A stretch of DNA of 64,000 nt from contig VMTE01000013.1 of assembly GCA_013791775.1 (NCBI GenBank), forward strand, positions 104,111 to 168,110. The letters run 5' to 3'. This DNA comes from Hyphomonas sp. (GTDB lineage: Bacteria; Pseudomonadota; Alphaproteobacteria; Caulobacterales; Hyphomonadaceae). The notes beneath the pieces are model-generated. The model was not told where the DNA came from. It did no database searches and was given only the letters and a program-made list of their open reading frames with translations. Positions 1-64,000 of this stretch are shown here, piece by piece. Within the stretch, counting starts at the first letter, position 1; the number at the start of each line of letters is the position of its first letter. The position numbers and the translations under genes were made by a program.

Positions 1-335
1 ACTACCTCTGTGCCGCCGACGAGGACGCCTTCGTTGCCGCCCTGTTGCGCCTGGTCCAGTCCGGCGAAGCGCGCCGCGAGTTGGCAGACATGGCCCGTGC
101 CGCCCGGGACGTTGCCCTAGCGGCCCACAACCGCCGGGTGCTGAGTTCGCGCATCCGTACCGCGCTGGGCGACGGCATTGCCCTGCCAGCAGCGGCCCAG
201 CCGAAGGCTGGCGCGGCGGTGGTCAGCCTTCTGGTTGCACTGGCCGGATCGGGCTTTCCGGAAGAAATATTGGGTTTCGCAGCGTCCCAAACCATGCCAC
301 GGTCGGGCATTGTTCAGGAGGGGATTGCCCAATGA
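1..335 (+). CDS. C-terminal end of a possible glycosyltransferase (5' truncated by window)
   Basis: An open frame enters from the left edge (codons in phase from base 3) and stops with TGA at 333-335, overlapping the next start as ATGA. The visible stretch reads like the last helices of a group-1 glycosyltransferase: an acidic DEDAFVAALLRL helix followed by a basic helix with ELADMARAARD and NRRVLSSRIRTALGD, the usual tail after the sugar-nucleotide domain. About 50 further residues follow with no motif I recognise. The catalytic part lies outside the window, so the family call is weak. The polysaccharide genes at 7.9-11.3 kb are consistent with it but separated by unrelated genes. Confidence 0.4.
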   Translation, partial: YLCAADEDAFVAALLRLVQSGEARRELADMARAARDVALAAHNRRVLSSRIRTALGDGIALPAAAQPKAGAAVVSLLVALAGSGFPEEILGFAASQTMPRSGIVQEGIAQ

Positions 336-640
336 AGAAGTTTGTTTTCGCGGCGGTTGCTGCGCTTGCGCTTACGGCCTGCGGTGGCAGCCCGAAAGTG
401 GCGATGGTCAAGGCATGCACCGACAGCGGCGAGTCCGACACGAACTGTGCCTGCATCGCCGACAGTCTCGAGAAAAACCTCGACAAAGAAACCTTCAAGT
501 CCGTCGCCTTGGCCATGGCCGCCGGTGAGGAAGAGGGCAACAAGATGATGGAAAGCCTTCCTGCCGACAAGCAGGGCGCCGTGATGGGCGCACTGATGTC
601 AGCCGGCATGGGCTGCATGATGGGCGCCGCAGAAGGTTGA
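332..640 (+). CDS. small putative lipoprotein
   Basis: A 102-residue protein whose ATG overlaps the preceding stop (ATGA), with GGAGGGG just upstream as a strong ribosome binding site. Residues 1-17 are a lipoprotein signal: MKKF, a hydrophobic core, and the lipobox LTAC with Cys17 as the expected lipidated residue. The mature part has further cysteines (KACTDSG, NCACIADS, GMGCMMG) that could form disulfides in the periplasm, and ends in a methionine- and glycine-rich tail. I do not recognise the family. The NCACIADSLEKNL stretch resembles small periplasmic proteins with a CxC helix, but I assign no function. Confidence 0.7.
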   Translation: MKKFVFAAVAALALTACGGSPKVAMVKACTDSGESDTNCACIADSLEKNLDKETFKSVALAMAAGEEEGNKMMESLPADKQGAVMGALMSAGMGCMMGAAEG

Positions 641-690
641 CCTGATCACAGGCCGCTTGCGCCAGGTACTCGAAAGAGGGAGTCTTGGAC

Positions 691-1029
691 ATGGACCGCC
701 TGCCGACACGACTATGGATTGAAGCCTTGATCCGGCGCGCGGAAGTCGCCGGATCAAGTGCATTTGTCGTCCAGCACGGCGATGACGGGCGCGGCGACGT
801 GCTGATCAAGGTTGCGCGGATGGACGGCACGGCGGCGGCCTACCTGCCGTCAATGACCCTTGAGGGGGACCGCGCGTTCCTGAACCTCTCGGCCCAGGGC
901 GTCGGTCCCGACGAAGCCAGCGTCGATGCCTATGTCCGCCGCGCCAAGGCCCGCGACAGCGACCTCTGGATCGTCGAGATCGAGGACAAGGCAGGGCGCA
1001 CCTTCCTGACGGAGCCGGTCGAAGACTGA
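691..1029 (+). CDS. DUF1491 family protein
   Basis: A 112-residue cytosolic protein that matches my memory of the alphaproteobacterial DUF1491 family: an N-terminal LPTRLWIEALIRRAE helix, FVVQHGDDGRGDVLIKV, then a C-terminal VDAYVRRAKARDSDLWIVE segment followed by EIEDKAGRTFL. Members are about 110 residues, as here. No biochemical function is known. ATG at 691 is preferred over the in-frame TTG at 685 because AAGAGGGAG lies 7-8 nt before it. It sits alone between a lipoprotein gene and another small gene on the same strand. Confidence 0.75.
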   Translation: MDRLPTRLWIEALIRRAEVAGSSAFVVQHGDDGRGDVLIKVARMDGTAAAYLPSMTLEGDRAFLNLSAQGVGPDEASVDAYVRRAKARDSDLWIVEIEDKAGRTFLTEPVED

Positions 1030-1099
1030 CAGAGTTTACTGTCCCTTAACGCCATCAACGCAACTTGCGATTCGCTGGACTAAAAGGGGTGCGACAGCG

Positions 1100-1471
1100 A
1101 TGCTGTTCCTGCTGAACGAGTATGTCACCGAGATCGAGGCGCCCGAGTTGCGGCTGCTGAAACGCGGGCCGCTTCTCGGCTTCGAGGATGTCCACGCGAT
1201 GCGCGCCCGCGAGGCAATCGAGTTCGCGCGCAGCCGGTTGCAGGTGTGCCTGGATGCCGGTACGACGCCGGATAACGTTCTGGTCGCCGACCTCGCCGCC
1301 CTGATCATTGCCAAGACCGGCGCCAACGCTGCGCTGTTTCCGGTCCACGAGGGCCGCGTGTCCGAGCCGCGCCTGACCATCCTGCCGGAATCGATCCTCG
1401 AGGCCGTCCGCGCCCGCCTTGCCGAAGGCGCCAAGCCGGACATCCGCCAGATCTGGCCGCGCGCCGCCTGA
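1100..1471 (+). CDS. conserved-looking hypothetical protein
   Basis: A 123-residue soluble protein with AAAAGGGG about 10 nt before ATG 1100. It starts MLFLLNEYVTEIEAPE and has a central DVHAMRAREAIEFARSRL helix, a DNVLVADLAALIIAKTGANA segment and a final QIWPRAA. Composition and codon use match the neighbours, so I take it as a real gene. There is no signal peptide, membrane segment, cysteine pair or recognisable catalytic motif. The reading frame ends six bases from the convergent VWA gene stop at 1478. Function unknown. Confidence 0.6.
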   Translation: MLFLLNEYVTEIEAPELRLLKRGPLLGFEDVHAMRAREAIEFARSRLQVCLDAGTTPDNVLVADLAALIIAKTGANAALFPVHEGRVSEPRLTILPESILEAVRARLAEGAKPDIRQIWPRAA

Positions 1472-1477
1472 AGGCGC

Positions 1478-3625
1478 CTACTGCACTTTCAACGGCCGGA
1501 CGGCGAGCACATGCCGTCCGCCGCTGGCCACCATCACATAGCGCAGCTCATAGTCACCTGCCGCTTGCGGCGCGGTCAGCGTTACCGCATTGCGCTGGTG
1601 CACGTAGGCGTAGCCAACTTCGCCGCTGGTCGCCGTGTAGCCCTTCGGGACGATATCGACATAGTCACCGTAATAGGCGGGGCCGTTCGGTGTGACAGCG
1701 AACTCGGCGCTGCGTGCCACGCTGGCGGGTGCCTCCAGCGAAGCGGTTGCGGCGGTGAGGGTCACCGGCTTGACGGCCTTGACGGTGCGGCCCGTTGCGG
1801 TCTCGAGGACATAGCGCACGTCGTAGTCGCCAGGCTCGCCCGGCAGGGGGAGCGAGACGGGCTGGCCGGAGCGGGTGTAGGCGTAGGATTTCTCGCCGGA
1901 GGTCTGGGTGTAACCGCGCGGAACGAGGTCGATATAGTCGCCCGGCGCGCCGGGCCCTTCCCAGCCGACGCTGAGCGTGCTGCCGGCAACTGCCGAGGCG
2001 CGGTCCGGCGTCAGCGTGACCTGGACGTCGCGCAGCGTCAGCGGCGCCGTCGCAAGGACACGCCGGCCATCCGGCGCGGCCAGCACATAGCGCACGTCGT
2101 AGTCGCCCGGCGCGCCCGGCAACTTGAGATCCGAGGGACTGCCGCGCGAGGTGTAGAAGTAGGAGATCTCGCCGCTCGTCTGCGTGAATCCCTTCGGCAC
2201 GATATCGACATAGTCGCCGCTGCCATCCGGCCCGGCCCAGTCGACGCTGAGCATCTCGCCGAGCGCCGCGGAAGGACTGAAGGCGAGATCGACCTTGGCG
2301 TCTTGCACCTCGAGCGGCGCCGTCTTCAACACGCTGCGGCCATCGCTGGCGGCGGCGACATAGCGCACGTCATAGGCGCCGGGCTTGCCGGGCACGCGGA
2401 GGGTCACGGGCTCGGCCGAGCGCAGATAGGCATAGGTCAGCTCACCATTCGTCTTCGTATACCCGCGCGGCACGATGTCGATATAATCGCCGCTGTTGCC
2501 GGGCCCGCGCCAGGTGACCGTCAGGGTCTGGCCGATCTGGCGGGTCGGTTCGGCGACGAGTGCAACCGCCGCGTCGGTGATCGTGATCGCTTCGGTCGCC
2601 AGCACCACGCGCCCCTGCGGCGCGGCCCAGACGTAACGCAACTGATACGTACCCGGATCACCGGGCGCGCGCATCTGCACCGGGTTGCCGGTGTTCGCAT
2701 ATGACCAGGAAAGTTCTCCGAACGTGTCCGTATGACCCGGCGGGACCAGATCGACATAGTCGGTCTTCGTCCCGGGACCTGTCCAGCTGACCGCAAAAGT
2801 CGCGCCGATCTCGGCGCTGCCGGGGCCGTCGATCGTGGCGGTGGCGGTCGCCGCGTCCGGCGGGCCGGTCTCGACCGCATCGGCGACCGAGGCGAGCGCG
2901 GTGGAGAGTTCCGCCGCGTTCGAGGCTTCGAGGTACATGCCCCCGGTCGTCTCGGCGAGGCAGGCGACCTGGCGGCCTTCATCCGCGCTCAGGCCGAAGC
3001 CGATGACATGCGCGGTGAAATCGATGCCGCGGGCCTCAAGGTCTGCGCCGGCTGCGCAGGGGTCGGCATTACAGGTCTCGATCCCGTCGGTGACGAGGAT
3101 GACCGTGGCGCGCGTCTCTTCGATTGCGAGGGCATCGGCCGCCTGACGCACGGCAGCGGTGAGCGGGGTCTTGCCGATGGGGGTGAGCGTATCGACGATG
3201 TCGGGAAACGGCACGCTTGCGCCGGGCTGGCGCAGCAGTTCGATATCGGCGCAGTCGCCCTTCCGGCGGTGGCCATAGGCAAGGAGGCCGGCGGCGCCCA
3301 GTTCGGGATCGGCGCTGACCATCTGGCGCACGGCGGCGCGGGCGATATCGCGCTTGGAATTGCCGTCGATCTGGCCCCACATCGAGCCGGAGGAGTCCAT
3401 CACTACCATCACCTTCATCGGGCCTTTGGGGGTCTCGATCACCGCGTCGGCGGGATCGTCCGGCGGCGCGAGGGCGGCGCTGGCAGGGCCGGCGGATCCG
3501 TCCGGAGCAGGCGCTGCTGCTGCGGCGGTCTCGGCGGGCGCAAGCGTCACGGTTTCGGCTTTTGGTCCGCAGGCTGCCAACAGTCCGGCAGCGGCAGACA
3601 GCCCAAGGATGGTCATCCTGTTCAT
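1478..3625 (-). CDS. VWA-domain lipoprotein with five C-terminal tandem repeats
   Basis: A 715-residue exported protein. Start ATG 3625 is chosen because GGAGGG lies 8 nt upstream and it gives a clean lipoprotein signal (MNRMTILGLSAAAGLLAAC, lipobox LAAC). A Pro/Ala-rich linker precedes a von Willebrand A domain (about residues 70-260) with a full MIDAS start, VVMDSSGSMWG, and later TPLTAAV and LVTDGIETC, so metal-dependent ligand binding is expected. From about residue 265 to the end come five repeats of about 90 residues, each with G-D-Y-V-D-I-V-P-K-G, T-x-T-S-G-E, YAY and GDYDVRYVLAA. The repeats resemble beta-sandwich modules and would project from the outer membrane or periplasm. The gene stands alone and diverges from prfC. 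Partner unknown. Confidence 0.85.
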   Translation of the reverse strand: MNRMTILGLSAAAGLLAACGPKAETVTLAPAETAAAAAPAPDGSAGPASAALAPPDDPADAVIETPKGPMKVMVVMDSSGSMWGQIDGNSKRDIARAAVRQMVSADPELGAAGLLAYGHRRKGDCADIELLRQPGASVPFPDIVDTLTPIGKTPLTAAVRQAADALAIEETRATVILVTDGIETCNADPCAAGADLEARGIDFTAHVIGFGLSADEGRQVACLAETTGGMYLEASNAAELSTALASVADAVETGPPDAATATATIDGPGSAEIGATFAVSWTGPGTKTDYVDLVPPGHTDTFGELSWSYANTGNPVQMRAPGDPGTYQLRYVWAAPQGRVVLATEAITITDAAVALVAEPTRQIGQTLTVTWRGPGNSGDYIDIVPRGYTKTNGELTYAYLRSAEPVTLRVPGKPGAYDVRYVAAASDGRSVLKTAPLEVQDAKVDLAFSPSAALGEMLSVDWAGPDGSGDYVDIVPKGFTQTSGEISYFYTSRGSPSDLKLPGAPGDYDVRYVLAAPDGRRVLATAPLTLRDVQVTLTPDRASAVAGSTLSVGWEGPGAPGDYIDLVPRGYTQTSGEKSYAYTRSGQPVSLPLPGEPGDYDVRYVLETATGRTVKAVKPVTLTAATASLEAPASVARSAEFAVTPNGPAYYGDYVDIVPKGYTATSGEVGYAYVHQRNAVTLTAPQAAGDYELRYVMVASGGRHVLAVRPLKVQ
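1490..2780 (-). repeat. five tandem coding repeats of about 265-270 nt in the VWA gene
   Basis: The 3' part of the VWA gene encodes five copies of one module. The anchor motifs are TDYVDLVPPGHTDTFGE, GDYIDIVPRGYTKTNGE, GDYVDIVPKGFTQTSGE, GDYIDLVPRGYTQTSGE and GDYVDIVPKGYTATSGE. The copies are diverged at DNA level, so this is an old duplication. The first copy (most N-terminal) is the most divergent, and the last lacks the typical DGR before its final strand. Confidence 0.8.
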
Positions 3626-3756
3626 CGCTCGTCCCTCCACGACTTTTCTTCATTTCTCATTTTGTTGACGCTACGGCAAGCCGCACGGGTCGAAGCGCTT
3701 CACCTCAGCTGACAAATCGGCTAGGGGCTCGGGCTTGAGTTCGAAAGCCCTCCCGC

Positions 3757-5355
3757 ATGTCGCACGTGACTGAAGCCGCCCGGCGGCGCACCTTTGCCAT
3801 TATTTCGCACCCGGACGCCGGCAAGACGACGCTGACGGAAAACCTGTTGCTGGCGGGCGGCGCCATCCGCGCGGCCGGCGAGGTGGCGGCGCGCGGCCAG
3901 ACGCGGCGCACGCGGTCCGACTGGATGAAGATCGAACGCGACCGGGGCATCTCGGTATCGGCGTCGGTGATGTCGTTCGAGTTCGACGGTTACATGTTCA
4001 ACCTGCTCGACACCCCGGGCCACGAGGACTTCTCCGAAGATACCTACCGCACGCTGACGGCTGCCGACTGCGCGGTCATGGTGCTCGACGCCGCCAAGGG
4101 TATCGAGCCGCAGACGCTGAAACTGTTCGAAGTGTGCCGGTTGCGCGATATCCCGATCGTGACCTTCATCAACAAGATGGACCGCGAGGCGCAGGAGCCT
4201 ATCGCGTTGCTGGACGAGGTGCAGGACAAGTTACAGCTCGACACCGCCCCGCTGTTCTGGCCGGCTGCGAGCGGCCAACGGTTCGCGGGCATGCTGGACC
4301 TGGAGCGCGACTGTTTCCTGCAGTTCGAGCGGCGGGTGGGCGAGCCGGCGCGGATCGGTCCGGCCACGGAAATTCCGGGCGACGCTGCAAGCCTGAAGGC
4401 GAACCTTGATCCCTACGTCTTTGCCGAGTTGACCGAAGGCATCGAGATGGCGCGCAGCCTGTTGCCGGTGTTTGACCGCGAGGCCTTCCTGGCGGGCAAC
4501 ATGACGCCGGTGGTGTTCGGCTCGGCGCTGCGCTATTTCGGCGTCGCGGAACTGCTCCGTACGCTGCACACCTATGCGCCCCAGCCGCGAGACCAGAAGG
4601 CCACACGGAAGGGCGAGCCGATCCGGGTTCATGCCGACGACCCGTCCGTAAGCGGATTTGTGTTCAAGATCCAGGCGAACATGGACCCCAACCACCGCGA
4701 CCGCGTGGCCTTTCTGCGCCTGTGTTCGGGCGAGTTCCAGCGCGGCATGCGGCTGAAAACCAACAGCGGCAAGCAGCTGAGCATCCACAATCCGCTGATG
4801 TTCATGGCGCAGGACCGGGAGATTGCCGAAACCGCCTATGCGGGCGACGTGATCGGTGTGCCCAACCATGGCCAGCTTCGCGTCGGCGACTCGCTGTCGG
4901 AAAGCGGCGACATCCAGTTCGGCGGCATTCCGAACTTCGCGCCGGAATTGCTGCGCCGGGCACGCGTCAGGGATCCGATGAAGGCGAAGCACTTGCGCAA
5001 GGCGCTCGAAAGCCTCGCCGAAGAGGGCGTGACGCAGCTGTTCACACCGCAGATCGGGTCGGACATGATTGTCGGTGCGGTCGGCCAGCTGCAATTCGAG
5101 GTGATGATCGAGCGGATGACGGCGGAGTACGGCCTCGAAGTGATGTTCGAGCAGGCGCCCTACAACGTCGCACGCTGGATGAGCAGCGATGATCCGGCGA
5201 AGCTCGAAGAGTTCATGGAGAAGAACAAGTCCGCCTCAGGCACCGACCTCGACGGCGCGCCGGTCTACCTGGCAAAGAATGCCTGGGATGTCGGCTACGC
5301 GCAGGAAAAGAACCCGGCGATCCGGTTCACGGCCACGAAAGAGCGGTCGATCTAG
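3757..5355 (+). CDS. prfC: peptide chain release factor 3 (RF3)
   Basis: A 532-residue translational GTPase, the usual length for RF3, which removes RF1/RF2 from the ribosome after termination. The G1 motif SHPDAGKTTLTE (residues about 17-28), the RF3-type insert RTRSDWMKIERDRGISV, G3 DTPGHEDFSEDTYR and G4 NKMDR are all present, followed by the EF-Tu-like domain II and the C-terminal RF3 domain (QIGSDMIVGAVGQLQFEV). The gene diverges from the VWA lipoprotein gene. Its TAG stop lies inside a CTAG that also forms the stop of the convergent gene on the other strand. Confidence 0.97.
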   Translation: MSHVTEAARRRTFAIISHPDAGKTTLTENLLLAGGAIRAAGEVAARGQTRRTRSDWMKIERDRGISVSASVMSFEFDGYMFNLLDTPGHEDFSEDTYRTLTAADCAVMVLDAAKGIEPQTLKLFEVCRLRDIPIVTFINKMDREAQEPIALLDEVQDKLQLDTAPLFWPAASGQRFAGMLDLERDCFLQFERRVGEPARIGPATEIPGDAASLKANLDPYVFAELTEGIEMARSLLPVFDREAFLAGNMTPVVFGSALRYFGVAELLRTLHTYAPQPRDQKATRKGEPIRVHADDPSVSGFVFKIQANMDPNHRDRVAFLRLCSGEFQRGMRLKTNSGKQLSIHNPLMFMAQDREIAETAYAGDVIGVPNHGQLRVGDSLSESGDIQFGGIPNFAPELLRRARVRDPMKAKHLRKALESLAEEGVTQLFTPQIGSDMIVGAVGQLQFEVMIERMTAEYGLEVMFEQAPYNVARWMSSDDPAKLEEFMEKNKSASGTDLDGAPVYLAKNAWDVGYAQEKNPAIRFTATKERSI

Positions 5356-5798
5356 TTTTCGGGGGCCGGTTCGGCGCTCTCGCCGGCAAGGTCGTCGGCC
5401 GGTGCAGGCGCATCCGTGCTGGCTTCGCCCCAGTAGCTGGCATCCACGCGCGGCGAGACGCCGGAGGTGGCGAGCAGGTTTTCTTCCGGGCTGCCGCCGC
5501 CGCGCTTGAGCTCGCAGCGCGCACCGGCGCTGCCGTAGGCTTCGACGAAGGACCAGGCCTGGCAGACACCGTCTTCGCCGCAGGCGATCTGGCAATCCAG
5601 CGCCGTCGAGCCGGCCTCGACCTTGTAGGTGGCACCGTGGCGGTAGGTGTAGGTCTCGTGTCCCGGCGCGGTTGCGCCGGCCCCGGTCGCGGTCAGCTGG
5701 TCCATCCCGGGTGAGGAGACGGCCTTGCGGGTCACGCCGTCGGCTCCGGCAACGAGACAGAGGCAAGCGGCGGCGGCGAACAGCATGACGAGACGCAT
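5352..5798 (-). CDS. exported PAN/Apple-like cysteine-rich protein
   Basis: A 148-residue protein with an N-terminal signal peptide (MRLVMLFAAAACLCLVAG). Start ATG 5798 is chosen because it opens the signal peptide and AGGAGT lies 6 nt before it. The mature part carries a C-x3-C-x5-C-x15-C pattern (DCQIACG, GVCQAWSF, ARCELKRG), which matches the core of a PAN/Apple fold, a carbohydrate- or protein-binding module. The tail is acidic and rich in Ala and Pro. The stop codon overlaps the prfC stop within CTAG at 5352-5355. I infer a periplasmic binding role but see no partner. Confidence 0.65.
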   Translation of the reverse strand: MRLVMLFAAAACLCLVAGADGVTRKAVSSPGMDQLTATGAGATAPGHETYTYRHGATYKVEAGSTALDCQIACGEDGVCQAWSFVEAYGSAGARCELKRGGGSPEENLLATSGVSPRVDASYWGEASTDAPAPADDLAGESAEPAPEN

Positions 5799-5878
5799 GG
5801 AACACTCCTGCAGGCAATATATCAGGCAGGACGATAGCCGGGCCGCGTTAACGAAGCGTTTGCTTTGCGCCGACCGCT

Positions 5879-7696
5879 CTAGCTGGTCAGGCGCTCGCGC
5901 TTTTCCTCGATATCCAGCCATTCCAGCTCGATCTCTTCGAGCTGGGTGCGGGCAGCGGCGACGCGGCGTGACTTGGTGTTGAAGGCGGCGGCGTCGCGGG
6001 CATAGAGGCCGGAATCGGCGAGGTCGGCTTCGAGCGTTGCGATCTCGGACTGCAGCCGGGGGATCAGGCCGTCGATCTCCTTTTGGCGATGTTCGTCCTT
6101 GAAGGAGAGCTTGGTCTGCTGCTTCGGCTTTGCGGCGGGCGCGGCGGCAGACTTCGCGGCGGCGGCGCGCTGGGCGTCCTTGCGGCGCACGCCAGCCAGT
6201 TGCTGCTGCGCGTCGCTCCATCCGCCGGCGGTCTGGATCCATTCGCCATCGCCGATCGGGCAGAGGCAGCTGGTGACTGTCGAATCGAGGAAGGCGCGGT
6301 CGTGGCTGACGAGGATCAGCGTGCCTTCATAGGCGAGCAGCATGTCTTCGAGCAGGTCGAGCGTCTGCATGTCGAGATCGTTGGTCGGTTCGTCCATCAC
6401 GAGGAGGTTTGACGTCTGGGCGAGGCCGAGGGCGAGGGCGAGGCGGTTGCGCTCACCGCCCGACAGCGCGCCGACCGGCTGGCGCAGCTGTTCGGGGCTG
6501 AAGAGGAAATCCTTCGCATAGGCGGCGACGTGGCGCTGCTGGCCCTGGACGTTGATCGAGTCGCCGCCCATCGGGGCGAGCGCTTCCCAGATCGTGTCGG
6601 TGGCTTTCAGGTGATCGCGGGTCTGGTCCTGGTAGGTGACCTGCAGCGTTTTGGAATGCGTGACCGTGCCGGCATCCGGCGGGATCTCCCCCAGCAGCAG
6701 GCGGACGAGGGTTGTCTTGCCCGCGCCGTTGGGGCCGATGATGCCGATCCGGTCGCCGCGCAGGATGCGCAGGTCGAGGTCCCGGGCGATCACCAGCGGA
6801 CCGTCTGCCGTCTCGAAGGTTTTCGAGAGGCCTTTGACTTCGATGACCTTCTTGCTGAGCGCGCTGCCGGCGTCAGCGCTGAACTCGGCGGTCGACTTCC
6901 GGTCGTTCAGGGCGGTGCGCATGGCGGCGTGTTGCACGCGCATGTCCTTCAGCCGGGCGAGGCGGCCCTGGTTGCGTTTGCGCCGGCCGGTGACGCCGCG
7001 CGCCAGCCAGTGCTGCTCGTCCTTCAGCTGCGTCGTCATTCGGCGCATCTGGCGTTCGTCTTCCAGTTCGATCTGTTCGGCCCATTCGTCGAACTTCACG
7101 TATCCGTCCGGACTCTTCAGCACCTTGCCCTGGCGCAGCCACAGCGTGTTGGTCGAAATGTTCTCGAGGAAGCGCCGGTCGTGGCTGACCACCAGCACGA
7201 CGCCGTTGAACGCCTTCAACCGTGTCTCCAGCGCTTCGATCATCGGCACGTCGAGATGGTTCGTCGGCTCGTCCAGCAGCAGGATCGTCGGCTCCTGCGC
7301 GAAGGCCTTCGCCAGCGCGGCGCGGCGCTTCTGGCCGCCGGACAGGGTATTCGGATCGGCTTTCGGATCAATCTCGAAGGCCATGATTTCAGCCTCCGCC
7401 ATGTAGGCGCCTTCGAGGCCGTCGGCGACATAGTCGAGCACGGTTTCGAAGCCGGTGACGTCGGGTTCCTGCGCGACCGTGGCGTAGGTGATGCCGGGCT
7501 GGCGCCAGACTTCGCCGGAGTCCGGCTCGATCGCTTCGGAAATGATCTTCATCAGCGTTGACTTGCCGGCGCCGTTGCGCCCGACCAGTGCCGCGCGCTC
7601 ACCCTTCGACAAGGCCAGCGTGACGCCTTCGAATAGCGGACTGCTGCCAAAGGTGAGGCGAACATCGGTCAGGGAAATCAGGGGGGGCTGGGCCAT
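5879..7696 (-). CDS. uup: ABC-F family ATPase, Uup type
   Basis: A 605-residue soluble protein with two ABC ATPase domains and no membrane segments. Domain 1 has Walker A GRNGAGKST, signature LSGGQKRR and Walker B ILLLDEPTNHLD; domain 2 has GPNGAGKTT, LSGGERNR and LLVMDEPTNDLD. After an Ala/Lys-rich linker (about 500-535) the last 70 residues form a charged coiled coil (KEIDGLIPRLQSEIATLEAD), the hallmark of Uup rather than EttA or YheS. ABC-F proteins act at the ribosome, and Uup also binds branched DNA. Start ATG 7696 is the only good one. The gene stands alone and diverges from the glycosyltransferase at 7877. Confidence 0.9.
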   Translation of the reverse strand: MAQPPLISLTDVRLTFGSSPLFEGVTLALSKGERAALVGRNGAGKSTLMKIISEAIEPDSGEVWRQPGITYATVAQEPDVTGFETVLDYVADGLEGAYMAEAEIMAFEIDPKADPNTLSGGQKRRAALAKAFAQEPTILLLDEPTNHLDVPMIEALETRLKAFNGVVLVVSHDRRFLENISTNTLWLRQGKVLKSPDGYVKFDEWAEQIELEDERQMRRMTTQLKDEQHWLARGVTGRRKRNQGRLARLKDMRVQHAAMRTALNDRKSTAEFSADAGSALSKKVIEVKGLSKTFETADGPLVIARDLDLRILRGDRIGIIGPNGAGKTTLVRLLLGEIPPDAGTVTHSKTLQVTYQDQTRDHLKATDTIWEALAPMGGDSINVQGQQRHVAAYAKDFLFSPEQLRQPVGALSGGERNRLALALGLAQTSNLLVMDEPTNDLDMQTLDLLEDMLLAYEGTLILVSHDRAFLDSTVTSCLCPIGDGEWIQTAGGWSDAQQQLAGVRRKDAQRAAAAKSAAAPAAKPKQQTKLSFKDEHRQKEIDGLIPRLQSEIATLEADLADSGLYARDAAAFNTKSRRVAAARTQLEEIELEWLDIEEKRERLTS

Positions 7697-7876
7697 GGCG
7701 GGGAGATAGCGCGGCGTCCAGCGCGGCGCTAGGGGCGCGCGGCGCCTGGCAAATTCGTGCCTCCGGCGAACTGGTCACCAAATTGCAGGCTTTTTGCGGG
7801 AAATGATGCGCAGCGCCGGGGCGGAACCGTCCAAACCGGTCGCATGTCTCTGTTCTGCCCCTTTGAGGACCAGTCC

Positions 7877-8911
7877 ATGTCCGGCCTTAACCTTGTCGTG
7901 CTTCGTGATCCTGTACCGGTTTGGGACGCGGCCGCGCCGGCGCCGCCCGGTCCGCGTCTCGACTTCGAGCTGATCCGGGAACGGATTTCGGGACAGTATG
8001 TTTCATCGGCCTCCCTGAAGTCGCCCCTGGCCAGGCGGCTTGCCGGCGGCAACAGTGCCATGGCCGCCGCTTTCGCGACCTTCGAGGTGCGCGCGCAGGC
8101 CGCCAATGTCTTTACCACCGGCGAGGAGATCGCCTTCCGCCTGTTGCCGCTTCTGAACGCATCGAGCTGGAAGGGGCGCCTCTTCAGTGTCATCCATTCC
8201 AGTCACAGCTTCAAATGGCGCCAGGCTGCGCGGCTGTTGGGAACGGCCAAGGTTGGCACCTATTTCACGGTATCGACCCAGCAGCGCGACGTTCTGGTGC
8301 AGAAGGCCGGCCTGCCGGCGGACAAGGTCGTGTTCATCCATCACAGCGTCGACGCAGACTTCTACGATCCCTCGAAGGCCCCGGCGGCCAGCGGCGAAGG
8401 CTATGTCTTCGCCTGCGGACTGGAGAATCGGGACTATGCCACGCTGACGGCCGCTGCCGCGCAGGTGCCTTGGCCGGTGCGCGTGCAGGCCTACGGGTTC
8501 TTCCCGCAGGCGGATGCCCGGGACGAAGGCTTGCCGGCGAACCTCGAGATCAACCGTACACGGCTCTCCCATGACGACTTGCGGGCCCGCTATGCCGGTG
8601 CGCGTTTCGTCGTGGTGCCGCTGCACGCCGTACCGTATGCGGCTGGCGCGACCGGCATCCTGGAAGCCATGGCCATGGGCAAGGCCGTGATTGCAACGCA
8701 GTCCTCGGGGCTCGCCGATTACATTGCCCCGGATACCATCCTGAAGGTACCTGCGGGTGACCCGGCCCGCCTTGCAGACGCCATGGGCGCGCTCTGGCGC
8801 GATCCGGCGGCCTGCGAGGAGATGGGCCGCGCGAACCGCGAATGGGTGCTGCGTCATGCCAGCATTGAGCGATACACCGCCGCGATCGCGGACCGGATTC
8901 TGGCGGACTGA
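7877..8911 (+). CDS. glycosyltransferase, family 4-like
   Basis: A 344-residue GT-B-fold glycosyltransferase. I chose ATG 7877 because GAGGA lies 8 nt upstream; an in-frame ATG at 7844 is possible. The N-terminal half has the acceptor-type domain with SSHSFKWRQAARLLG; the C-terminal half starts near GYVFACGLENRDYATL and contains the donor-binding signature GATGILEAMAMGKAVIATQ followed by GLADYI. The usual final helix (REWVLRHASIERY) is present. It should transfer a sugar from a nucleotide donor onto a lipid-linked or surface glycan at the inner membrane. The flippase gene starts 8 nt after the stop, so the two are co-transcribed. Confidence 0.85.
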   Translation: MSGLNLVVLRDPVPVWDAAAPAPPGPRLDFELIRERISGQYVSSASLKSPLARRLAGGNSAMAAAFATFEVRAQAANVFTTGEEIAFRLLPLLNASSWKGRLFSVIHSSHSFKWRQAARLLGTAKVGTYFTVSTQQRDVLVQKAGLPADKVVFIHHSVDADFYDPSKAPAASGEGYVFACGLENRDYATLTAAAAQVPWPVRVQAYGFFPQADARDEGLPANLEINRTRLSHDDLRARYAGARFVVVPLHAVPYAAGATGILEAMAMGKAVIATQSSGLADYIAPDTILKVPAGDPARLADAMGALWRDPAACEEMGRANREWVLRHASIERYTAAIADRILAD

Positions 8912-8919
8912 AATCGCCC

Positions 8920-10395
8920 ATGCTGAGATCGCAGATCCTCAAGGGTACTTCCTGGCTTCTGGCCGGACGCTTCATCAGCAATGCGCTGGGACTGCTCAGC
9001 ACGCTGATCGCTGCGCGTCTGCTGATGCCTGAGGATTTCGGCCTGATGGCCATCGCGATGAGCGTGTTCGGCATTGCCGGCGCGGTGGTGGAGTTGCCGG
9101 TCGGCGCTGCGCTTGTGCAGATGAAGACGGCCGGGAAGGCGGAATTCGATACGGCCTGGACGATCAACGTCCTGCGCGGCTGCATCGTGGCGATCCTGAT
9201 GGTTCTCGCAGCCTGGCCCGCGTCGCTGATCACGGGTGATCCTCGCCTCTTCGGCCTGGTCACGGCACTGGCGGCCTATCCGCTGATCCTCGGTCTGCGC
9301 AATTCCTGGTTCGAGCAGTACATTCGCGACATGGATTTCCGCCGCGAGGCGCTGCTGGATGTGCTGACCAAGATCACCTCGATCACGGTCATCGTCTGGG
9401 TTGGCCTTGCCACGCGCAGCTACTGGGCCTTGCCGCTCGGCCTCATCGCAGCGGGTCTTGCCAATACGGCCGCTTCTTTCCTGCTGCGTCCGCAGCTTCC
9501 TGCCTTTGGCCTCGGCGCATTCAAGAAGTTCTTCGGATTCTCGGTCTGGATTGGTCTCGGCAACGTGGCTGACAGCGTTCGGGATGCGAGCACGAACTTC
9601 TTCCTCGGGCGCGTACTCGGCAATGCCCGGCTCGGTGCCTTTGCCGTCGGCTCGCAGTTCGGCGAGCGGCTTGAGCTTGTGCTCTATGCACCGATGGAGC
9701 GCACCTTGTTTGCCGCGTTCAGTTCGATCCAGGACGATGCGGCGCGGGTGCGCGAGGTCTATCTCAAGAGCCTCCACACCTGCGCCGCGATCATCCTGCC
9801 GGTCTGTGCAGGGATGGGCCTTCTCGCGCCCGAGATCATCGGTGTCGCGTTGGGGCCGAACTGGCCGGTTGCTTCGCTGGTGCTGGCTTTTGTGGCGCCG
9901 ATCACGGCCATCTACCTGCTTGCGGGACTGAGCAATTCACTGGCCAACGCGCTTGGCCATCCGCGCGAATTGTTCAAGTTCAAGGCGCTTTCAGCGGCGC
10001 TGCACATTCCGGCGTTGGCGGTGGGGTTGATCGGCTTCGGCCTCGTGGGCGCGCTCTGGGCCTGCGCCTTCACGGCGCTCGGCTGGTATCTGGCCAGCCT
10101 GCATGTGGTCGCCCGGGTCACCGGATTGACCCTGCGGGCGCAGATGGAAGTGATCGGCCGCTCGGCGGCGTCGACTTTGGTGATGTGCGGCGTCGTCGCG
10201 GCGCTCCGGCAGGGGGTGTTTGAAGGCGGTGCGGATACGTTCGCTGGCATGATCGTTCAGGCCGGCATGCTGGCGGCCGCCGGCGCGCTGACCTATATCG
10301 GCGCGCACCTTACGCTCTGGCAATTGTCCGGGCGGCGTGAGGGAATCGAGGCACTCGCGCTTTCGGTCCTGGGGCGGCGGCTTTCGGCCTTGTGA
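8920..10395 (+). CDS. oligosaccharide flippase, Wzx/PST type
   Basis: A 491-residue inner-membrane protein with about 12-14 hydrophobic helices spread evenly, starting with the family-like LKGTSWLLAGRFISNALGL and AARLLMPEDFGLMAIAMS. This matches the polysaccharide transporter (PST) branch of the MOP flippase superfamily, which moves lipid-linked repeat units across the inner membrane. It begins 8 nt after the glycosyltransferase and is probably translated from the same mRNA. Its last 86 nt overlap the 3' end of the convergent ATP-grasp-like gene; the overlapping part encodes a non-membrane tail, so both frames can be real. Confidence 0.88.
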   Translation: MLRSQILKGTSWLLAGRFISNALGLLSTLIAARLLMPEDFGLMAIAMSVFGIAGAVVELPVGAALVQMKTAGKAEFDTAWTINVLRGCIVAILMVLAAWPASLITGDPRLFGLVTALAAYPLILGLRNSWFEQYIRDMDFRREALLDVLTKITSITVIVWVGLATRSYWALPLGLIAAGLANTAASFLLRPQLPAFGLGAFKKFFGFSVWIGLGNVADSVRDASTNFFLGRVLGNARLGAFAVGSQFGERLELVLYAPMERTLFAAFSSIQDDAARVREVYLKSLHTCAAIILPVCAGMGLLAPEIIGVALGPNWPVASLVLAFVAPITAIYLLAGLSNSLANALGHPRELFKFKALSAALHIPALAVGLIGFGLVGALWACAFTALGWYLASLHVVARVTGLTLRAQMEVIGRSAASTLVMCGVVAALRQGVFEGGADTFAGMIVQAGMLAAAGALTYIGAHLTLWQLSGRREGIEALALSVLGRRLSAL

Positions 10396-11284
10396 TCCCG
10401 GACGGCTGGTCGCCCTGTTCGCCCAGCATACGGACGATCTCTCCGGCAAATGCCTTCAGCATCAGGTCCGTGCCGTCACCGAACTTCTCGGTGCCGCTGA
10501 AGGCTCCGACGCCGAGTGTCTTGTTGGCATCGAACACGAACGGCGTGCCGTCCACGAGGACATAGTCGATCTTTCCGTAGTCGAGCTTCAGGCGGTGGCG
10601 CATGTTCAGAAGGCGCGGATGCGGCGTGAAGGGCAGGCAGGAGACGTGCTCGTCTTCGGTAATGATTTTGGCGGCAGAGCGTTCGATGTTCTCGTAATGC
10701 AGGTCGCCGAGGAAGATGTATTCGCGAAGCAGGTTCTTCGCGCCGTCTTTTTCCAGGATCAGCTTCTGTACGATGTTGTCGCGGGTGAAATAGGCGCGCG
10801 GCACGTCCGCGAGGTCCGGGAAGATACGGTAGTCGGCCTTGGTACGGATGAGCGGCTTCGGCGCGCCGGACAGGGCGCGCCGGGCGCGGCGCGCGACGAG
10901 ACTCAGCAGATTTCGGTCACCGTGTTCAGGCGCGCCGCCATAGTTGAGATTGGATTTGACGATGACCGGCGCGGGATAGGCTTCGGCGCTGTTCAGCAGT
11001 CCATCGACGAAAGTGTGCTTGCGGATATCGAGCGCGTAGCCGTTGATCTGGCGCGCGTAGCGGCCGGCAAACCGGGCGATGCCGGGGTGAACAACCGACC
11101 GGTCGACGTGCACGAAGATCGCGTCCGCCGGGACAAACCGGCCGGTTCCGTAGAGGTGGATGATGTCGATGCCAAGGGCTTCGAGATAGTCCGCGATCTG
11201 CATGACCATGTAATATCGCGCGCCCGGCGGAGCGTCCGGACTGTGCAGGATCGCCAGCTTCTTTCTGCATTCCGGCATGAGCAT
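10310..11284 (-). CDS. ATP-grasp-like protein near polysaccharide genes
   Basis: A 324-residue soluble protein. The middle and C-terminal parts look like the catalytic half of an ATP-grasp fold: VIVKSNLNYGG (lysine for ATP binding), KLILEKD followed by LLREYIF, and a metal-binding end DYVLVDGTPFVFDANKTLG with the D...N pair typical of the family. The N-terminal KLAILHSPDAPPGARYYMVM and IDIIHLYG segments would be the pre-ATP-grasp domain. Such proteins ligate amino acids or modify glycans; the neighbourhood suggests surface polysaccharide decoration, an inference only. The last 18 residues are basic and Pro-rich and are encoded opposite the flippase 3' end. Confidence 0.6.
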   Translation of the reverse strand: MLMPECRKKLAILHSPDAPPGARYYMVMQIADYLEALGIDIIHLYGTGRFVPADAIFVHVDRSVVHPGIARFAGRYARQINGYALDIRKHTFVDGLLNSAEAYPAPVIVKSNLNYGGAPEHGDRNLLSLVARRARRALSGAPKPLIRTKADYRIFPDLADVPRAYFTRDNIVQKLILEKDGAKNLLREYIFLGDLHYENIERSAAKIITEDEHVSCLPFTPHPRLLNMRHRLKLDYGKIDYVLVDGTPFVFDANKTLGVGAFSGTEKFGDGTDLMLKAFAGEIVRMLGEQGDQPSGITRPKAAAPGPKARVPRFPHAARTIARA

Positions 11285-11397
11285 TGCGGCCTTGTGGTTC
11301 GGCCGGAACGCAAGCTCGGTGTTCCGGCAATCCTTCCGGACACTAGCCGCAAGTGGTAAATTTCAGCTGGGGACGACGTGTCAAATTCAATCGAAGT

Positions 11398-12072
11398 TCA
11401 GGCGCGCAGTGCTGCAACTTCGGCGGGCTCCAGAAGCCGCCAGGCGCCGTCCGGAAGATCGCCCAGTGTCAGCGGACCAAAGCGCGATCGGTGCAGGGTC
11501 TCGACGTGATTGCCCGCTGCGGCGAACATGCGGCGGACCTGATGGTAGCGTCCTTCGTTGAGGGTGAGGCGGGCGGTGCGCTCGCCGGTGACGTCCAGCT
11601 GGGCCGGCAGGCAGGGCTTGTCCTCGCCGCGCAGGACTAGCGTGCCGGACGCGAACAGCGCCGCTTCATGGCCCTCCAGCGGACGCGCCAGATGCGCATC
11701 GTAGGTCTTCTCTATGCTCGACTTCGGCGAGATCAGCCGGTGCAACAGTGCGCCATCATCGGTAAACAGAAGAAGTCCGGTCGTATCCGCATCGAGGCGG
11801 CCGACCGACGAGACCTTCGGATCGCGCTTCTGGAAACGAGCGGGCATCAGATCGTATACCAGCCGCCCCTGATCGGAGTGGGAGCATGTAAACCCGGCGG
11901 GTTTGTTCAGCATCAGGATCATACCGGCAGGCGGATCGAGCGGCTCGCCGTCGATGCGCAGCGCGTCTCCATCGCCGGTCACACGCCCGTCGCGGATCGC
12001 GATCGCCATTTCCTTGCGCGAGCCATAGCCTAGCGCGGCAAGTTGCTTGGCCAGTTTGCGAACGTCGCTCAT
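11398..12072 (-). CDS. rsuA: 16S rRNA pseudouridine synthase, RsuA family
   Basis: A 224-residue protein with an N-terminal S4-like RNA-binding region (about residues 1-45) and the RluB/RsuA catalytic domain. The catalytic motif is SVGRLDADTTGLLLFTDDG, where the Asp after GRL is the nucleophile, preceded by MLNKPAGFTCSHSD (the KP...V/T motif) and followed by NEGRYHQVRRMFAA. Length and motifs fit RsuA, which makes pseudouridine 516 in 16S rRNA; a paralogue such as RluE cannot be excluded. The start overlaps the stop of the methyltransferase gene by 4 nt, so two rRNA-modifying enzymes are translationally coupled. Confidence 0.85.
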   Translation of the reverse strand: MSDVRKLAKQLAALGYGSRKEMAIAIRDGRVTGDGDALRIDGEPLDPPAGMILMLNKPAGFTCSHSDQGRLVYDLMPARFQKRDPKVSSVGRLDADTTGLLLFTDDGALLHRLISPKSSIEKTYDAHLARPLEGHEAALFASGTLVLRGEDKPCLPAQLDVTGERTARLTLNEGRYHQVRRMFAAAGNHVETLHRSRFGPLTLGDLPDGAWRLLEPAEVAALRA

Positions 12073-13112
12073 TTCGGCCGTTTTGGTCGTTCGGCCCGGA
12101 TGATCTTGTAGCCGCCTTCATCCTCGAGCATTTCGTGCGACTTGAAGCAGGCGGCGAGCTCGCCCTCATAGGGCAGGTGCCGGTTGGCGACGAGCCAGAG
12201 TGTGCCGCCAGGCTTCAATGTCTGCGCGGCGGCGCGGATGAACCCCCGGCCCAGCGCCGAGTTATCCGCCCGCCCGGTATGGAAGGGCGGGTTCATCACG
12301 ACGAAATCATAGGCCTTCTGCGGCAGGTCGGTCAGCACATCAGACCAATGCGCCGTGAACCGGCCCTCGAAGGGGGCGAGCGTCTGCTCGATGCAGGCGC
12401 GCGCGCGGTATTCGGCTTCGTAGAGGTCGATCCGCTCGACCTTCGGGCAGTGAAGCAGGATCTCGCGCGTCAGGAATCCGTAGCCTCCACCCAGGTCGGC
12501 GCCGATGCCCTTGGTGGATTCGGGCACGGAATCGGCCAGCAGTTCACTGCCGGGATCGACCCGGTCCCAGCTAAACAGGCCCGGACGGCTCCAGAGGCCG
12601 GGCTCGATCTCGCGCACGCTGTCCTCGGCGATCCAGTCCTCGGCCAGCGCCGTGTTGACGTTGGCAGCTACCTTGCGGGCCCAGAAGGCGCGGCACTTGT
12701 GTTTTGACAGGCTGCCGGCCTCGCCCGCGATTTCCGCGAGTTGCTTCTCGCCGGTCTTGCCGCCCAGCGTGTTCGGCAGGCTGGCGAGCACGTAACTGCC
12801 TTCCGGCGCTGCCAGCAGGGCGCGGGCATAGAGTGCCCGGGCCTGGTCGCGCTGGCGGGGCGGCACCACGATCGTCAGTGCGGCTTCCGGCAAATCAACC
12901 GAGTCCACCGCCAGCACGCTGTAACCGGCAGCCTTCAGGGCGTCGTGGGCCGTTTTGAGGCTGGTGCGGCAGACCACGCGGTCCTTCGGCAACTGGGCCA
13001 GCCAGGGGCCGGGCTCGGCGTTCAGCACGAGGATCGTGCCGGTCTCGGGCAAAGGTACGGCGCCGCTGTCGAAAGCGAGCAAGAGCGTGTCAAAAACAAC
13101 AGGGTCCATCAT
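12069..13112 (-). CDS. RsmC-like rRNA guanine-N2 methyltransferase
   Basis: A 347-residue SAM-dependent methyltransferase. The C-terminal half has the SAM-binding GIGADLGGGYGFLTREIL motif and the N2-guanine/adenine signature VVMNPPFHTG, then TLKPGGTLWLVANRHLPYE, very typical of RsmC/RlmG. The N-terminal half is a degenerate methyltransferase-like domain, also as in RsmC (about 340 residues). The likely substrate is a guanine in 16S rRNA (G1207 in E. coli). ATG 13112 is preferred over GTG 13121, but the upstream region has only a weak ribosome binding site. It is followed by rsuA with a 4-nt overlap. Confidence 0.8.
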   Translation of the reverse strand: MMDPVVFDTLLLAFDSGAVPLPETGTILVLNAEPGPWLAQLPKDRVVCRTSLKTAHDALKAAGYSVLAVDSVDLPEAALTIVVPPRQRDQARALYARALLAAPEGSYVLASLPNTLGGKTGEKQLAEIAGEAGSLSKHKCRAFWARKVAANVNTALAEDWIAEDSVREIEPGLWSRPGLFSWDRVDPGSELLADSVPESTKGIGADLGGGYGFLTREILLHCPKVERIDLYEAEYRARACIEQTLAPFEGRFTAHWSDVLTDLPQKAYDFVVMNPPFHTGRADNSALGRGFIRAAAQTLKPGGTLWLVANRHLPYEGELAACFKSHEMLEDEGGYKIIRAERPKRPK

Positions 13113-13141
13113 CGGCGGCACCGATAGCGGCGTGCGGCGCC

Positions 13142-13176
13142 AAAGAAAAGCCCCGCCGGCTTTGGACCGGCGGGGC
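13142..13176 (-). terminator. rho-independent terminator of the thiolase gene
   Basis: A perfect 10-bp GC stem (GCCCCGCCGG / CCGGCGGGGC, arms 13150-13159 and 13167-13176) with a 7-nt loop. On the minus strand it is followed by TTTTCTTT. It sits 24 nt after the thiolase stop and separates it from the rsmC-like gene. Confidence 0.9.
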
Positions 13177-13199
13177 GCTTCATTGTTTGGTGGGCCGGA

Positions 13200-14450
13200 T
13201 CAGGCGCCGAGACGCTCGATGATGATGGCCGGGGCCATGCCGCCGGCGGCGCACATGGTGACGAGGCCGTAGCGGCCGCCCGAACGCTCAAGCTCGTCAA
13301 GTGCGGTGCCGATCAGGATCGATCCGGTGGCGCCGATCGGGTGGCCGAGGGCCATGGCGCCGCCATTGATGTTCACCTTGTCGCGGTTGAGCTTCAGGTC
13401 ACGGATGAACTTCTCGGTCACGACCGAGAAGGCTTCGTTGATTTCATAGACGTCAATATCGTCCGTCGTGAGGCCGGCTTTTTCGAGCACTTTCTTCGCT
13501 GCCGGAACCGGGGCGTTGAGCATCAGTGTAGGGCAGTCGCCCATGTTGGCGGTGGCAACAACGCGCGCGCGCGCCTTCAGGCCGTGCTTTTTCATGTAGC
13601 CTTCCGAGGACAGAAGGATCGCGGCGGCGCCATCGACAACGCCCGACGAGTTTCCGGCATGGTGGACGTGGTTCACCTTGCCCACGAGCTGCGGGTAAAT
13701 GCGCGTGAGGAGGTTGCCATAGGTATTGCCCTGATCATCGACCGGGATGTCCATGTACATGTTGAACACGGTCTTCAGGCCCGCAAGGCTTTCCATCGTG
13801 GTCTGCGGACGCGGGAATTCTTCATGATCGAGGGCCAGTGATCCGTCCACGTTGTAAACCGGCACCAGAGATTTCGCGAACCGGTTTTCTTTGATGGCCT
13901 GGGCGGCGCGCTGCTGGCTGGTGACCGCGAGGCGGTCAACGGCTTCGCGGTCGATGCCTTCCAGCGTGGCGATGGCGTCGGCGCAAACGCCCTGCTGTGT
14001 TTGCGGATGACTGGCGCGAAGGCGCAGGTTGCCCACGTCCATCGTCGGCGGCGATTTCGGATCGGCGGTGGCCGCCGTGTAGCTCATCATTTCGCAGCCG
14101 CCCGCGATCACGCAATCTTCCATGCCCGACATGATCTGCGCCGCCGCAAGGCTGACGGACGTGATGCCCGAGCCGCAGAACCGGTCGAGCGTTACGCCCG
14201 AAGCCTTGATGCTGTAACCGGCATCGAGCGCGGCCATCCGGCCCATGTCGGCGCCCTGCGCGCCGCGCTGGCTGGAGGTGCCCCAGATGATGTCATCTAC
14301 GGTTGCGGTGTCGAGCTTGTTGCGCGCCGCAATCGCGCTGAGCACGGTCGCCGCCAGGTGCTGCGGGTGCATATGGGCGAGGGCGCCCTTGCCGACCTTG
14401 CCGATGCCGCGAGGGGTGCGGCAGGCATCAACGATATAGGCTTCAGCCAT
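13200..14450 (-). CDS. acetyl-CoA acetyltransferase (thiolase family)
   Basis: A 416-residue thiolase, longer than the ~393 residues of biosynthetic thiolases and close to FadI/FadA-like members. The nucleophile Cys92 lies in [12 protein letters not shown], the GGCEMMS motif follows, and the C-terminal catalytic pair is seen in [15 protein letters not shown] (His) and [12 protein letters not shown] (second Cys). It should condense or cleave acyl-CoAs in fatty-acid or amino-acid catabolism in the cytosol. GGGAGA lies just upstream of ATG 14450. It is monocistronic, with its own terminator, and an inverted repeat about 65 nt upstream may be its operator. Confidence 0.92.
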
Positions 14451-14512
14451 GATGGATCTCCCTTGTGTGATCTTGTTTGTCAGGCCCTTGGTCGTCGGGC
14501 GCTTGGTGGCAT

Positions 14513-14533
14513 CGCTTTACGCGAACGTAAGCG
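14513..14533. promoter_or_regulatory. inverted repeat upstream of the thiolase gene (possible LiuR/MerR-type operator)
   Basis: The core TTACG-CGAA-CGTAA (14517-14530) is a perfect 5-bp inverted repeat flanked by CGCT and GCG. It resembles the TTTACG...CGTAAA boxes bound by MerR-family LiuR regulators of acyl-CoA and branched-chain catabolism genes. It lies between the divergent thiolase and protease genes, 67 nt from the thiolase start. Assignment is by motif memory only. Confidence 0.4.
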
Positions 14534-14627
14534 TAAGCGAAAGCCGTGACGTTGGGGGAAGGCGGGTCCCACTTTTGCTGTCCGGCCGGGCGATTCCGTG
14601 GCATGGTCTCTCACGGGAGAAACGCAC

Positions 14628-15596
14628 ATGGCGCAAAGCCGTGGTCCGATATGGCAGCTGGCGGCCCTCGCGGTCGGGCATGCTCTTGTGGCAAATGCGG
14701 CGGGCGCGACCGAGCGCGCGGTGATCCCGTTCGAGATGAACCGGTTCGATCACATGGTGGTTGAACTTCGGCTCAACGAGCTGACATCGACGACCGGCGT
14801 GGTCGATACCGCCGCCACCTTCGCCATGGTGGACAGCACGGCCGCCCTGCGCAGCGGCGTGGCGCCGCCGGGCGCGGCGGCCCGCACCGTGAATATCCTC
14901 GGCGTGAACGGCACGCAGGATTATCCGGTCGTCCGATTGAATACCGTCGAGGCCGGGAACCTGCGGATTCATGCCGTCGATGCCGCCTTTAACGATGCCA
15001 TCGGTGTGCCGGGATCGGCTGCGAATGTGTTGCCGGCCTCTGCCTTTCCCGGCGATGTGCTCGAGTTCGATTTCGAAGCCGGAACCATCTCTGCCTACGA
15101 TGGCAGACCCGACATCGCACGCTCGCGCGTGGCTGACTCGCTGGCCTATACGGTCGAGGGTGGTCTGATCTTCATCGACGTACGGATCAACGGTAAGCGT
15201 GGACGCGCGCTGATCGATACCGGCTCCAGCCTGTCCTATGTGAACTCCGCCTTTGCGCGGCAGGCCTCGATGCGCCGCAACGAAGACCTGACGCACATGC
15301 TGTTCGGCGCCACCGGCGACACCGAGACGGCCTGGATCGCAACCGCCAGGAAGGTGCGTCTGGCGGATTTCTTCGTGCCTGATGCCCACCTCATGGTTTC
15401 AGATCCGGTGCTGCTCGATGAGCTTGGCCTGCTGGCAGAACCGGTCATGGTGCTCGGGCTCGACTTCCTGTCGAAGTTCCGGCTGCAGTTTGACCGGCGC
15501 AAGCAGCGCCTGATTCTCAGCCTGCCCGGCGACACGACCGGCCGCGTCGGTCTGGCGCTGTCGGCGGACGCGACCCGGCTGCCGCAGGAACGCTAG
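14628..15596 (+). CDS. exported retropepsin-like aspartic protease with two domain copies
   Basis: A 322-residue protein with a signal peptide (residues 1-27, ending ANAAGA). GGGAG lies 11 nt before ATG 14628. It contains two retropepsin-like halves. The second has the active-site form RALIDTGSSLSYVN (Asp197) and the C-terminal VMVLGLDFLSKFRL hydrophobic-hydrophobic-Gly motif. The first half has the equivalent GVVDTAATFAMVD (Asp60), where Gly of DTG is replaced by Ala. Retropepsin-like bacterial proteases normally dimerise, so an internal pair would resemble a single-chain pepsin. Periplasmic location is inferred. Substrate unknown. Confidence 0.75.
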   Translation: MAQSRGPIWQLAALAVGHALVANAAGATERAVIPFEMNRFDHMVVELRLNELTSTTGVVDTAATFAMVDSTAALRSGVAPPGAAARTVNILGVNGTQDYPVVRLNTVEAGNLRIHAVDAAFNDAIGVPGSAANVLPASAFPGDVLEFDFEAGTISAYDGRPDIARSRVADSLAYTVEGGLIFIDVRINGKRGRALIDTGSSLSYVNSAFARQASMRRNEDLTHMLFGATGDTETAWIATARKVRLADFFVPDAHLMVSDPVLLDELGLLAEPVMVLGLDFLSKFRLQFDRRKQRLILSLPGDTTGRVGLALSADATRLPQER

Positions 15597-15876
15597 CGGC
15601 GCCACGAAAAGTGGTCCCGGTTTTCATATACACACCGCAACCAACAAGGTTGTTGGATCAAAACGCTGGTTCCGAGAATCAGCGCCTTATTCTGGCGCAA
15701 TGGTCCTTGTGCCTCATCCTGAATGCGCCGGACTCCAGCGACGCATGCGGCGTCCGTGATCGGAATCGATCCACGGCGTGATCGGCGGACTTTCCGGGCG
15801 CGGATGTTCGGGCTTTGCCGGTAGCAGCCATCAGGCTGCGGCCCCAAAGGGAGGGCCAGATTATCCGACAGGCACC
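15597..15876. other. 280-nt intergenic region with small hairpins, possible dispersed-repeat remnant
   Basis: No convincing gene is present. The stretch from 15603 (ACGAAAAGTGGTCCCGGTTT) resembles the CGAAAAGTGG...CCGGTTTTC sequences scattered between genes in many alphaproteobacteria. It is followed by small inverted repeats: CCAACAA-GG-TTGTTGG (15641-15656), GCTGGTTC-CGA-GAATCAGC with one mismatch (15665-15683), and GCGCC...GGCGC (15682-15698). It separates convergent genes, so one hairpin may also help termination. Confidence 0.35.
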
Positions 15877-17364
15877 CTATCGGACAGCTGCGGAACAGAC
15901 CCGTGCGTTCCACGCTTCGATCAGGGCATGCGGCGTTCCTGTTCCGAAGACATACCGGTCGGGGCGGACGAGAACGGCGTCCGCTTGCCAGGCTTCAAGC
16001 CACCCCAGGAGACCTGCTGCAAAGCTCGCAAGTTCGGCGGACTCAAGGCTCTTTGCCGAGATCCCGGCGGCGGCGACGGATGAAGACTTGCTGATCAGCC
16101 ACGGCCCGGCGCCCAGAACATCGTCGAGGCGTTGTGCGCCGTCTTCGGATCGGATTTGCGGGAAGTAATCACCGGCGCCGGCACTGCCCTCGAGGATGAG
16201 GCCGGACGAGATGTTGGGGTAGGCGAGCCGTCCGTCAGGTGACTGGCCGGCGGCGCGTGCGGCCAGCATTTGCCGGTCCCGCGCCGCCGCAGCTGCCGGA
16301 TCGGTGATGCAGACGGTCTGTCCCATCATCATCGCCATCTGGATCGTGGCCCGCGTATTGGGTTCGCGTTCCGGCTGATAGGAATCGAGGATCGCGTCGG
16401 ACGCCTTCCCCTTTGCAATCATTCCGAGTTTCCAGCCGAGATTTGCAGCGTCTCGGGCGCCGGCGCAGAGGCCCTGGCCCGCAAACGGCGGCGTCTGGTG
16501 TGCCGCGTCGCCCGCTAGCAGAACCCGGCCCTTGCGCCAGGTTTTCGCGACGCGCGCATTGAACTGGTAGACTGCCTTGCGTTCCAGCGTGACGGCGCCC
16601 TCGACGTCCCAGGGCTCGAGGAGGCGCTCGATGAAAGCATCCGCGATGACCTGCTCCGGTGTCTCGCCCGGAAGAATCATGAATTCCCAGCGATGACGCC
16701 CTTCGCCCATCAGCACGCAGGTCGTCGGCCGTTCCGGATCGCAGATCTGGAGATTCATTTTTGGCAGACGTTCCGCATCGTGCACGATCGTGTCGATCAC
16801 CAGCCAGGGCTCGTCGAAATTGAGATCGTCCCGTTCGATGCCGGCCATGGTGCGAACCGGGCTGTGCGTCCCGTCGGCACCAACCAGGTAACGGGCATTG
16901 AGTGTGCGTGCGCCCCCGGGTGTTTCGAACGTCACGGAGATGCTGTCACCGGACTCTTCGAAGCCCTTGAATCGCCAGCCTGTGCGCAATTCGGCGCCGC
17001 TGCCGGGCAGCTTGTCGCGCAGGGCGTTTTCCAGCGAGGGCTGGTGGATCATGTTGGCGCCGGGCCAACCGCCGGGGCCGATCTGGTCCGAGCTTTCAAA
17101 CCGCAACAGGATCTGGCCGTCCGCCGTCAGGAAATCATAGCACGGCGTGGTCCGGCTGGTCGCTGCAATCGGTTCAGCTGCACCGAACGACTGAAAGATC
17201 CGCATCACTTCATGGTCGATGTGGGCGGCGCGCGGCAGGGGATAAACGTCTGGCTCCTTCTCGCAGACGATCACCGAAGCACCGCTCTGGGCGGCGATCA
17301 GGGCGAGGGCAATGCCGGTCGGTCCTCCCCCGACAACCAAGACATCACAATCCAGGCCAACCAT
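15877..17364 (-). CDS. FAD-dependent aromatic monooxygenase, MhpA-like
   Basis: A 495-residue class A flavoprotein monooxygenase. Motifs: the dinucleotide fold VLVVGGGPTGIALALIAAQ (residues 8-26), the DG motif LVGADGTHSPVR (160-171) and the GD motif VLLAGDAAHQTPPFAGQG (281-298). A long C-terminal thioredoxin-like domain ends with DAVLVRPDRYVFGTG, the arrangement seen in MhpA, PheA and resorcinol hydroxylases. It should hydroxylate a phenolic ring using NAD(P)H and O2. Being next to an extradiol dioxygenase and an FAH-type hydrolase, its product is probably a catechol. Substrate unknown. It is the last gene of the leftward operon, 3 nt after the FAH gene. Confidence 0.88.
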   Translation of the reverse strand: MVGLDCDVLVVGGGPTGIALALIAAQSGASVIVCEKEPDVYPLPRAAHIDHEVMRIFQSFGAAEPIAATSRTTPCYDFLTADGQILLRFESSDQIGPGGWPGANMIHQPSLENALRDKLPGSGAELRTGWRFKGFEESGDSISVTFETPGGARTLNARYLVGADGTHSPVRTMAGIERDDLNFDEPWLVIDTIVHDAERLPKMNLQICDPERPTTCVLMGEGRHRWEFMILPGETPEQVIADAFIERLLEPWDVEGAVTLERKAVYQFNARVAKTWRKGRVLLAGDAAHQTPPFAGQGLCAGARDAANLGWKLGMIAKGKASDAILDSYQPEREPNTRATIQMAMMMGQTVCITDPAAAAARDRQMLAARAAGQSPDGRLAYPNISSGLILEGSAGAGDYFPQIRSEDGAQRLDDVLGAGPWLISKSSSVAAAGISAKSLESAELASFAAGLLGWLEAWQADAVLVRPDRYVFGTGTPHALIEAWNARVCSAAVR

Positions 17365-17367
17365 GTC

Positions 17368-18213
17368 TCATGCCTCCCCGGCCAGGGTGCCTTCGATGAC
17401 ACCCAGCCTGTCGACTTCGCAGCGTACCACGTCGCCTTCTCTCAGGAACTGGCGCGGATCCATCGCGGCGCCGATCCCGCCGGGCGTTCCCGTGAAGATT
17501 ACGTCGCCGGGTTCAAGCGTCATTGCCCCCGACAGGTGCTCGATCTGCTGCCAGATGTTGAAGATGAGATGCTTCGTGTTCGAGCTCTGCCGCGTTTGGC
17601 CGTTCACGGAACAGGAGATGTTCAATGTGTGCGGGTCTGCGATCTCGTCCGCCGTGGTGATCCAGGGACCGATGGGGGCATGCGTGTCGAAGCTCTTGCC
17701 GAGCGACCATTGCGGGCCGGAATGCTGCCACATGCGCTCGGTCACATCGTTTCCGACGCAATAGCCGAAAATATGGTCCGCCGCCTTGTCTGCCGGGATG
17801 TGCTTTCCGCGCTTGCCGATGATTGCAACGAGCTCGACTTCATAGTCGACAAATGTACCGCCCTTGGCGATCAGGATCGGATCGTAAGGGCCGTTGATGG
17901 ACGTCAGGGCCTTTGTGAACCAGAGCTGCTTGGTGGGTGTTTCCATCTTCGATTCAGCGACATGGTCGGCATAGTTGAGGCCGATTGCCCAGATCTTTCC
18001 GGGGCGTTCGACCGGCGCATGCAGCTTGACGGACGACAGCGGCTGGCCCGTGCCGGCGTCAGCGAGGCGTTGCAGGGAAGTGCGTTGATCGCTCCATTGG
18101 GCGATCAGGTCGATCATGGATCCTGCAAAGCCGGAATCGATGATTGTATCACCCACCACGATGCCAACTTTGGTGTTGCTCTGGCCGGGTTCGGAATAGG
18201 TCGCGAGTTTCAT
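17368..18213 (-). CDS. fumarylacetoacetate hydrolase (FAH) family protein
   Basis: A 281-residue FAH-superfamily enzyme. The N-terminal lobe is short; the catalytic lobe contains KIWAIGLNYADHVAES, the metal-binding FVDYEVELVAIIG, GYCVGNDVTER and the closing EPGDVIFTGTPGGIGAA. Members hydrolyse C-C bonds of ring-cleavage products or isomerise/decarboxylate them with Mg2+ or Mn2+. Here it probably processes the dioxygenase product. The upstream dioxygenase gene ends 70 nt before the start and the monooxygenase begins 3 nt after the stop. Confidence 0.9.
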   Translation of the reverse strand: MKLATYSEPGQSNTKVGIVVGDTIIDSGFAGSMIDLIAQWSDQRTSLQRLADAGTGQPLSSVKLHAPVERPGKIWAIGLNYADHVAESKMETPTKQLWFTKALTSINGPYDPILIAKGGTFVDYEVELVAIIGKRGKHIPADKAADHIFGYCVGNDVTERMWQHSGPQWSLGKSFDTHAPIGPWITTADEIADPHTLNISCSVNGQTRQSSNTKHLIFNIWQQIEHLSGAMTLEPGDVIFTGTPGGIGAAMDPRQFLREGDVVRCEVDRLGVIEGTLAGEA

Positions 18214-18283
18214 CGGATTGTCCTTCAGGCGCCGTGTTTGCGCGCTCTGTTGATGGGGGAGTCGGGCGTGGGAAAGGGCGAGC

Positions 18284-19222
18284 TTATTCTGCTGCCGGTT
18301 GGCCCGCCAGCATGGGATGCGGCGTTCCCCACTGAACGGAGATCAGGCTGGTGAACGACATCTTGTTCGGCGGATCGTCCGCCGTGAACAGGTCGCCGTC
18401 GGTCCAGTGCTCTAGCTCGTGACCCCACGGGTCGCGCCAGTAGTCGAACACCTGGCTACCCATGATGTGGCGTCCGACACCCCAGGCCTGGTCCCGGCCC
18501 TTGGACTTCAGGTGCGCGTGCCCGAGCATCAGGTCGTCCAGGTGAGCCACTTCAAAAGCGGCGTGCAGGAAGCAGGTCGGCTGCGGCAGCTGGGCCAGGA
18601 ACACGGTATGGTGATCTGTGGGCTGATCACCCCGATCACAGCGCAGGAACGCGCCGATGGAGGTGCCGGGCGCCATTTCGATTTCGTCGGACGTCAGGAA
18701 GCCGAAACGGTCCTTGTACCACTTTTCCGATGTGCGGAAGTCCGAGACGTTCAGAACGCAGTGTCCGATGCGCTGGATATGGGAAGGCCCTTGCGCTAGC
18801 CGCACGGTGCCGCGAAGGCGTGGCCGGGCAGTGGCGTTGTTGTGGGGCACATCAAGGCAGTCCGGCCGGGCGGCGGAGACCTGCTGGCCCGCAACGATTT
18901 CCACGAGGAAGCCATCGGGATCGGTCAGGCGGACAACCTGGCCAGCGCCCGGGTCATCGAGGGGTTCGACGGCAACGCCTTCCGCCGCCGCGAGCTTTTC
19001 GAGATCTGCGAGACTTTCAGCGCGCAGGCCGAGGGCCTTGAATGCGGGCTCGCCCGGTTCGGTGACGTGCGCGAAGGGGCGGCCATCGCGGGCCAGGCCA
19101 TAAAGGCGTCCATATTGCGCGGAGCAGGAGAACCCGAAATCCTCCAGGAAAGCCTGCATTTTCGCCAGATCGGGCGCGGCGAAGCGGACATGAGAAATGT
19201 CTTCGATCTTGATTATCGGCAT
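18284..19222 (-). CDS. VOC-superfamily extradiol ring-cleavage dioxygenase
   Basis: A 312-residue two-domain vicinal-oxygen-chelate protein, the usual length of type I extradiol dioxygenases. The C-terminal domain carries the expected iron ligands: His154 (RIGHCVLNV), His220 (CFLHAAFEV) and a Glu in the final motif GHELEHW (Glu269 or Glu271). The N-terminal copy lacks ligands, as normal. The pattern fits 2,3-dihydroxybiphenyl or catechol 2,3-dioxygenase-like enzymes that open catechol rings with O2. It is the first gene of the operon, preceded by an inverted repeat and by the divergent TetR gene, which probably controls it. Confidence 0.88.
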   Translation of the reverse strand: MPIIKIEDISHVRFAAPDLAKMQAFLEDFGFSCSAQYGRLYGLARDGRPFAHVTEPGEPAFKALGLRAESLADLEKLAAAEGVAVEPLDDPGAGQVVRLTDPDGFLVEIVAGQQVSAARPDCLDVPHNNATARPRLRGTVRLAQGPSHIQRIGHCVLNVSDFRTSEKWYKDRFGFLTSDEIEMAPGTSIGAFLRCDRGDQPTDHHTVFLAQLPQPTCFLHAAFEVAHLDDLMLGHAHLKSKGRDQAWGVGRHIMGSQVFDYWRDPWGHELEHWTDGDLFTADDPPNKMSFTSLISVQWGTPHPMLAGQPAAE

Positions 19223-19248
19223 TTTTTGATTTTCCTCCCAGTTTTTAT

Positions 19249-19265
19249 TTAGACTTATAGTCTAA
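19249..19265. promoter_or_regulatory. inverted repeat in the aromatic operon promoter (probable TetR operator)
   Basis: TTAGACT-TAT-AGTCTAA is a perfect 7-bp inverted repeat with 3-nt spacer, 27 nt upstream of the dioxygenase start and about 170 nt upstream of the divergent TetR gene. A closely related site (GACT-TTA-AGTC core) lies downstream of tetR at 20235-20261. The shared AGACT-N3-AGTCT core suggests one regulator binds both. Confidence 0.7.
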
Positions 19266-19431
19266 TAACTGGAAAAGTGCAATCAATCAAGCGATGATCC
19301 AATCACAAGAGGGGGTAAGCCGATGCCGGAAGTGCGCGACCTGCCTGAACCCGGCAGGCTTGAAGCCCGGGGTGCCGTCCAAAGGCGACTTCGGCTTGAC
19401 GTGCCAAGCCTAAGGACAGGATTGTGAGGGG

Positions 19432-20118
19432 ATGACCGGAAAAACCAAATCAGCCCGTCAGGGCCAATCCCCGCAACTGGCGCCCGAGCGGATGGACGCG
19501 AGGCAAAGGCGAACGCGGGAAGCCATCTTGCGCGCCGCCCAGGTCCTGTTTGCCGAGCACCATCCCGAAGACGTCAGCATGGACGATCTGATCCGCACCG
19601 CCGATGTGTCGAAGCAGTCCTTCTATAACCACTTCGCTGACAAGCATGCGCTCGCGCGGGAGATCCTGCGGGTTGGCCGGACGGAAATGGAGGTTCTGGT
19701 CGAGCAGGCCAATCACGGGGAAGAAGATCCGGCAATGCGCGTGGCCAACGGCCTTTGCGTCTACGCGGCGCAGGCCCTGTCGGAGCCGGCGCATGCCAAA
19801 TTGCTGGTTCGCGTCGGCATGGAAGACCTCGGAATCGAGTCCGCCATCAACGCCCATATTGTGGAAGACATGCGGGAGGGGTTGAGACAGCACCGCCTCA
19901 ACGTCTTGACGCTGGAGGCAGGCACCGCCTTCACCATCGGTGTCGGCAGCGCGCTGGTCACGCGTTTGCTCGAAGGCCATTCCCGCGAGATGGCTGTGAT
20001 GCTCAGCCAGCAACTGGTCACGCTGACCCTTCGGGCGTTCGGTCTGGATTCGATCGAAGCCGAGCGGATCGCTTCAGAAGCTGCGGAGCGTATCATCCGT
20101 CCGGCCGCCGCTCAATAA
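19432..20118 (+). CDS. TetR/AcrR family transcriptional regulator
   Basis: A 228-residue regulator. The N-terminal helix-turn-helix (about residues 25-72) reads REAILRAAQVLFAEHHPEDV, then MDDLIRTADVSKQSFYNHFA and DKHALAREIL, a standard TetR DNA-binding domain. The C-terminal ligand pocket is all-helical and not assigned. It diverges from the aromatic-degradation operon, and the inverted repeat in the shared promoter region is the expected operator, so it probably represses the operon until a ring substrate or intermediate binds. A second related operator follows it. Confidence 0.93.
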   Translation: MTGKTKSARQGQSPQLAPERMDARQRRTREAILRAAQVLFAEHHPEDVSMDDLIRTADVSKQSFYNHFADKHALAREILRVGRTEMEVLVEQANHGEEDPAMRVANGLCVYAAQALSEPAHAKLLVRVGMEDLGIESAINAHIVEDMREGLRQHRLNVLTLEAGTAFTIGVGSALVTRLLEGHSREMAVMLSQQLVTLTLRAFGLDSIEAERIASEAAERIIRPAAAQ

Positions 20119-20234
20119 GTTCTGTGTCCCGACCGATCACCAAGGGTTGCCGGCCGGGCCTGTCTCGCGTCGCGGGCAGGGGCTGCTTTGCTCGAAATCA
20201 GGGTCGGCCCGACGGCTTCAGAAAAAGCTCGCCT

Positions 20235-20261
20235 CACAAATGGACTTTAAGTCTATTTGTG
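20235..20261. promoter_or_regulatory. 27-bp imperfect inverted repeat upstream of the small gene at 20307
   Basis: CACAAATgGACT-TTA-AGTCtATTTGTG has 12-nt arms with one mismatched pair (lower case). Its core matches the operator in the aromatic operon promoter. It sits 45 nt before the start of the 62-residue gene and 117 nt after tetR, so it may place that small gene under the same regulator. Confidence 0.65.
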
Positions 20262-20306
20262 GATCTGCTTAGCCCCGATACATCAGCGCCATCCGGGGAG
20301 GACACC

Positions 20307-20495
20307 ATGCGCAACTTCGAAACAAGCCCGAAATCCAGCAAATTTTACCTCAAACTCCCGACGGCGATCCGGCCCGCCCAGTGTGCCATGGGGAGCGCGC
20401 CGGTCGAGGCGGAACGGCGGGCCGCTGAAGCCGCAAGCTATGCCGACGCCTTTCGCAGCGCTTATCCTGCGCTGGCGGAACCGCGTCGTGAGTGA
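20307..20495 (+). CDS. small protein of unknown function (62 aa)
   Basis: A short frame starting ATG 20307 with an excellent ribosome binding site (GGGGAGGA, about 5 nt away) and an inverted repeat operator 45 nt upstream. The protein begins MRNFETSPKSSKFYLKLPTA, contains one cysteine (AQCAMG) and a C-terminal helix EAERRAAEAASYADAFRSAY. It has no signal peptide or membrane segment. It lies between tetR and the convergent phoD gene. The regulatory setting, not homology, is the reason to accept it. It might be an accessory of the aromatic pathway or a small regulator. Confidence 0.5.
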   Translation: MRNFETSPKSSKFYLKLPTAIRPAQCAMGSAPVEAERRAAEAASYADAFRSAYPALAEPRRE

Positions 20496-20639
20496 AGGCC
20501 TCCCGCCAGGAAATTGGCAGGCGAATCATCCTGAAGCCGGCCCGGCTTGACCGGAGCCATCAACGCGGCTTGCACGGCGCTGCGCGCCTCGTTCAAGTGC
20601 CTGGACCGTAAGCTCAGTCCGTCTTGCGGACAGCCGCGA

Positions 20640-22334
20640 TCAGGTTGCGTCTGTCACCGACACGCTGATGCCGTCATGCTGGAGTACAATGGCCCGAATG
20701 GTTTCGGTGTTCTCGTCCGGCTGGAGCACGGTCCGGACGGCGACGAAGTCAGCGCGCGCCCGGTCATTCTGGAGTACGAGCCGGACGTATCCCTGATGGA
20801 GATTGTCCGTCCACAGAACTTCGTCCAGCAGATCCGCGAAGGCAGCGTCGAGGGCGCTCGCCTCCTGCGTGCTGAAGCCCGACTCGACGAAGTCGCCCGG
20901 TGAGGTGATGCCCGCAGTTCCCAGTTCCACGCCCATCGGATTGCCGGCCTCATCGGCGAGCTGGTTCAACCAGAAACTGTGGCTGTCGCCCGTCAGGACG
21001 ATCAGGTCCTGGGCATCGACCGATTTGCACAGGTCATAGAACCGCTCCCGCGCTGCCGGGTAGCCATCCCAGGTATCCGTGTAGAAGGGCAGGTTATGGG
21101 CGCCGAGCCAGGCCATTCGCTTGTGCGCATCAAGGGATTTGTCACCCGGCGCCGGCAGGACACCGGCCCCGATCAGGTCGGGCACTGGAATCCGCGCCAT
21201 GGGAATGGCATTGCCGATCAGGCGCCAGGGCTGGTTGGTCTCGCGGGAACTGGCCAGCGCGGCTTTGAGGTCTGCCTCCATGCCCGGTGACAGCATCGCG
21301 CGCGCGGGATCGCCGATCACGCTGGTGCGGAAGGACTCGTAGTCTTCCGGCGTCTGCAGTTTCGGGCGCCATGCCTCGTAGTCGACCTGCAGGCCGCGGG
21401 CGGTATGGCGGGTTTCCAGTGTGACCAGCGTGGCGAGGTCGCCGAACACGTAGGTGCGCCAGAAATCGAGCCGGCTCTTTCCGGCCTCGGGTTCGCGGAC
21501 GGGCATCCACTCGTAGTAGGCCTGGACCGATGCGGCCCGGCGGGTTTCCCAGAGGCCTTCGGTATCGGGCTGGTGATTCTGTGCGCCGTCTGTCCACGGA
21601 TTGTTGGCGCTCTCGTGGTCATCCCAGCAGCAGAGCAGCGGATGCGCCGCGTGCATGGCGCGTGAGCCCTGATCCGTTTTGTACTGTGCGTGGCGCGTCC
21701 GGTAGTCCTGCAGCGTCACGATCTCGTGCGGGGGATCGTGCGGCCGGCCGATGATGGTTGCGGTGTCCTCGCCCCAGCCGTCGGCGCCGCCATATTCGTA
21801 GATATAGTCGCCGGTGTGGAGAACGAAGTCGATCTCGTCGTCATTGGCAATCGCGCCGTAGGCGTTGAAGAACCCGAACGCATAGTTCGAGCACGAGGCC
21901 AGCGCGATGCCGAGCTTGTTCGGGCCGCTGACCGGCAAAGTGCGCGTGCGACCAGCGGGCGAGACTTCACCCTGCGCGCCGAACTGGTAGTGGTAAACTT
22001 GGCCCGGCAGGAGGCCTGTAACCAGGGCCTTCACGGTCCAGTCGCGCGCTGAGCCGGTTGTGGCTGTGCCGGACGCGACCACATTGGTGAAGTCTGCGTC
22101 GGCGGCGACACGCCAGGTAACATCAAGGTCCGGCAAGTCCGTGGTAATCCGTGTCCAGATGATCAGGCTCGTCGCATCGGGGTCGCCGCTCGCAACGCCG
22201 TGGCGGAAGAGCAGCGAGGCTGCAGCCGTTTGATCGAGGGCTGCCTCTTGCCCGGCGCCGTTCGTAGCGCAGGCGGCGGCCAATCCTCCCGCGCCGACAA
22301 GCGTGAGCGCGTGGCGTCTGCTGATTTTCGTCAT
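20640..22334 (-). CDS. phoD: PhoD-family alkaline phosphatase/phosphodiesterase (copy 1)
   Basis: A 564-residue exported enzyme. I start at ATG 22334, which opens a Tat-type lipoprotein signal (SRRHALTLVGAGGLAAAC). The N-terminal Ig-like domain is followed by the PhoD catalytic domain: iron-ligand Cys in ALASCSNYAFG, HTGDYIYEYGG, CCWDDHESANNPW and TGDSHSFWLNQL. These match the Fe/Ca-dependent PhoD type, which releases phosphate from mono- and diesters outside the cytoplasm. It follows a TBDR gene with a strong hairpin between them; the same order is repeated at 25.3-29.6 kb. Confidence 0.92.
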   Translation of the reverse strand: MTKISRRHALTLVGAGGLAAACATNGAGQEAALDQTAAASLLFRHGVASGDPDATSLIIWTRITTDLPDLDVTWRVAADADFTNVVASGTATTGSARDWTVKALVTGLLPGQVYHYQFGAQGEVSPAGRTRTLPVSGPNKLGIALASCSNYAFGFFNAYGAIANDDEIDFVLHTGDYIYEYGGADGWGEDTATIIGRPHDPPHEIVTLQDYRTRHAQYKTDQGSRAMHAAHPLLCCWDDHESANNPWTDGAQNHQPDTEGLWETRRAASVQAYYEWMPVREPEAGKSRLDFWRTYVFGDLATLVTLETRHTARGLQVDYEAWRPKLQTPEDYESFRTSVIGDPARAMLSPGMEADLKAALASSRETNQPWRLIGNAIPMARIPVPDLIGAGVLPAPGDKSLDAHKRMAWLGAHNLPFYTDTWDGYPAARERFYDLCKSVDAQDLIVLTGDSHSFWLNQLADEAGNPMGVELGTAGITSPGDFVESGFSTQEASALDAAFADLLDEVLWTDNLHQGYVRLVLQNDRARADFVAVRTVLQPDENTETIRAIVLQHDGISVSVTDAT

Positions 22335-22370
22335 CTCGGGGTCTTTCTGTGCGGGTCGCAAGGAATGTAG

Positions 22371-22410
22371 AAAAAAGCAATCAGGGCCGGAGAATAATGC
22401 TCCGGCCCTG
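22371..22410 (-). terminator. hairpin terminator between TBDR 1 and phoD 1
   Basis: A perfect 11-bp stem CAGGGCCGGAG / CTCCGGCCCTG (22382-22392 and 22400-22410) with loop AATAATG. On the minus strand it is followed by ATTGCTTTTTT. It lies 17 nt after the receptor stop and before the phoD start, so it can end the receptor transcript and lower phoD expression. Confidence 0.85.
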
Positions 22411-22427
22411 ACCTTTGGTCCAGTCAA

Positions 22428-24851
22428 TCAGAAGTCAGCAGTCACGGTCAGGGCGACCGTGCGCGGCGCCGAAATCCAGGCTGCGTTGCCGGAGATGCCC
22501 GAGATCCAGTCCTGGTCGAACACGTTGTTCACCGTCAGGCGAAGGTCGATGTTGGACAGGTCTTCCGAGATGGCTTCGCCCGACACGCCCAGATAGAGGT
22601 CGGTGTCATAGTAGGCATCGGCGACCCAGGTGTTGGCGAGGTTCACATACCGGTCGCCTACCCATTTCGCCGACGCGCCGCCGTAGAAGTTGCCTTCGGT
22701 GAAGTCAGCGCTGAACACGAACATGTCTTCCGGAATGCCCGGAACCATGTTGCCCACGGCAATGCCCGCAAGACCGTCCAGCGCGACGTCGCCGGTGCCG
22801 AGGATTTTCGAGTCATTGTTCGTGTACGACCCGTAGAAGCTCCACCGGTCGTTCAGCGCGAACTCCGCTGCGACTTCAAAGCCCGACGATTCAATGCCGC
22901 CGCCGTTGATGTAGCCGCCGTTCGAGGCTTCGAGGTAGTCGATGCCGCCGACGACAACGGCAGTCGGTGCCGGGAAGAGGCGGTTTTCGAACGTGGTGTC
23001 GAAGTACACGACCGATCCGCGCAGACGGTCACCCACGTAACGCACGCCGGCTTCCATGTTCTCCGAAGTCTCGGGGTCCGGGATGCCGTCGCCGGAGATC
23101 ACTTCCAGCACGCCGTCCGGAATGGCTTTGTAGTTTTCGGCAAAGCCGGCGAACAACTCGACGCCCGGCACGGCCGACGGCGCCCAGGATGCACCACCGG
23201 AGAACAGGACATCCGACTCGGTCTCAAGCGTGAAGTTCTCGTCCGGATTGGAGGGGTCGAAATTGTCGACCCGTTCGATCTCGTTGGTGAACTGCTTGAC
23301 GCCGGCGCGGACCGTGAAGTCACCGAACGAGACCGCATCTTCCGCATACCACTTGAAGGTGCTCTGCGGGAAATCGCGGCTGTACTGGACCCAATAGGCC
23401 AGCGCGTCGTAGTCCATGCCGACGCGGGCGTCGGTCAGGCGGTGCCAGTCGCGGTACTCATAGCGCGTGCCGTTCTCGTACCAGATACCGCCGCGGAGCG
23501 TGTTTTCGATGGCGCCGATGGTGGCATCCCATTTGAAGTCAGCGGCAACGCCGTTGCGCTCACGCTGATAGTGTGTGTGGCGGTAGGACTGGACCGGGAT
23601 GGCGTTGCGCGGATAGCAGGCCGGGTCGTAAGCGGCGTTCGAGGTGCCGCCATACGGGAAGGTGAGCGACGAGGCACAGCCGGCTTCAGGGGCCAGTGCG
23701 ACGCCGGCCGGGTCCACGAAGAAGATCTGGCCGAGGAAGGCGCCGCCCATGACGCGGCTGCCGGGCACGTATTCGCTCTCCGGATTGCCGGCGCCGTCTG
23801 CCGTCACGTTGACGAGGTAAGGCGGCACCCAGTCGCCGCGGCCGTCCATGTCGTGGCGATAGACAACGGCCTCGACGTTCAGGCCGTCGAACAGTTCTTT
23901 CTCGCCCTTGAGCCAGAGAAGCGAGTTTTCGCGAAGGGTCGACCAGGCCTGGCGGTAGGACTGGTTCACGTAGGGCGTGTTGGTCCAGTTGCCGATCAGG
24001 CGATCGGATTCGGAATCCGCGTTCCAGTCAGCTTCGGAATAAAGCTGGTCATAGTTGTCTTCGTGCGCATCGTCATAGGACGCATAGGCGGTCCAATCGA
24101 TGCCGAAGAGTTCGCTCGTCAGTTTGCCGGCGATGTGGTCGCGGCGGTTTTCGGCAGAGCCTTCGACATGGTCGGTCGCAGACTGGCTGGACACTGAGAC
24201 CCAGGCTTTCGTGGTGCCGTCAAGGATCGAGCCCGTGTCGTAGGACATGTAGAAGCGCTGGGCATCGAAGTCACCGGCGGTGCCGGAGAAACGGACCCGG
24301 CGTTCGTCTTCCGGGTTGCGCGTCGTGAAGTTGATCGTGCCGCCCAGGGCGTCATTCGAACGCGAGGCGATGTCGGCCGTGCCTTGCGACACTTCGACGG
24401 CGCCGGCGTTCTGCGAGTCGATGTAGCGGTTGGCTTTCGATCCGCCGCCATAGTTCGAACCGCCGTTCGGCAGGCCGTCGACCGTGATGCCGATCTGCTG
24501 TTCGCCGAGATTGTTCTGGAAACCGCGAACGGCCACCCCGGTCGACCAGTCGTCGAAGCCGAACGTATCGCCTTCCTGGACGAGAACGCCCGGGAGGTTG
24601 TCGATCTGGGCCAGGATCGACGCCACGGGGGCTTGTTGCAGGGCCATGGACTCCGTCGATTCGGCGGAGGAGTAGGTCTGGGCCTGTCCCACGATCACGA
24701 TCGTGTCGAGTTCGCGGACGGCCTCATCCTCGGTATTGTCCGTGGCGGCGGTTGCAGCCGTCGTCGCTTCCTGTGCCAAGGCGGCCGAGACGCCGAACAA
24801 AATGCTTGCGGAAGCAAGGAGTGTGCTCTTCCAAAGTGTCATCACTGTCAT
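22428..24851 (-). CDS. TonB-dependent outer-membrane receptor (copy 1, paired with phoD)
   Basis: An 807-residue receptor with a signal peptide (cleavage after SAALAQ), a TonB-box-like ELDTIVIVGQ, a plug domain (about 60-190: ASILAQIDNLPGVLVQEGD, AVRGFQNN, ITVDGLPNGG, AVEVSQGTADI, LGGTINFTT) and a 22-strand-type barrel ending in the outer-membrane signal VALTVTADF. No N-terminal signalling domain. ATG 24851 is used; ATG 24842 is also possible. Being followed by a PhoD phosphatase, it probably imports a phosphorus-containing ligand or its chelate, energised by TonB. Ligand unknown. Confidence 0.92.
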   Translation of the reverse strand: MTVMTLWKSTLLASASILFGVSAALAQEATTAATAATDNTEDEAVRELDTIVIVGQAQTYSSAESTESMALQQAPVASILAQIDNLPGVLVQEGDTFGFDDWSTGVAVRGFQNNLGEQQIGITVDGLPNGGSNYGGGSKANRYIDSQNAGAVEVSQGTADIASRSNDALGGTINFTTRNPEDERRVRFSGTAGDFDAQRFYMSYDTGSILDGTTKAWVSVSSQSATDHVEGSAENRRDHIAGKLTSELFGIDWTAYASYDDAHEDNYDQLYSEADWNADSESDRLIGNWTNTPYVNQSYRQAWSTLRENSLLWLKGEKELFDGLNVEAVVYRHDMDGRGDWVPPYLVNVTADGAGNPESEYVPGSRVMGGAFLGQIFFVDPAGVALAPEAGCASSLTFPYGGTSNAAYDPACYPRNAIPVQSYRHTHYQRERNGVAADFKWDATIGAIENTLRGGIWYENGTRYEYRDWHRLTDARVGMDYDALAYWVQYSRDFPQSTFKWYAEDAVSFGDFTVRAGVKQFTNEIERVDNFDPSNPDENFTLETESDVLFSGGASWAPSAVPGVELFAGFAENYKAIPDGVLEVISGDGIPDPETSENMEAGVRYVGDRLRGSVVYFDTTFENRLFPAPTAVVVGGIDYLEASNGGYINGGGIESSGFEVAAEFALNDRWSFYGSYTNNDSKILGTGDVALDGLAGIAVGNMVPGIPEDMFVFSADFTEGNFYGGASAKWVGDRYVNLANTWVADAYYDTDLYLGVSGEAISEDLSNIDLRLTVNNVFDQDWISGISGNAAWISAPRTVALTVTADF

Positions 24852-25293
24852 CCAACTGTTAGGCCGGGCGAGACCCTCGTTCGCCCAGATTTTATCCATC
24901 AACGACTGCGAACTTTTCGTCAGTGCGCAGCTGAGGTCAGCGACGAGCTAGGAAACGGGCATGACGTGCGTGTGAAACAATTGGGTCGGTTTTGTAACGT
25001 ACACGGCGCGACGATCGACACGTTCATCAGAGGTTTGCGCATCTTCCGAAAAGGCTACACGCCAAGTTCAGAGTTGCGACAAGCGAGGCGTCGCCGCGCG
25101 TCAAATGTGCCGGGCGTGTTCCGGAAACCCGGAGGCGCCGCTAGGACTTCGCGCGTTGATGTGCCATTTTTGCCGCAGACACGGACGGCGCACTGACGGG
25201 CGCGCCGAGCCGTTGACGCAGCGTGGCGATACCAGCGCGCTCGCGAGACGCCGAAACGTCTCGCTTACGCCTGGCACCGCCGGTTCAGCCGGT
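24852..25293. other. 440-nt noncoding region upstream of TBDR 1
   Basis: No convincing gene. It must hold the promoter of receptor 1. A GTGAAAC/GTAACGT repeat lies at 24972-25000. A hairpin GCGAGACG-CCGAAA-CGTCTCGC (25243-25264) lies 30 nt beyond the phoD 2 stop without a T-run, perhaps a weak terminator. A direct repeat CCGGTTCAGCCGGTTCA lies near 25280. A Pho-box-like CTGTCAT-CCAA-CTGTTAG (24845-24862, plus strand) overlaps the receptor start. Confidence 0.5.
24972..25000 (-). promoter_or_regulatory. weak 11-nt-phased repeat upstream of TBDR 1
   Basis: On the plus strand GTGAAAC and GTAACGT start 22 nt apart, i.e. two helical turns, with a less similar GGGTCGG between them. The same layout, better preserved, is found upstream of TBDR 2 (29719-29747). 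Phased heptamers are how PhoB boxes are built (CTGTCAT-N4 units), but the bases match only partly. Confidence 0.3.
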
Positions 25294-26844
25294 TCAAAGA
25301 TCCTTTGTGCGCAGTTCGATATCGGTCAGGACCGCTGAGTCCGGACGCCCGACGTCTTCGACAACCCGGAACTCCGCGTTGCATGTATCCGCCGTGAAGG
25401 TCGTGCGAAGATAGCCGCGCTGCCGGCCGTTGAGGTGAGACACGTGCGGATTTGCAGCTCGCACCTGCTCCATGTCGCGTGCCCATGGACATCCGGACGA
25501 AATGGGTCCTCCGACAAGTTCATGGCCGATACGCTTCGAGGACGGATCAAACGGCCGCTGATAGACCGTGGAGGCCATGGCGCAATGCCAGTCGCCGGTC
25601 AGCAGCACGGGGTTGGAGACGTCATTGGCAAGAATGTCGGAGAGATTTTGCCGGGCGACCGGGTAACCGTCCCAGCTGTCGAGGTTGACCACAGGCGCCT
25701 CGGGCGGCTCATTGTAGCGGTAAGGCGTGAACCAGACCTGTGTTGCGAGGACGTTGAAGGCGGCCTTCGAACGCTCGAGCGACTTTTTCAGCCAGGCCTC
25801 CTGCGTCTTTCCGAGTATGGTGCGCTTGTCCGAGAGGGCCTCTTCGCAATACGCCTTCCGGTTGTCTCCGCAGGGCTGGTCGGACCGGAACTGGCGGGTA
25901 TCGAGCATGTGAACCTGCGCCGGACCCAGTCTGTACGCGCCGTAGATCTGAAGGCTTGCCTCGAGCCCGGCGATGAGCGGCGGCTTCTCGATCGGCATAT
26001 GCTCGTAATAGGCCTGCATCGCCGCCATCTTGCGGAGGAGGAATTCGGTATGGGTCTGCTTTTCCGGATCCTGCGGCGTGTTGCCGGCCCAGTTGTTGTC
26101 GATCTCGTGGTCATCAAAGCCGACGATCCAGGGTGCGCCCGCGTGTGCGGACTGCAGATCGGGATCTGTGCGGTAGAGGGCGTGGCGGTTGCGATAATCC
26201 CAGAGCGTCACGATCTCGGCACTGTTGTGCAGGCGGACGGTTTCAAACAGCCGGCGCTCGCCGCCCCCGACCGGGCGCATCTGCGCGCCGAGCGTGCCGA
26301 TATCGCCTTCGTATATATAGTCACCGGTATGGATGACGCAGTCCGGCGACCATGCTGCCAGGTCCCGGTAGGCTGCATAGAAGCCCGATTCATAGTGCTG
26401 GCAGTAGGCCAGGGCGATCTTGACCTGACCGGCCTTTGGGTCGCTGGTCCGTGTACGGCCGACCGGGCTCTCATCCGTGCCGTATGAAAACTGGTACCAG
26501 TACTCGCGCCCCGGTTCGAGGCCGCGCGCGGAAAAGTGGACGGAATGGGCTTCGGCCGCATGGGCTGTGACGAAATCATCAATGAGAATGTCCATCATGG
26601 CGGGGTCGCGTGCGAGCCGGACACGGACCTTGGCAGGCTCAGGAGCCATGCCGCCGCCGTTCAGTGGATCAGGCGCCAGACGCGTCCAGAGGATCACCTG
26701 GTCCGCGCGCGGCGAACCGGATGCGACCCCGAGGGAGAAATGCCCTCCATTCGCTGCGGCAAGCGCCTTTTGGTCAATGAGCGACACGCCGAAGAGCGCG
26801 CTGGTTGTCAGCATGAACCGGCGGCGGGACAGATCGTTGAACAT
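25294..26844 (-). CDS. phoD: PhoD-family alkaline phosphatase/phosphodiesterase (copy 2)
   Basis: A 516-residue exported PhoD homologue with a Tat signal (LSRRRFMLTTSALFG). Start ATG 26844 has AAGAGG about 10 nt upstream. It has the N-terminal Ig-like domain and catalytic motifs ALAYCQHYESGFY (Cys ligand), HTGDYIYEGD, GFDDHEIDNNWAG and LLTGDWHCAMA. It lacks the lipobox of copy 1, so it is likely soluble in the periplasm or secreted. The two copies differ enough in the loops that they may cleave different phosphoesters. It follows TBDR 2 with an intergenic hairpin. Confidence 0.92.
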   Translation of the reverse strand: MFNDLSRRRFMLTTSALFGVSLIDQKALAAANGGHFSLGVASGSPRADQVILWTRLAPDPLNGGGMAPEPAKVRVRLARDPAMMDILIDDFVTAHAAEAHSVHFSARGLEPGREYWYQFSYGTDESPVGRTRTSDPKAGQVKIALAYCQHYESGFYAAYRDLAAWSPDCVIHTGDYIYEGDIGTLGAQMRPVGGGERRLFETVRLHNSAEIVTLWDYRNRHALYRTDPDLQSAHAGAPWIVGFDDHEIDNNWAGNTPQDPEKQTHTEFLLRKMAAMQAYYEHMPIEKPPLIAGLEASLQIYGAYRLGPAQVHMLDTRQFRSDQPCGDNRKAYCEEALSDKRTILGKTQEAWLKKSLERSKAAFNVLATQVWFTPYRYNEPPEAPVVNLDSWDGYPVARQNLSDILANDVSNPVLLTGDWHCAMASTVYQRPFDPSSKRIGHELVGGPISSGCPWARDMEQVRAANPHVSHLNGRQRGYLRTTFTADTCNAEFRVVEDVGRPDSAVLTDIELRTKDL

Positions 26845-26886
26845 GAGCAGCAAACCTCTTGTCGATGTTGGTTTCGTCCGTAAGCA

Positions 26887-26928
26887 GAGGAAAGACCGGG
26901 CGGCGTTAAATGACTGCGCCGCCCGGTC
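26887..26928 (-). terminator. hairpin terminator between TBDR 2 and phoD 2
   Basis: A perfect 12-bp stem GACCGGGCGGCG / CGCCGCCCGGTC (26894-26905 and 26917-26928), 11-nt loop, followed on the minus strand by TTTCCTCT. It begins 17 nt after the receptor stop. The position is equivalent to the hairpin in the other TBDR-phoD pair, although the sequence differs. Confidence 0.75.
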
Positions 26929-26944
26929 GTGTGCAGTCGAGGGA

Positions 26945-29599
26945 CTAGAAGGAATACTCGTACTGGACCCAGAAGGATTGCGGCTTTCCGTTCCATCCAT
27001 AGGTCGTGTAGTTCTCAGCGTTGTTCACGCCCGTCTCGTTTCGCACGACACTCCGGTTGAGGGACTGGAAAGCGCCCGCTGCGCCGCGCTCAAAGTACTC
27101 TTCGCCGAGGAGGTTGACCCCGCGCAGCAGGATACGGTGCTGACGGTCTTTTCCAAGGAAGTACTGGATTGAGCCGTTGAGCACGAAGTATTCGCCGAAG
27201 TTCATGTCGGGTACCGCGCGCTCGCCGTTTGCATCCACGAGGCGGGCCGCCGTGCCGCCGGCATAGGCGTATTCGGGGCCTTGCAGCCGCGGATTGAGGG
27301 CCAGGATCCAGCGATCCGTGGGCTCATAGGTGATCAGGCCCGACAGCGACCATTCGGGACGCTCGCCCGACTGACGCAGCGCGCTGCTGCCGGCCAGGCC
27401 GGGGACGACCGTGCCGGTCAGAACCTGGCCTGTGCCTTCGCGGATCTGCGAAAGACCAAACACCGGATTGGGCTCAAGCGAGTCCATGGCGGTGAAGGAG
27501 AAGTCCGCCGCCCATTTGTCGAGGTCGATGGCAAAGTCGATGGTCCAGCCTTCAATTGCCTGAACAGCGTTCAGGTTGACGGCGACCGAGTCGCCGCTCG
27601 AAAGGTCCTGAGCAGCCGCTGTCGCGCAGAAGGCATCCGGCGGAACGATGCTGCGCCGGTTGGCGTTGATCGTGTCGAGGGCGAGCGCGCCGGTCGCCGG
27701 TGCATTCGGGCCTCCAACGGCATACTGGGTGCAGATCGCGCCGACGGCCCGGCTTCCGAACTGGTTGAGAATGTCCGTCTGGAAGAAGCCGAACTCGAGG
27801 TTGTAGGTACCGCCAAGAATGTCACCGTCGATACCGACGCCCGCATTGATGGCTTCCACCGACTGGGCTTCGAGGCCCGGGTTGATCTGGGCCCTTGCGC
27901 CATAGACGCCGATCTCGTCGATCTTCGGCGCCGAGTAGGATGTGCCGCCGGACGCGCGTGCATAGATGCCGCCGCCGAAGTTCTGGCGAACGCTGGCCTT
28001 CCAGATTGCCTCATCGTCGAAGGGGTCGTTGAAATCCTGGCGACCGGCGAGCGAGACCGACATGCCTTCCAGAACCGGAAGGCTGAGGCGCAGGTCGCCG
28101 TAAACGCCAACCGAAGTCAGCTTGGTGTCGCGGACGCCGAACGCGGAGTCCGAGTAGTCCTTGTATCCGGAATACTGCACGCCGCCGACCACATCGACAT
28201 AGTCGTTGAGTGTGTAGGTCGCCCGCGCATTAGTGCCCCAGTCCTGATAGCCGGAGGCCCGGTTATCGGTGGATCCGAAACCCTTGACCGGGTTGCCGTC
28301 ACCAAACGAGGTCACTGTTTCGCTGACATATCCGATCGGCGCGCCAATCGGGAAGGGGTTCTCGGCGGTCCCGTAGCGCTGGCCAAAGAAGGGGCTGTTG
28401 GGGTCCTGGTTGACCAACCAGCCCTGCCGGGCCTGCGAGGCGGCGCCATTGATCGTGCCGGGGTTGGTCACGCAGCCGGTCGGAAAGCCGATTGAGGCGG
28501 CAAAGGTCTCGAACTGAACGGCGGTGGTGAAGCTGGTGATGCCACGAGCCCGGGCCTGTGCTTCGATGGTTGCCGGCAAGTCTGTGATCCGCGGGATCGT
28601 GCAGACCTGAGGGCGAAGTTCGTTGTTGCGAAGCTGCGGCTGCTGGAAATGGCCTTCAATCTCAAACTTCAGGCGATCCGTGATTTCGTTTTCATAGCTC
28701 GCCGTATAGATCGGGAACTCGGTATAGTTCGGCGTGAAGACTGTGCTGTTGGGGAAGCTGTCGTGGAAATCGACGGTCGTGTAGGACGCGCCGAGGCGGA
28801 GTTCCTGACGGTCATCAATCTGCCAGAGGTATTTTATGCCGAGGCTGTTGAAGTCGTAGGGGTAGGCCTGATAGCCGCCGAGCGCGAGGACGTTGTCGCC
28901 ATACGCTTCCGGGTCAAACAGTTCGTGCGCATCAGAGTGATAGGAACGTCCGTACACCAGAATGGAGTGCTTCCCGGCATCGTCGATGGGGAAGGTCGTG
29001 TTGCCGTAGATTTCGCGGGTCTTGAACGATCCGCCATAGACGCCGAACTCACCCTTGGAGGTTCCATCCGGTTCCTTCGTCTTGACGGCGACCACCCCGA
29101 GGCCGCCGTTCGACCCGAAATACAGTGACTGACCGCCGCGATAGACTTCAACGGTGTCGATCATCCGCGGGTCGATCGCTGTCGCGGGCCAAAGATCTTC
29201 GCTCGGCGAGGAGCGGTCGAAATAGGGCACGCCGTCGACAAGCAGCAGCGTGTCGCGGTCGGTGCCGCCATCGATCCTGATGGTGAATTCACCTTCGTCG
29301 GGCGAGTAGCCGACATTGGCGCCGCGGATCAGGCCAGCGGCGAGTTCGCCGAAGTTGGTAAATCCGCCCGTCTCGATTTCTTCGTCGCTGATCAGTTGGA
29401 CCTGCGTACCGAACTGGGCAAAATCGACTGCGAGCGGGCTCGCCGTCAGGTCTACCTGCTGGCCCTCGACGCGCACCGCTTCGAGGCGCCGGGTTCCTTC
29501 TTCTTCGACTTGCGCTTCGGCAAGCAGCGGCGGCAGTGCGGCCGACGCAAGCAGTGCGCCAAGGCCAACGCGGACTGAAAATCTGGCATGCGGTTTCAT
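26945..29599 (-). CDS. TonB-dependent outer-membrane receptor (copy 2, paired with phoD)
   Basis: An 884-residue receptor. Residues 1-29 are a signal peptide (SAALPPLLAEAQ); the TonB-box-like region is RLEAVRVEGQ; the plug domain includes GFTNFGELAAGLIRGANVGY, TIRIDGGTDRDTLLLVDGVP and DTVEVYRGGQSLYFGSNGG; the long barrel ends WVQYEYSF. It is not a close copy of receptor 1. The promoter region carries three phased GTGAA-type repeats. It is followed by phoD 2, suggesting import of a phosphate ester or of the product released by the enzyme. Ligand unknown. Confidence 0.92.
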   Translation of the reverse strand: MKPHARFSVRVGLGALLASAALPPLLAEAQVEEEGTRRLEAVRVEGQQVDLTASPLAVDFAQFGTQVQLISDEEIETGGFTNFGELAAGLIRGANVGYSPDEGEFTIRIDGGTDRDTLLLVDGVPYFDRSSPSEDLWPATAIDPRMIDTVEVYRGGQSLYFGSNGGLGVVAVKTKEPDGTSKGEFGVYGGSFKTREIYGNTTFPIDDAGKHSILVYGRSYHSDAHELFDPEAYGDNVLALGGYQAYPYDFNSLGIKYLWQIDDRQELRLGASYTTVDFHDSFPNSTVFTPNYTEFPIYTASYENEITDRLKFEIEGHFQQPQLRNNELRPQVCTIPRITDLPATIEAQARARGITSFTTAVQFETFAASIGFPTGCVTNPGTINGAASQARQGWLVNQDPNSPFFGQRYGTAENPFPIGAPIGYVSETVTSFGDGNPVKGFGSTDNRASGYQDWGTNARATYTLNDYVDVVGGVQYSGYKDYSDSAFGVRDTKLTSVGVYGDLRLSLPVLEGMSVSLAGRQDFNDPFDDEAIWKASVRQNFGGGIYARASGGTSYSAPKIDEIGVYGARAQINPGLEAQSVEAINAGVGIDGDILGGTYNLEFGFFQTDILNQFGSRAVGAICTQYAVGGPNAPATGALALDTINANRRSIVPPDAFCATAAAQDLSSGDSVAVNLNAVQAIEGWTIDFAIDLDKWAADFSFTAMDSLEPNPVFGLSQIREGTGQVLTGTVVPGLAGSSALRQSGERPEWSLSGLITYEPTDRWILALNPRLQGPEYAYAGGTAARLVDANGERAVPDMNFGEYFVLNGSIQYFLGKDRQHRILLRGVNLLGEEYFERGAAGAFQSLNRSVVRNETGVNNAENYTTYGWNGKPQSFWVQYEYSF

Positions 29600-29718
29600 G
29601 GTATAAACCCCTATCGAACCCCTGGAAGAGCGCCGGTCATCGGCGACCCGGTTGAGACCTGCCGCGTAGTGCGCCGCAGGTTGTGGAGGTTCGATTAGTT
29701 AACGCAGGCGACGGTTGC

Positions 29719-29747
29719 GTGAAAAAACGGTAAAATTTATGTGAACC
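29719..29747 (-). promoter_or_regulatory. three phased heptamers upstream of TBDR 2 (Pho-box-like)
   Basis: Plus-strand reading GTGAAAA-aacg-GTAAAAT-ttat-GTGAACC: three related heptamers at an exact 11-nt period. On the coding strand they read GGTTCAC, ATTTTAC, TTTTCAC, sharing the T-TCAC end of PhoB boxes (CTGTCAC). It lies 120-148 nt before the receptor start, in the region shared with the divergent HAD gene. Binding by PhoB is an inference. Confidence 0.4.
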
Positions 29748-29812
29748 CCATTTACTTTGATGCCAATTTCATCTGAACAAAATTCAATTCAGGAAAACGA
29801 CTGGATCAAACG

Positions 29813-30592
29813 ATGGGCAGTGTGTTCAGTATCAATGCAAAAGACATCGCGCCGGGCGTGATCGCGGATGCGCGCGGGTTTCTGATGGATTGGGACGGCT
29901 GCTGCGCCGTCGACAATCAGCTCGTGCCTTCGGCCGTGCGCTTCCTGAAGGCGAACCAGGCAAGAGCCGTGATCGTCTCGAACAACTCGTCAAACACGGT
30001 AGAAGATTTCCTGCGCATTCTGTCGAAGGCCGGCATCGAGATGCGGGCTGAGCAGATCGTTCTAGCCGGCGTCGAAGCGCTCAACCGCGCGGCCGAGATC
30101 GGATCGCCATTCACCTGGGTACTGTCCGATCCCCGCATGAGATTTCTGGCCAGGCGCTTGGGGCTCTGTATCGAGTCGGATTCTCCGGACCTGATCGTGC
30201 TGTTGCGCGATACGCGGTTCACCTATCCGCGCCTTGAGAAAATCATCAATGCGCTGGCCGGTGGAGCGAAGCTGATCGTGTCGAATCCGGACATCACGCA
30301 CCCGGGCAGGGCCGGCAGGATCCGGCCCGAAACGGGGGCCTTGCTGGCCGCCATCCGGGCCTGCGTCGATCTTCCGGAATCGCGGCTGGAGATTGTCGGC
30401 AAGCCTAACTCCAGGCTCTTCCAGAAGGGGTGCAGCGTGCTGGGTCAGGAACCTGCCTCGCTCGTGATGATCGGCGACAATCAGGCGACAGATATCGCGG
30501 GAGCCGAGGCGCTCGGGATGAACGCCCTCCTCGTGGCGCCGGCGCCGGAGCCTTTCTTTCGCTCGCTTGTCCAGACGGTCAGAATCGCTTGA
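29813..30592 (+). CDS. HAD-superfamily phosphatase, NagD-like
   Basis: A 259-residue cytosolic HAD hydrolase of the C2-cap (NagD/pNPPase) type. Motif I FLMDWDGCC gives Asp26 and Asp28, motif II is VIVSNNSSN, motif III lysine lies in VGKPNSRLF and motif IV is MIGDNQATDIAGA. It should dephosphorylate a small phosphometabolite such as a sugar or nucleotide phosphate. It diverges from TBDR 2 and its last 14 nt overlap the convergent rpiR-type gene. Its place in a phosphorus island suggests it acts on an imported or derived phosphate ester. Confidence 0.88.
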   Translation: MGSVFSINAKDIAPGVIADARGFLMDWDGCCAVDNQLVPSAVRFLKANQARAVIVSNNSSNTVEDFLRILSKAGIEMRAEQIVLAGVEALNRAAEIGSPFTWVLSDPRMRFLARRLGLCIESDSPDLIVLLRDTRFTYPRLEKIINALAGGAKLIVSNPDITHPGRAGRIRPETGALLAAIRACVDLPESRLEIVGKPNSRLFQKGCSVLGQEPASLVMIGDNQATDIAGAEALGMNALLVAPAPEPFFRSLVQTVRIA

Positions 30593-31481
30593 GCGACAGC
30601 ACGTTGAAGGTCTTCTGCAAGACCGATACGGATTGCTCGTAGTCGTCCAGCGCAATGCCGGCGACGAGGGCATCCAGCACGCAAAGCTGGGCAATACGGC
30701 TCGTCATGGCCTCAGTGCGAAACTTGGTTTCGCGCGACATCGTGAACAGCTTGATGTCGGCAAAGGCCTGGAGCGGCGAGTTTGCAAAGTTCGTGACGAC
30801 AATCGTGGTGGCGCCGGCTTCCTTGGCAAGCCGTGTCGAGGCCAGGGTTTCGTGCGTGGCGCCCGAGTGCGAAATCGTGAGCACAACGACTTTCGGACCC
30901 GTCAGCGACGCACTGATCGCCTGAATGTGGCTGTCGGTGACGACTTTGACGTTGAGCCCTATGCGAAGCATCCGGTACTGCGCGTCTTCGGCAATCGGCG
31001 CGGAGGATCCGATGCCGTATATCTCGATGCGTTCCGCGCCTTTGATTGCCTTGACTGCAGCCGAAACCGCATCCGGATCTAGAACCGAAAGCGTATCGCG
31101 CAAGGCCTGGATGCCTGCGTGGAACATCTTGCGGCAGACCGCCGCCGTATCGTCTGTCGGCTGCAAGTCTTCGTGAATGAACTGGACGGGCCTTACGGTT
31201 TCCTGGGCGAGGCTGAGCTTGAACTGTTGAAAGCCGGACAGGCCGAGCTGGCGGCAGAAGTTTATGACGCTGCCATCACTCGCGCCGGTCGCTTCCGCCA
31301 GCTCCGTGACGGACATGCCCACTACCTGGCCGGGATGCTCGAGCACAAAATTGGCAATCGAGCGCGTGCTCGGTCCAAGGCTTGCCTGGCGAACCCGGAT
31401 CCGCGAGAGCACGTTGTCCACCGGGGCTGTGTCGGCGCGCTTGTTGACCGGAGGTGTTGTGCGCGGGGGTCGATCTGCCAT
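30579..31481 (-). CDS. MurR/RpiR family regulator with SIS domain
   Basis: A 300-residue regulator. The N-terminal HTH (about residues 35-85) contains PSTRSIANFVLEHPG, MSVTELAEATGASDGSVINF and GFQQFKLSLAQE. The SIS domain (about 120-260) has EIYGIGSSAPIAEDAQYR and VLTISHSGATHETLAS, the phosphosugar-binding signature. Such proteins sense sugar phosphates and repress or activate catabolic genes. ATG 31481 is used; GTG 31493 is an alternative. It diverges from phnD, so the phnDCE operon and the HAD gene are its likely targets. Confidence 0.9.
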   Translation of the reverse strand: MADRPPRTTPPVNKRADTAPVDNVLSRIRVRQASLGPSTRSIANFVLEHPGQVVGMSVTELAEATGASDGSVINFCRQLGLSGFQQFKLSLAQETVRPVQFIHEDLQPTDDTAAVCRKMFHAGIQALRDTLSVLDPDAVSAAVKAIKGAERIEIYGIGSSAPIAEDAQYRMLRIGLNVKVVTDSHIQAISASLTGPKVVVLTISHSGATHETLASTRLAKEAGATTIVVTNFANSPLQAFADIKLFTMSRETKFRTEAMTSRIAQLCVLDALVAGIALDDYEQSVSVLQKTFNVLSLKRF

Positions 31482-31599
31482 GGGCGTCTTCACATCACCA
31501 ATCTGTGCGTCGAATTATTGAATGATTTTCATTCCAAGGCAAGGCACGTCTGAATTTGTCACGCAGCCGTCACCTCCCGCTGTTAACCCTCATGCTGAG

Positions 31600-31675
31600 G
31601 CACCCGGCCGGCTTTGGCGGCCGGGTGCTGAACGAAATGTGTCAGCCGGGAAGGCGTCTTCCCGAAACAGGGAAG
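31600..31675 (+). promoter_or_regulatory. structured leader of phnD: strong hairpin plus alternative SD-sequestering hairpins
   Basis: First a perfect 11-bp hairpin GCACCCGGCCG-gctttgg-CGGCCGGGTGC (31600-31628). Then GGGAAG (31648-31653) can pair with CTTCCC (31658-31663) around a GCGT tetraloop, but CTTCCC can equally pair with the identical GGGAAG at 31670-31675, which is the Shine-Dalgarno sequence 9 nt before the phnD ATG. The two folds exclude each other. No known riboswitch class is recognised. Confidence 0.5.
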
Positions 31676-31684
31676 ATTAAGGTC

Positions 31685-32620
31685 ATGAAGCGTTGGGGGC
31701 TCTGCCTTTCAATTCTTGTTGCTTGCGCGCTCGGTCCCGCAGCGAGCGGCCGCGCAGAAACCGGCCCGGTGTGGACGGCGCCCTTACGTGTGCTTCTGAT
31801 CCCTGCCGACGGCGGAACAGAGGACGGCACCAAGGCTGACTTCAAACCCCTGTTTGATGCCCTGTCGCGTGTCACCGGTCTCGAATTCGAGGTCCGGGTC
31901 GGGCAGAGCTATTCGGCGGTCATCGACGGCATGTGCGCCGGGCAGGCCGACATCGCCTGGTTTGGCCCGGTGTCCTATCTGGAGGCGCGCGACCGGGGCT
32001 GCGCCGAACTTCTCGGCATCGAGGAGCGGGGCGGTTCGACAAGTTACTACGCCGGCCTGTTCGTTCTGGCTTCGTCCGGCATCAAGGCGGTGGACCAGCT
32101 TTCGGGGCGGACACTGGCGCTCGGGTCCAGCCATTCGGCAAGCAGCTTCGCCTATCCGCTCGCAGTCCTGAGAGATGCCGGCATTGATCCGTTGACGGAT
32201 CTCCGCGCCTTGCGGCTGTCAGAATCCCACACGCAAAGCCTGATGGCGCTGAGCAGCGGTCAGGTGGATGCGGCGGGCGCGTCGCTGACGTCGTTTGAGC
32301 GCGCGATGAACCAGGGCGGACTGGATGCGTCGCGGTTCCGGATCCTCGCCAGGTCCGATCCTATTCCCAATCCGCCGCTTGCCGTCAGTTCGAAATTGCC
32401 GGATGCCCTGCAGGACAAGCTGCGCGCAGCCCTTGCCAAACTGCATGAAACGCCGGGCGTGAAGACCGATGCCATCCGGGGCTACGGCGGCAAACGCGTT
32501 GATCGCTATGTAACCGATTTTGACGAGGCCGATTTGGACAAGGCGGCCGAGCGCATTGCATTCATCGACGACGACCTGAAGGCCGCGCTGATCCGCAAGG
32601 CCGGTGCGGTTCAGGACTAG
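31685..32620 (+). CDS. phnD: phosphonate/phosphite-type ABC transporter substrate-binding protein
   Basis: A 311-residue periplasmic binding protein of the PhnD/PtxB family. ATG 31685 starts a signal peptide (MKRWGLCLSILVACALGP, cleavage near GRAE) and has AGGGAAG 9 nt upstream. Family motifs: LRVLLIPADGGTEDG, FEVRVGQSYSAVIDGMCAGQ, ADIAWFGPVSYLEA and the helix-capping LALGSSHSASSFAYPLAVLR, which binds the phosphonate oxygens. It delivers phosphonate, phosphite or a similar oxyanion to PhnCE. The next gene starts 13 nt downstream. Confidence 0.88.
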   Translation: MKRWGLCLSILVACALGPAASGRAETGPVWTAPLRVLLIPADGGTEDGTKADFKPLFDALSRVTGLEFEVRVGQSYSAVIDGMCAGQADIAWFGPVSYLEARDRGCAELLGIEERGGSTSYYAGLFVLASSGIKAVDQLSGRTLALGSSHSASSFAYPLAVLRDAGIDPLTDLRALRLSESHTQSLMALSSGQVDAAGASLTSFERAMNQGGLDASRFRILARSDPIPNPPLAVSSKLPDALQDKLRAALAKLHETPGVKTDAIRGYGGKRVDRYVTDFDEADLDKAAERIAFIDDDLKAALIRKAGAVQD

Positions 32621-32633
32621 CCGCGCCGTGACG

Positions 32634-33449
32634 ATGCCGGCCAAGCGGTCAAGGTCGATTGCCAGCCAAGCTTCCGCCGGCAGGCTTCTATCCTGTGACG
32701 GGCTCGTCAAGTCCTATGGAGACGGGCCTCCCGCGCTCGGCGGCGTCTCTTTTGTGATGGAGGCGCCGCAGTTCACGGTCCTCCTCGGCTCGTCCGGATC
32801 AGGCAAGACGACCCTGCTTCGCGCGATTGCCGGGCTTGTTCCGTTGGATCAGGGCGAAATCCATGTCACCGGCGTTGCGCTCACGCGCGCCAACCTGAAG
32901 ACCGTGCGCCGGCGCCTCGGCATGGTGCATCAGGAGTTCGGACTGACCGACCGGCTCACGGCGGCGCAAAACGTGTTGGCGGGCGCGGCCCCGGATCTCT
33001 CCTGGTCTCGACTTCTGTTCCAGGCCTATCCGACACCCCTCCGGCAGCGGGCGTGCAGCCTGCTGGCCGAAGTCGGCCTGACGGAAATCCAGGCCAACCG
33101 GAAGGCGCGGGAACTTTCGGGCGGTCAGCGCCAACGGGTCGGTATCGCGCGGGCCCTGATCGGCCAGCCGCAACTGTTCCTCGCGGATGAGCCGGTGGCA
33201 AACCTTGATCCGCAGACTGCTTCGGGAATTCTCGCGCTGCTGCGCGAAGCCGTCACCGTGCATGGGGTCGGTGTGCTCTGCAGCCTGCATCAGACCGATC
33301 TGGCCTGTCAGTATGCTGACCGCATCATCGGCCTTCAGGGCGGGCGCCTCGTCTTCGACGGACCGCCGGCTGACCTGAGCCCGGCAGCGACCGCCGCGCT
33401 GTTCGCAGGCGCCGGCGCGGCCGCTGTCCCCACATCCACCGCAGCGTGA
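32634..33449 (+). CDS. phnC: phosphonate-type ABC transporter ATP-binding protein
   Basis: A 271-residue ABC ATPase. Walker A LLGSSGSGKTTLLRA, Q-loop MVHQEFGL, signature LSGGQRQRVGIARAL, Walker B LFLADEPVANLD and switch His CSLHQTDLA are all present. The PhnC-specific VHQEFGLTDRLTAAQNVLAG is clear. ATG 32634 follows phnD by 13 nt; GTG 32604 would overlap it. The protein ends in an Ala/Pro-rich tail beyond the usual PhnC end. Part of the phnDCE operon. Confidence 0.9.
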   Translation: MPAKRSRSIASQASAGRLLSCDGLVKSYGDGPPALGGVSFVMEAPQFTVLLGSSGSGKTTLLRAIAGLVPLDQGEIHVTGVALTRANLKTVRRRLGMVHQEFGLTDRLTAAQNVLAGAAPDLSWSRLLFQAYPTPLRQRACSLLAEVGLTEIQANRKARELSGGQRQRVGIARALIGQPQLFLADEPVANLDPQTASGILALLREAVTVHGVGVLCSLHQTDLACQYADRIIGLQGGRLVFDGPPADLSPAATAALFAGAGAAAVPTSTAA

Positions 33450-33466
33450 CGAGGCAGGAACAGGCC

Positions 33467-34486
33467 ATGACTGAGGTGGAAGAATTGCGCGCCCGCAAAC
33501 CGGAAGCCTGGCGGCTCAAGCCGGCCTTTGACGCCCGTATTCTCCTCCTGTCATTTCTTGCGTTCTGCGGCCTTGCGCTCTCGGCGCACCGCCTTGAACT
33601 CGGCCGCCTGTTCAGCGACGTGGGATCGTTTCTTCTCGCCTCGGCAGGCCTGAAGGACGGGTCCAGCATCGGCGACGGCATGTCGGGCCTTGTCACCGGC
33701 ATGTTCCCGATCGTTGTTGATGAGCGTACCCCGATTGAATATGTCGATGATCTGGAGGTTCGTCTCGTCCGGCCGTTTGCCCATCTGGAACAGGTTGCGA
33801 CCGCCGAAACCGTGCTCGATCCCGATACGCTCGAAATCGTCACGCGCGAGACCGCGAAGACCTTTCTGGTCGAGCCGTGGGGTTACCTCGGTCTGGTGCT
33901 GCTCAAGATGCTCGAGACTGTCGAGATCGCGATCTGGGCGACGCTGTTTGCGATTGCCGCCAGCCTTCCCTTGTCGATCCTGTGCGCGCGGAATTATTCC
34001 CCGCACATCCTGGTCTACGCGGCTGGCCGGACATTCGTGTCTTTTCTGAGATCGGTCCCGGAACTCATCAGTGCACTGTTCCTCGTGCTGGCCTTCGGGT
34101 TCGGGGCCATTCCGGGGATCGTGGCGCTGGCCATACACAGCACCGGATTCCTCGCAAAGTTCTTTGCCGAGGACATCGAAAGCGCGGACGTGCGGCCGCA
34201 GGAGGCGATCGCCGTGACCGGCGCCGGGCGCCTCGCTGTCCTTAGGCTCGCGGTCATTCCCCAGGTTCTCCCGAGCTTCACGGGCCTCTCCCTCTATATC
34301 CTCGACCGGAATGTCCGCATGGCAACCGTCATCGGACTCGTCGGCGCCGGAGGGATCGGGCAGGAGCTGAAGGGGCGGTTCGACATGTTCCAGTATGACC
34401 GGGTGGGCACCTTGCTCCTGGTTATCTTCCTCACGGTGCTCCTGCTGGATTTTCTCGCCGCCCGGATCCGCCGTGTGCTGATCTGA
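33467..34486 (+). CDS. phnE: phosphonate-type ABC transporter permease
   Basis: A 339-residue inner-membrane permease, longer than the usual 260-280 for PhnE. It has one early membrane helix (ILLLSFLAFCGLALSAH), then about 100 residues of mixed polarity, then the conserved six-helix core with FVSFLRSVPELISALFLVLA, the ATPase-contacting loop ESADVRPQEAIAVTGAG and VIGLVGAGGIGQELKG. ATG 33467 has AGGAA 7 nt upstream; GTG 33446 would overlap the phnC stop. It completes a D-C-E importer. No C-P lyase (phnG-M) genes are in the window. Confidence 0.88.
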   Translation: MTEVEELRARKPEAWRLKPAFDARILLLSFLAFCGLALSAHRLELGRLFSDVGSFLLASAGLKDGSSIGDGMSGLVTGMFPIVVDERTPIEYVDDLEVRLVRPFAHLEQVATAETVLDPDTLEIVTRETAKTFLVEPWGYLGLVLLKMLETVEIAIWATLFAIAASLPLSILCARNYSPHILVYAAGRTFVSFLRSVPELISALFLVLAFGFGAIPGIVALAIHSTGFLAKFFAEDIESADVRPQEAIAVTGAGRLAVLRLAVIPQVLPSFTGLSLYILDRNVRMATVIGLVGAGGIGQELKGRFDMFQYDRVGTLLLVIFLTVLLLDFLAARIRRVLI

Positions 34487-34706
34487 GGCCATCGGCGCCG
34501 GTGTCGATGGCATCGGTGTATGACGGCCATTCGCGGCGGGTGAAGGCGGCGTGAAGACGGACTATGTCCGTGCTTCGGGGAAGAGTCTGGCGGGAATCGC
34601 GAGCGCCAAACCTATGTAAATTTCCAGCAAACAAAATTTCTGGAACTGGCGAGGCAAACGCTCACATTCGAGTTATGACAGAGTGAGAGCTCTCGGAGAT
34701 TTTCGA
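34487..34706. other. 220-nt intergenic region after phnE
   Basis: A 7-bp hairpin GCCATCG...CGATGGC (34488-34511) directly after the phnE stop has no T-run and is at best a weak terminator. From about 34610 the sequence becomes AT-richer (CAAACAAAATTTCTGG), as does the following gene. No other feature seen. Confidence 0.4.
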
Positions 34707-35123
34707 ATGACAAGTGGCGTTTCCATTCAGCTGGAGGCTTGGGATTTCGGGGCTGATGATGGGATCGAAGGCAAACTCTTGGCACCGAGTCATTTCGATC
34801 AGCTTTATCTGCATCTGTACCTGCGTTTGAGCACTGCCAGCGGAAGTCACATGTTCACCTTGCCGATAATCTCTTGCAGGTCTCGAAACGCTCCAAGTAT
34901 GTTTGTCTCCCGTGCGTTGTTGATATTCGAGCCGTTCCAGCCCGAAGATATTATTGAAGCAATTGTGCATTTCCTTTCAGGAAAAGTGTTCGCTACCGAT
35001 GAAGAGGCGAACTCGTTCTTGGAGAAGTTTCTCGACTACGAATTCGACTACGATGGACTCTCTTCAGGGGCAGCTGAATTCAATCAGTTCCTGCGCGGCA
35101 GAAACTCCGACCCGGCTCCATGA
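34707..35123 (+). CDS. small orphan protein resembling the Imm8 immunity family
   Basis: A 138-residue acidic cytosolic protein, with GGAG 9 nt before ATG 34707. It shows the layout I know from Imm8-type immunity proteins: an N-terminal strand IQLEAWDFGADDGIE, a central paired-strand region, then ALLIFEPFQPEDIIEAIVHF and a late FLEKFLDYEFDYDGL. The gene is lower in GC than its neighbours and has no toxin next to it. Imm8 proteins neutralise secreted polymorphic toxins, so it could be an orphan immunity gene acquired by transfer. The similarity is by eye only. Confidence 0.4.
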   Translation: MTSGVSIQLEAWDFGADDGIEGKLLAPSHFDQLYLHLYLRLSTASGSHMFTLPIISCRSRNAPSMFVSRALLIFEPFQPEDIIEAIVHFLSGKVFATDEEANSFLEKFLDYEFDYDGLSSGAAEFNQFLRGRNSDPAP

Positions 35124-35203
35124 TGCGCCGGAACTGCGCTTGGCGCAAAGGGTGGAAGGACATGGAGAAGCCAGTTGGAAGCTCGTGACCCGCCCCCCAT
35201 CGG

Positions 35204-35335
35204 TCAGGCCGGGCCCTCGTCGCAGTCCACCTCGTCGCATGCCGCGCCATCGGGGGAGAATTCGTTCCAGAGGGCATTCAGGATTCCGAAGGTCAGCGCG
35301 AGGCCGAGGCCGAGGATCCAGGCAAAGTACCACAT
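35204..35335 (-). CDS. cydX: cytochrome bd small subunit CydX
   Basis: A 43-residue single-pass membrane protein: MWYFAWILGLGLALTFGILN, then ALWNEF and an acidic cysteine-containing tail (AACDEVDCDEGPA). MWYFAWILG and the following helix are the CydX/YbgT hallmark; it stabilises the haems of the CydAB oxidase in the inner membrane. GGAAAGG precedes ATG 35335 by about 10 nt. It is the last gene of cydABX, 18 nt after the cydB stop. Confidence 0.93.
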   Translation of the reverse strand: MWYFAWILGLGLALTFGILNALWNEFSPDGAACDEVDCDEGPA

Positions 35336-35353
35336 GAGTTAGAACCTTTCCGG

Positions 35354-36517
35354 TTAGTAAGCGTGTTGGCCGTCAGCGCCGCTTGCTTCTGCCGTGGTCA
35401 CGCGTCCCCACAGCACCTTGTACACCCAGGCAGTGTAGAACAGGATCAGCGGGATAAAGATCACCGTGCAGATCAGCATGACAAACAAGGTGAGATGCGA
35501 CGACGAGCTGTCCCACACCGTGAGGCTGGCCTTCGGGTCGATGGAGCTCGGCAGGATGAACGGGAACATCGAGACGCCCACCGACACGATGATGCCGGTA
35601 ATCGCCAAGGCCGATCCCGCCATCGAGAGGGCTGATTTGGCGCGCAGGCCCATGAAGGCGATGACCGAGCCGGCAAGCCCCAGAGCCGGCGCAATCAGCA
35701 TCCAGGGATTTGCCTGATAGTTGCTGAACCAGGCGCCGGTTTCTGTGACGACCGATTTGCGCAAGGGGTTGGGCATCATGCCGGGATCAATCGCGCCGGC
35801 GATCCGGTAGCCATCGATCCCGAAATAAAGCCAGACACCGCCGGCGGCGAACAGCGCAAAGCTGACGAGGGCCGTGACGCTGCCGATCCTTCCGGCGCGG
35901 TCGCGCACGATGCCCGTCTCGAGCTTGATTGTCAGCCAGCCAGCGCCGTGTGTCACCAGCATGGTGACCGACAGGAGACCTGCCAGCAGGCCGAAAGGAT
36001 TGAGCAGCGCGAGCAGGCCGCTCACCAGCCCGCCTTCATAGGTCATGCGCAACGTATCATCGAGCCTGAACGGCACGCCGAGGATCGCATTGCCGACGGC
36101 CACCCCGAAGATCAGGGCCGGAACCGCGCCGCCGATGAACAGCGCCCTATCCCAGCTCGACCGCCAGCGCGCTTCGGGGCGTTTGGACCGGTACTTGAAC
36201 CCCACGGGTCTCAGGATCAGGGCCGAGAGAACCAGGAACATCGCGATGTAGAAGCCTGAAAAGCTCACCGCATACACGATGGGCCAGGCGGCGAAGATGG
36301 CGCCGCCGCCGAGGATGAACCAGACTTGGTGACCTTCCCACATCGGGCCGATCGAGTTGATCACGAGCCGGCGCTCTTCGTCTTTCCGGGCGACGAAAGG
36401 CAACAGCGTTGCCACGCCCAGATCATAGCCGTCGGTCAGCGCGAACCCGATCAGCAGGACGCCGAGCAGTCCCCACCAGATCAGTTTGAGTGTTGCAAAG
36501 TCGAGAGGGATTTCCAT
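35354..36517 (-). CDS. cydB: cytochrome bd ubiquinol oxidase subunit II
   Basis: A 387-residue inner-membrane protein with about nine hydrophobic helices, starting with LKLIWWGLLGVLLIGFALTD and containing the conserved DGYDLGVATLLPF and GPMWEGHQVWFILGGGAIFA. It pairs with CydA to form the high-affinity quinol oxidase that reduces O2 to water without pumping protons. It starts 11 nt after the cydA stop and is followed by cydX. Length and motifs are normal. Confidence 0.96.
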   Translation of the reverse strand: MEIPLDFATLKLIWWGLLGVLLIGFALTDGYDLGVATLLPFVARKDEERRLVINSIGPMWEGHQVWFILGGGAIFAAWPIVYAVSFSGFYIAMFLVLSALILRPVGFKYRSKRPEARWRSSWDRALFIGGAVPALIFGVAVGNAILGVPFRLDDTLRMTYEGGLVSGLLALLNPFGLLAGLLSVTMLVTHGAGWLTIKLETGIVRDRAGRIGSVTALVSFALFAAGGVWLYFGIDGYRIAGAIDPGMMPNPLRKSVVTETGAWFSNYQANPWMLIAPALGLAGSVIAFMGLRAKSALSMAGSALAITGIIVSVGVSMFPFILPSSIDPKASLTVWDSSSSHLTLFVMLICTVIFIPLILFYTAWVYKVLWGRVTTAEASGADGQHAY

Positions 36518-36528
36518 GTCCGGTATCC

Positions 36529-38124
36529 TTATCTGTCAAAGTCTGGCGCAGCCGGCCCGGCAAGGCCGATCATCCCGGAAATGCCGCCGCTGCCCGCCGG
36601 CACGACCGGCCCGCCACTGGGGCCGAGCGAGATCGCCCGCACCATCAGGCGCACCATGATGTAGAGCAGCACGCTGTAGATCGCGGTGAAACCGATGATC
36701 GTGGTGATCACATGCGCCGGCGAGATGCTCGAGACGCCGAGATGGGTCGGCAGCACGCCGTCGATGATCCAGGGCTGGCGCCCCGTTTCTGCGACGATCC
36801 AGCCGAACTCGGCCGCAAGCCAGGGCAGCGGCATCAGCAGCACGGCGCCCCGCAGCACCCATTTGGGCACGTCATGGCGGATATTCATGAAATAGAACGT
36901 CGTCAGGAACACGGCGAGGTAGAGGAAGCCGATGCCCACCATCACGCGGAACGACCAGAAGCTGAGCGCGACATCCGGCACGAGATCAAATGCGGCCAGC
37001 GCGATCTGTTCCCCCGTCGCATCGCGCGGGTCGGCGACATACTTTGTCAGCAACAAGCCGTGCCCGAGATCGGTCTTGGTGGCTGCGAAGGCTTCCTGCG
37101 CGGCGGCGTTCTGCGGATCCTTGCGGATCGCCTGAAGCGCGTCATAGGCCGCAACGCCGTTGAGGACGCGCACTTCGGCCTGCGCGACGAGGTCATTCAG
37201 GCCCAGGACCTGCTGGTCGAGCGAACGTGTCGCGATCAGGCCAAGGACGTAAGGCACGCGGAGGGCGAAATGGGTGGTCTGTTCTGCGCGGTCAGGCAGC
37301 CCGACGATGGTGAACGAGGCCGGTGCCGGCTCGGTCTCCCACATCGCCTCGATCGCCGCGAGTTTGAATTTCTGGTTCTCGCCGTCCACATAGCCGCTCT
37401 CGTCACCGAGCACGATCACGGACGCGGCCGAGAGCACGCCGAACGCCGATGCAACGATCATCGAACGTTTGGCGAGGCCCGTATGCCGGCCTTTCAGCAA
37501 GTACCAGGCAGAGACCGCCAGTACGAAGGCCGACGCGGTGACGTAGCCCGCGCTGACCGTGTGGACGAATTTCGCCTGCGCCGCCGGATTGAACAGGACT
37601 TCCGCGAAGTTCGTGACTTCCATCCGCATGGTTTCCGGATTGAACTCGGCGCCGACCGGATGCTGCATCCAGCCATTCGCGATCAGGATCCAGAGCGCCG
37701 ACAGGTTCGAGCCCAGTGCAACGAAAAAGGTGACCATCCAGTGTGCGGGTCTGGACAGCTTGTCCCAGCCGAAGAACATGAGGCCGACCATGGTGGCTTC
37801 CAGAAAGAACGCCATCAGGCCTTCAATCGCCAGCGGGGCGCCGAAGATGTCGCCGACATAGTGCGAATAGTAGGCCCAGTTGGTGCCGAACTCGAACTCC
37901 ATCGTGATCCCGGTGGCGACCCCGAGCACGAAGTTGATGCCGAACAGCGTTCCCCAGAACTGGGTGATTTTTCGCCAGACGGGCTTTCCCGTCATCACAT
38001 AGGCGCCTTCCATGACCACCAGGAGCATGGACAGCCCGAGGGTCAGGGGTACGAACAGGAAGTGGTACATCGCTGTCAGGGCGAACTGCCAGCGCGACAG
38101 GTCGGCAACTAGGAAATCATTCAT
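36529..38124 (-). CDS. cydA: cytochrome bd ubiquinol oxidase subunit I
   Basis: A 531-residue inner-membrane protein carrying haems b558, b595 and d. ATG 38124 is the family start: MNDFLVADLSRWQFALTAMY followed by His21, which corresponds to E. coli CydA His19. The Q-loop region is present (ATKTDLGHGLLLTKY), as are YLAVFLTTFYFM and the VAETGRQPW segment near the quinol site. AGGA lies 7 nt upstream. The gene diverges from cydDC, so one intergenic region (38125-38246) controls the oxidase and its assembly transporter. I see no clear FNR box there. Confidence 0.96.
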   Translation of the reverse strand: MNDFLVADLSRWQFALTAMYHFLFVPLTLGLSMLLVVMEGAYVMTGKPVWRKITQFWGTLFGINFVLGVATGITMEFEFGTNWAYYSHYVGDIFGAPLAIEGLMAFFLEATMVGLMFFGWDKLSRPAHWMVTFFVALGSNLSALWILIANGWMQHPVGAEFNPETMRMEVTNFAEVLFNPAAQAKFVHTVSAGYVTASAFVLAVSAWYLLKGRHTGLAKRSMIVASAFGVLSAASVIVLGDESGYVDGENQKFKLAAIEAMWETEPAPASFTIVGLPDRAEQTTHFALRVPYVLGLIATRSLDQQVLGLNDLVAQAEVRVLNGVAAYDALQAIRKDPQNAAAQEAFAATKTDLGHGLLLTKYVADPRDATGEQIALAAFDLVPDVALSFWSFRVMVGIGFLYLAVFLTTFYFMNIRHDVPKWVLRGAVLLMPLPWLAAEFGWIVAETGRQPWIIDGVLPTHLGVSSISPAHVITTIIGFTAIYSVLLYIMVRLMVRAISLGPSGGPVVPAGSGGISGMIGLAGPAAPDFDR

Positions 38125-38246
38125 GGGAGTATCCTGATCATCTCTTTTCAGCCGGTCAGGCTTGACGATGCGTGTATTAGCATATGTGCAAATAAAGGAC
38201 ACAGTGCGCGAAAAGTCGCATCAAATATGACACTTAAAAGGCCCAG

Positions 38247-39941
38247 ATGGACGGCCTGTGCGCAAGCGGCCTGGATCACGCGATGACACCTTCGAAACTG
38301 TATCTCTCGGCATGGGTCAGTCAGGCGCGCAATCCTCTGCGCCATACGCTCACGCTGCAGGTCATCGCGCTGGTGTCCTGGATCCCGATTGCATGGGGCA
38401 TCGGTCACGCGGTCGCAGCAGTGTCGCGCGCGCAACCGGTCTGGCTGCCGCTCGGTATCGCGGTGTTGGGGCTCGCAGCGCGCGTACTTGCATCCTGGCT
38501 TGCCGACTCGGCGTCGGCGCAGGCGGGTCAGGCGACGACAGCGGCCGCGCGGCGCGACATCTTCGCCCGGGTCGCGCGCGTCGGCGCCGGCCAGCTCCTC
38601 GGCGACAGCGCCGGCGCGCGTGCCAGCCAGATCGTTGACCGGACCCAGAAGCTGTCGGGCTACGCCGCCCGCTGGTGGCCCGGCATGCGCCTCGCCGTGA
38701 TCGGTCCCTGTCTCATTCTTGTGGCGGTGGCGACCCAGTCCTGGCTTGCAGCGGTCCTGCTTCTGGTTTCGGTTCTCGTCCTTCCGGTTTTCATCTGGCT
38801 GGCCGCCAGTGAGACAGCCGCGACGGCCCGCGCGCAGCAGGCGTCGCTGGATACGCTCTCGTCTGCGTTTCAGTCGCGGGCGGCAAAATTCGGATTGATC
38901 CGGGTCTTCCGCGCCGTCGCGAGAGAAACGGCCCAGCTGGAAGCCGCCGCCGAAACGCTCAGGGAGCGGACAATGAAGATCCTGAGGGTCGCATTCCTGT
39001 CCACGGCAGTGCTTGAGTTCTTTGCCTCGATCTCCATTGCACTTGTGGCGGTCTATGTCGGATTCAAACTGCTCGGCGTGTTTCCGTTCCAGACGGGAGA
39101 GACGATCACTCTCGCCGAAGGGTTCACGGTGCTGGTGCTTGTGCCTGAATTCTTCGCCCCAATTCGCCGGCTGGCCAGCCTGCATCACGACCGCGCGGAC
39201 GGCGTCGCTGCGGCCGGCATGCTCGGGCCCTGGCTCGATCAGGGGGCGGACAGTTCGCTGCAGCGGCTCGAGCCTCTCCCGCGCGCGCCGGTCCTGACCT
39301 TCGATCACGCCGTGCTTGCCTACCGGGACAGCGCACGGCCTTCTCTGCCCTTCAGCTTCGTAGCCGCGCCGTCCCGGATCACGGCTCTGGCGGGCCCGTC
39401 CGGGTCCGGCAAGACGAGCTGCCTGCTGGCCCTCCTTGGCCATGTCGATCTGGTCGCCGGCCGCATTCTGGTCGATGGCCAGCCGCTTCAGCCGGGCGAG
39501 AGCCTGTCTCGCAGCGCGGCGTATCTGCGTCAGGCGCCGTGGGTGACCGAAGGCACGCTTTTTGAAAACATCGCCCTCGCGAGGCCGCAGGCCGCTCGCG
39601 AGGAGGTCGAGGCGGCCGCGCGGGAAGCCGGCGTCCTGACTTTCGCGGCCCCCGAGCGCGGCGGATTGGATCAGCCCCTGGCCCGCTTCGGCGGCGGTCT
39701 GTCCGGAGGGCAAAGGCAGAAACTCGCGCTCGCGCGGGCCATCCTGCGAAACGCGCCGCTACTTCTCCTCGACGAGCCGACTGCGCACCTCGATGAAGAA
39801 GCCGAGACGGCATTCCTGCAACTGCTCCGGAAAATCGGCAAGGACAGGACCATCCTGATTGCAACGCATACGGAGCGTGTGATGGCGTTTGCAGACGAAG
39901 TGATTGATCTCGCCGGGCCTCGCGAGGTGACCGGTCGATGA
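38247..39941 (+). CDS. cydD: cytochrome bd assembly ABC transporter subunit CydD
   Basis: A 564-residue fused membrane-ATPase half transporter. Six helices span about residues 25-300, with the CydD-like AVARETAQLEAAAETLRERT loop; the ATPase has Walker A AGPSGSGKTSCLLALLG, signature LSGGQRQKLALARAIL and Walker B LLLLDEPTAHLD. CydDC exports glutathione/cysteine or handles haem for cytochrome bd assembly. ATG 38247 has AAAAGG 5 nt upstream; ATG 38283 (MTPSKLY) is an alternative. Its stop overlaps the cydC start (ATGA, 39938-39941). Confidence 0.9.
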   Translation: MDGLCASGLDHAMTPSKLYLSAWVSQARNPLRHTLTLQVIALVSWIPIAWGIGHAVAAVSRAQPVWLPLGIAVLGLAARVLASWLADSASAQAGQATTAAARRDIFARVARVGAGQLLGDSAGARASQIVDRTQKLSGYAARWWPGMRLAVIGPCLILVAVATQSWLAAVLLLVSVLVLPVFIWLAASETAATARAQQASLDTLSSAFQSRAAKFGLIRVFRAVARETAQLEAAAETLRERTMKILRVAFLSTAVLEFFASISIALVAVYVGFKLLGVFPFQTGETITLAEGFTVLVLVPEFFAPIRRLASLHHDRADGVAAAGMLGPWLDQGADSSLQRLEPLPRAPVLTFDHAVLAYRDSARPSLPFSFVAAPSRITALAGPSGSGKTSCLLALLGHVDLVAGRILVDGQPLQPGESLSRSAAYLRQAPWVTEGTLFENIALARPQAAREEVEAAAREAGVLTFAAPERGGLDQPLARFGGGLSGGQRQKLALARAILRNAPLLLLDEPTAHLDEEAETAFLQLLRKIGKDRTILIATHTERVMAFADEVIDLAGPREVTGR

Positions 39942-41581
39942 TGTCGCTCTGGAAGCATCTGGGCCGTCCCGGCCGGTCTCGTTTCATCGCTGCCCTGACG
40001 CTGTCAGCGGTGTCCGGCGCCTGCGGCGTCCTGCTGCTGGGCCTCTCGGGCTGGTTCCTGACCGCCTCCGCATTGGCCGGCATGGCCGGGGCTGGCTTCA
40101 TCTTCAATCATCTCTATCCCAGCGCCGGTGTGAGGCTGTTCGCGTTCTCGCGCGTCCTCAGCCGCTACGGAGACCAGCTGGCCGGCCACGATGCAACCCT
40201 GCGGCTGTCGGCGCAGCTCCGGCCCGCCTTGTTCGCGGCCGGCGCCCGAAGCGCGCGGGGCTTTGCGGCCATGCCTGCCAAGGCGCTGAGCCACCTGCTC
40301 GACGATGTCGAAGCCGCTGAAGGGGGCTTCCTGCGCGTCATCTCCCCGGCCGCGATGGTTGCCGCCGCCATCGCCGTGTCGCTGGGCCTCGCTCTGGCCG
40401 CCGATCTCCTGACTGCCTGTCTGGCGCTCGCCGGGTTCGCCGTGTCGGCCTGGTGGTTGCCGCGCCGCGCCGTTCGCCGCGCCGCATTGGCTGCAGAGTG
40501 CCACGCCGAGACGGCCGCCGCCGGACGCGAAGACGTTGCGCGGCTCGTCGAGAATGCGGTTGAGCTGGACATCATCGGCGCGCTCGACCGCCATTGCGAG
40601 ACAGCGCGCACGAGCCTCGAGACGCAGCAGGCGCTGCTGGACCGGCTCGAGCGTCCATTTCGCGGCCTCGGCGCCCTGAACACCTTGTTCGGCCTGTCCC
40701 TCGCGATGTTCTGCCTGCTTCGCGCGGCCCATGCCGGCGTGGACCTCGCGCTCGCAGCCTGTGCTTCCCTGGCATTGCTTGCAGCGTTCGAGGCCTGCTC
40801 GGCCATGATCAAGGTTCTCGACGCGGCGCCGCGCTCGGCTGCATCGTCGGCGCGTTTGCTCGAACGGTTGCGCGCGCTCCCGGCAGCCAGTGAGCCGCCG
40901 TTGGAGACCGCAGCGCCCCTGGACCTCGTGTTTCCCGTCGTCTGCAAGGGACTGACCTTTGCAGCCGCCGAAAACGCGCCGGTGATCGGTCCGGTCAACC
41001 TGACCATCGCGCGGCAAAGCGTGGTCGAAGTCGTCGGCGCTTCAGGCTCGGGGAAGACAACCTTTGCTGAGACCCTGATGCGGATGCATCCGGTGCGCGC
41101 AGGCGAGATATGGTTCGGCGCGTTGACCATCGGCCAGGTCCGCAGCGCCAGCGTGTTCGAGCGCCTGGCGATTTCGCCGCAATTTCCCACGTTCCTGCAT
41201 GGAACCGTGCGCGACCAGTTCCGGCTTGCCCGTCCGTCTGCGGAGGATGATCAGATCCTGGAAGCACTGGCCTTGGCAGAGGCGCGCGCCCTCGTGATGC
41301 AGAGCCCTGCCGGGCTCGGCACAATGCTGGACGAGGGCGAAGGCGGTTTCTCCGGCGGTGAGCTGCGCCGGATCGGACTGGCGCGCGCGGTTCTGGCCAA
41401 TCCGCAGCTGCTGATCCTGGATGAGCCGTTTGCCGGACTGGAACCTGTCCTCGCCGAGACGATCGCCGGTCGTCTTGCCGGCTGGGCACTGCAGGGCGAC
41501 CGATCCCTGCTCCTCCTCCAGCACAAACCTTCGTCTTTTGCCTGGCGGGGACTGCAACACTCGGTCATCCAGCTGCGCTAA
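39938..41581 (+). CDS. cydC: cytochrome bd assembly ABC transporter subunit CydC
   Basis: A 547-residue half transporter that heterodimerises with CydD. The membrane domain includes LSGWFLTASALAGMAGAGF and FNHLYPSAGVRLFAFSRVL, strongly CydC-like, with YGDQLAGHDATLRLSAQLRP. ATPase motifs: Walker A VVGASGSGKTTFAETLM, signature FSGGELRRIGLARAVL and Walker B LLILDEPFAGLEP. The stop at 41581 faces the convergent lipoprotein gene 95 nt away; only a weak imperfect stem is seen there. Confidence 0.93.
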   Translation: MMSLWKHLGRPGRSRFIAALTLSAVSGACGVLLLGLSGWFLTASALAGMAGAGFIFNHLYPSAGVRLFAFSRVLSRYGDQLAGHDATLRLSAQLRPALFAAGARSARGFAAMPAKALSHLLDDVEAAEGGFLRVISPAAMVAAAIAVSLGLALAADLLTACLALAGFAVSAWWLPRRAVRRAALAAECHAETAAAGREDVARLVENAVELDIIGALDRHCETARTSLETQQALLDRLERPFRGLGALNTLFGLSLAMFCLLRAAHAGVDLALAACASLALLAAFEACSAMIKVLDAAPRSAASSARLLERLRALPAASEPPLETAAPLDLVFPVVCKGLTFAAAENAPVIGPVNLTIARQSVVEVVGASGSGKTTFAETLMRMHPVRAGEIWFGALTIGQVRSASVFERLAISPQFPTFLHGTVRDQFRLARPSAEDDQILEALALAEARALVMQSPAGLGTMLDEGEGGFSGGELRRIGLARAVLANPQLLILDEPFAGLEPVLAETIAGRLAGWALQGDRSLLLLQHKPSSFAWRGLQHSVIQLR

Positions 41582-41675
41582 AGTGGTCCGGGATCAGCGG
41601 CTTGGCCCGGGCACATTCGATGTGCGGCAGGGTATCCGTGCTTGTTCGGCCCTGCGGCGCGAAAAACGCACGAGA

Positions 41676-42386
41676 TCATTCCGGAAGCGACAGCTTTCCA
41701 GCGGTCAATGCCGAAAACCCGTTGAGATGTCCTGAAACGCGTCCATCGGCGGTCACCATGTGAACGTGGACCTTGGCACCCTGGGGCATGAAGTATCGGT
41801 CATTGTCCACCGGATCGTAGATTCCCACCAGAGTTACGTCGGCCCTTTGGAGATGTCCCTTGGCACCGGCCGGTCGTCCGACAACACTCCATTCAGCATC
41901 CTCGACGACGCCTGACAGGCGGAACGGGAGGGCGGAGGACATGCAGCCAGATGCCGCCACGAACTCCGAAAGCCGCGCTTCGAGATCGGCCATCCCCTCG
42001 ACCGGCGTGTCGAGCGGCTGCGCTCTCCAGGCATCGGGCGAAGCGATCACGAGGAAAACCGCTCCGGCGTCCGAGGTGGGACCGGTCTCAAGCGAAATCG
42101 TATCGGGCCCGGTCGCGCGGGCAATTTTCCAGGCGCCGTCAACCAAGGTGATCTCTTCAAGATAGCCAGCGCTCGGACCATACCCAATCGACGTCTCGGT
42201 TACAGGAACCTCGGCGAGAACTGCGGCAACGCTGTCGGGATTGGTTTTGAGGAACTCCCTCGATCCGTATGCGGATATAGGAGCCTGGCAAGCCGTTGGC
42301 GAAGGCTCGCCCACCTGCTCAGCCGTTCCCGCGCAAGCGGTGAGCAGGGCAATACCCGGCAGGAGAATGTGTCTCGGGACCATCAT
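41676..42386 (-). CDS. lipoprotein related to alpha-acetolactate decarboxylase
   Basis: A 236-residue protein with a lipoprotein signal (VPRHILLPGIALLTAC). ATG 42386 overlaps the thioredoxin stop (ATGA). The mature part follows the acetolactate decarboxylase fold: TSIGYGPSAGYLEEITLVDG matches the family GxGxF...LDGE...LDG strand, and KVHVHMVTADGRVSGHLNGF has the H-x-H-x10-H spacing of the zinc ligands of that enzyme. Known enzymes make acetoin and are cytosolic or secreted; a lipid-anchored form at the end of an arsenic operon is unexpected. Function here unknown; it could be a repurposed zinc protein. Confidence 0.6.
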   Translation of the reverse strand: MMVPRHILLPGIALLTACAGTAEQVGEPSPTACQAPISAYGSREFLKTNPDSVAAVLAEVPVTETSIGYGPSAGYLEEITLVDGAWKIARATGPDTISLETGPTSDAGAVFLVIASPDAWRAQPLDTPVEGMADLEARLSEFVAASGCMSSALPFRLSGVVEDAEWSVVGRPAGAKGHLQRADVTLVGIYDPVDNDRYFMPQGAKVHVHMVTADGRVSGHLNGFSALTAGKLSLPE

Positions 42387-42619
42387 GCACCCAGCCATCC
42401 GCTGACAGATTCCGGCTTGGGCAGGCCGCCCGCGTGGACCAGCTTGCCATCAATGACGAGCCCCGGCGTGGAGGCGACGCCTGCCTTTGCGATCTCGGCA
42501 TAGTCCGTCACCTTTTCGATGGCGACCTCGACTCCGGCCTTGTCAGCTGCCGCCTTGACCATGGCTGCCAGGGCTTCGCAGCGTTTGCAGCCCGGGCCCA
42601 GAACTTTGACCTGTTTCAT
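42383..42619 (-). CDS. mini-thioredoxin (redox-active disulfide protein type)
   Basis: A 78-residue thioredoxin-fold protein with active site VLGPGCKRCEALA (Cys11, Cys14) and the cis-proline region GVASTPGLVIDGKLVHAG. It belongs to the small TM0996/MTH895 type often encoded beside DUF318 permeases, as here, 21 nt after the permease stop. It may supply reducing power or carry thiol-bound arsenic to the permease. The next gene overlaps its stop by 4 nt. Confidence 0.85.
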   Translation of the reverse strand: MKQVKVLGPGCKRCEALAAMVKAAADKAGVEVAIEKVTDYAEIAKAGVASTPGLVIDGKLVHAGGLPKPESVSGWLGA

Positions 42620-42640
42620 GTTGGGTTCCTTTCGGGGGCA

Positions 42641-43702
42641 TCAGAAAATGAGGTTGAACAAGAAGCCGACGACGAGAATGCCAGAGGCCACAACGCCGAC
42701 GAAGACTCCGATCAGCTTGAGCGTCAGCACTTTGCGCAGGATGATCATTTCCGGCAGGGACAGTGCGATCACCGACATCATGAATGCGAGCGTGGTGCCG
42801 AGCGCCGCACCTTTGCCCAGCAGGGCTTCGACGATGGGAATGACGCCGGCGGCATTTGTGTACATGGGTATGCCGAGAAGGATGGCGGCCGGAACAGACC
42901 ACCAGGCGTCCGCGCTCATGATGCGCACCATAAGGTCTTGCGGCACAAAGCCGTGGATGGCGGCGCCCATGCCGATACCGAAAAGGATCCAGATCCAGAC
43001 CTTGGCGACGATCTCGCGGACAGCTTCGATGCCAAGCTTCAGCCGGTCAACAAACGTGAGTTTCTCTTCCGGCAAATTGCCAGCGCTGTTGATGCTGATC
43101 TCCTTCACCCAGTCCTGAAGCCAGCCTTCCAGCTTCAGCCGGCCAATGACCCAGCCAGCGACGACGGCGAGCGTCAAGCCGAACGCAAGATACGTGAGTG
43201 CCACCTGCCAACCGACAAGGCCGAACAGCAAGCCGAGCGCGACTTCATTGACCATGGGGGCGGCAATCAGGAAGGAGAACGTGACGCCGAGCGGCACGCC
43301 CGCTGAAACAAATCCGATAAACAGCGGCACGGCAGAACAGGAGCAGAAGGGCGTGAGCACACCAAGGCCGGCCGCCATGACATTGCCAACTCCCTCGCGC
43401 TTGCCGGACAGCAGGGCGCGTGTGCGTTCCGGAGAAAAGTAGGTGCGTATGACGCCCATCGCAAAGACGATCAGCGTCAGCAGCATCAGGACTTTCGGTG
43501 TATCGTAGAAGAAAAATGCCAGCGCTTCGCCGAAGTGGCTTTCACGCGCGACGGGCAGCAGGCTGACGAGCCATTCCGAAAAGGCAATCAGGCGCGTGTA
43601 GATCACCCACCATCCGGCGAGGAAGACGGCGAGGCCGGCAATCCAAAGCGCGGCGCGCTGGGTTGTGGGCGATTGTTCGATGACTTCTGATGGCGCGCTC
43701 AT
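42641..43702 (-). CDS. DUF318-family permease (ArsP-like)
   Basis: A 353-residue inner-membrane protein with about eight to ten helices in two groups split by a cytosolic loop (residues about 190-230). The signature TPFCSCSAVPLFIGFVSAGV (Cys120, Cys122) and the second repeat GIPMYTNAAGVIPIVEALL are diagnostic of the DUF318 permease family, whose member ArsP exports trivalent organoarsenicals. The start overlaps the stop of the ArsR gene (43699-43702), and a mini-thioredoxin follows. Arsenic or another thiophilic substrate is inferred from context. Confidence 0.85.
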   Translation of the reverse strand: MSAPSEVIEQSPTTQRAALWIAGLAVFLAGWWVIYTRLIAFSEWLVSLLPVARESHFGEALAFFFYDTPKVLMLLTLIVFAMGVIRTYFSPERTRALLSGKREGVGNVMAAGLGVLTPFCSCSAVPLFIGFVSAGVPLGVTFSFLIAAPMVNEVALGLLFGLVGWQVALTYLAFGLTLAVVAGWVIGRLKLEGWLQDWVKEISINSAGNLPEEKLTFVDRLKLGIEAVREIVAKVWIWILFGIGMGAAIHGFVPQDLMVRIMSADAWWSVPAAILLGIPMYTNAAGVIPIVEALLGKGAALGTTLAFMMSVIALSLPEMIILRKVLTLKLIGVFVGVVASGILVVGFLFNLIF

Positions 43703-43998
43703 GCGGCTTTCCTTTTTGGCGCGGCTAGTTCCGCGTCAGCCGCGGCCAATACGCTGTCGATCACCGTCTTTACGTGTGGCGGCAGCTCAGGATTGATTCT
43801 GAAACGCACCCATTGCGCATCGCGCCGATCGACGACGAGCCCGTTGATCTTGAGCACGTTCATATGGCGCGACATCCGGGATTGGCTGGCGCCGAGCTTG
43901 TCCATGAGCTCGCACACACAATGTTCACCGCCGTCGGCAAGGAGGCGCAGGGCGCCAAGGCGGGTGGGCTCGGCCAAAGCTGACAGGATCGTGATCAT
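43699..43998 (-). CDS. arsR: ArsR/SmtB family repressor (second copy)
   Basis: A 99-residue winged-helix regulator. HTH: CELMDKLGASQSRMSRHMNV followed by LKINGLVVDRRDAQWVRF. The cysteine pair in EHCVCELMD, at the start of the recognition-helix region, matches the classical ELCVC(E/D)L metal-binding site of plasmid-type ArsR. An inverted repeat operator lies 14-34 nt upstream. It leads the permease-thioredoxin-lipoprotein group, with a 4-nt overlap to the permease. Confidence 0.92.
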   Translation of the reverse strand: MITILSALAEPTRLGALRLLADGGEHCVCELMDKLGASQSRMSRHMNVLKINGLVVDRRDAQWVRFRINPELPPHVKTVIDSVLAAADAELAAPKRKAA

Positions 43999-44011
43999 GG
44001 CTTGCCTTTTC

Positions 44012-44036
44012 GCTTATGCGCATAACCGCATATAAG
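44012..44036. promoter_or_regulatory. inverted repeat operator upstream of the second arsR
   Basis: TATGCG-cataac-CGCATA (44015-44032) is an inverted repeat, and TTATGCGCATAA (44014-44025) is a perfect 12-bp palindrome overlapping it. Position 17 nt before the ArsR start and AT-rich dyad symmetry are typical of ArsR autoregulation sites. Confidence 0.65.
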
Positions 44037-44082
44037 TGGTTCGATCCTGGGCCACCAGAGGCTTTGGCTGTGGCGGAACGTC

Positions 44083-44805
44083 TCAAAGGCTCTTCTGGTT
44101 GACCCGTTTCGAAAGCTCGGCAGCGCTTTCCTTGCGCTCGGAATAGCGGTCCACGAGATATTCCGCCCGGTCGCGCGTCAGTAGGGTGAACTTCACGAGT
44201 TCCTCCATCACATCGATGACGCGATCATAATAAGATGACGGTTTCATCCGCCCCGCCTCGTCGAATTCCAGAAAGGCCTTAGCGACGGAAGATTGGTTCG
44301 GGATGGTGATGAGTCGCATCCAGCGCCCGAGAATCCGCAGCTGATTGACCGCGTTGAAACTCTGCGAGCCGCCGCTGACCTGCATGACCGCCAAGGTCTT
44401 GCCTTGAGTCGGCCGGACCGCACCGACGGAAAGGGGGATCCAGTCGATCTGCGTTTTCATGATGCCGGTCATGGCGCCGTGGCGTTCTGGAGAACACCAC
44501 ACCATCCCTTCCGACCAGATCACCAGATCCCTCAGTTCACGGACTTTTGGATGATCATCCGGAGCCTCGTCCACGAGCGGGAGTCCCGAGGGATCGAAAC
44601 TCCTGGTTTCACATCCCATGCGGCGCAGGATTCGGGCGGCCTCCTCATTTAAAAGCCGCGAATAGGAGCGCTCGCGAAGTGATCCGTGTAGCAGCAAAAT
44701 GCGCGGCGGATGCCGTGTCAGAGGCGGCGCAAGGAGCGCTTCGCGGTCGATACTGTGAAAACTTTCCTCATCGAGCGCCGGGAAAGTGTCCTCTGAATCA
44801 GCCAA
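44083..44805 (-). CDS. arsH: ArsH NADPH-dependent FMN reductase / organoarsenical oxidase
   Basis: A 240-residue flavodoxin-like protein of ArsH length. Motifs: [17 protein letters not shown] (FMN phosphate loop), [20 protein letters not shown] and [20 protein letters not shown], all conserved in ArsH. ArsH oxidises trivalent methylated or aromatic arsenicals to the pentavalent form in the cytosol. Its start overlaps the arsC stop by 8 nt, so it is translationally coupled to the ars operon. Confidence 0.95.
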
Positions 44806-45217
44806 TGCGCTTCCCCTTTTCGTCGATGATCATTTCGCCGCTTTCCTTGTAGAGCGGTCCGGGCGGCAATCTTTCGAGCAGGTCCAGCACCAGCTCGCTC
44901 GGCCGGCAGAGGCGCACGCCCTTCGGGCTGCAGACGATGGGGCGGTTCACCAGCACGGGATGATCGAGCATCGCCGCGAGGATCGCCGCATCGCTGACGC
45001 CGGGCTCCAGCAGGCCCAGCTCTTTCGCGGGTGATTTCGTCTCGCGCAGCGCCGCACGCGGGCTGAGCCCAGCCGCCGCAAACAGGCCGAGAAGCTGCGC
45101 GCGCGTCCAGCCATCCTTCAGGTATTCGATGACCACCGGCTTCTCGCCGCTCGCTTCGATGATGGCGAGCACATTGCGCGAGGTGCCGCAGTCCGGGTTG
45201 TGATGGATGACAATCAT
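44798..45217 (-). CDS. arsC: arsenate reductase, glutaredoxin-coupled type
   Basis: A 139-residue ArsC of the plasmid R773 type. The catalytic Cys10 lies in [14 protein letters not shown], followed by the [14 protein letters not shown] strand and the conserved [16 protein letters not shown] loop containing the arginine triad. It reduces As(V) to As(III) with glutathione and glutaredoxin. It overlaps the osmC stop by 4 nt and arsH by 8 nt. A second, unrelated arsenate reductase is encoded 0.4 kb upstream. Confidence 0.94.
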
Positions 45218-45642
45218 GGTGTTTCCGGCTCGCTGGTGTTGGATGTACGCCGGATCGTGCCTTGAAGGTCGAGCGCAGCGGCGACAGTGTTGGAGATTGT
45301 TCCGTACTTGCGCACATTCCTATGCAGGAGTTCGAGGCGTGCGTCCGTTTCGTCCGTGTCGATCACGAGGTCATAATGGACTGTCAGCATTTTGGGAGGG
45401 GCATCCTGGCGCACGCCGTGCAGGCTCACCGAGGCGCCTTCAAGCTGGAATTTCAGGATTGGCGTCACGCGCTCAATGCCTTTCAGCATGCAGGCCGCGA
45501 TGGAGGCGAGGAAAAGTTCAGCCGGGTTGAAGGCGTCGGGGCGGCCAGCGAGATCCGTATCGAGGACAAGGACAGCCTCCTTGGTTCTTGCTTCGCTGCC
45601 GTGGGCATCGACCCGTCGGGCGGTGACAGAATATTCAAGCAT
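45214..45642 (-). CDS. OsmC/Ohr family protein in the ars operon
   Basis: A 142-residue OsmC-fold protein. ATG 45642 has AGGACA upstream. The motif FNPAELFLASIAACMLKGIE holds the conserved Glu and peroxidatic Cys of OsmC-like thiol peroxidases; the second cysteine typical of Ohr is not evident, so its redox cycle is unclear. It sits between two arsenate reductase genes with a 4-nt overlap to one, so it is part of the ars operon. Possible role: removing peroxides formed under arsenic stress, or binding a thiolated arsenical (inference). Confidence 0.82.
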   Translation of the reverse strand: MLEYSVTARRVDAHGSEARTKEAVLVLDTDLAGRPDAFNPAELFLASIAACMLKGIERVTPILKFQLEGASVSLHGVRQDAPPKMLTVHYDLVIDTDETDARLELLHRNVRKYGTISNTVAAALDLQGTIRRTSNTSEPETP

Positions 45643-45655
45643 CGCAGTGTCCTGT

Positions 45656-46069
45656 TCAGTTGAGATGATCGGCTTCGAATGCGGCGAGTCTTGCGTGTAT
45701 GATATCACGGGCCCTGGCAAATCGCTGGCGCATATCATCCGGCGACCGATCGGGATCGTTACTGGCCGGATCATCAATTGGCCAATGGAGCCGCTGGGCC
45801 GTGCCGGGAAGCCACGGGCAGATTTCCTCGGCGCAGAGCGTGATGACAAAGTCGAATTCAGCCGCGTTCATGGCATCGACGGATTTCGGCGTTTGGCCGG
45901 AAATGTCGATACCGAGTTCGGCCATCGCCTCAATGGCGTAGGGGTTGGGCCTGGTCGGCATCGACCCGGCACTGGCGACCTCCGCGCGGTTGCCGAAGCG
46001 ATGCCGCGCAAGCCCCTCGGCCATCTGGCCGCGCGCTGAGTTGGCCACGCATAGAAACAGGATACGCAT
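45656..46069 (-). CDS. arsC: arsenate reductase, low-molecular-weight phosphatase type
   Basis: A 137-residue LMW protein-tyrosine-phosphatase-fold enzyme. ATG 46069 gives the family start [20 protein letters not shown] with P-loop Cys7. Cys79 and Cys84 ([12 protein letters not shown]) supply the relay cysteines of thioredoxin-coupled ArsC, and the general-acid Asp is in HWPIDDPA. It reduces arsenate by a three-cysteine mechanism. It follows acr3 by 11 nt. GTG 46078 is an alternative start. Confidence 0.92.
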
Positions 46070-46080
46070 CGAGGGCACTT

Positions 46081-47106
46081 TCAGTCTTCGACAGGAAAAG
46101 CGTTCCGCGTCCGGTTGGCAAACGCCACGAGCGTGAGCATCACCGGCACCTCGACCAGCACACCCACGACTGTTGCAAGCGCCGCGCCGGAGTTAAGTCC
46201 GAACAAGCTGATCGCCACGGCGACCGCCAGCTCGAAAAAGTTTGACGTGCCGATCAGCGCACACGGCGCCGCCACTTTGTGCGGAATTTTCCACGCCCAG
46301 GCCGCCGCATAGGCAATCGCGAAGATGCCGTAGGACTGGATGATGATCGGCACAGCGATCAGCGCGATGACCAGAGGTGACGCCAGGATGGTTTCGCTCT
46401 GGAAGCCGAACAGCAGGACGACGGTTGCCAGCAATCCGATGACGGACAAGGGCTTGATGCGATGCGTGAAGGCCGCGACGGCCGGCTCACCGCCGCGCTT
46501 CATCATCAGGCTGCGCGTCGCCACGCCCGCGATCAGCGGGATCACGACATAGAGCAGCACGGACAGGATCAGCGTTTCCCATGGCACCGCAATATCCGTG
46601 ACGCCGAGCAGCAAGGCCACGAGCGGCGCAAAGGCAAACACCATCACCGCGTCATTCACGCTGACCTGCACCAGCGTGTAGTTCGGATCCCCCTTTGTCA
46701 ATTGCGACCAGACGAACACCATGGCGGTGCACGGCGCAGCGCCCAGCAGGATGAGGCCGGCGAGATATCCGTCTGCATCCTCCGGCGGGATCAGACCGGC
46801 GAACACATACTTGAAGAAAACCACACCGAGCACCGCCATCGAGAAGGGCTTGATCAGCCAGTTCACCGCCAGCGTGATGACCAACCCCTTGGGTCGCTCG
46901 CCGACACGCCGCATCGCGGAAAAATCCACCCCGATCATCATCGGCCAGACCATCGCCCAGATCAGCACGGCCACGGCGAAGTTCACATTGGCATACTCAA
47001 GCGCGGCCAGCGCCTCGAAGGCGCCGGGCGCGACAAGCCCAAGTCCGATTCCCGCCAGTATGCAGAGCCCGACCCAGACCGACAGGTATTTTTCGAACAG
47101 ACCCAT
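46081..47106 (-). CDS. acr3: arsenite efflux transporter, Acr3 family
   Basis: A 341-residue inner-membrane carrier with ten hydrophobic helices. [20 protein letters not shown] at the start and [20 protein letters not shown] in the middle are the Acr3 hallmarks; the Cys in APCTAM is the essential arsenite-binding residue. It exports As(III) produced by the two ArsC enzymes using the proton gradient. It is the second gene of the operon, 84 nt after arsR and 11 nt before arsC. Confidence 0.95.
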
Positions 47107-47190
47107 TCCGCAATTCCTGAAGTTCAGTTGAGAGGGAGAATATTATCAGTCGTCTGACCGATTTCCGGCGCGGGCCGGATGACGCCTACG

Positions 47191-47529
47191 TCAGCAGCAG
47201 GCCGCGTCATGTGCCGCCTTTAGCACGGGCCCGCAAATTTCGGGTCGCCCGCTGCAGCAATCGTCCATCAGGTACAGGATGAGCGCGCTCATCGCCCCTG
47301 TATCGGCCGAGTGGATGATCGAACGCCCCTCCCGCCGATGGTGGACGAGGCCGGCATGGTTCAGGATCGTGAGCTGGGCCGAGAGGGTATTGGGCGGGAT
47401 GCCCACCTGGCGCGCAATGTCTCCGGCCGGCAGGCCGCCCGGCGCCGCCCTCACCAGCAGCCTGAAAACGGACAGGCGCCCCGCATGCGCGAGCGCCGAG
47501 AGCTGTTCGATGGTACGAGTTGATTCCAT
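47191..47529 (-). CDS. arsR: ArsR family repressor of the ars operon (C-terminal cysteine type)
   Basis: A 112-residue winged-helix repressor: HTH PAGDIARQVGIPPNTLSAQL and wing LVHHRREGRSIIHSAD. It lacks the N-terminal CVC site and instead has a C-terminal cluster, MDDCCSGRPEIC plus AACC at the end, as in ArsR types that bind As(III) near the dimer interface. A perfect 9-bp inverted repeat overlaps its start codon, so tight autorepression is expected. It heads the operon arsR-acr3-arsC-osmC-arsC-arsH. Confidence 0.93.
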   Translation of the reverse strand: MESTRTIEQLSALAHAGRLSVFRLLVRAAPGGLPAGDIARQVGIPPNTLSAQLTILNHAGLVHHRREGRSIIHSADTGAMSALILYLMDDCCSGRPEICGPVLKAAHDAACC

Positions 47530-47552
47530 ATTTCACGTATAATTGAAATATG
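47527..47552. promoter_or_regulatory. ArsR operator overlapping the arsR start
   Basis: CATATTTCA-cgtataat-TGAAATATG is a perfect 9-bp inverted repeat with an 8-nt AT-rich spacer. The left arm covers the ATG of arsR (47527-47529), so repressor binding would block both initiation and promoter access. Confidence 0.8.
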
Positions 47553-47614
47553 CCGCCCGGCAAGGGTGCGGGAGGACGCACGCGGGCTGTCTCGACTGCG
47601 CGCGCTGCGCTCGC

Positions 47615-48076
47615 TCAGATATGCTTGGTCGGCAGTCCCGGCGACAGTTTCACCGTCTCCATCGAAATGTAGGCCGACATATCGTAAAGCTCCATCCGCT
47701 TCAGGAGCTGCTTGTAGACCGTGTCGTAGTACTCAACGTTCGGCAGCACCAGTTTCAGGATATAGTCGAAGTTTCCCGTCAGACGGTGCACCTCAACGAT
47801 TTCCGGTACCGAGCTGACGGCCGCATGAAACTGATCCAGCCAGTCCTTCGAATGCCGCCCGGTGCGAACCAGAAGGAATATCGTGGTCGGAAGGTTGATC
47901 TTCTGGCGGTCGAGAAGGGCAATTGTGCCTGTTATGTATCCTTCGGCCCTCAAGCGGGCGATGCGGCGGGAACAGGCGGAAGCCGACAGCGACAGCTGGT
48001 CCGCTATGTCGGCGACAGGCGTGTCCGAATTTTCCTGGAGCAGCGTGAGTATCTTGCGGTCGCGATCATCAAGCAT
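47615..48076 (-). CDS. Lrp/AsnC family transcriptional regulator
   Basis: A 153-residue regulator. The N-terminal HTH reads [20 protein letters not shown], then [20 protein letters not shown] and LRAEGYITG; the C-terminal RAM domain (about 70-145) has [20 protein letters not shown], the amino-acid-binding region. ATG 48076 has GGAGAA about 10 nt upstream. It diverges from the aspartate/glutamate racemase gene, the usual arrangement for an Lrp-type regulator and its target. Confidence 0.92.
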
Positions 48077-48247
48077 GACGGGTGTTCTCCACGAAATCGA
48101 GAGCCAAACGCAATTAGAATGCGCACCAAATGAGAAATGCGCAGAAAACCTGCACGATTCAACCAAAATCATCCCATTAAAGCGCGCCAACTGCCCAAAT
48201 CGGGCGCTAAGCATGTGCATCGAATTGAATCGCCGGGAACAGGTGCA

Positions 48248-48988
48248 ATGAAAACGATCGGACTGATTGGCGGCATGAGCTGGGAGTCGACAGCAACCTA
48301 TTACCGCTACATCAATGAAGCGGTCAGGAACGAACTCGGCGGGCTCGCCTCGGCCGGCGTGATCCTGAACTCACTGAACTTTTCCAGTGTCGTGGCGCTC
48401 CAGAAGGCGGATCGCTGGGAAGACGCAGGGCTGCTGCTCGGCTCGGCAGGGGCCGGGCTCGCAAGGGCGGGCGCGGATTGCGTTCTGATCTGCACGAACA
48501 CTATGCACCTCGTGGCTGACAAGGTGGCCCGCATGTCGGGCGTGCCGCTGATCGACATCATTGATGAAACGGCGGCCGTTCTGGCGGCCGACCATCGCAA
48601 GCGGCCGCTCCTCCTGGCAACGCGCTACACGATGGAGCACGGCTTCTACAGTGACCAGATGGCCTCGCACGGAATCGATGTTGTCGTGCCGGACGCGGGC
48701 GACCGCCTCGCCGTTCACGAGGTCATCTTCAATGAGCTCTGCCAGGGTGTGATCCGCGAGGAATCCCGAGCGCTGTTGCACCGGATCATAGCAAAATCTG
48801 CAGCGAGCGGCGCGGATTCTGTCATTCTTGGCTGCACGGAGATCCAGCTGCTGATTGATGCGAACGAACTTGCGCTTCCCGGCTACGATTCCACGGTCAT
48901 CCACGCCGATGCGGCGGTGCGGTTTGCGCTTTCCGGCGCAAATGGAAGGGCGGTCATAAGAGCGGTCGAGGAAGTCAGGCAGGGTTGA
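48248..48988 (+). CDS. aspartate/glutamate racemase family protein
   Basis: A 246-residue PLP-independent racemase. [19 protein letters not shown] is the aspartate racemase start; the two catalytic cysteines are in [10 protein letters not shown] and [13 protein letters not shown]. It interconverts L- and D-aspartate (or a similar amino acid) in the cytosol. It is controlled, presumably, by the divergent Lrp protein, and lies just upstream of a locus for amidohydrolases and an amino-acid symporter, so D-amino-acid use is a plausible theme (inference). Confidence 0.9.
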
Positions 48989-49105
48989 TTGCAAGGCGCT
49001 GCGGCAAGCGCGTGTCGCTGATATGGACGTGAAAGGCGCAAGGCCTCAAGTATTGGGCCGTCCCTGACTTGGGGCGGGTGGGACTACAGGATCGGAACGG
49101 CCGGA

Positions 49106-49690
49106 ATGGTATCAGATGCGAACAGTCAGAAGAGACGCGCTGAAAGCGGCATCTTTTCGGTGTTTCGCGAACAGGAAGCCGCGCTTCGGCGCTTTCTGCG
49201 GCGGATTTCGCCGGCCAGCTCGGACATTGACGATATCGCTCAAGAGACCATCCTGCGCGCACTCCAAGCCGAACGCGAGCGCGATATTCTCCAGCCCAAA
49301 GCCTACCTGTACATGATTGCCCGCAATGTTGTTCGTGACGCGATGGATAAAAAGTCCCGCTCGTTGATCGACTATATTGAGGATTTTGCGCCCGAATCCG
49401 TCTCATCCAATGAGCCTCTCGTTGAGGATCAGGTGGATGGACGCCAACGCATGCTCCTGTTCTGGGAGGCTGTGGCGTCTTTGCCGCAACAGTGCCAGCA
49501 GGTGTTTGTGTTGAAGAAGGTCTATGGCTATTCTCATGTTGAAATTTCCAGGCAACTGGGAATATCGGTCAGCACCACCGAGAAGCATGTGGCGGCGGGA
49601 CTGAAGCGTTGCGTCGATTTTCTGGACCGGCGCCTCGCTGTTTCCGGGACCGGCGAAGAGTTTCGCCGGTCTGCCAGAACGGGAGATTAG
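49106..49690 (+). CDS. ECF sigma factor, FecI type
   Basis: A 194-residue extracytoplasmic-function sigma factor. Region 2: LRRFLRRISPASSDIDDIAQ, ETILRALQAE and PKAYLYMIARNVVRD; region 4: ASLPQQCQQVFVLKKVYGYS, HVEISRQLGISVSTTEKHVA and AGLKRCVDFL, the FecI-like version. With the FecR-like and STN-containing receptor genes immediately downstream it forms a cell-surface signalling set that turns on the receptor when ligand binds outside. Confidence 0.93.
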   Translation: MVSDANSQKRRAESGIFSVFREQEAALRRFLRRISPASSDIDDIAQETILRALQAERERDILQPKAYLYMIARNVVRDAMDKKSRSLIDYIEDFAPESVSSNEPLVEDQVDGRQRMLLFWEAVASLPQQCQQVFVLKKVYGYSHVEISRQLGISVSTTEKHVAAGLKRCVDFLDRRLAVSGTGEEFRRSARTGD

Positions 49691-49728
49691 TCGGCGTTTG
49701 GGAGAGACGACGCCAAAAATGGTGTGAG

Positions 49729-50802
49729 ATGAAAAGAAAAGATGTGCTCTCTACGGATGCGCCCGACCTGACGGCCGAGGCGTGCGCTTGGCTTGCGCAA
49801 CTGGAAACAGGCAAACTCTCGAAGGAAGACATGGCCGCGTTCCGGGAGTGGATCCAGCGAAGCCCTCGGCACTATGAGGAGATCCGCCGCCTGGCGGAGC
49901 TTTCGCTTGAGGTCAATGTCCTGACCGGTATGGCGGAGCCCTTGAAAGAAGCGGCGAAACGCAAGCACATCGTGCGGCGATCCGGCAAAACCTCCCGCGG
50001 TGGAAATGCATTCTGGCGTTGGGGCGCGTTTAGCCTCGCAGGAACCTGCGCCTTGGCATTTGCGGTTTTCTCACAATTGCGCCCACCGGCGCCGGCGATG
50101 CCTGAGCCGATCTATCTGGCGACGGCGGTCGGTGAGACCCAGGACGTGTCACTGGAGGACGGCTCACGCGTCAAGCTCAATACGGACAGCAAGATTGAAG
50201 TCGAGTTCGCCCAGGCAAGCCGGAGCGTCTATCTTGAGAAGGGTGAGGCGTTTTTTGATGTAGCCCACGATACCAGCCGGCCCTTCACCGTCTATGCCGG
50301 CGACCGATCGGTCACGGCTGTGGGTACGGCTTTTTCCGTCCGCTGGACGGATGAGGAACTGGTGGTCACGGTGTCCGAAGGCAAAGTGGCGTATGGCCGA
50401 GGGCTGTCGCGGAGCGCAGCAGATCAGATTGTGCAGGTTTCAGCATCGGCGCCGCCGCCCGCTGCAGCCCTGCTGGGTGCGGGACAAAGGCTCGAGGTTT
50501 CGTCGCTCAGCAATGCGGAAACTGTCGAGCGCCTGCCTGACAATGTCATGTCCCGCGAACTAGCCTGGCGCTCGGGATTTCTCGACTTCGAGGACGCGCC
50601 GCTTCAGGAGGTCGTGAGGGAAATGCAACGCTACACGCCCCAGAGGATTGAAATTGCCGATCAGGAAACCGCAGACTTGCGCTTCGGCGGGGTGTTCCGC
50701 ATCGGTCAGACAGACGCGTTCTTTGAGGCGCTGGAACTGTCTTTTGGTGTCGAGGTTGAATCAACGGAGGATAATCGACTCATTCTTAGATCCGTGGACT
50801 GA
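49729..50802 (+). CDS. FecR-family anti-sigma / sigma regulator
   Basis: A 357-residue inner-membrane regulator. Residues about 14-62 are the cytosolic sigma-binding domain (TAEACAWLAQLETGKLSKED, FREWIQRSPRHYEEIRRLAE). One membrane helix lies at about 95-117 (AFSLAGTCALAFAVFSQL). The periplasmic FecR domain follows (VSLEDGSRVKLNTDSKIEVE, GEAFFDVAHDTSRPFTV), and the C-terminal STN-like domain (FLDFEDAPLQEVVREMQRY) contacts the receptor. The start ATG 49729 follows the sigma gene by 38 nt; GTGTGAG precedes it. Confidence 0.9.
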   Translation: MKRKDVLSTDAPDLTAEACAWLAQLETGKLSKEDMAAFREWIQRSPRHYEEIRRLAELSLEVNVLTGMAEPLKEAAKRKHIVRRSGKTSRGGNAFWRWGAFSLAGTCALAFAVFSQLRPPAPAMPEPIYLATAVGETQDVSLEDGSRVKLNTDSKIEVEFAQASRSVYLEKGEAFFDVAHDTSRPFTVYAGDRSVTAVGTAFSVRWTDEELVVTVSEGKVAYGRGLSRSAADQIVQVSASAPPPAAALLGAGQRLEVSSLSNAETVERLPDNVMSRELAWRSGFLDFEDAPLQEVVREMQRYTPQRIEIADQETADLRFGGVFRIGQTDAFFEALELSFGVEVESTEDNRLILRSVD

Positions 50803-51017
50803 GCAAGCTTAGTACGTTTGCCTCGCCCGCACGGTCTGGACCCGGGAAAGGCAGTTGAACTGTGACCCAAATGCAACGCCTTATGATGTCATGACAAAAA
50901 GCTTCACGAAAAAGCAAAACTACATGGCGGCTTTTGGACGCTGCGTCGTCTTACCCTTGAGACGGCCGGTAGGGGCGTTCGACGTTTGGGGTATCGAGGA
51001 GGAAGAGGAACCAGTTG

Positions 51018-54000
51018 ATGCCAAATGAGGCTGTACGCTTCGCGTTCAGTCTCGCTGCACTCGCGGTGATATCCGCGGGTGTTTCGGCGGCGCAGGAAAG
51101 GTACGACATCGATATCCCGGCCGTGCGTGCTGCGGAAGCGATCAAGTCTCTCTCCTTCCAGACCGGGCATTCGGTTCTCTTTCAGACAGATGATGTCAAC
51201 TCGATCAAGACAAACGCGATCAAGGGGCAGTTGACCCTTCGGGAAGCGATGGATTCGTTGTTCCGGGGGACGACTCTCACAGGCGGTCTTACGGACAGCG
51301 GGATCATAACGATCTCACTGGCCAAAGATCAAAACCAAGATGGTCTGGAGAGCGAAGTGATCAGCAAAACACCCAAGAGAGCCTTGATGGCAACCGTTTC
51401 CGCCTTTGTATTCGGCGCGGGCGGCGTCCATGCGCAGGAGACCGAGGCGGTCGATGAAACCAAGCGAGAAGCGGTCATTGTTGTCGTTGGCAGTCGGATT
51501 TCCGGCGCGTCCATCGACGGCGCCTTGCCGGTAACGGTTGTCAGCGAAGAGGAAATCGCTGCGATTGCGGCGGTATCGGGAGAAGATCTTTTCCGCTCGA
51601 TTCCGCAGTTTGGGGATGTCAGCTTCAACCAGACATCCGGACAAGTCAGCAGCAACTTTGCGCGCGGCGATGTGGCTTCAGTCGATCTCAGGAACCTCGG
51701 CGTCGGCAGCACGCTGGTCCTGATCAACGGACGCCGCGGCGTGAACTATCCCAGCAGCCAGGCGAGTTCCAACCTCGCGCCTGTCCTCACATTCAACTCG
51801 AACACCGTGCCGGTAAACGGCATCAAGCGGGTCGAGGTTCTCCGGGACGGCGCAGGCGCGATCTACGGATCCGACGCTGTGGCCGGCGTGGTCAACATGG
51901 TCCTCCAGGATGACTTTGAGGGCAACCGGGTCGACGTGCAGTATGGCGCGGCGCCGGACACGGACTTGAACGAGTGGAGCGTTAATGGGCTTTTCGGCCG
52001 CAACTTTGCCGAGGGCCGCGGAAATGTGACACTCTTTGCGAACTACACGGATCGCAGCGCATTGCCGGCGACCGATATGGAATTTAGCTCAACCGGTGAT
52101 TTGCGGCCGCTTTTCGCGGGCACCGCGTTCGACGGAAACGCATCCTTGCTGAATGACAGCACGACGATGCCGTGGGGCACATTTCAGACCGTCGGCAACG
52201 TCCGTGTACGGCAAGGCGGGACGTCCCTGACCAGCGCCGCCGGTGCCTTCCACGTTCAACCCGGAACCAATGCTGGCTGCCTTGCCAGCCTGGGCGGCGG
52301 CATCTGCATCGACGACGCTTCGCCGGCGACCGCATCCACAGGTGCGGATGCAAACCTGCGTTGGGACGCGCGTTCAAGCTATCCCATTTCGCTCAATCCA
52401 TCGCTTCAGCGGCTCAATCTCTTCACCATGGGCAAGTACGAGCTTGAGAATGGCATGGAGCTGTTCGGAGAGGGCGGCTATTACCGTGCCGAGACGGAGA
52501 GCATTCAGGATTCGATTTTCACCATTGGTTCAATCCGGATGACGATTCCGGCATCGAACTACTGGAACCCCTTCGGCCCTGTCACGTTTGCCGACGGCTC
52601 TGCGAACCCAAACAGGCTGCCCGGGATCGATGCGCCGGCCGGGGGGCTCCCGGTCACGCTGACCGGTCTGCGGTTTTCTGATCTTGGGCCGACGAATGTT
52701 CGGGTGAAAGCAGAGCAATACCGCGCCTTGGCGGGGCTTCGCGGCGATTTCGCGGACTGGAACTGGGAAACGGCGCTCCTCTACAGCGAAGCGAAGGTTG
52801 ATGATCGCCAGCTCGGCATAAACGCCACGGCGTTTCAGGAAAATCTGGCCCTTTCAACGCCGGATGCGTTCAACCCGTTCAACGGCGGCGATCCGCTCCA
52901 TCCGGGAACGGACAATACGTTCTCGTCCCAGGCGGCGGTGGACGCGATCACGTTTGACGCCAACCGGGTCAACAAGACGACCCTGTTCCAATGGGATGCA
53001 AACGTGTCCCGGCCGGATATTGTGACGCTCTGGGCGGGTGATGTGGGCGTCGCTGCCGGTGTCGAATACCGCAGGGAAACTCAGCTCGATGACCGCGATC
53101 CCAACGTCGATGGGACGTTCACCTGGTTGGACACGGTTACCGGTCTGCTGCAGGAAAGCAATCTGTTCGGGGTCAGTCCGACGCCGGACAATAGCGGATC
53201 ACGCAATGTAGCCTCGAGCTATATCGAATTTGCGGTTCCGCTGGTCTCGCCGGAAATGAACATTCCGCTCGTGCATGCGCTCGATTTGCAACTCGCTGGA
53301 CGCTATGAAGATTACAGCGATTTCGGCACCGTTGCGAAGCCGAAGGCAGCGCTGGCATGGGATGTGTTCGACGGACTGCGCTTTCGCGGCTCCTACTCGG
53401 AAGGCTTCCGGGCGCCAAACCTCGAGCAGGTCAATGCTACCCTTGTCACCCGCGGGAACAACCGCGTCGATTATGTTCGGTGCGAAGCCGACCTTCGCGC
53501 GGGCCGTATAACGTCCTTCAACAATTGCAGCGCAACCTTCGTTGCAACGGCGCGACGTTCCGGCAACCCGGATCTGGAGCCTGAAGAGTCGACCAACTGG
53601 ACGGTCGGGACAGTCATCCAGCCGCAATTCCTGCCGGATTTCCTCGGCAGCATGACCTTCACGGCAGACTACTGGTCGATTGAACAAACCGGTATTGTCG
53701 GTGTCTTCGGTGAGGGCAACGCCTTGATCGTGGACTATCTGAACCGGGTTCAGGGAACGGTGAACCCGGCTGTGACTCGCCTTGCTCCGACCGCTGACGA
53801 TATTGCCCGCTTTGCGGGCACGGGTCTCGATCCGGCCGGCATAGTCCAGTATGTGGATGATGTTTACCAGAACCTGCAGCCGCAAACGGTCGAGGGTATC
53901 GACTTCGGCTTCCAGTGGAGTCTCGAAGGCACCCGTGCAGGGGACTTCGATTTCAGCCTCAATGCATCGCGCCTCCTGACTTACTCTCGCGGCGTTTCGG

Positions 54001-54428
54001 ATGCGATTGACGACCTCTATGCAGCGCGGGATTCCGGCGTGATCAACGCGTTGACCGTGCTGCCCGAGACGGCCGATCTTATCGAGCAGAACGGCAACCC
54101 CAAATGGCGGCTTTCTTCTTCGCTCACCTGGGATCTCAATCAGTTCCGCGTCGGTGCAAGCGCAACCTATGTCGGCGGCGTTGATGACACGTCCATCCGG
54201 GATGCGAACCTGAATTTCCTGCGGGTCGATGATCACACACTGGTCAATCTCTATGCCCAGTACAGCTTTGAGGACGAGGGGATCTTCGCAAACAGCCGGA
54301 TCCGCGTGGGTGCCCGCAACCTGTTCGACAACGAACCTCCGCTGGCAGATGAAACATTCGGATATATGGGGTCGCTCTATTCCGCGACGCCGCGCTATCT
54401 CTATCTGAGCGTCCAGAAGGAATTCTGA
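51018..54428 (+). CDS. TonB-dependent transducer/receptor with STN domain
   Basis: An 1136-residue outer-membrane receptor. A first signal peptide (residues 1-26) is followed by an STN signalling domain (about 28-104: YDIDIPAVRAAEAIKSLSFQ, GQLTLREAMDSLFRGTTL). Residues 119-140 look like a second signal peptide (KRALMATVSAFVFGAG then GVHAQ), after which come the plug (SRISGASIDGALPVTVVSEE, LVLINGRRGVNYP, RVEVLRDGAGAIYGSDAVAG, VVNMVL) and a large barrel ending YLYLSVQKEF. The STN domain should signal ligand binding to the FecR protein upstream. GAAGAGGAA lies before ATG 51018. Ligand probably a peptide-like compound, from downstream hydrolases. Confidence 0.93.
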   Translation: MPNEAVRFAFSLAALAVISAGVSAAQERYDIDIPAVRAAEAIKSLSFQTGHSVLFQTDDVNSIKTNAIKGQLTLREAMDSLFRGTTLTGGLTDSGIITISLAKDQNQDGLESEVISKTPKRALMATVSAFVFGAGGVHAQETEAVDETKREAVIVVVGSRISGASIDGALPVTVVSEEEIAAIAAVSGEDLFRSIPQFGDVSFNQTSGQVSSNFARGDVASVDLRNLGVGSTLVLINGRRGVNYPSSQASSNLAPVLTFNSNTVPVNGIKRVEVLRDGAGAIYGSDAVAGVVNMVLQDDFEGNRVDVQYGAAPDTDLNEWSVNGLFGRNFAEGRGNVTLFANYTDRSALPATDMEFSSTGDLRPLFAGTAFDGNASLLNDSTTMPWGTFQTVGNVRVRQGGTSLTSAAGAFHVQPGTNAGCLASLGGGICIDDASPATASTGADANLRWDARSSYPISLNPSLQRLNLFTMGKYELENGMELFGEGGYYRAETESIQDSIFTIGSIRMTIPASNYWNPFGPVTFADGSANPNRLPGIDAPAGGLPVTLTGLRFSDLGPTNVRVKAEQYRALAGLRGDFADWNWETALLYSEAKVDDRQLGINATAFQENLALSTPDAFNPFNGGDPLHPGTDNTFSSQAAVDAITFDANRVNKTTLFQWDANVSRPDIVTLWAGDVGVAAGVEYRRETQLDDRDPNVDGTFTWLDTVTGLLQESNLFGVSPTPDNSGSRNVASSYIEFAVPLVSPEMNIPLVHALDLQLAGRYEDYSDFGTVAKPKAALAWDVFDGLRFRGSYSEGFRAPNLEQVNATLVTRGNNRVDYVRCEADLRAGRITSFNNCSATFVATARRSGNPDLEPEESTNWTVGTVIQPQFLPDFLGSMTFTADYWSIEQTGIVGVFGEGNALIVDYLNRVQGTVNPAVTRLAPTADDIARFAGTGLDPAGIVQYVDDVYQNLQPQTVEGIDFGFQWSLEGTRAGDFDFSLNASRLLTYSRGVSDAIDDLYAARDSGVINALTVLPETADLIEQNGNPKWRLSSSLTWDLNQFRVGASATYVGGVDDTSIRDANLNFLRVDDHTLVNLYAQYSFEDEGIFANSRIRVGARNLFDNEPPLADETFGYMGSLYSATPRYLYLSVQKEF

Positions 54429-54441
54429 CACGGCGCAAAAT

Positions 54442-54475
54442 CCCCGGCGCGTTGGACTGACGCGCCGGGGCTTTC
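54442..54475 (+). terminator. rho-independent terminator after the receptor
   Basis: A perfect 11-bp stem CCCCGGCGCGT / ACGCGCCGGGG (54442-54452 and 54460-54470), loop TGGACTG, followed by CTTTCGTTC. It lies 14 nt after the receptor stop and 37 nt before the amidohydrolase genes, so it may attenuate their expression. Confidence 0.7.
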
Positions 54476-54512
54476 GTTCGGTCGCTGCCCTGCAACACAG
54501 GATATTGAAGTC

Positions 54513-55853
54513 ATGTTTATGCGCGCCTGCCTGTTGGGTGTGTCTATGGTGATTGGCTGCGGGCTTCCCGCCACAGCGGCACCTGAAGACCCCTATCCTT
54601 CGACCTACGCCGCCAAACCGGCTCCGCCGACGGCGATTGTCGGCGCATCGGTTCTCACGGCCGAAGGCCCCGTCCTGGAGAATACAACCCTCCTGTTCAG
54701 CGATGGCAAGGTGATCGAAATCGGGCAAGGGATCGAGCTGCCGCCGGAGACTGTGGTGATCGATGGGGCCGGCAAATGGGTGACGCCGGGCATCATCGAT
54801 ATTCATTCACATCTCGGTGTCTTCTCCTCGCCCGGCGTGCCGTCCATGCGCAACGGTAACGAGAAGACCGGCAAGAACACGGCAGAGGTCTGGGCCGAAC
54901 ATTCGATCTGGCCTCAGGATCCCGGCTTCGAGATGGCGCGGCGCGGAGGTGTCACGACCCTGGCGATCCTGCCAGGCTCTGCCAATCTGATCGGTGGTCG
55001 CACGGTCACGGTCAAGAACGTGTCGTCCGTGAGCGTACAAGGCATGAAGTTCCCCGGCGCGCCTTACGGCGCTAAGATGGCCTGCGGCGAAAATCCGATC
55101 GTCTATGCCGCCCGCGGCAACGATCCGTTCACGCGCATGGGAAACATGGCGGGGTTTCGTACTGCGTTCATCGAGGCGCAAGGCTACCTGGAGAAGAAGA
55201 AAAAGGGTGAAACCCAGAAGCAGGACCTTCGGCTCGAAACGATTGCCGGAATCCTGTCTGGGGAAATCACGACGCACATCCACTGTTACCGCGCAGATGA
55301 AATGATGCAGATGATCGACCTTTCAAAAGAGTTCGGCTTCAAGATCGGTGCTTTCCATCATGCGTCCGAGGCCTACAAGATCGCTGACGTTCTGGCTGCC
55401 GAGGGCATCGCCGTCGCAACCTGGGCTGACCGATGGGGCTTCAAGCTCGAAGCCTATGACGGCGTTCCCCTGAACGTCGCCGCACTGGAGTGGGCCGGGG
55501 TGCACACGATGCTGCATTCCGATAGCGCAGTGCTGGTGCAGCGGTTAAACCTTGAAGCCGCCATGGCGATGGCATCGGCCGACCGGGCCGGCGGACAGAT
55601 CAGCCGCGAGGAAGCCATCCGCTGGATCACGTTAAACCCTGCAAAAACGCTCGGAATCGCCGACAGGACCGGCAGTCTCGCGCCCGGCAAGATGGCGGAC
55701 CTGGTCCTCTGGTCAACTGATCCGTTCAGTGTCTATGCCGTCGCCGAGAAAGTCTTCATTGACGGGGTAAAGGTTGTGGACCGGGACGATCCGCAGCGTG
55801 ATCCGGATTCCGATTTCCTGCTTGGTCAACCCGTCATGGGAGCCGGACAATGA
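54513..55853 (+). CDS. exported amidohydrolase, catalytically complete partner
   Basis: A 446-residue periplasmic amidohydrolase-superfamily protein with a signal peptide (residues 1-22, ending PATAA). The metal-binding set is intact: His98/His100 in GIIDIHSHLGV, later TTHIHCYRADE and GAFHHASEAY, and Asp in MLHSDSAVL. The fold ends in the usual small beta-domain (LAPGKMADLVLWSTDPF). It resembles imidazolonepropionase/prolidase-like enzymes that cleave amide bonds of dipeptides or cyclic amides. Its last 4 nt overlap the next gene (ATGA), which encodes a paralogue without metal ligands. Confidence 0.88.
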   Translation: MFMRACLLGVSMVIGCGLPATAAPEDPYPSTYAAKPAPPTAIVGASVLTAEGPVLENTTLLFSDGKVIEIGQGIELPPETVVIDGAGKWVTPGIIDIHSHLGVFSSPGVPSMRNGNEKTGKNTAEVWAEHSIWPQDPGFEMARRGGVTTLAILPGSANLIGGRTVTVKNVSSVSVQGMKFPGAPYGAKMACGENPIVYAARGNDPFTRMGNMAGFRTAFIEAQGYLEKKKKGETQKQDLRLETIAGILSGEITTHIHCYRADEMMQMIDLSKEFGFKIGAFHHASEAYKIADVLAAEGIAVATWADRWGFKLEAYDGVPLNVAALEWAGVHTMLHSDSAVLVQRLNLEAAMAMASADRAGGQISREEAIRWITLNPAKTLGIADRTGSLAPGKMADLVLWSTDPFSVYAVAEKVFIDGVKVVDRDDPQRDPDSDFLLGQPVMGAGQ

Positions 55854-57118
55854 GAGCCAGATTCTTGTTTCTCGCCTTGGGTATGGCGCTCCATGCGGCA
55901 TCCGTCGAAGCAGATCCCGTCGCGCTCCGAGGGGCCCGGATCCTGACGGCGGACAGCGCCGGAACCATCGAGCAGGGCACAATCCTGATCGACAGGGGCA
56001 AGATTGTTGCGGTTGGCGCCGAGGTTCGAATTCCTGCCGGCACTGTTGAAGTGGACCTTGCAGGCAAGACGGTGACGCCGGGCTTCATCGCGACTGATTC
56101 CGTCATCGGAATGGTCGAAATCTCCGGTGGCTCGGACGCCGACGAAACATCCAGTGCGACCATCCAGATCGGCGCTGGCTATGATGTGCAGTATGCGATC
56201 AATCCCCTGTCGACGACCATTCCGATTGCCCGCAAGGGCGGTGTGACCCGGGCAATCGTGATGCCGAATGCGGGGCCGGACAATGCGACATTCGCCGGTC
56301 AGGCCGCCATTCTGAGTCTGCGGGAAGCGACCGAGGCAGAGGTCCGGGCCAAGGTTGGCATCGTATGGGATATGCGTACCCGCGCCTATGGACGCGGCGC
56401 TACCTTTGTACAGTTCCGGTCGGATCTGGCAGATGTGCGCCGATTTTCGCGCAATGCCGGTGTGTTTGTGAAAGGTGAGCTCTTGTCACGGGAATGGTCC
56501 CGGGCTGATCTTGAAGCGCTGATCCCGATCATCAAGGGTGACAAGCCCCTGGCTGTGAGAGTGGACCGGGCGTCGGATATCCTGACCCTGATCGACATCG
56601 CCTCAGAAGAAAAGATCAGGCTCGTTTTGATCGGCGCTGCCGAGGGCTGGGTCGTTGCCGACAGGATTGCGCGGGCAGGTGTACCTGTCGCCATCGATCC
56701 GAGCGACAATCTGCCCGGCGATTTCGACGAGATCGGCGCGACGTTTGACAACGCAGCCAGGCTTCATGCGGCCGGAGTTCAGCTGATTATTCGCGGCGGC
56801 GCGTCCGCACATGATGCAGGCAAGGTTCGCCTCTATGCCGGGATGGCAATCGCCCGGGGTGTTCCGGCCGAAGTAGCGCTGAAAGCCGTCACCGTCACGC
56901 CGGCAAGGATTTGGGGTGCGAAGGATTTCGGGGCGATTGCGCCCGGGCAGAACGCGGACATTGCGGTCTGGTCGGGTGATCCGTTCGAGCCCATGACCGA
57001 GTTGACGGCGCTCTACATTGGCGGCGAACTTCAATCCCTGTTCTCAAGACAGGATGCGCTGGAAGAGCGCTACATTCCGGCCGCCCGCGTCTCCGCATCA
57101 AGAACAAATCCCGACTAG
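55850..57118 (+). CDS. amidohydrolase-like protein lacking the metal-binding residues
   Basis: A 422-residue exported paralogue of the preceding enzyme (signal peptide 1-21). It keeps the frame of the fold (KTVTPGFIATDSV, GGVTRAIVMPNAGP, AIAPGQNADIAVWSGDPFEP), but the HxH of strand 1 is replaced by ATDS (residues 81-84), the later His by VRVDRASD and LIGAAEGW, and the Asp motif HSD by GGA. With all ligands gone it is probably a non-catalytic partner or a regulatory/structural subunit of a heterodimer. The gene is intact and translationally coupled, so it is under selection. Confidence 0.85.
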   Translation: MRARFLFLALGMALHAASVEADPVALRGARILTADSAGTIEQGTILIDRGKIVAVGAEVRIPAGTVEVDLAGKTVTPGFIATDSVIGMVEISGGSDADETSSATIQIGAGYDVQYAINPLSTTIPIARKGGVTRAIVMPNAGPDNATFAGQAAILSLREATEAEVRAKVGIVWDMRTRAYGRGATFVQFRSDLADVRRFSRNAGVFVKGELLSREWSRADLEALIPIIKGDKPLAVRVDRASDILTLIDIASEEKIRLVLIGAAEGWVVADRIARAGVPVAIDPSDNLPGDFDEIGATFDNAARLHAAGVQLIIRGGASAHDAGKVRLYAGMAIARGVPAEVALKAVTVTPARIWGAKDFGAIAPGQNADIAVWSGDPFEPMTELTALYIGGELQSLFSRQDALEERYIPAARVSASRTNPD

Positions 57119-57130
57119 GAGAGACCAGGC

Positions 57131-58888
57131 ATGTTCAAGGCTATCGTATCGGGCGTCACCGGAATTGCGTTGCTGTGCTTGTCCAGCGCAGTCGCCGCGC
57201 CAGCGAGCAAGACCGGAGGCGCGACCCTCATCCGGAACGTCGTGATATTTGACGCGACAGGTCAGAAGCCCTTCAAGGCCGATGTCGAGATCCGGGACGG
57301 ACGCTTCTCCGCGATTGGCAAGAAGCTGCCGAAGAAGCGGGGTACAAAGGTCATCGAGGGAAAGGGCCTCAGCCTGCTGCCGGGCTTGACCGACGTGCAC
57401 GTGCATTGGACAGGAATGGGAGGCATCAGCCGCGCGGAAACCGCCACGCAGATGTTGGAGAGCGGCGTTACAACGTCCACGGATTTCCACTCTGCGCCGG
57501 AATCCTTCGGTCCGAAGCGTGTTTGGCACGAACAGCTGATATCACCCCACGTAGTCTTTACGGCGAGAACCGCGACTCCCGGCGGCCATGGTGCGGACTG
57601 GGGCGACGAGAACATGACGCGCCTGGCGACAACGCCGCGAGAAGGCAAGGCGATCGTGAACGCGGTGGCTGAGTACCAGCCGCAGGTCATCAAGGTATTC
57701 GCCGATGGGTGGCGCTATGGGAGCGGCATCAACAACGCCAGCATCAACATCGATGCGCTGGCGGCCATCGTTCAGGAGGCAAAAGCCCTGGGACTTCCGG
57801 TGGTCACCCATACGGTGACGGTAGATGGCGCCAAGACCGCTGCCGAAGCGGGGGTTACGGCAATCGTCCACGCTGTTCAGGATCGCAATCTCGATGAGGA
57901 CCTGATCACTACGATGCTGGAGAACGGCGTGTATTATGCGCCGACATTAGCTGTGTACGAGCCGCGCCCGGACAAGACCGGTGACAGTTCGGAGGCGCAG
58001 ATGCAGCTCGTGACGCGGCGCCAGGAGGCCTCCCGCTACAACCTTCAGCGCATCGCAGCCGCCGGCATTCCCATCGCCGTGGGAACCGACTCGGGAATCG
58101 GCGCAACACCGTTTGGCGAGTCTACTCTGCGTGAACTGGAACTGCTCGTCGATTTCGGCTTGTCCCCAGACCAGGCCCTGACGGCCGGCACGGCCAACAG
58201 CGCCAGGCTGCTTGGCCTGGGAGACGACCGGGGGACGATTGAGGTCGGAAAGCGGGCGGACTTCGTCCTTGTGCGCGGCGAGCCCTGGAACAAGGTTTCC
58301 GACTTTCGCAACATCGACGCAGTCTTTGTCGATGGCGAGCAGGTGGTCAAAGGCGGCACGCTGATCCGCGCCCAGAATTCTGACGTTCCGGCAGCCGTCG
58401 AGGCGACCCCTGTCATCGACGATTTCGAGCGGACAGAGGGCTTGACCGCAGGCGGCGCCGCGAGACTGGCAGACGTTGATAGCGGCTTTCCGCGCAGCGT
58501 CCTGATTGCACAGACGGTTGTGCGCGACGTGGGCGGTATGGCGCTGCAACTGTCGGCCGACCTGTCAGACAAGGAGGCCCCAAAGGCGTTCATCGTCCTC
58601 CCTCTTTCGCCGGGTAGTGTCGTGCCTTCGGATGCAACCCGGTTCAAGGGTGTGCGGTTCGATGCCCGCGGTGATGGCGGCGCCTACAAAGTGGAACTCG
58701 TCTCCAAAACTGGAGCGGCATCTGACGAGTTTGTTGCCGGTTCAGCATGGCAAACTCTGGACGTGCCATTCAGCGCGGTCGAAGGCGAGGAATTCTCACC
58801 TGAGGCTCTCTATTCCGTCAAACTGGGTGCCAGCCGCGCCGGCGGAGAAATCTTCTGGCTCGAGATCGACAATGTCGAGTTCTACTGA
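57131..58888 (+). CDS. exported amidohydrolase with C-terminal CIA30-like domain
   Basis: A 585-residue protein: signal peptide (1-23), amidohydrolase domain (about 30-425) with intact His90/His92 (LTDVHVHWTG), a candidate metal-bridging Lys in QVIKVFADGW, His in PVVTHTVT and AIVHAVQDR, and Asp in AVGTDSGIG. The C-terminal 150 residues (FKGVRFDARGDGGAYKVEL, AWQTLDVPFSAVEG, WLEIDNVEFY) form a CIA30-like beta-sandwich, similar to carbohydrate-binding folds. It starts 12 nt after the pseudo-amidohydrolase, in one operon. Likely cleaves a dipeptide or related amide in the periplasm. Confidence 0.88.
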   Translation: MFKAIVSGVTGIALLCLSSAVAAPASKTGGATLIRNVVIFDATGQKPFKADVEIRDGRFSAIGKKLPKKRGTKVIEGKGLSLLPGLTDVHVHWTGMGGISRAETATQMLESGVTTSTDFHSAPESFGPKRVWHEQLISPHVVFTARTATPGGHGADWGDENMTRLATTPREGKAIVNAVAEYQPQVIKVFADGWRYGSGINNASINIDALAAIVQEAKALGLPVVTHTVTVDGAKTAAEAGVTAIVHAVQDRNLDEDLITTMLENGVYYAPTLAVYEPRPDKTGDSSEAQMQLVTRRQEASRYNLQRIAAAGIPIAVGTDSGIGATPFGESTLRELELLVDFGLSPDQALTAGTANSARLLGLGDDRGTIEVGKRADFVLVRGEPWNKVSDFRNIDAVFVDGEQVVKGGTLIRAQNSDVPAAVEATPVIDDFERTEGLTAGGAARLADVDSGFPRSVLIAQTVVRDVGGMALQLSADLSDKEAPKAFIVLPLSPGSVVPSDATRFKGVRFDARGDGGAYKVELVSKTGAASDEFVAGSAWQTLDVPFSAVEGEEFSPEALYSVKLGASRAGGEIFWLEIDNVEFY

Positions 58889-58969
58889 GGTCTGATCCAT
58901 CGAACCATAACCATCCGGGTCCGGATCGGTATGGGTTGCAGCTACAGCACAAATGAGCCCGGAGGAAGC

Positions 58970-60361
58970 ATGTTCACTCTAGACGAGGCGTTCGCGCCAG
59001 TCGCGAACTTCGTCAACAGCTTGGTTTTCTTCTCGGTGAAAGTCGGCAATGTCGAGGTTCCCCTCGTCGTTCTCTGGCTCGGCTGCGGATCAATCGCGAT
59101 CACGCTCTTCCTGCGTTTTCTCAATCTCAGGGGGTTCGCCCACGCCTGGAAAATTCTCATCAAAGGCGCGCCGACCGATCACAATACGAAAGGCGAGATA
59201 TCTCACTTCGAAGCGCTATCGGCCGCGCTGTCCGGAACGATAGGTCTTGGCAACATCGCAAGCGTTCCGATCGCGATCGTACTCGGCGGGCCGGGCGCCA
59301 TCTTCTGGATGCTCGTCGCCGGATTCTTTGCTATGTCGACCAAGTTTGCCGAATGTGCGCTGGCCGTGAAGTATCGGAAAATCGGTGTGGACGGCCGGGT
59401 GTCCGGTGGTCCGATGTACTATATCGAAGAAGCGTTCTCTCGTTTGAAACTGCCGAAGACCGGCAAGGTTGTCGCCGCAATCTATGCGCTGATGGCGGTC
59501 GGTGCCTCGGTCAGTATATTCCAGATAAACCAGTCCTATGCGCAGTTCGAGCGAGTTACCTCGGTTAAGGCGCCACTCATATTCGGCATCGTGATAGCGG
59601 CGCTCGTCGCCGTCATCGTACTTGGCGGCATTCGTTCCATCGCCCGGGTCACATCGCGGCTTGTGCCAGCCATGTGCGTGATCTATCTGAGCGCCGGATT
59701 CGTGATCCTTGCCGTCAACTACGCTGTCATCCCTTCGGTGTTTCAGGAGATTTTCGCAGGCGCCTTCGGCCTTGATGCCGCTGCAGGAGGCGCCGTCGGC
59801 GCGATGATCAACGGCCTCAAACGCGCCACTTATTCCAGCGAAGCAGGGACGGGGTCATCTGCCATTGCTCATTCGGCCGTCCGCACCAACAATCCGCTGA
59901 CGGAAGGCTACGTCGCGCTTGTCGAGCCGTTCATCGACACCATCGTGGTCTGCCTCACCACCGGCCTGATCGTGCTCGTCACGGGCGCATGGCTGGCTGA
60001 CGTGCCCATGGGGATCGGCATGACATCGCTCGCCTTCGAGTCGGTATTTCCCTGGTTTTCCTATATTCTCTGCGTCTCGGTGATCTTGTTCGCCTTCTCG
60101 ACGGCCGTGAGCTGGGCCTATTACGGCTCAAAGGCCGTCGGCTATCTTTCGGGAAACAACCCGCGCGTCGATGTCGTCTACAAACTCGCTCTTTGCGCCG
60201 TCCTCTCACTTGGGGCGACCGTCGAACTTGCACATATTGTGGACTTCATTGACGCGATGCTTTTCGGCATGGCTATCCCGAACCTCCTCGCCGTGTTCAT
60301 GCTGCTGCCGGAACTCAAACGGGACATCACACGATACGAGCAGACCCTGAAGGCCGGCTAG
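58970..60361 (+). CDS. alanine/glycine:cation symporter (AGCS) family
   Basis: A 463-residue inner-membrane symporter with about eleven helices. ATG 58970 follows GGAGGAA closely. AGCS features: HFEALSAALSGTIGLGNIA, GPGAIFWMLVAGFFAMSTKF, AECALAVKYR, VSGGPMYYIEEAF, and the substrate/cation motif ATYSSEAGTGSSAIAHSA followed by NNPLTEGYVALVEP. It imports alanine or glycine with Na+ or H+. It closes the FecI/FecR/receptor/amidohydrolase locus, consistent with recovery of amino acids freed in the periplasm. It converges on the outer-membrane protein gene, 71 nt away, with no clear terminator. Confidence 0.93.
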   Translation: MFTLDEAFAPVANFVNSLVFFSVKVGNVEVPLVVLWLGCGSIAITLFLRFLNLRGFAHAWKILIKGAPTDHNTKGEISHFEALSAALSGTIGLGNIASVPIAIVLGGPGAIFWMLVAGFFAMSTKFAECALAVKYRKIGVDGRVSGGPMYYIEEAFSRLKLPKTGKVVAAIYALMAVGASVSIFQINQSYAQFERVTSVKAPLIFGIVIAALVAVIVLGGIRSIARVTSRLVPAMCVIYLSAGFVILAVNYAVIPSVFQEIFAGAFGLDAAAGGAVGAMINGLKRATYSSEAGTGSSAIAHSAVRTNNPLTEGYVALVEPFIDTIVVCLTTGLIVLVTGAWLADVPMGIGMTSLAFESVFPWFSYILCVSVILFAFSTAVSWAYYGSKAVGYLSGNNPRVDVVYKLALCAVLSLGATVELAHIVDFIDAMLFGMAIPNLLAVFMLLPELKRDITRYEQTLKAG

Positions 60362-60432
60362 AATAGCTTCGCGCATTCAAGCAGATGCAATCTGCCCGGT
60401 CCGGAGAACCGCCTTGCCGGGGCGCGGTTGGC

Positions 60433-63000
60433 CTAGAAGTCCTTGCGAAGTCCGAGGGAGAAGAAGTAGCCGCGCTCTTCGTTCGTGCCAAACGCGGTCT
60501 GGGAATCCGAGAAGACGCCGCCGATTTCGAGTTCGAACTGCGCCATGCGGATCGGCGTCCAGGTGGCCGCAACCGATCCGCGTCCGGACGTCCTGGAGGA
60601 CGTGCCATCGGCGGATTGGCGGTCGTCAATCCGGATCTTCGGACTAATCCGAACCGAGCGTGTAACCGGATAGCGGCCGTTGAACTGGTACGACATCTGG
60701 GTAGACGCATCGAGTTCCGAATACCTCACGCCGAGGATGGCAATCGCGCCGGGCTTGAACAGGTCCGAGCCAACAACCTGCGCAGAGTAATAGAATTCTG
60801 TCCCGGTAGCGGGCTGTGCATCTACACCGCCCGACGCCTTGGTGCCCGATACGTTGGATGCCACGACATCCAGATTCAGCTGAAGATGCGATGTCAGGGG
60901 CCGGGCATAGCTTATGAAGGCCGATCTTGAATAGGCCGTCCTGTCTTCCGCCAGCTGATAGATCTCGTCTTCCGTGTACGTGCCGAGCAGGTCGTTCGGA
61001 TCGGTGACTGTCTGGCCGAAAATCGCGTTCTGCGTCGTCAGGAACGGAGAGCGGCGATAGTCGAGCGCGACAGTCACGCTCGATTCGTCGGCAAACTTCT
61101 GGGTTCCATTGAGCAGCACGAGGTTTGTCTGGCCGTAGCTGACATCGTAGTCGACAACGCCATAGGCCGTCTGATTGCCACGGAAATACCGGAACTCGAA
61201 GCCTGCGGCTTCGCGGTCGGTCAGGTCGCCGTAAGTTTGGGTGAGATAATACACGGTCGCATCCAGCGTGTCGGGAACAACCGCGATATCTGCGCTAGTG
61301 CCGTAGAATACGCGATCCGAATTGACCTCGATGTCGCGTGAGGACTGGACCGGGTAACCTGCAACCGCGTTGAGTTTCAGGCGATCCGAAATCTGCGCAC
61401 CGCCGTAGGCGCCGTCGAAGCGTCCAAAGACACCACCCGAGTTACGTGTCTGGCGGCCGAGCCGGAGCGACGAGTTCCATTGCCGGTCGGAGAGGTCCAG
61501 ATAGAGCGAACTGATCGAGGTCTCGTCGCGCGGGTCGGTTGTGTTCAGGTCATCACGGTAGAGACCCGAGAACCGGAGCAGAGCTTCGTTGCGATCGGTT
61601 CCGAGCGACAGGTTCAGGTCGGCCCCGTAGAGAATTTCGTTCAGGTTGACCTGGTTCGTTTCCACCGGGTCCGGATTGACCTCCGGTCCGCCGACGACAG
61701 GTGTGTCCTGAAACCTGAAACCGGACTCGTCGCGCTGATAGAGAACCGAAAGGCTGCCCGTCGCCTCGGCGCGGATCTTGGTGGCTTCCTCACGAATGGG
61801 TTCGCCGTTCTCGGCGAAACCCGTGGGCGGGGCTTCTTCTCCGGTCACCAACACGGCGAGCCGTTGGCGGACGCGCCCGGCTGCCGGATCGTTGGGATAG
61901 TCTCGCAGAAACGCCTCATACTCAGCCTTGGCATGGGCGAGCTGACCAGCTTTCTCGCGTGCGAGCCCGAGCAGTTCCTGTGCAGCCGGCGAGGCTGCGC
62001 TTTTTGGCATCGCGATCACAGCGCTCGTGATGCGGACGGTGTCAGCGAAAGCGCCTTCCGCGAACTTGACCCGCGCCTCTTGGAGCAGAGCTTCCGCTTC
62101 GGGATTGATCGCCAGCTCGGGCGCGGCGCTGTCCCCGCCGCCTGCTTGCGCGCCGCGGGCGGCAGTCCAGGCCCGGTAGACGAAGTCCCGTTCCTTGCGG
62201 TCCAGTCGAACGATCCAGGCTTCCGGATAGGTCGGCAAGACATCTGCCAGGGCGGCTTCGGCGTCCGACCGGGTGGCAAACATGCCGAGCCGCAGCCTTG
62301 ACCACGTCGCGCCATTCTCTTCCGCGACATAGGCGTAGCCTACATGATCCTTGAACGCATCAATCTGCTTGATGACGGCGGGGTCGAGCTTGGAAGCGCG
62401 TGTCGATGCGAGGTTGACGGCATAGTTGCCGTTGGGGTCCACGGCGTCGGGCAGCGTATTCGTGACCGAAAGGACGGCGTCCGCGAGCGCCGAACTCGCG
62501 GACGTACCGGTCGTACCCGATTCGGAAATGCAGCCCGCACTTCCCGGATTCGATACACGGATCACGATCCGCGAGACGTTGTTGTCGGCTTGAACATCCC
62601 AGCTGACATCATGGTCGAATTGCAGGGTAAGTGTCGGGCCTGCCGGGTCCGCGACATCATACGTGATTTGCTGAATGCCAGCGATCTTGCTGGAGGGCGG
62701 GCGTCCACTTTCTGCAGCGGTACTGGCGCCGATACTCAACCGGTTGAAGTTCAGCGGCTGCACGGCAATACGCAGGTCGCGGCCACCCGTCTCCGGGAAG
62801 TGGGACTGGTACTGTACGGGAACGTTGAATTCTACCGTGACCACCGAGCAGCTGCCTTGCTCGCTGGCCTGCACCCGCGAGAGGAAGCGGTCCTGGACGA
62901 TCTGCGCAGCGGCCGGCTCAGCAAGCACGATCGCGCTGACGACGGAACCTGTGATGAGGCCGATTCGGCTGAGTTGGCGTCCAGGGGGCAGTGGTCTCAT
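60433..63000 (-). CDS. outer-membrane protein with AMIN-like, SPOR, TPR and beta-barrel regions
   Basis: An 855-residue exported protein (signal peptide to about residue 33, EPAAAQ). GGAGGAA lies just before ATG 63000. Order: an AMIN-like beta domain (about 35-165, two cysteines, FNVPVQYQSHFPETG, LTLQFDHDVSWDV), a SPOR-like peptidoglycan-binding region (about 190-275, SRLRLGMFATRSDAEAALAD), a TPR-type helical region (about 300-375, ELLGLAREKAGQLAHAKAEY), then a long barrel (about 400-855) of alternating strands ending FFSLGLRKDF. It is the last gene after a multiheme cytochrome, 22 nt apart. Inferred to hold or thread the cytochrome at the outer membrane. Confidence 0.75.
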   Translation of the reverse strand: MRPLPPGRQLSRIGLITGSVVSAIVLAEPAAAQIVQDRFLSRVQASEQGSCSVVTVEFNVPVQYQSHFPETGGRDLRIAVQPLNFNRLSIGASTAAESGRPPSSKIAGIQQITYDVADPAGPTLTLQFDHDVSWDVQADNNVSRIVIRVSNPGSAGCISESGTTGTSASSALADAVLSVTNTLPDAVDPNGNYAVNLASTRASKLDPAVIKQIDAFKDHVGYAYVAEENGATWSRLRLGMFATRSDAEAALADVLPTYPEAWIVRLDRKERDFVYRAWTAARGAQAGGGDSAAPELAINPEAEALLQEARVKFAEGAFADTVRITSAVIAMPKSAASPAAQELLGLAREKAGQLAHAKAEYEAFLRDYPNDPAAGRVRQRLAVLVTGEEAPPTGFAENGEPIREEATKIRAEATGSLSVLYQRDESGFRFQDTPVVGGPEVNPDPVETNQVNLNEILYGADLNLSLGTDRNEALLRFSGLYRDDLNTTDPRDETSISSLYLDLSDRQWNSSLRLGRQTRNSGGVFGRFDGAYGGAQISDRLKLNAVAGYPVQSSRDIEVNSDRVFYGTSADIAVVPDTLDATVYYLTQTYGDLTDREAAGFEFRYFRGNQTAYGVVDYDVSYGQTNLVLLNGTQKFADESSVTVALDYRRSPFLTTQNAIFGQTVTDPNDLLGTYTEDEIYQLAEDRTAYSRSAFISYARPLTSHLQLNLDVVASNVSGTKASGGVDAQPATGTEFYYSAQVVGSDLFKPGAIAILGVRYSELDASTQMSYQFNGRYPVTRSVRISPKIRIDDRQSADGTSSRTSGRGSVAATWTPIRMAQFELEIGGVFSDSQTAFGTNEERGYFFSLGLRKDF

Positions 63001-63022
63001 GCGTTCCTCCAAAAAATTTCCG

Positions 63023-64000
63023 TCAGTCGAAGCTGCCGCTGTTCACGCGGTGATGTGAATTTCTCGTTTCCTTGATCCGGGTCATCGTCGCGTCGGTGTA
63101 GGTGTGGCAGGCCCCCGCGCAGTCGCGCAGCTCCGACACCGTGTAGTAGGTTCGGGGCGTGTCAGTTTTCTTGTGCTCGTCGGCCTCGAAGTCATTCGCA
63201 TGACAGGCCGCGCAATCGGGTTGGTACGCGGGGTTGGGCCACGAAACCTGTTGCGCGTTGGTGCGGTGACAGTCGCTGCAATCGAGATTGCCGCGGTGAT
63301 CGCCCGGATAGCCGCCGCTGGTGTGAACAAACCGGATGGTCGTCCAGTTGTTCGTGTTGTGGCACTCGTTGCATTGCAGCGTCGTTTGAAAGTGGGTGGC
63401 GGGCTTGCCCGTGGCCGTCGATCCGTTGTGGCAGCTCGAGCACGAACCGGTCACCAGGGCGTGATCAAAACTTGCCGGGATCCAGGCCAGCGTCGAATGG
63501 CAATCGCTGCATTGCGCGTTGGTCGTGATGTGGAAAGCGGGCTTGCCCGTCGCCGCACTTCCATTGTGACATGAACTGCAGGACCCTGTGACCGCGTTGT
63601 GGTCAACGCGCACGCTCGTCCAGGAGGTTGTCAGGTGGCAATCGTCGCAGGTGGTGGTCGATGCAATGTGGGTGGGCGGTTTGCCGGTCGCGGTCGATCC
63701 GTTGTGGCAGGACGAGCACGATCCGGTCACCGACGCATGATCGAAGCGCACGTTCGACCACGACGTCGTCACATGGCAGCTGTCGCACCCGGATGATGTC
63801 GAGATATGACCGGGTGGCTTGCCGGTAGCCGACGTCCCGTTGTGGCAGGAGCTGCACGAGCCGGTCACCGCCGCGTGGTCGAAGCGCACATTGGTCCACG
63901 AGGTCGTGACATGGCAGCTTTCACACCCGGAGGATGTTGAGATATGACCGGGTGGCTTGCCGGTAGCCGACGTCCCGTTGTGGCAGGAGCTGCACGAGCC
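63023..64000 (-). CDS. multiheme cytochrome c with tandem CxxCH repeats (N-terminus beyond window)
   Basis: The C-terminal 325 residues of a multiheme cytochrome. I count 12 CxxCH motifs plus one CAGACH (C-x3-CH). Up to near 63330 the sequence repeats with a period of 46 residues: a CSSCHNG(T/S)xATGKPPxH half and a C(D/E)(S/D)CHxTTSWxxVRFDH half. Each unit thus binds two haems and holds two more histidines suited as axial ligands. After the repeats come LDCSDCHRTNAQQVSW, CAACHANDFEADEH and a final basic tail with HHRVNSGSFD. The frame stays open at 64000. Probably exported and extracellular or periplasmic, acting in electron transfer. Confidence 0.9.
   Translation of the reverse strand, partial: GSCSSCHNGTSATGKPPGHISTSSGCESCHVTTSWTNVRFDHAAVTGSCSSCHNGTSATGKPPGHISTSSGCDSCHVTTSWSNVRFDHASVTGSCSSCHNGSTATGKPPTHIASTTTCDDCHLTTSWTSVRVDHNAVTGSCSSCHNGSAATGKPAFHITTNAQCSDCHSTLAWIPASFDHALVTGSCSSCHNGSTATGKPATHFQTTLQCNECHNTNNWTTIRFVHTSGGYPGDHRGNLDCSDCHRTNAQQVSWPNPAYQPDCAACHANDFEADEHKKTDTPRTYYTVSELRDCAGACHTYTDATMTRIKETRNSHHRVNSGSFD
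63330..64000 (-). repeat. 138-nt tandem repeats in the cytochrome gene
   Basis: GTGGCAGGAGCTGCACGAGC recurs at 63842 and 63980, exactly 138 nt apart. Related but more diverged copies occupy the stretch back to about 63330, nearly five units. Copies near 64000 are almost identical, so recent expansion or gene conversion is likely and the array probably continues beyond the window. Confidence 0.9.

Follow-up and report, generated by a model that had tools for sequence, protein, structure and literature searches.

A probable PCC3-type porin-cytochrome conduit in Hyphomonas sp. and its flavoprotein neighbour

The analysed window, a stretch of 64,000 nucleotides from Hyphomonas sp., closes with genes of a probable alphaproteobacterial porin-cytochrome conduit of PCC3 type, of which they would make up the part at the outer membrane. 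The genes, motifs, gene order, conservation and co-occurrence behind this reading were observed, and the barrel and helices were predicted. As the published PCC3 proteins were compared by description, PCC3 membership rests on shared features. The original prediction had proposed a novel electron conduit consisting of the cytochrome-barrel pair. The conduit reading was supported by a predicted 22-strand barrel and by an adjoining multihaem cytochrome frame in all 71 testable relatives, but the pair was found to be only half of the system, namely the putative extracellular wire and the porin, while the putative periplasmic wire and the inner-membrane protein are placed upstream on a second contig, C34. 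Together with the C34 genes, the cluster fits the four-part PCC3 description of He et al. 2017 (PMC5566968), and the claim of novelty was therefore not upheld. Table 1 summarizes the features of the window.

Table 1. Features of the putative conduit genes in the window, with residues numbered along the porin
Feature	Position	Strand	Basis
Porin gene of PCC3 cluster, 855 aa	60433..63000	(-)	Frame, Pfam, AlphaFold2, relatives
Predicted 22-strand beta-barrel, residues 410-854	60439..61773	(-)	AlphaFold2 and structure comparison
TPR-like helices, residues 268-386	61843..62199	(-)	Profiles and AlphaFold2
SPOR domain, residues 191-265 numbered from ATG	62206..62430	(-)	Pfam profile
N-terminal beta-rich domain, residues 40-150; AMIN profile match absent	62551..62883	(-)	AlphaFold2 and profiles
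Gap between cytochrome and porin genes, 22 nt, with GGAGG at 63006-63010	63001..63022	(-)	Read by eye
Repeat-built multihaem cytochrome gene, 3' part	63023..64000	(-)	Frame, haem-motif count, gene order and composition

The cytochrome frame (63026-64000, minus strand) runs for 325 codons without a stop and contains 12 CxxCH motifs and one CxxxCH; the gene is cut short at the contig edge, with which the window edge coincides. As originally predicted, the protein is repeat-built with one haem per 23 residues: the haem-to-haem spacing was exactly 23 residues in nine steps, the last two being 31 and 22, and the DNA repeat unit was 138 bp. After 2000 residue shuffles, CxxCH was obtained 0.17 times on average and twice at most, and the other five frames of the stretch had zero CxxCH and stops in every one. 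The predicted 22-nt spacing of the two genes was likewise confirmed, with the cytochrome stop codon at 63023-63025 and the porin ATG at 63000, an alternative listed start of the porin being an upstream TTG (63012). The two genes are probably co-transcribed. On C34, the 5' part of a cytochrome gene (L007:18011-19619) with 21 CxxCH ends in the same repeat as the window cytochrome, and it is presumably the 5' part of the same gene. Should the two contigs carry pieces of a single gene, these 21 motifs would extend the upstream haem count, and the joined wire would have at least 33 CxxCH and one CxxxCH. Its two parts have 25.5 and 27.1 residues per haem. Judged by gene order and composition, this cytochrome is probably the extracellular wire of PCC3.

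The barrel protein had been described as an AMIN/SPOR/TPR protein, of which the SPOR domain, the TPR-like helices and the predicted barrel were retained and the AMIN domain was dropped. SPOR scored above the Pfam cut-off (27.5 vs 21 bits), and TPR_9 scored under its own (19.7 vs 35 bits). Among 60 aligned porin members, several of them partial, TPR_9 was matched in 52 and SPOR in 38 at E<=0.01; AMIN was absent from the 18 families matched by these members at the same threshold. The AlphaFold2 model had a mean pLDDT of 83.7 and a pTM of 0.65, and its 22 barrel strands were counted by hand from the strand list of the model. On comparing the predicted barrel with solved structures, the 50 matches shown were ushers and porins, that is, generic barrels with low TM-scores.

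In addition to the cytochrome part, C34 carries the genes of an inner-membrane protein and of a second cytochrome with 24 CxxCH at 24.8 residues per haem, the latter being the likely periplasmic wire. The inner-membrane protein (294 aa) contains two WX3HX13H motifs and SGxxG. Among family members reaching those columns, W94 was conserved in 48/50, H287 in 42/42, and the other motif positions in 50/50. Its AlphaFold2 helices fit five spans by hand assignment, the last two merging into long helices, and because loops 2 and 4 are rich in lysine and arginine, the large helical domain is suggested to be cytoplasmic. With this model, Foldseek returned nothing better than E=0.8, and the sequence-profile search for solved relatives returned none; its best match was a cytochrome b562-fused receptor (E 0.0053), which was regarded as a chance hit. 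Weak cytochrome b561 or ferric-reductase matches were obtained with single family members only. Thus, the proposed binding of two haems b rests on the histidine motifs, and the likeness to ferric reductases stays a motif argument of He et al.

Relatives were collected with the porin alone, and 80 of the 97 found were kept. The cultured species Marinicaulis flavus carries the cluster at locus L018. A multihaem cytochrome frame ended at most 658 nt (under 0.7 kb) from the porin match in 71/71 loci with at least 400 nt upstream, which supports the expected neighbourhood of the two genes. The inner-membrane gene was detected by tblastn in 50 of the 80 loci. Both cytochromes were readable in 49 loci, where the first frame was labelled periplasmic and the last extracellular after the order of He et al.; inner-membrane motifs were present in 45 of these. 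The other 31 loci were omitted, either for showing at most one upstream cytochrome frame or for a first frame truncated at an end. Only two of them have more than 8 kb upstream, namely L036, with a single 7-haem cytochrome, and L077, with a 15-haem cytochrome before the porin and the inner-membrane gene and an 18-haem cytochrome after it. The periplasmic haem count was divisible by three in 48 of the 49 loci, the sole exception being L044 with 23 haems, and the length of the extracellular wires varied freely. In this haem table, L047 was counted as 7 and L020 as 10, a lower bound since it consists of two frames and a run of N, and in L042 the two wires are separated by an additional, third cytochrome.

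A further neighbour, an Fe-S/FAD/NAD(P) flavoprotein whose second Fe-S cluster motif contains an invariant His, was found near 42 of the 50 loci with the inner-membrane gene and near 39/41 where more than 3 kb of room was available. The two exceptions were L016, where the stretch examined starts inside the ccm genes, and L047, with no flavoprotein within 10 kb upstream. The flavoprotein lies on the strand opposite to the conduit in 34/42 loci. At the thresholds used, the flavoprotein and the porin occurred in the same 4/61 genomes and, in a wider draw, in the same 4/299, where misses are possible as at most three and five first-look candidates per genome were scored; the samples overlap in two positive genomes, giving six distinct positives. 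Moreover, cytochrome-maturation genes adjoin the conduit genes in some lineages, and in the host genome (G000) about 4.4 kb of them lie between flavoprotein and conduit. In a plasmid scan, the porin had no match, and the flavoprotein had one, on Emticicia pEMTOL02 (L117, Bacteroidota), where it stands in one row with an inner-membrane protein and with 23-haem and 40-haem cytochromes. No recognisable PCC3 porin was found in this row, in which the last protein (538 aa) matched the porin family with an hhalign probability of 0.3%; its assignment to the outer membrane is conjectural.

From these genes we infer a complex, with its topology, an NAD(P)H link and an electron path. The membrane-anchored flavoprotein would exchange electrons on the cytoplasmic side with the two-haem-b inner-membrane protein, the 24-haem wire of triheme units would take them over the periplasm, the SPOR/TPR/barrel protein would hold and insulate the wire junction at the peptidoglycan and the outer membrane, and the second wire, with its 23-residue haem steps, would take them outside. 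Electron export is the favoured direction because electrons passing from NAD(P)H towards oxidised acceptors run downhill. A wider proposal is made tentatively and as a whole: PCC3 may be a larger NAD(P)H-linked cable and not a four-part quinone-linked iron oxidase. In such a cable, the flavoprotein with its invariant second-motif His would feed the two-haem-b protein and the two wires; the haem-attachment genes would belong beside it in some lineages; the core of flavoprotein, inner-membrane protein and wires would be common to the Bacteroidota plasmid, the outer-membrane protein being replaceable; the periplasmic wire would act as a molecular ruler of 6 to 9 triheme units matching the periplasm width, while the outside wire would lengthen freely by diheme units; and the SPOR and TPR parts would fix the junction to the cell wall. 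If this is true, the NAD(P)H-side partner would tell the electron source or destination and favour export over iron oxidation, and the triheme periplasmic steps set against the free outside length would be a natural experiment on how wires are sized to the cell envelope.

The published reading is also quite possible. In the model of He et al. (PMC5566968), as far as the excerpt gives it, PCC3 is coupled to the quinone pool, where the model ends; the inner-membrane protein would pass on electrons taken up, for example, from Fe(II)/Mn(II), and the flavoprotein would be accessory or regulatory, off the main path. Consistent with this, PCC3 is reported in iron oxidisers, and one of the PCC3 copies of strain CL21 has its inner-membrane gene up in cells able to oxidise iron. 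However, both PCC3 clusters of Sideroxydans lithotrophicus ES-1 were down-regulated on Fe(II), the flavoprotein follows the porin genome by genome, and the RuBisCO large subunit was absent from 5/6 PCC3 genomes tested. The mean column identity of the flavoprotein (65%; 24 loci and the host genome) also exceeded that of the inner-membrane protein (47%; 49 loci and the host genome) and the porin (36%; 59 of 80 loci and the window), in row sets that differ and exclude fragments and broken frames. It is improbable that the long haem chains are an electron store or redox buffer keeping charge without an external partner, a capacitor role raised in the excerpted text of Hoover et al. and in line with the very high haem numbers. 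Storage alone would need neither the predicted outer-membrane barrel, kept beside the wire in all 71 testable loci, nor the free variation of extracellular wire length. A conduit of the MtrAB/PioAB type is hardly credible, as the cytochromes match the TIGR03508 (MtrA/DmsE decahaem) model at 58.6 bits (window cytochrome part) and 74.1 bits, but far under its cut-off of 192.2, TIGR03509 (MtrB/PioB) matched neither the porin nor anything in the host genome, and the predicted barrel has 22 strands while the MtrB barrel has 26. Autotrophy of the host was considered separately and rejected, the RuBisCO large subunit being without a match in its genome.

Compared with known systems, the PCC3-type conduit favoured here resembles MtrCAB, MtoAB and PioAB in principle, with a haem wire passing through an outer-membrane barrel, whereas those systems use decahaem subunits and their barrels are of another family. 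The Emticicia row shares the inner-membrane protein, the flavoprotein and two long multihaem cytochromes, but its last protein falls outside the porin family and it carries CcsA/ResB in place of the ccm genes. PCC4, in the excerpt of He et al. 2017 (PMC5566968), is similar in its porin, multihaem cytochromes, inner-membrane histidine motifs and further redox proteins; however, all three of its cytochromes (with 4, 5 and 10 haems) are periplasmic, unlike the two long cytochromes here (24 and at least 33 CxxCH), which argues against PCC4 membership. PCC3 itself occurs in several bacterial classes, and its function is called untested in the literature. As excerpted (PMC5566968), it comprises a porin, an extracellular wire, a periplasmic wire with a median of 21 haems, and an inner-membrane protein of about 300 aa with SGXXG, two WX3HX13H and five transmembrane helices, the wires being repeat-built at 22-39 residues per haem. 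The present cluster shares the predicted-barrel porin gene adjoining a repeat-built extracellular multihaem cytochrome gene, the second, putatively periplasmic wire, the low residue-per-haem ratio and the inner-membrane motifs. The four-part kind was thus already known; relative to the excerpted PCC3 text, which mentions none of them, the SPOR/TPR parts of the porin, the Fe-S/FAD flavoprotein neighbour, the maturation genes and the three-haem step of the periplasmic wire are additional here.

The original prediction of a repeat-built multihaem cytochrome directly followed by a barrel gene was borne out in the window. The cytochrome frame contains 12 CxxCH, the haem-binding motif counted here, and one CxxxCH, and nine of its haem-to-haem steps span 23 residues, whereas the final two span 31 and 22. 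Shuffling the residues 2000 times never produced more than 2 CxxCH, and the other five frames of 63026-64000 contain none. The cytochrome stop is followed by the claimed 22 nt, containing GGAGG, and by the porin ATG at 63000. The porin ORF comprises 855 aa, and its AlphaFold2 model, built with 60 aligned members (mean pLDDT 83.7, pTM 0.65), shows an N-terminal domain rich in beta strands, the SPOR domain, helices of the TPR region, and a barrel of 22 strands. Of the proposed AMIN/SPOR/TPR barrel, the SPOR domain (above the Pfam cut-off) and the predicted barrel were retained, TPR similarity was below the cut-off with the helices predicted, and AMIN was dropped because its profile matched 0 of the 60 members. 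Foldseek of the barrel returned generic barrels only among the matches listed. The plus-strand neighbours at 51015-60361 are a receptor, amidohydrolases, and a symporter.

The window ends with its contig, C39, and a second contig of the source genome (G000), C34, terminates in the same 138-bp repeat in matching orientation. The final 295 bases of C34 and the first 295 of the window minus strand share 268 identical positions, and the longest exact overlap of the two ends is 19 bases; thus, the ends look like different repeat copies, and the assembly presumably broke inside one cytochrome gene shared by both contigs. C34 encodes, in this order, the inner-membrane protein, a periplasmic-type cytochrome of 594 aa with 24 CxxCH, and a further cytochrome of which only the 5' part is present. 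The 594-aa cytochrome is built of triheme units of approximately 67 residues, mostly with steps of approximately 16, 18, and 32, and in the incomplete cytochrome every step except the first is 23. The upstream extension proposed for counting haems gave 21 CxxCH in a candidate 5' part; if both parts form one gene, as we infer, it would carry at least 33 CxxCH.

Coordinates of the features in the window, at locus L007 (contig C34 of G000), and at locus L117
Feature	Position	Strand	Remarks
TonB-dependent receptor	window 51015-54428	plus	
Amidohydrolase	window 54513-55853	plus	
Putative amidohydrolase	window 55850-57118	plus	between the two amidohydrolases
Amidohydrolase	window 57131-58888	plus	
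Sodium:alanine symporter	window 58931-60361	plus	
Multihaem cytochrome frame, 3' part	window 63026-64000	minus	open 325 codons
Flavoprotein, 435 aa	L007:9375-10679		ferredoxin-like part and FAD/NAD(P) part; beyond maturation genes
CcmI-like (CycH-TPR), CcmH, CcmG-like, CcmF genes	L007:10709-14923	minus	profile matches
Inner-membrane protein, 294 aa	L007:15107-15988		
PCC3-like row	L117 (NC_018749.1:73260-92447), 4938-16736		plasmid pEMTOL02, Emticicia oligotrophica, Bacteroidota

Relatives were found with the porin alone as query; thus, the neighbouring genes provided an independent test. In all 71 loci (of 80) having at least 400 nt upstream, a multihaem cytochrome frame lies upstream of the porin and stops no more than 658 nt from the porin match; the predicted neighbourhood was accordingly kept in every testable locus. 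The inner-membrane protein was found in 50 of the 80 loci. The porin distribution was patchy: it was detected in 3 of 37 genomes from the same genus, counting the source genome, in 4 of 61 relatives overall, and in 4 of 299 genomes drawn from the phylum. The best named relative is Hyphomonas sp. RI_45 (78%), which makes Hyphomonas the probable genus. Variant loci were also observed, with a 7-haem upstream cytochrome (L036, L047), a rearranged gene order (L077), or, downstream of the porin, an additional cytochrome of 47 haems (L079).

The flavoprotein was present in 42 of the 50 loci with the inner-membrane gene (same strand in 8, opposite in 34) and in 39 of the 41 such loci with more than 3 kb of room. 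Among the 61 relatives, it was detected (E≤1e-60) in exactly the four porin-bearing genomes, and among the 299 phylum genomes, with a small number of candidates scored in each, its carriers were likewise exactly the four porin-bearing ones; two genomes were common to both samples, giving six distinct positive genomes. The inner-membrane protein matched strongly in the four porin genomes of the 61 relatives, with 24-25% matches in three others. The flavoprotein is likely a missing part of the conduit. Among proteins of solved structure, it is related to thioredoxin reductases and ferredoxin-NADP reductases, and no CxxC pair was found in the G000 protein. His replaces the second Cys of the second Fe-S motif in 25 of 25 aligned flavoproteins; in the first motif, 3 of 25 are without the second Cys, among them the G000 protein, which has Ala there.

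In G000, the maturation genes sit between the flavoprotein and the conduit, a redoxin occupying the CcmG position. Of the 50 related loci that carry the inner-membrane gene, 10 also have a ccmF homologue. Further G000 ccmF matches lie on contigs C51 and C32 (54% and 39% identical, different query parts); thus, the copy at the conduit looks additional. A histidine kinase and response regulator lie beside the flavoprotein (L007:6933-9020), and since their homologues (68% and 82%) directly follow the porin in another locus (L009:12965-14993), the pair may regulate the conduit. In two other loci, the flavoprotein and inner-membrane genes are separated by a gene for a protein of 628-677 aa that contains Sel1 and ankyrin repeats (L037:3032-4915, L044:3273-5303).

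On pEMTOL02, the order is a CcsA/ResB protein, the inner-membrane protein (profile match E 1e-26), the flavoprotein (46% identical), a 23-haem cytochrome, a 40-haem cytochrome, and a 538-aa protein with no match to the PCC3 porin family. In this order, the flavoprotein is flanked by the inner-membrane protein on one side and the wires on the other.

Haem counts were obtained from 49 loci with both cytochromes readable. The periplasmic wire (first frame) has 21 haems in 36 loci, 24 in 6, 18 in 4, 27 in 2, and 23 in 1, and is thus divisible by three in 48 of 49; the extracellular wire (last frame) has 7 to 60 CxxCH, an odd number in 40 of 49. Pairwise comparison used the 44 loci common to the haem table and porin alignment. 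Where porin identity is 70% or higher (24 pairs), the periplasmic count differs in 0 and the extracellular in 13; at 50-70% (46 pairs), in 4 and 42, respectively. In 19 representatives below 50% identity, the coefficient of variation was 0.08 for the periplasmic and 0.42 for the extracellular wire, independence of these counts being limited by shared descent. Hoover et al. 2023 (PMC10734462) reported periplasmic subunits with 21, 24, and 27 haems and suggested a periplasm-spanning wire; a step of three haems is unstated in the available text.

In the inner-membrane protein, charge bias suggests a cytoplasmic position for loops 2 and 4, which would place one histidine pair near each membrane face and the large helical domain towards the flavoprotein. 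A ferric-reductase-like fold was neither supported nor excluded by fold search. Electrons could pass from NAD(P)H through FAD, Fe-S, two successive b haems, the periplasmic wire, and the porin to the outer wire; the published PCC3 model, in the text available, describes a link to the quinone pool (He et al. 2017, PMC5566968). On Fe(II), both PCC3 clusters of ES-1 are down-regulated (Zhou et al. 2022, PMC8788666), and the inner-membrane gene of one PCC3 copy in CL21 rises in iron-oxidising cells (PMC12442390, which treats the function as putative). RuBisCO large subunit and MtrB gave no match in G000, and among six PCC3 genomes both matched in one (G259) only.

The available text of PMC5566968, PMC10734462, PMC8788666, PMC12442390, PMC13386937, PMC12016527, and PMC11475568, among the matches listed, mentions neither a flavoprotein of PCC3 nor a porin with SPOR/TPR parts nor an example from Hyphomonas, and 'SPOR domain' and 'peptidoglycan' have zero full-text occurrences in six PCC3 papers among the matches listed. 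As far as the available text of He et al. 2017 (PMC5566968) describes it, PCC3 has repeat-built wires with 22-39 residues per haem and an inner-membrane protein of approximately 300 aa that has five helices and carries SGXXG as well as two WX3HX13H motifs. This cluster shows these features, the five-helix count fitting only loosely. Across 50 aligned inner-membrane proteins, the histidines and SGxxG are kept wherever the column is covered, and the first Trp of the motifs in 48. Therefore, the novelty originally claimed for the conduit was abandoned, and the cluster, assigned by match to the published description, is a member of an already described kind, PCC3, the four-part conduit of inner-membrane protein, periplasmic wire, porin, and extracellular wire.
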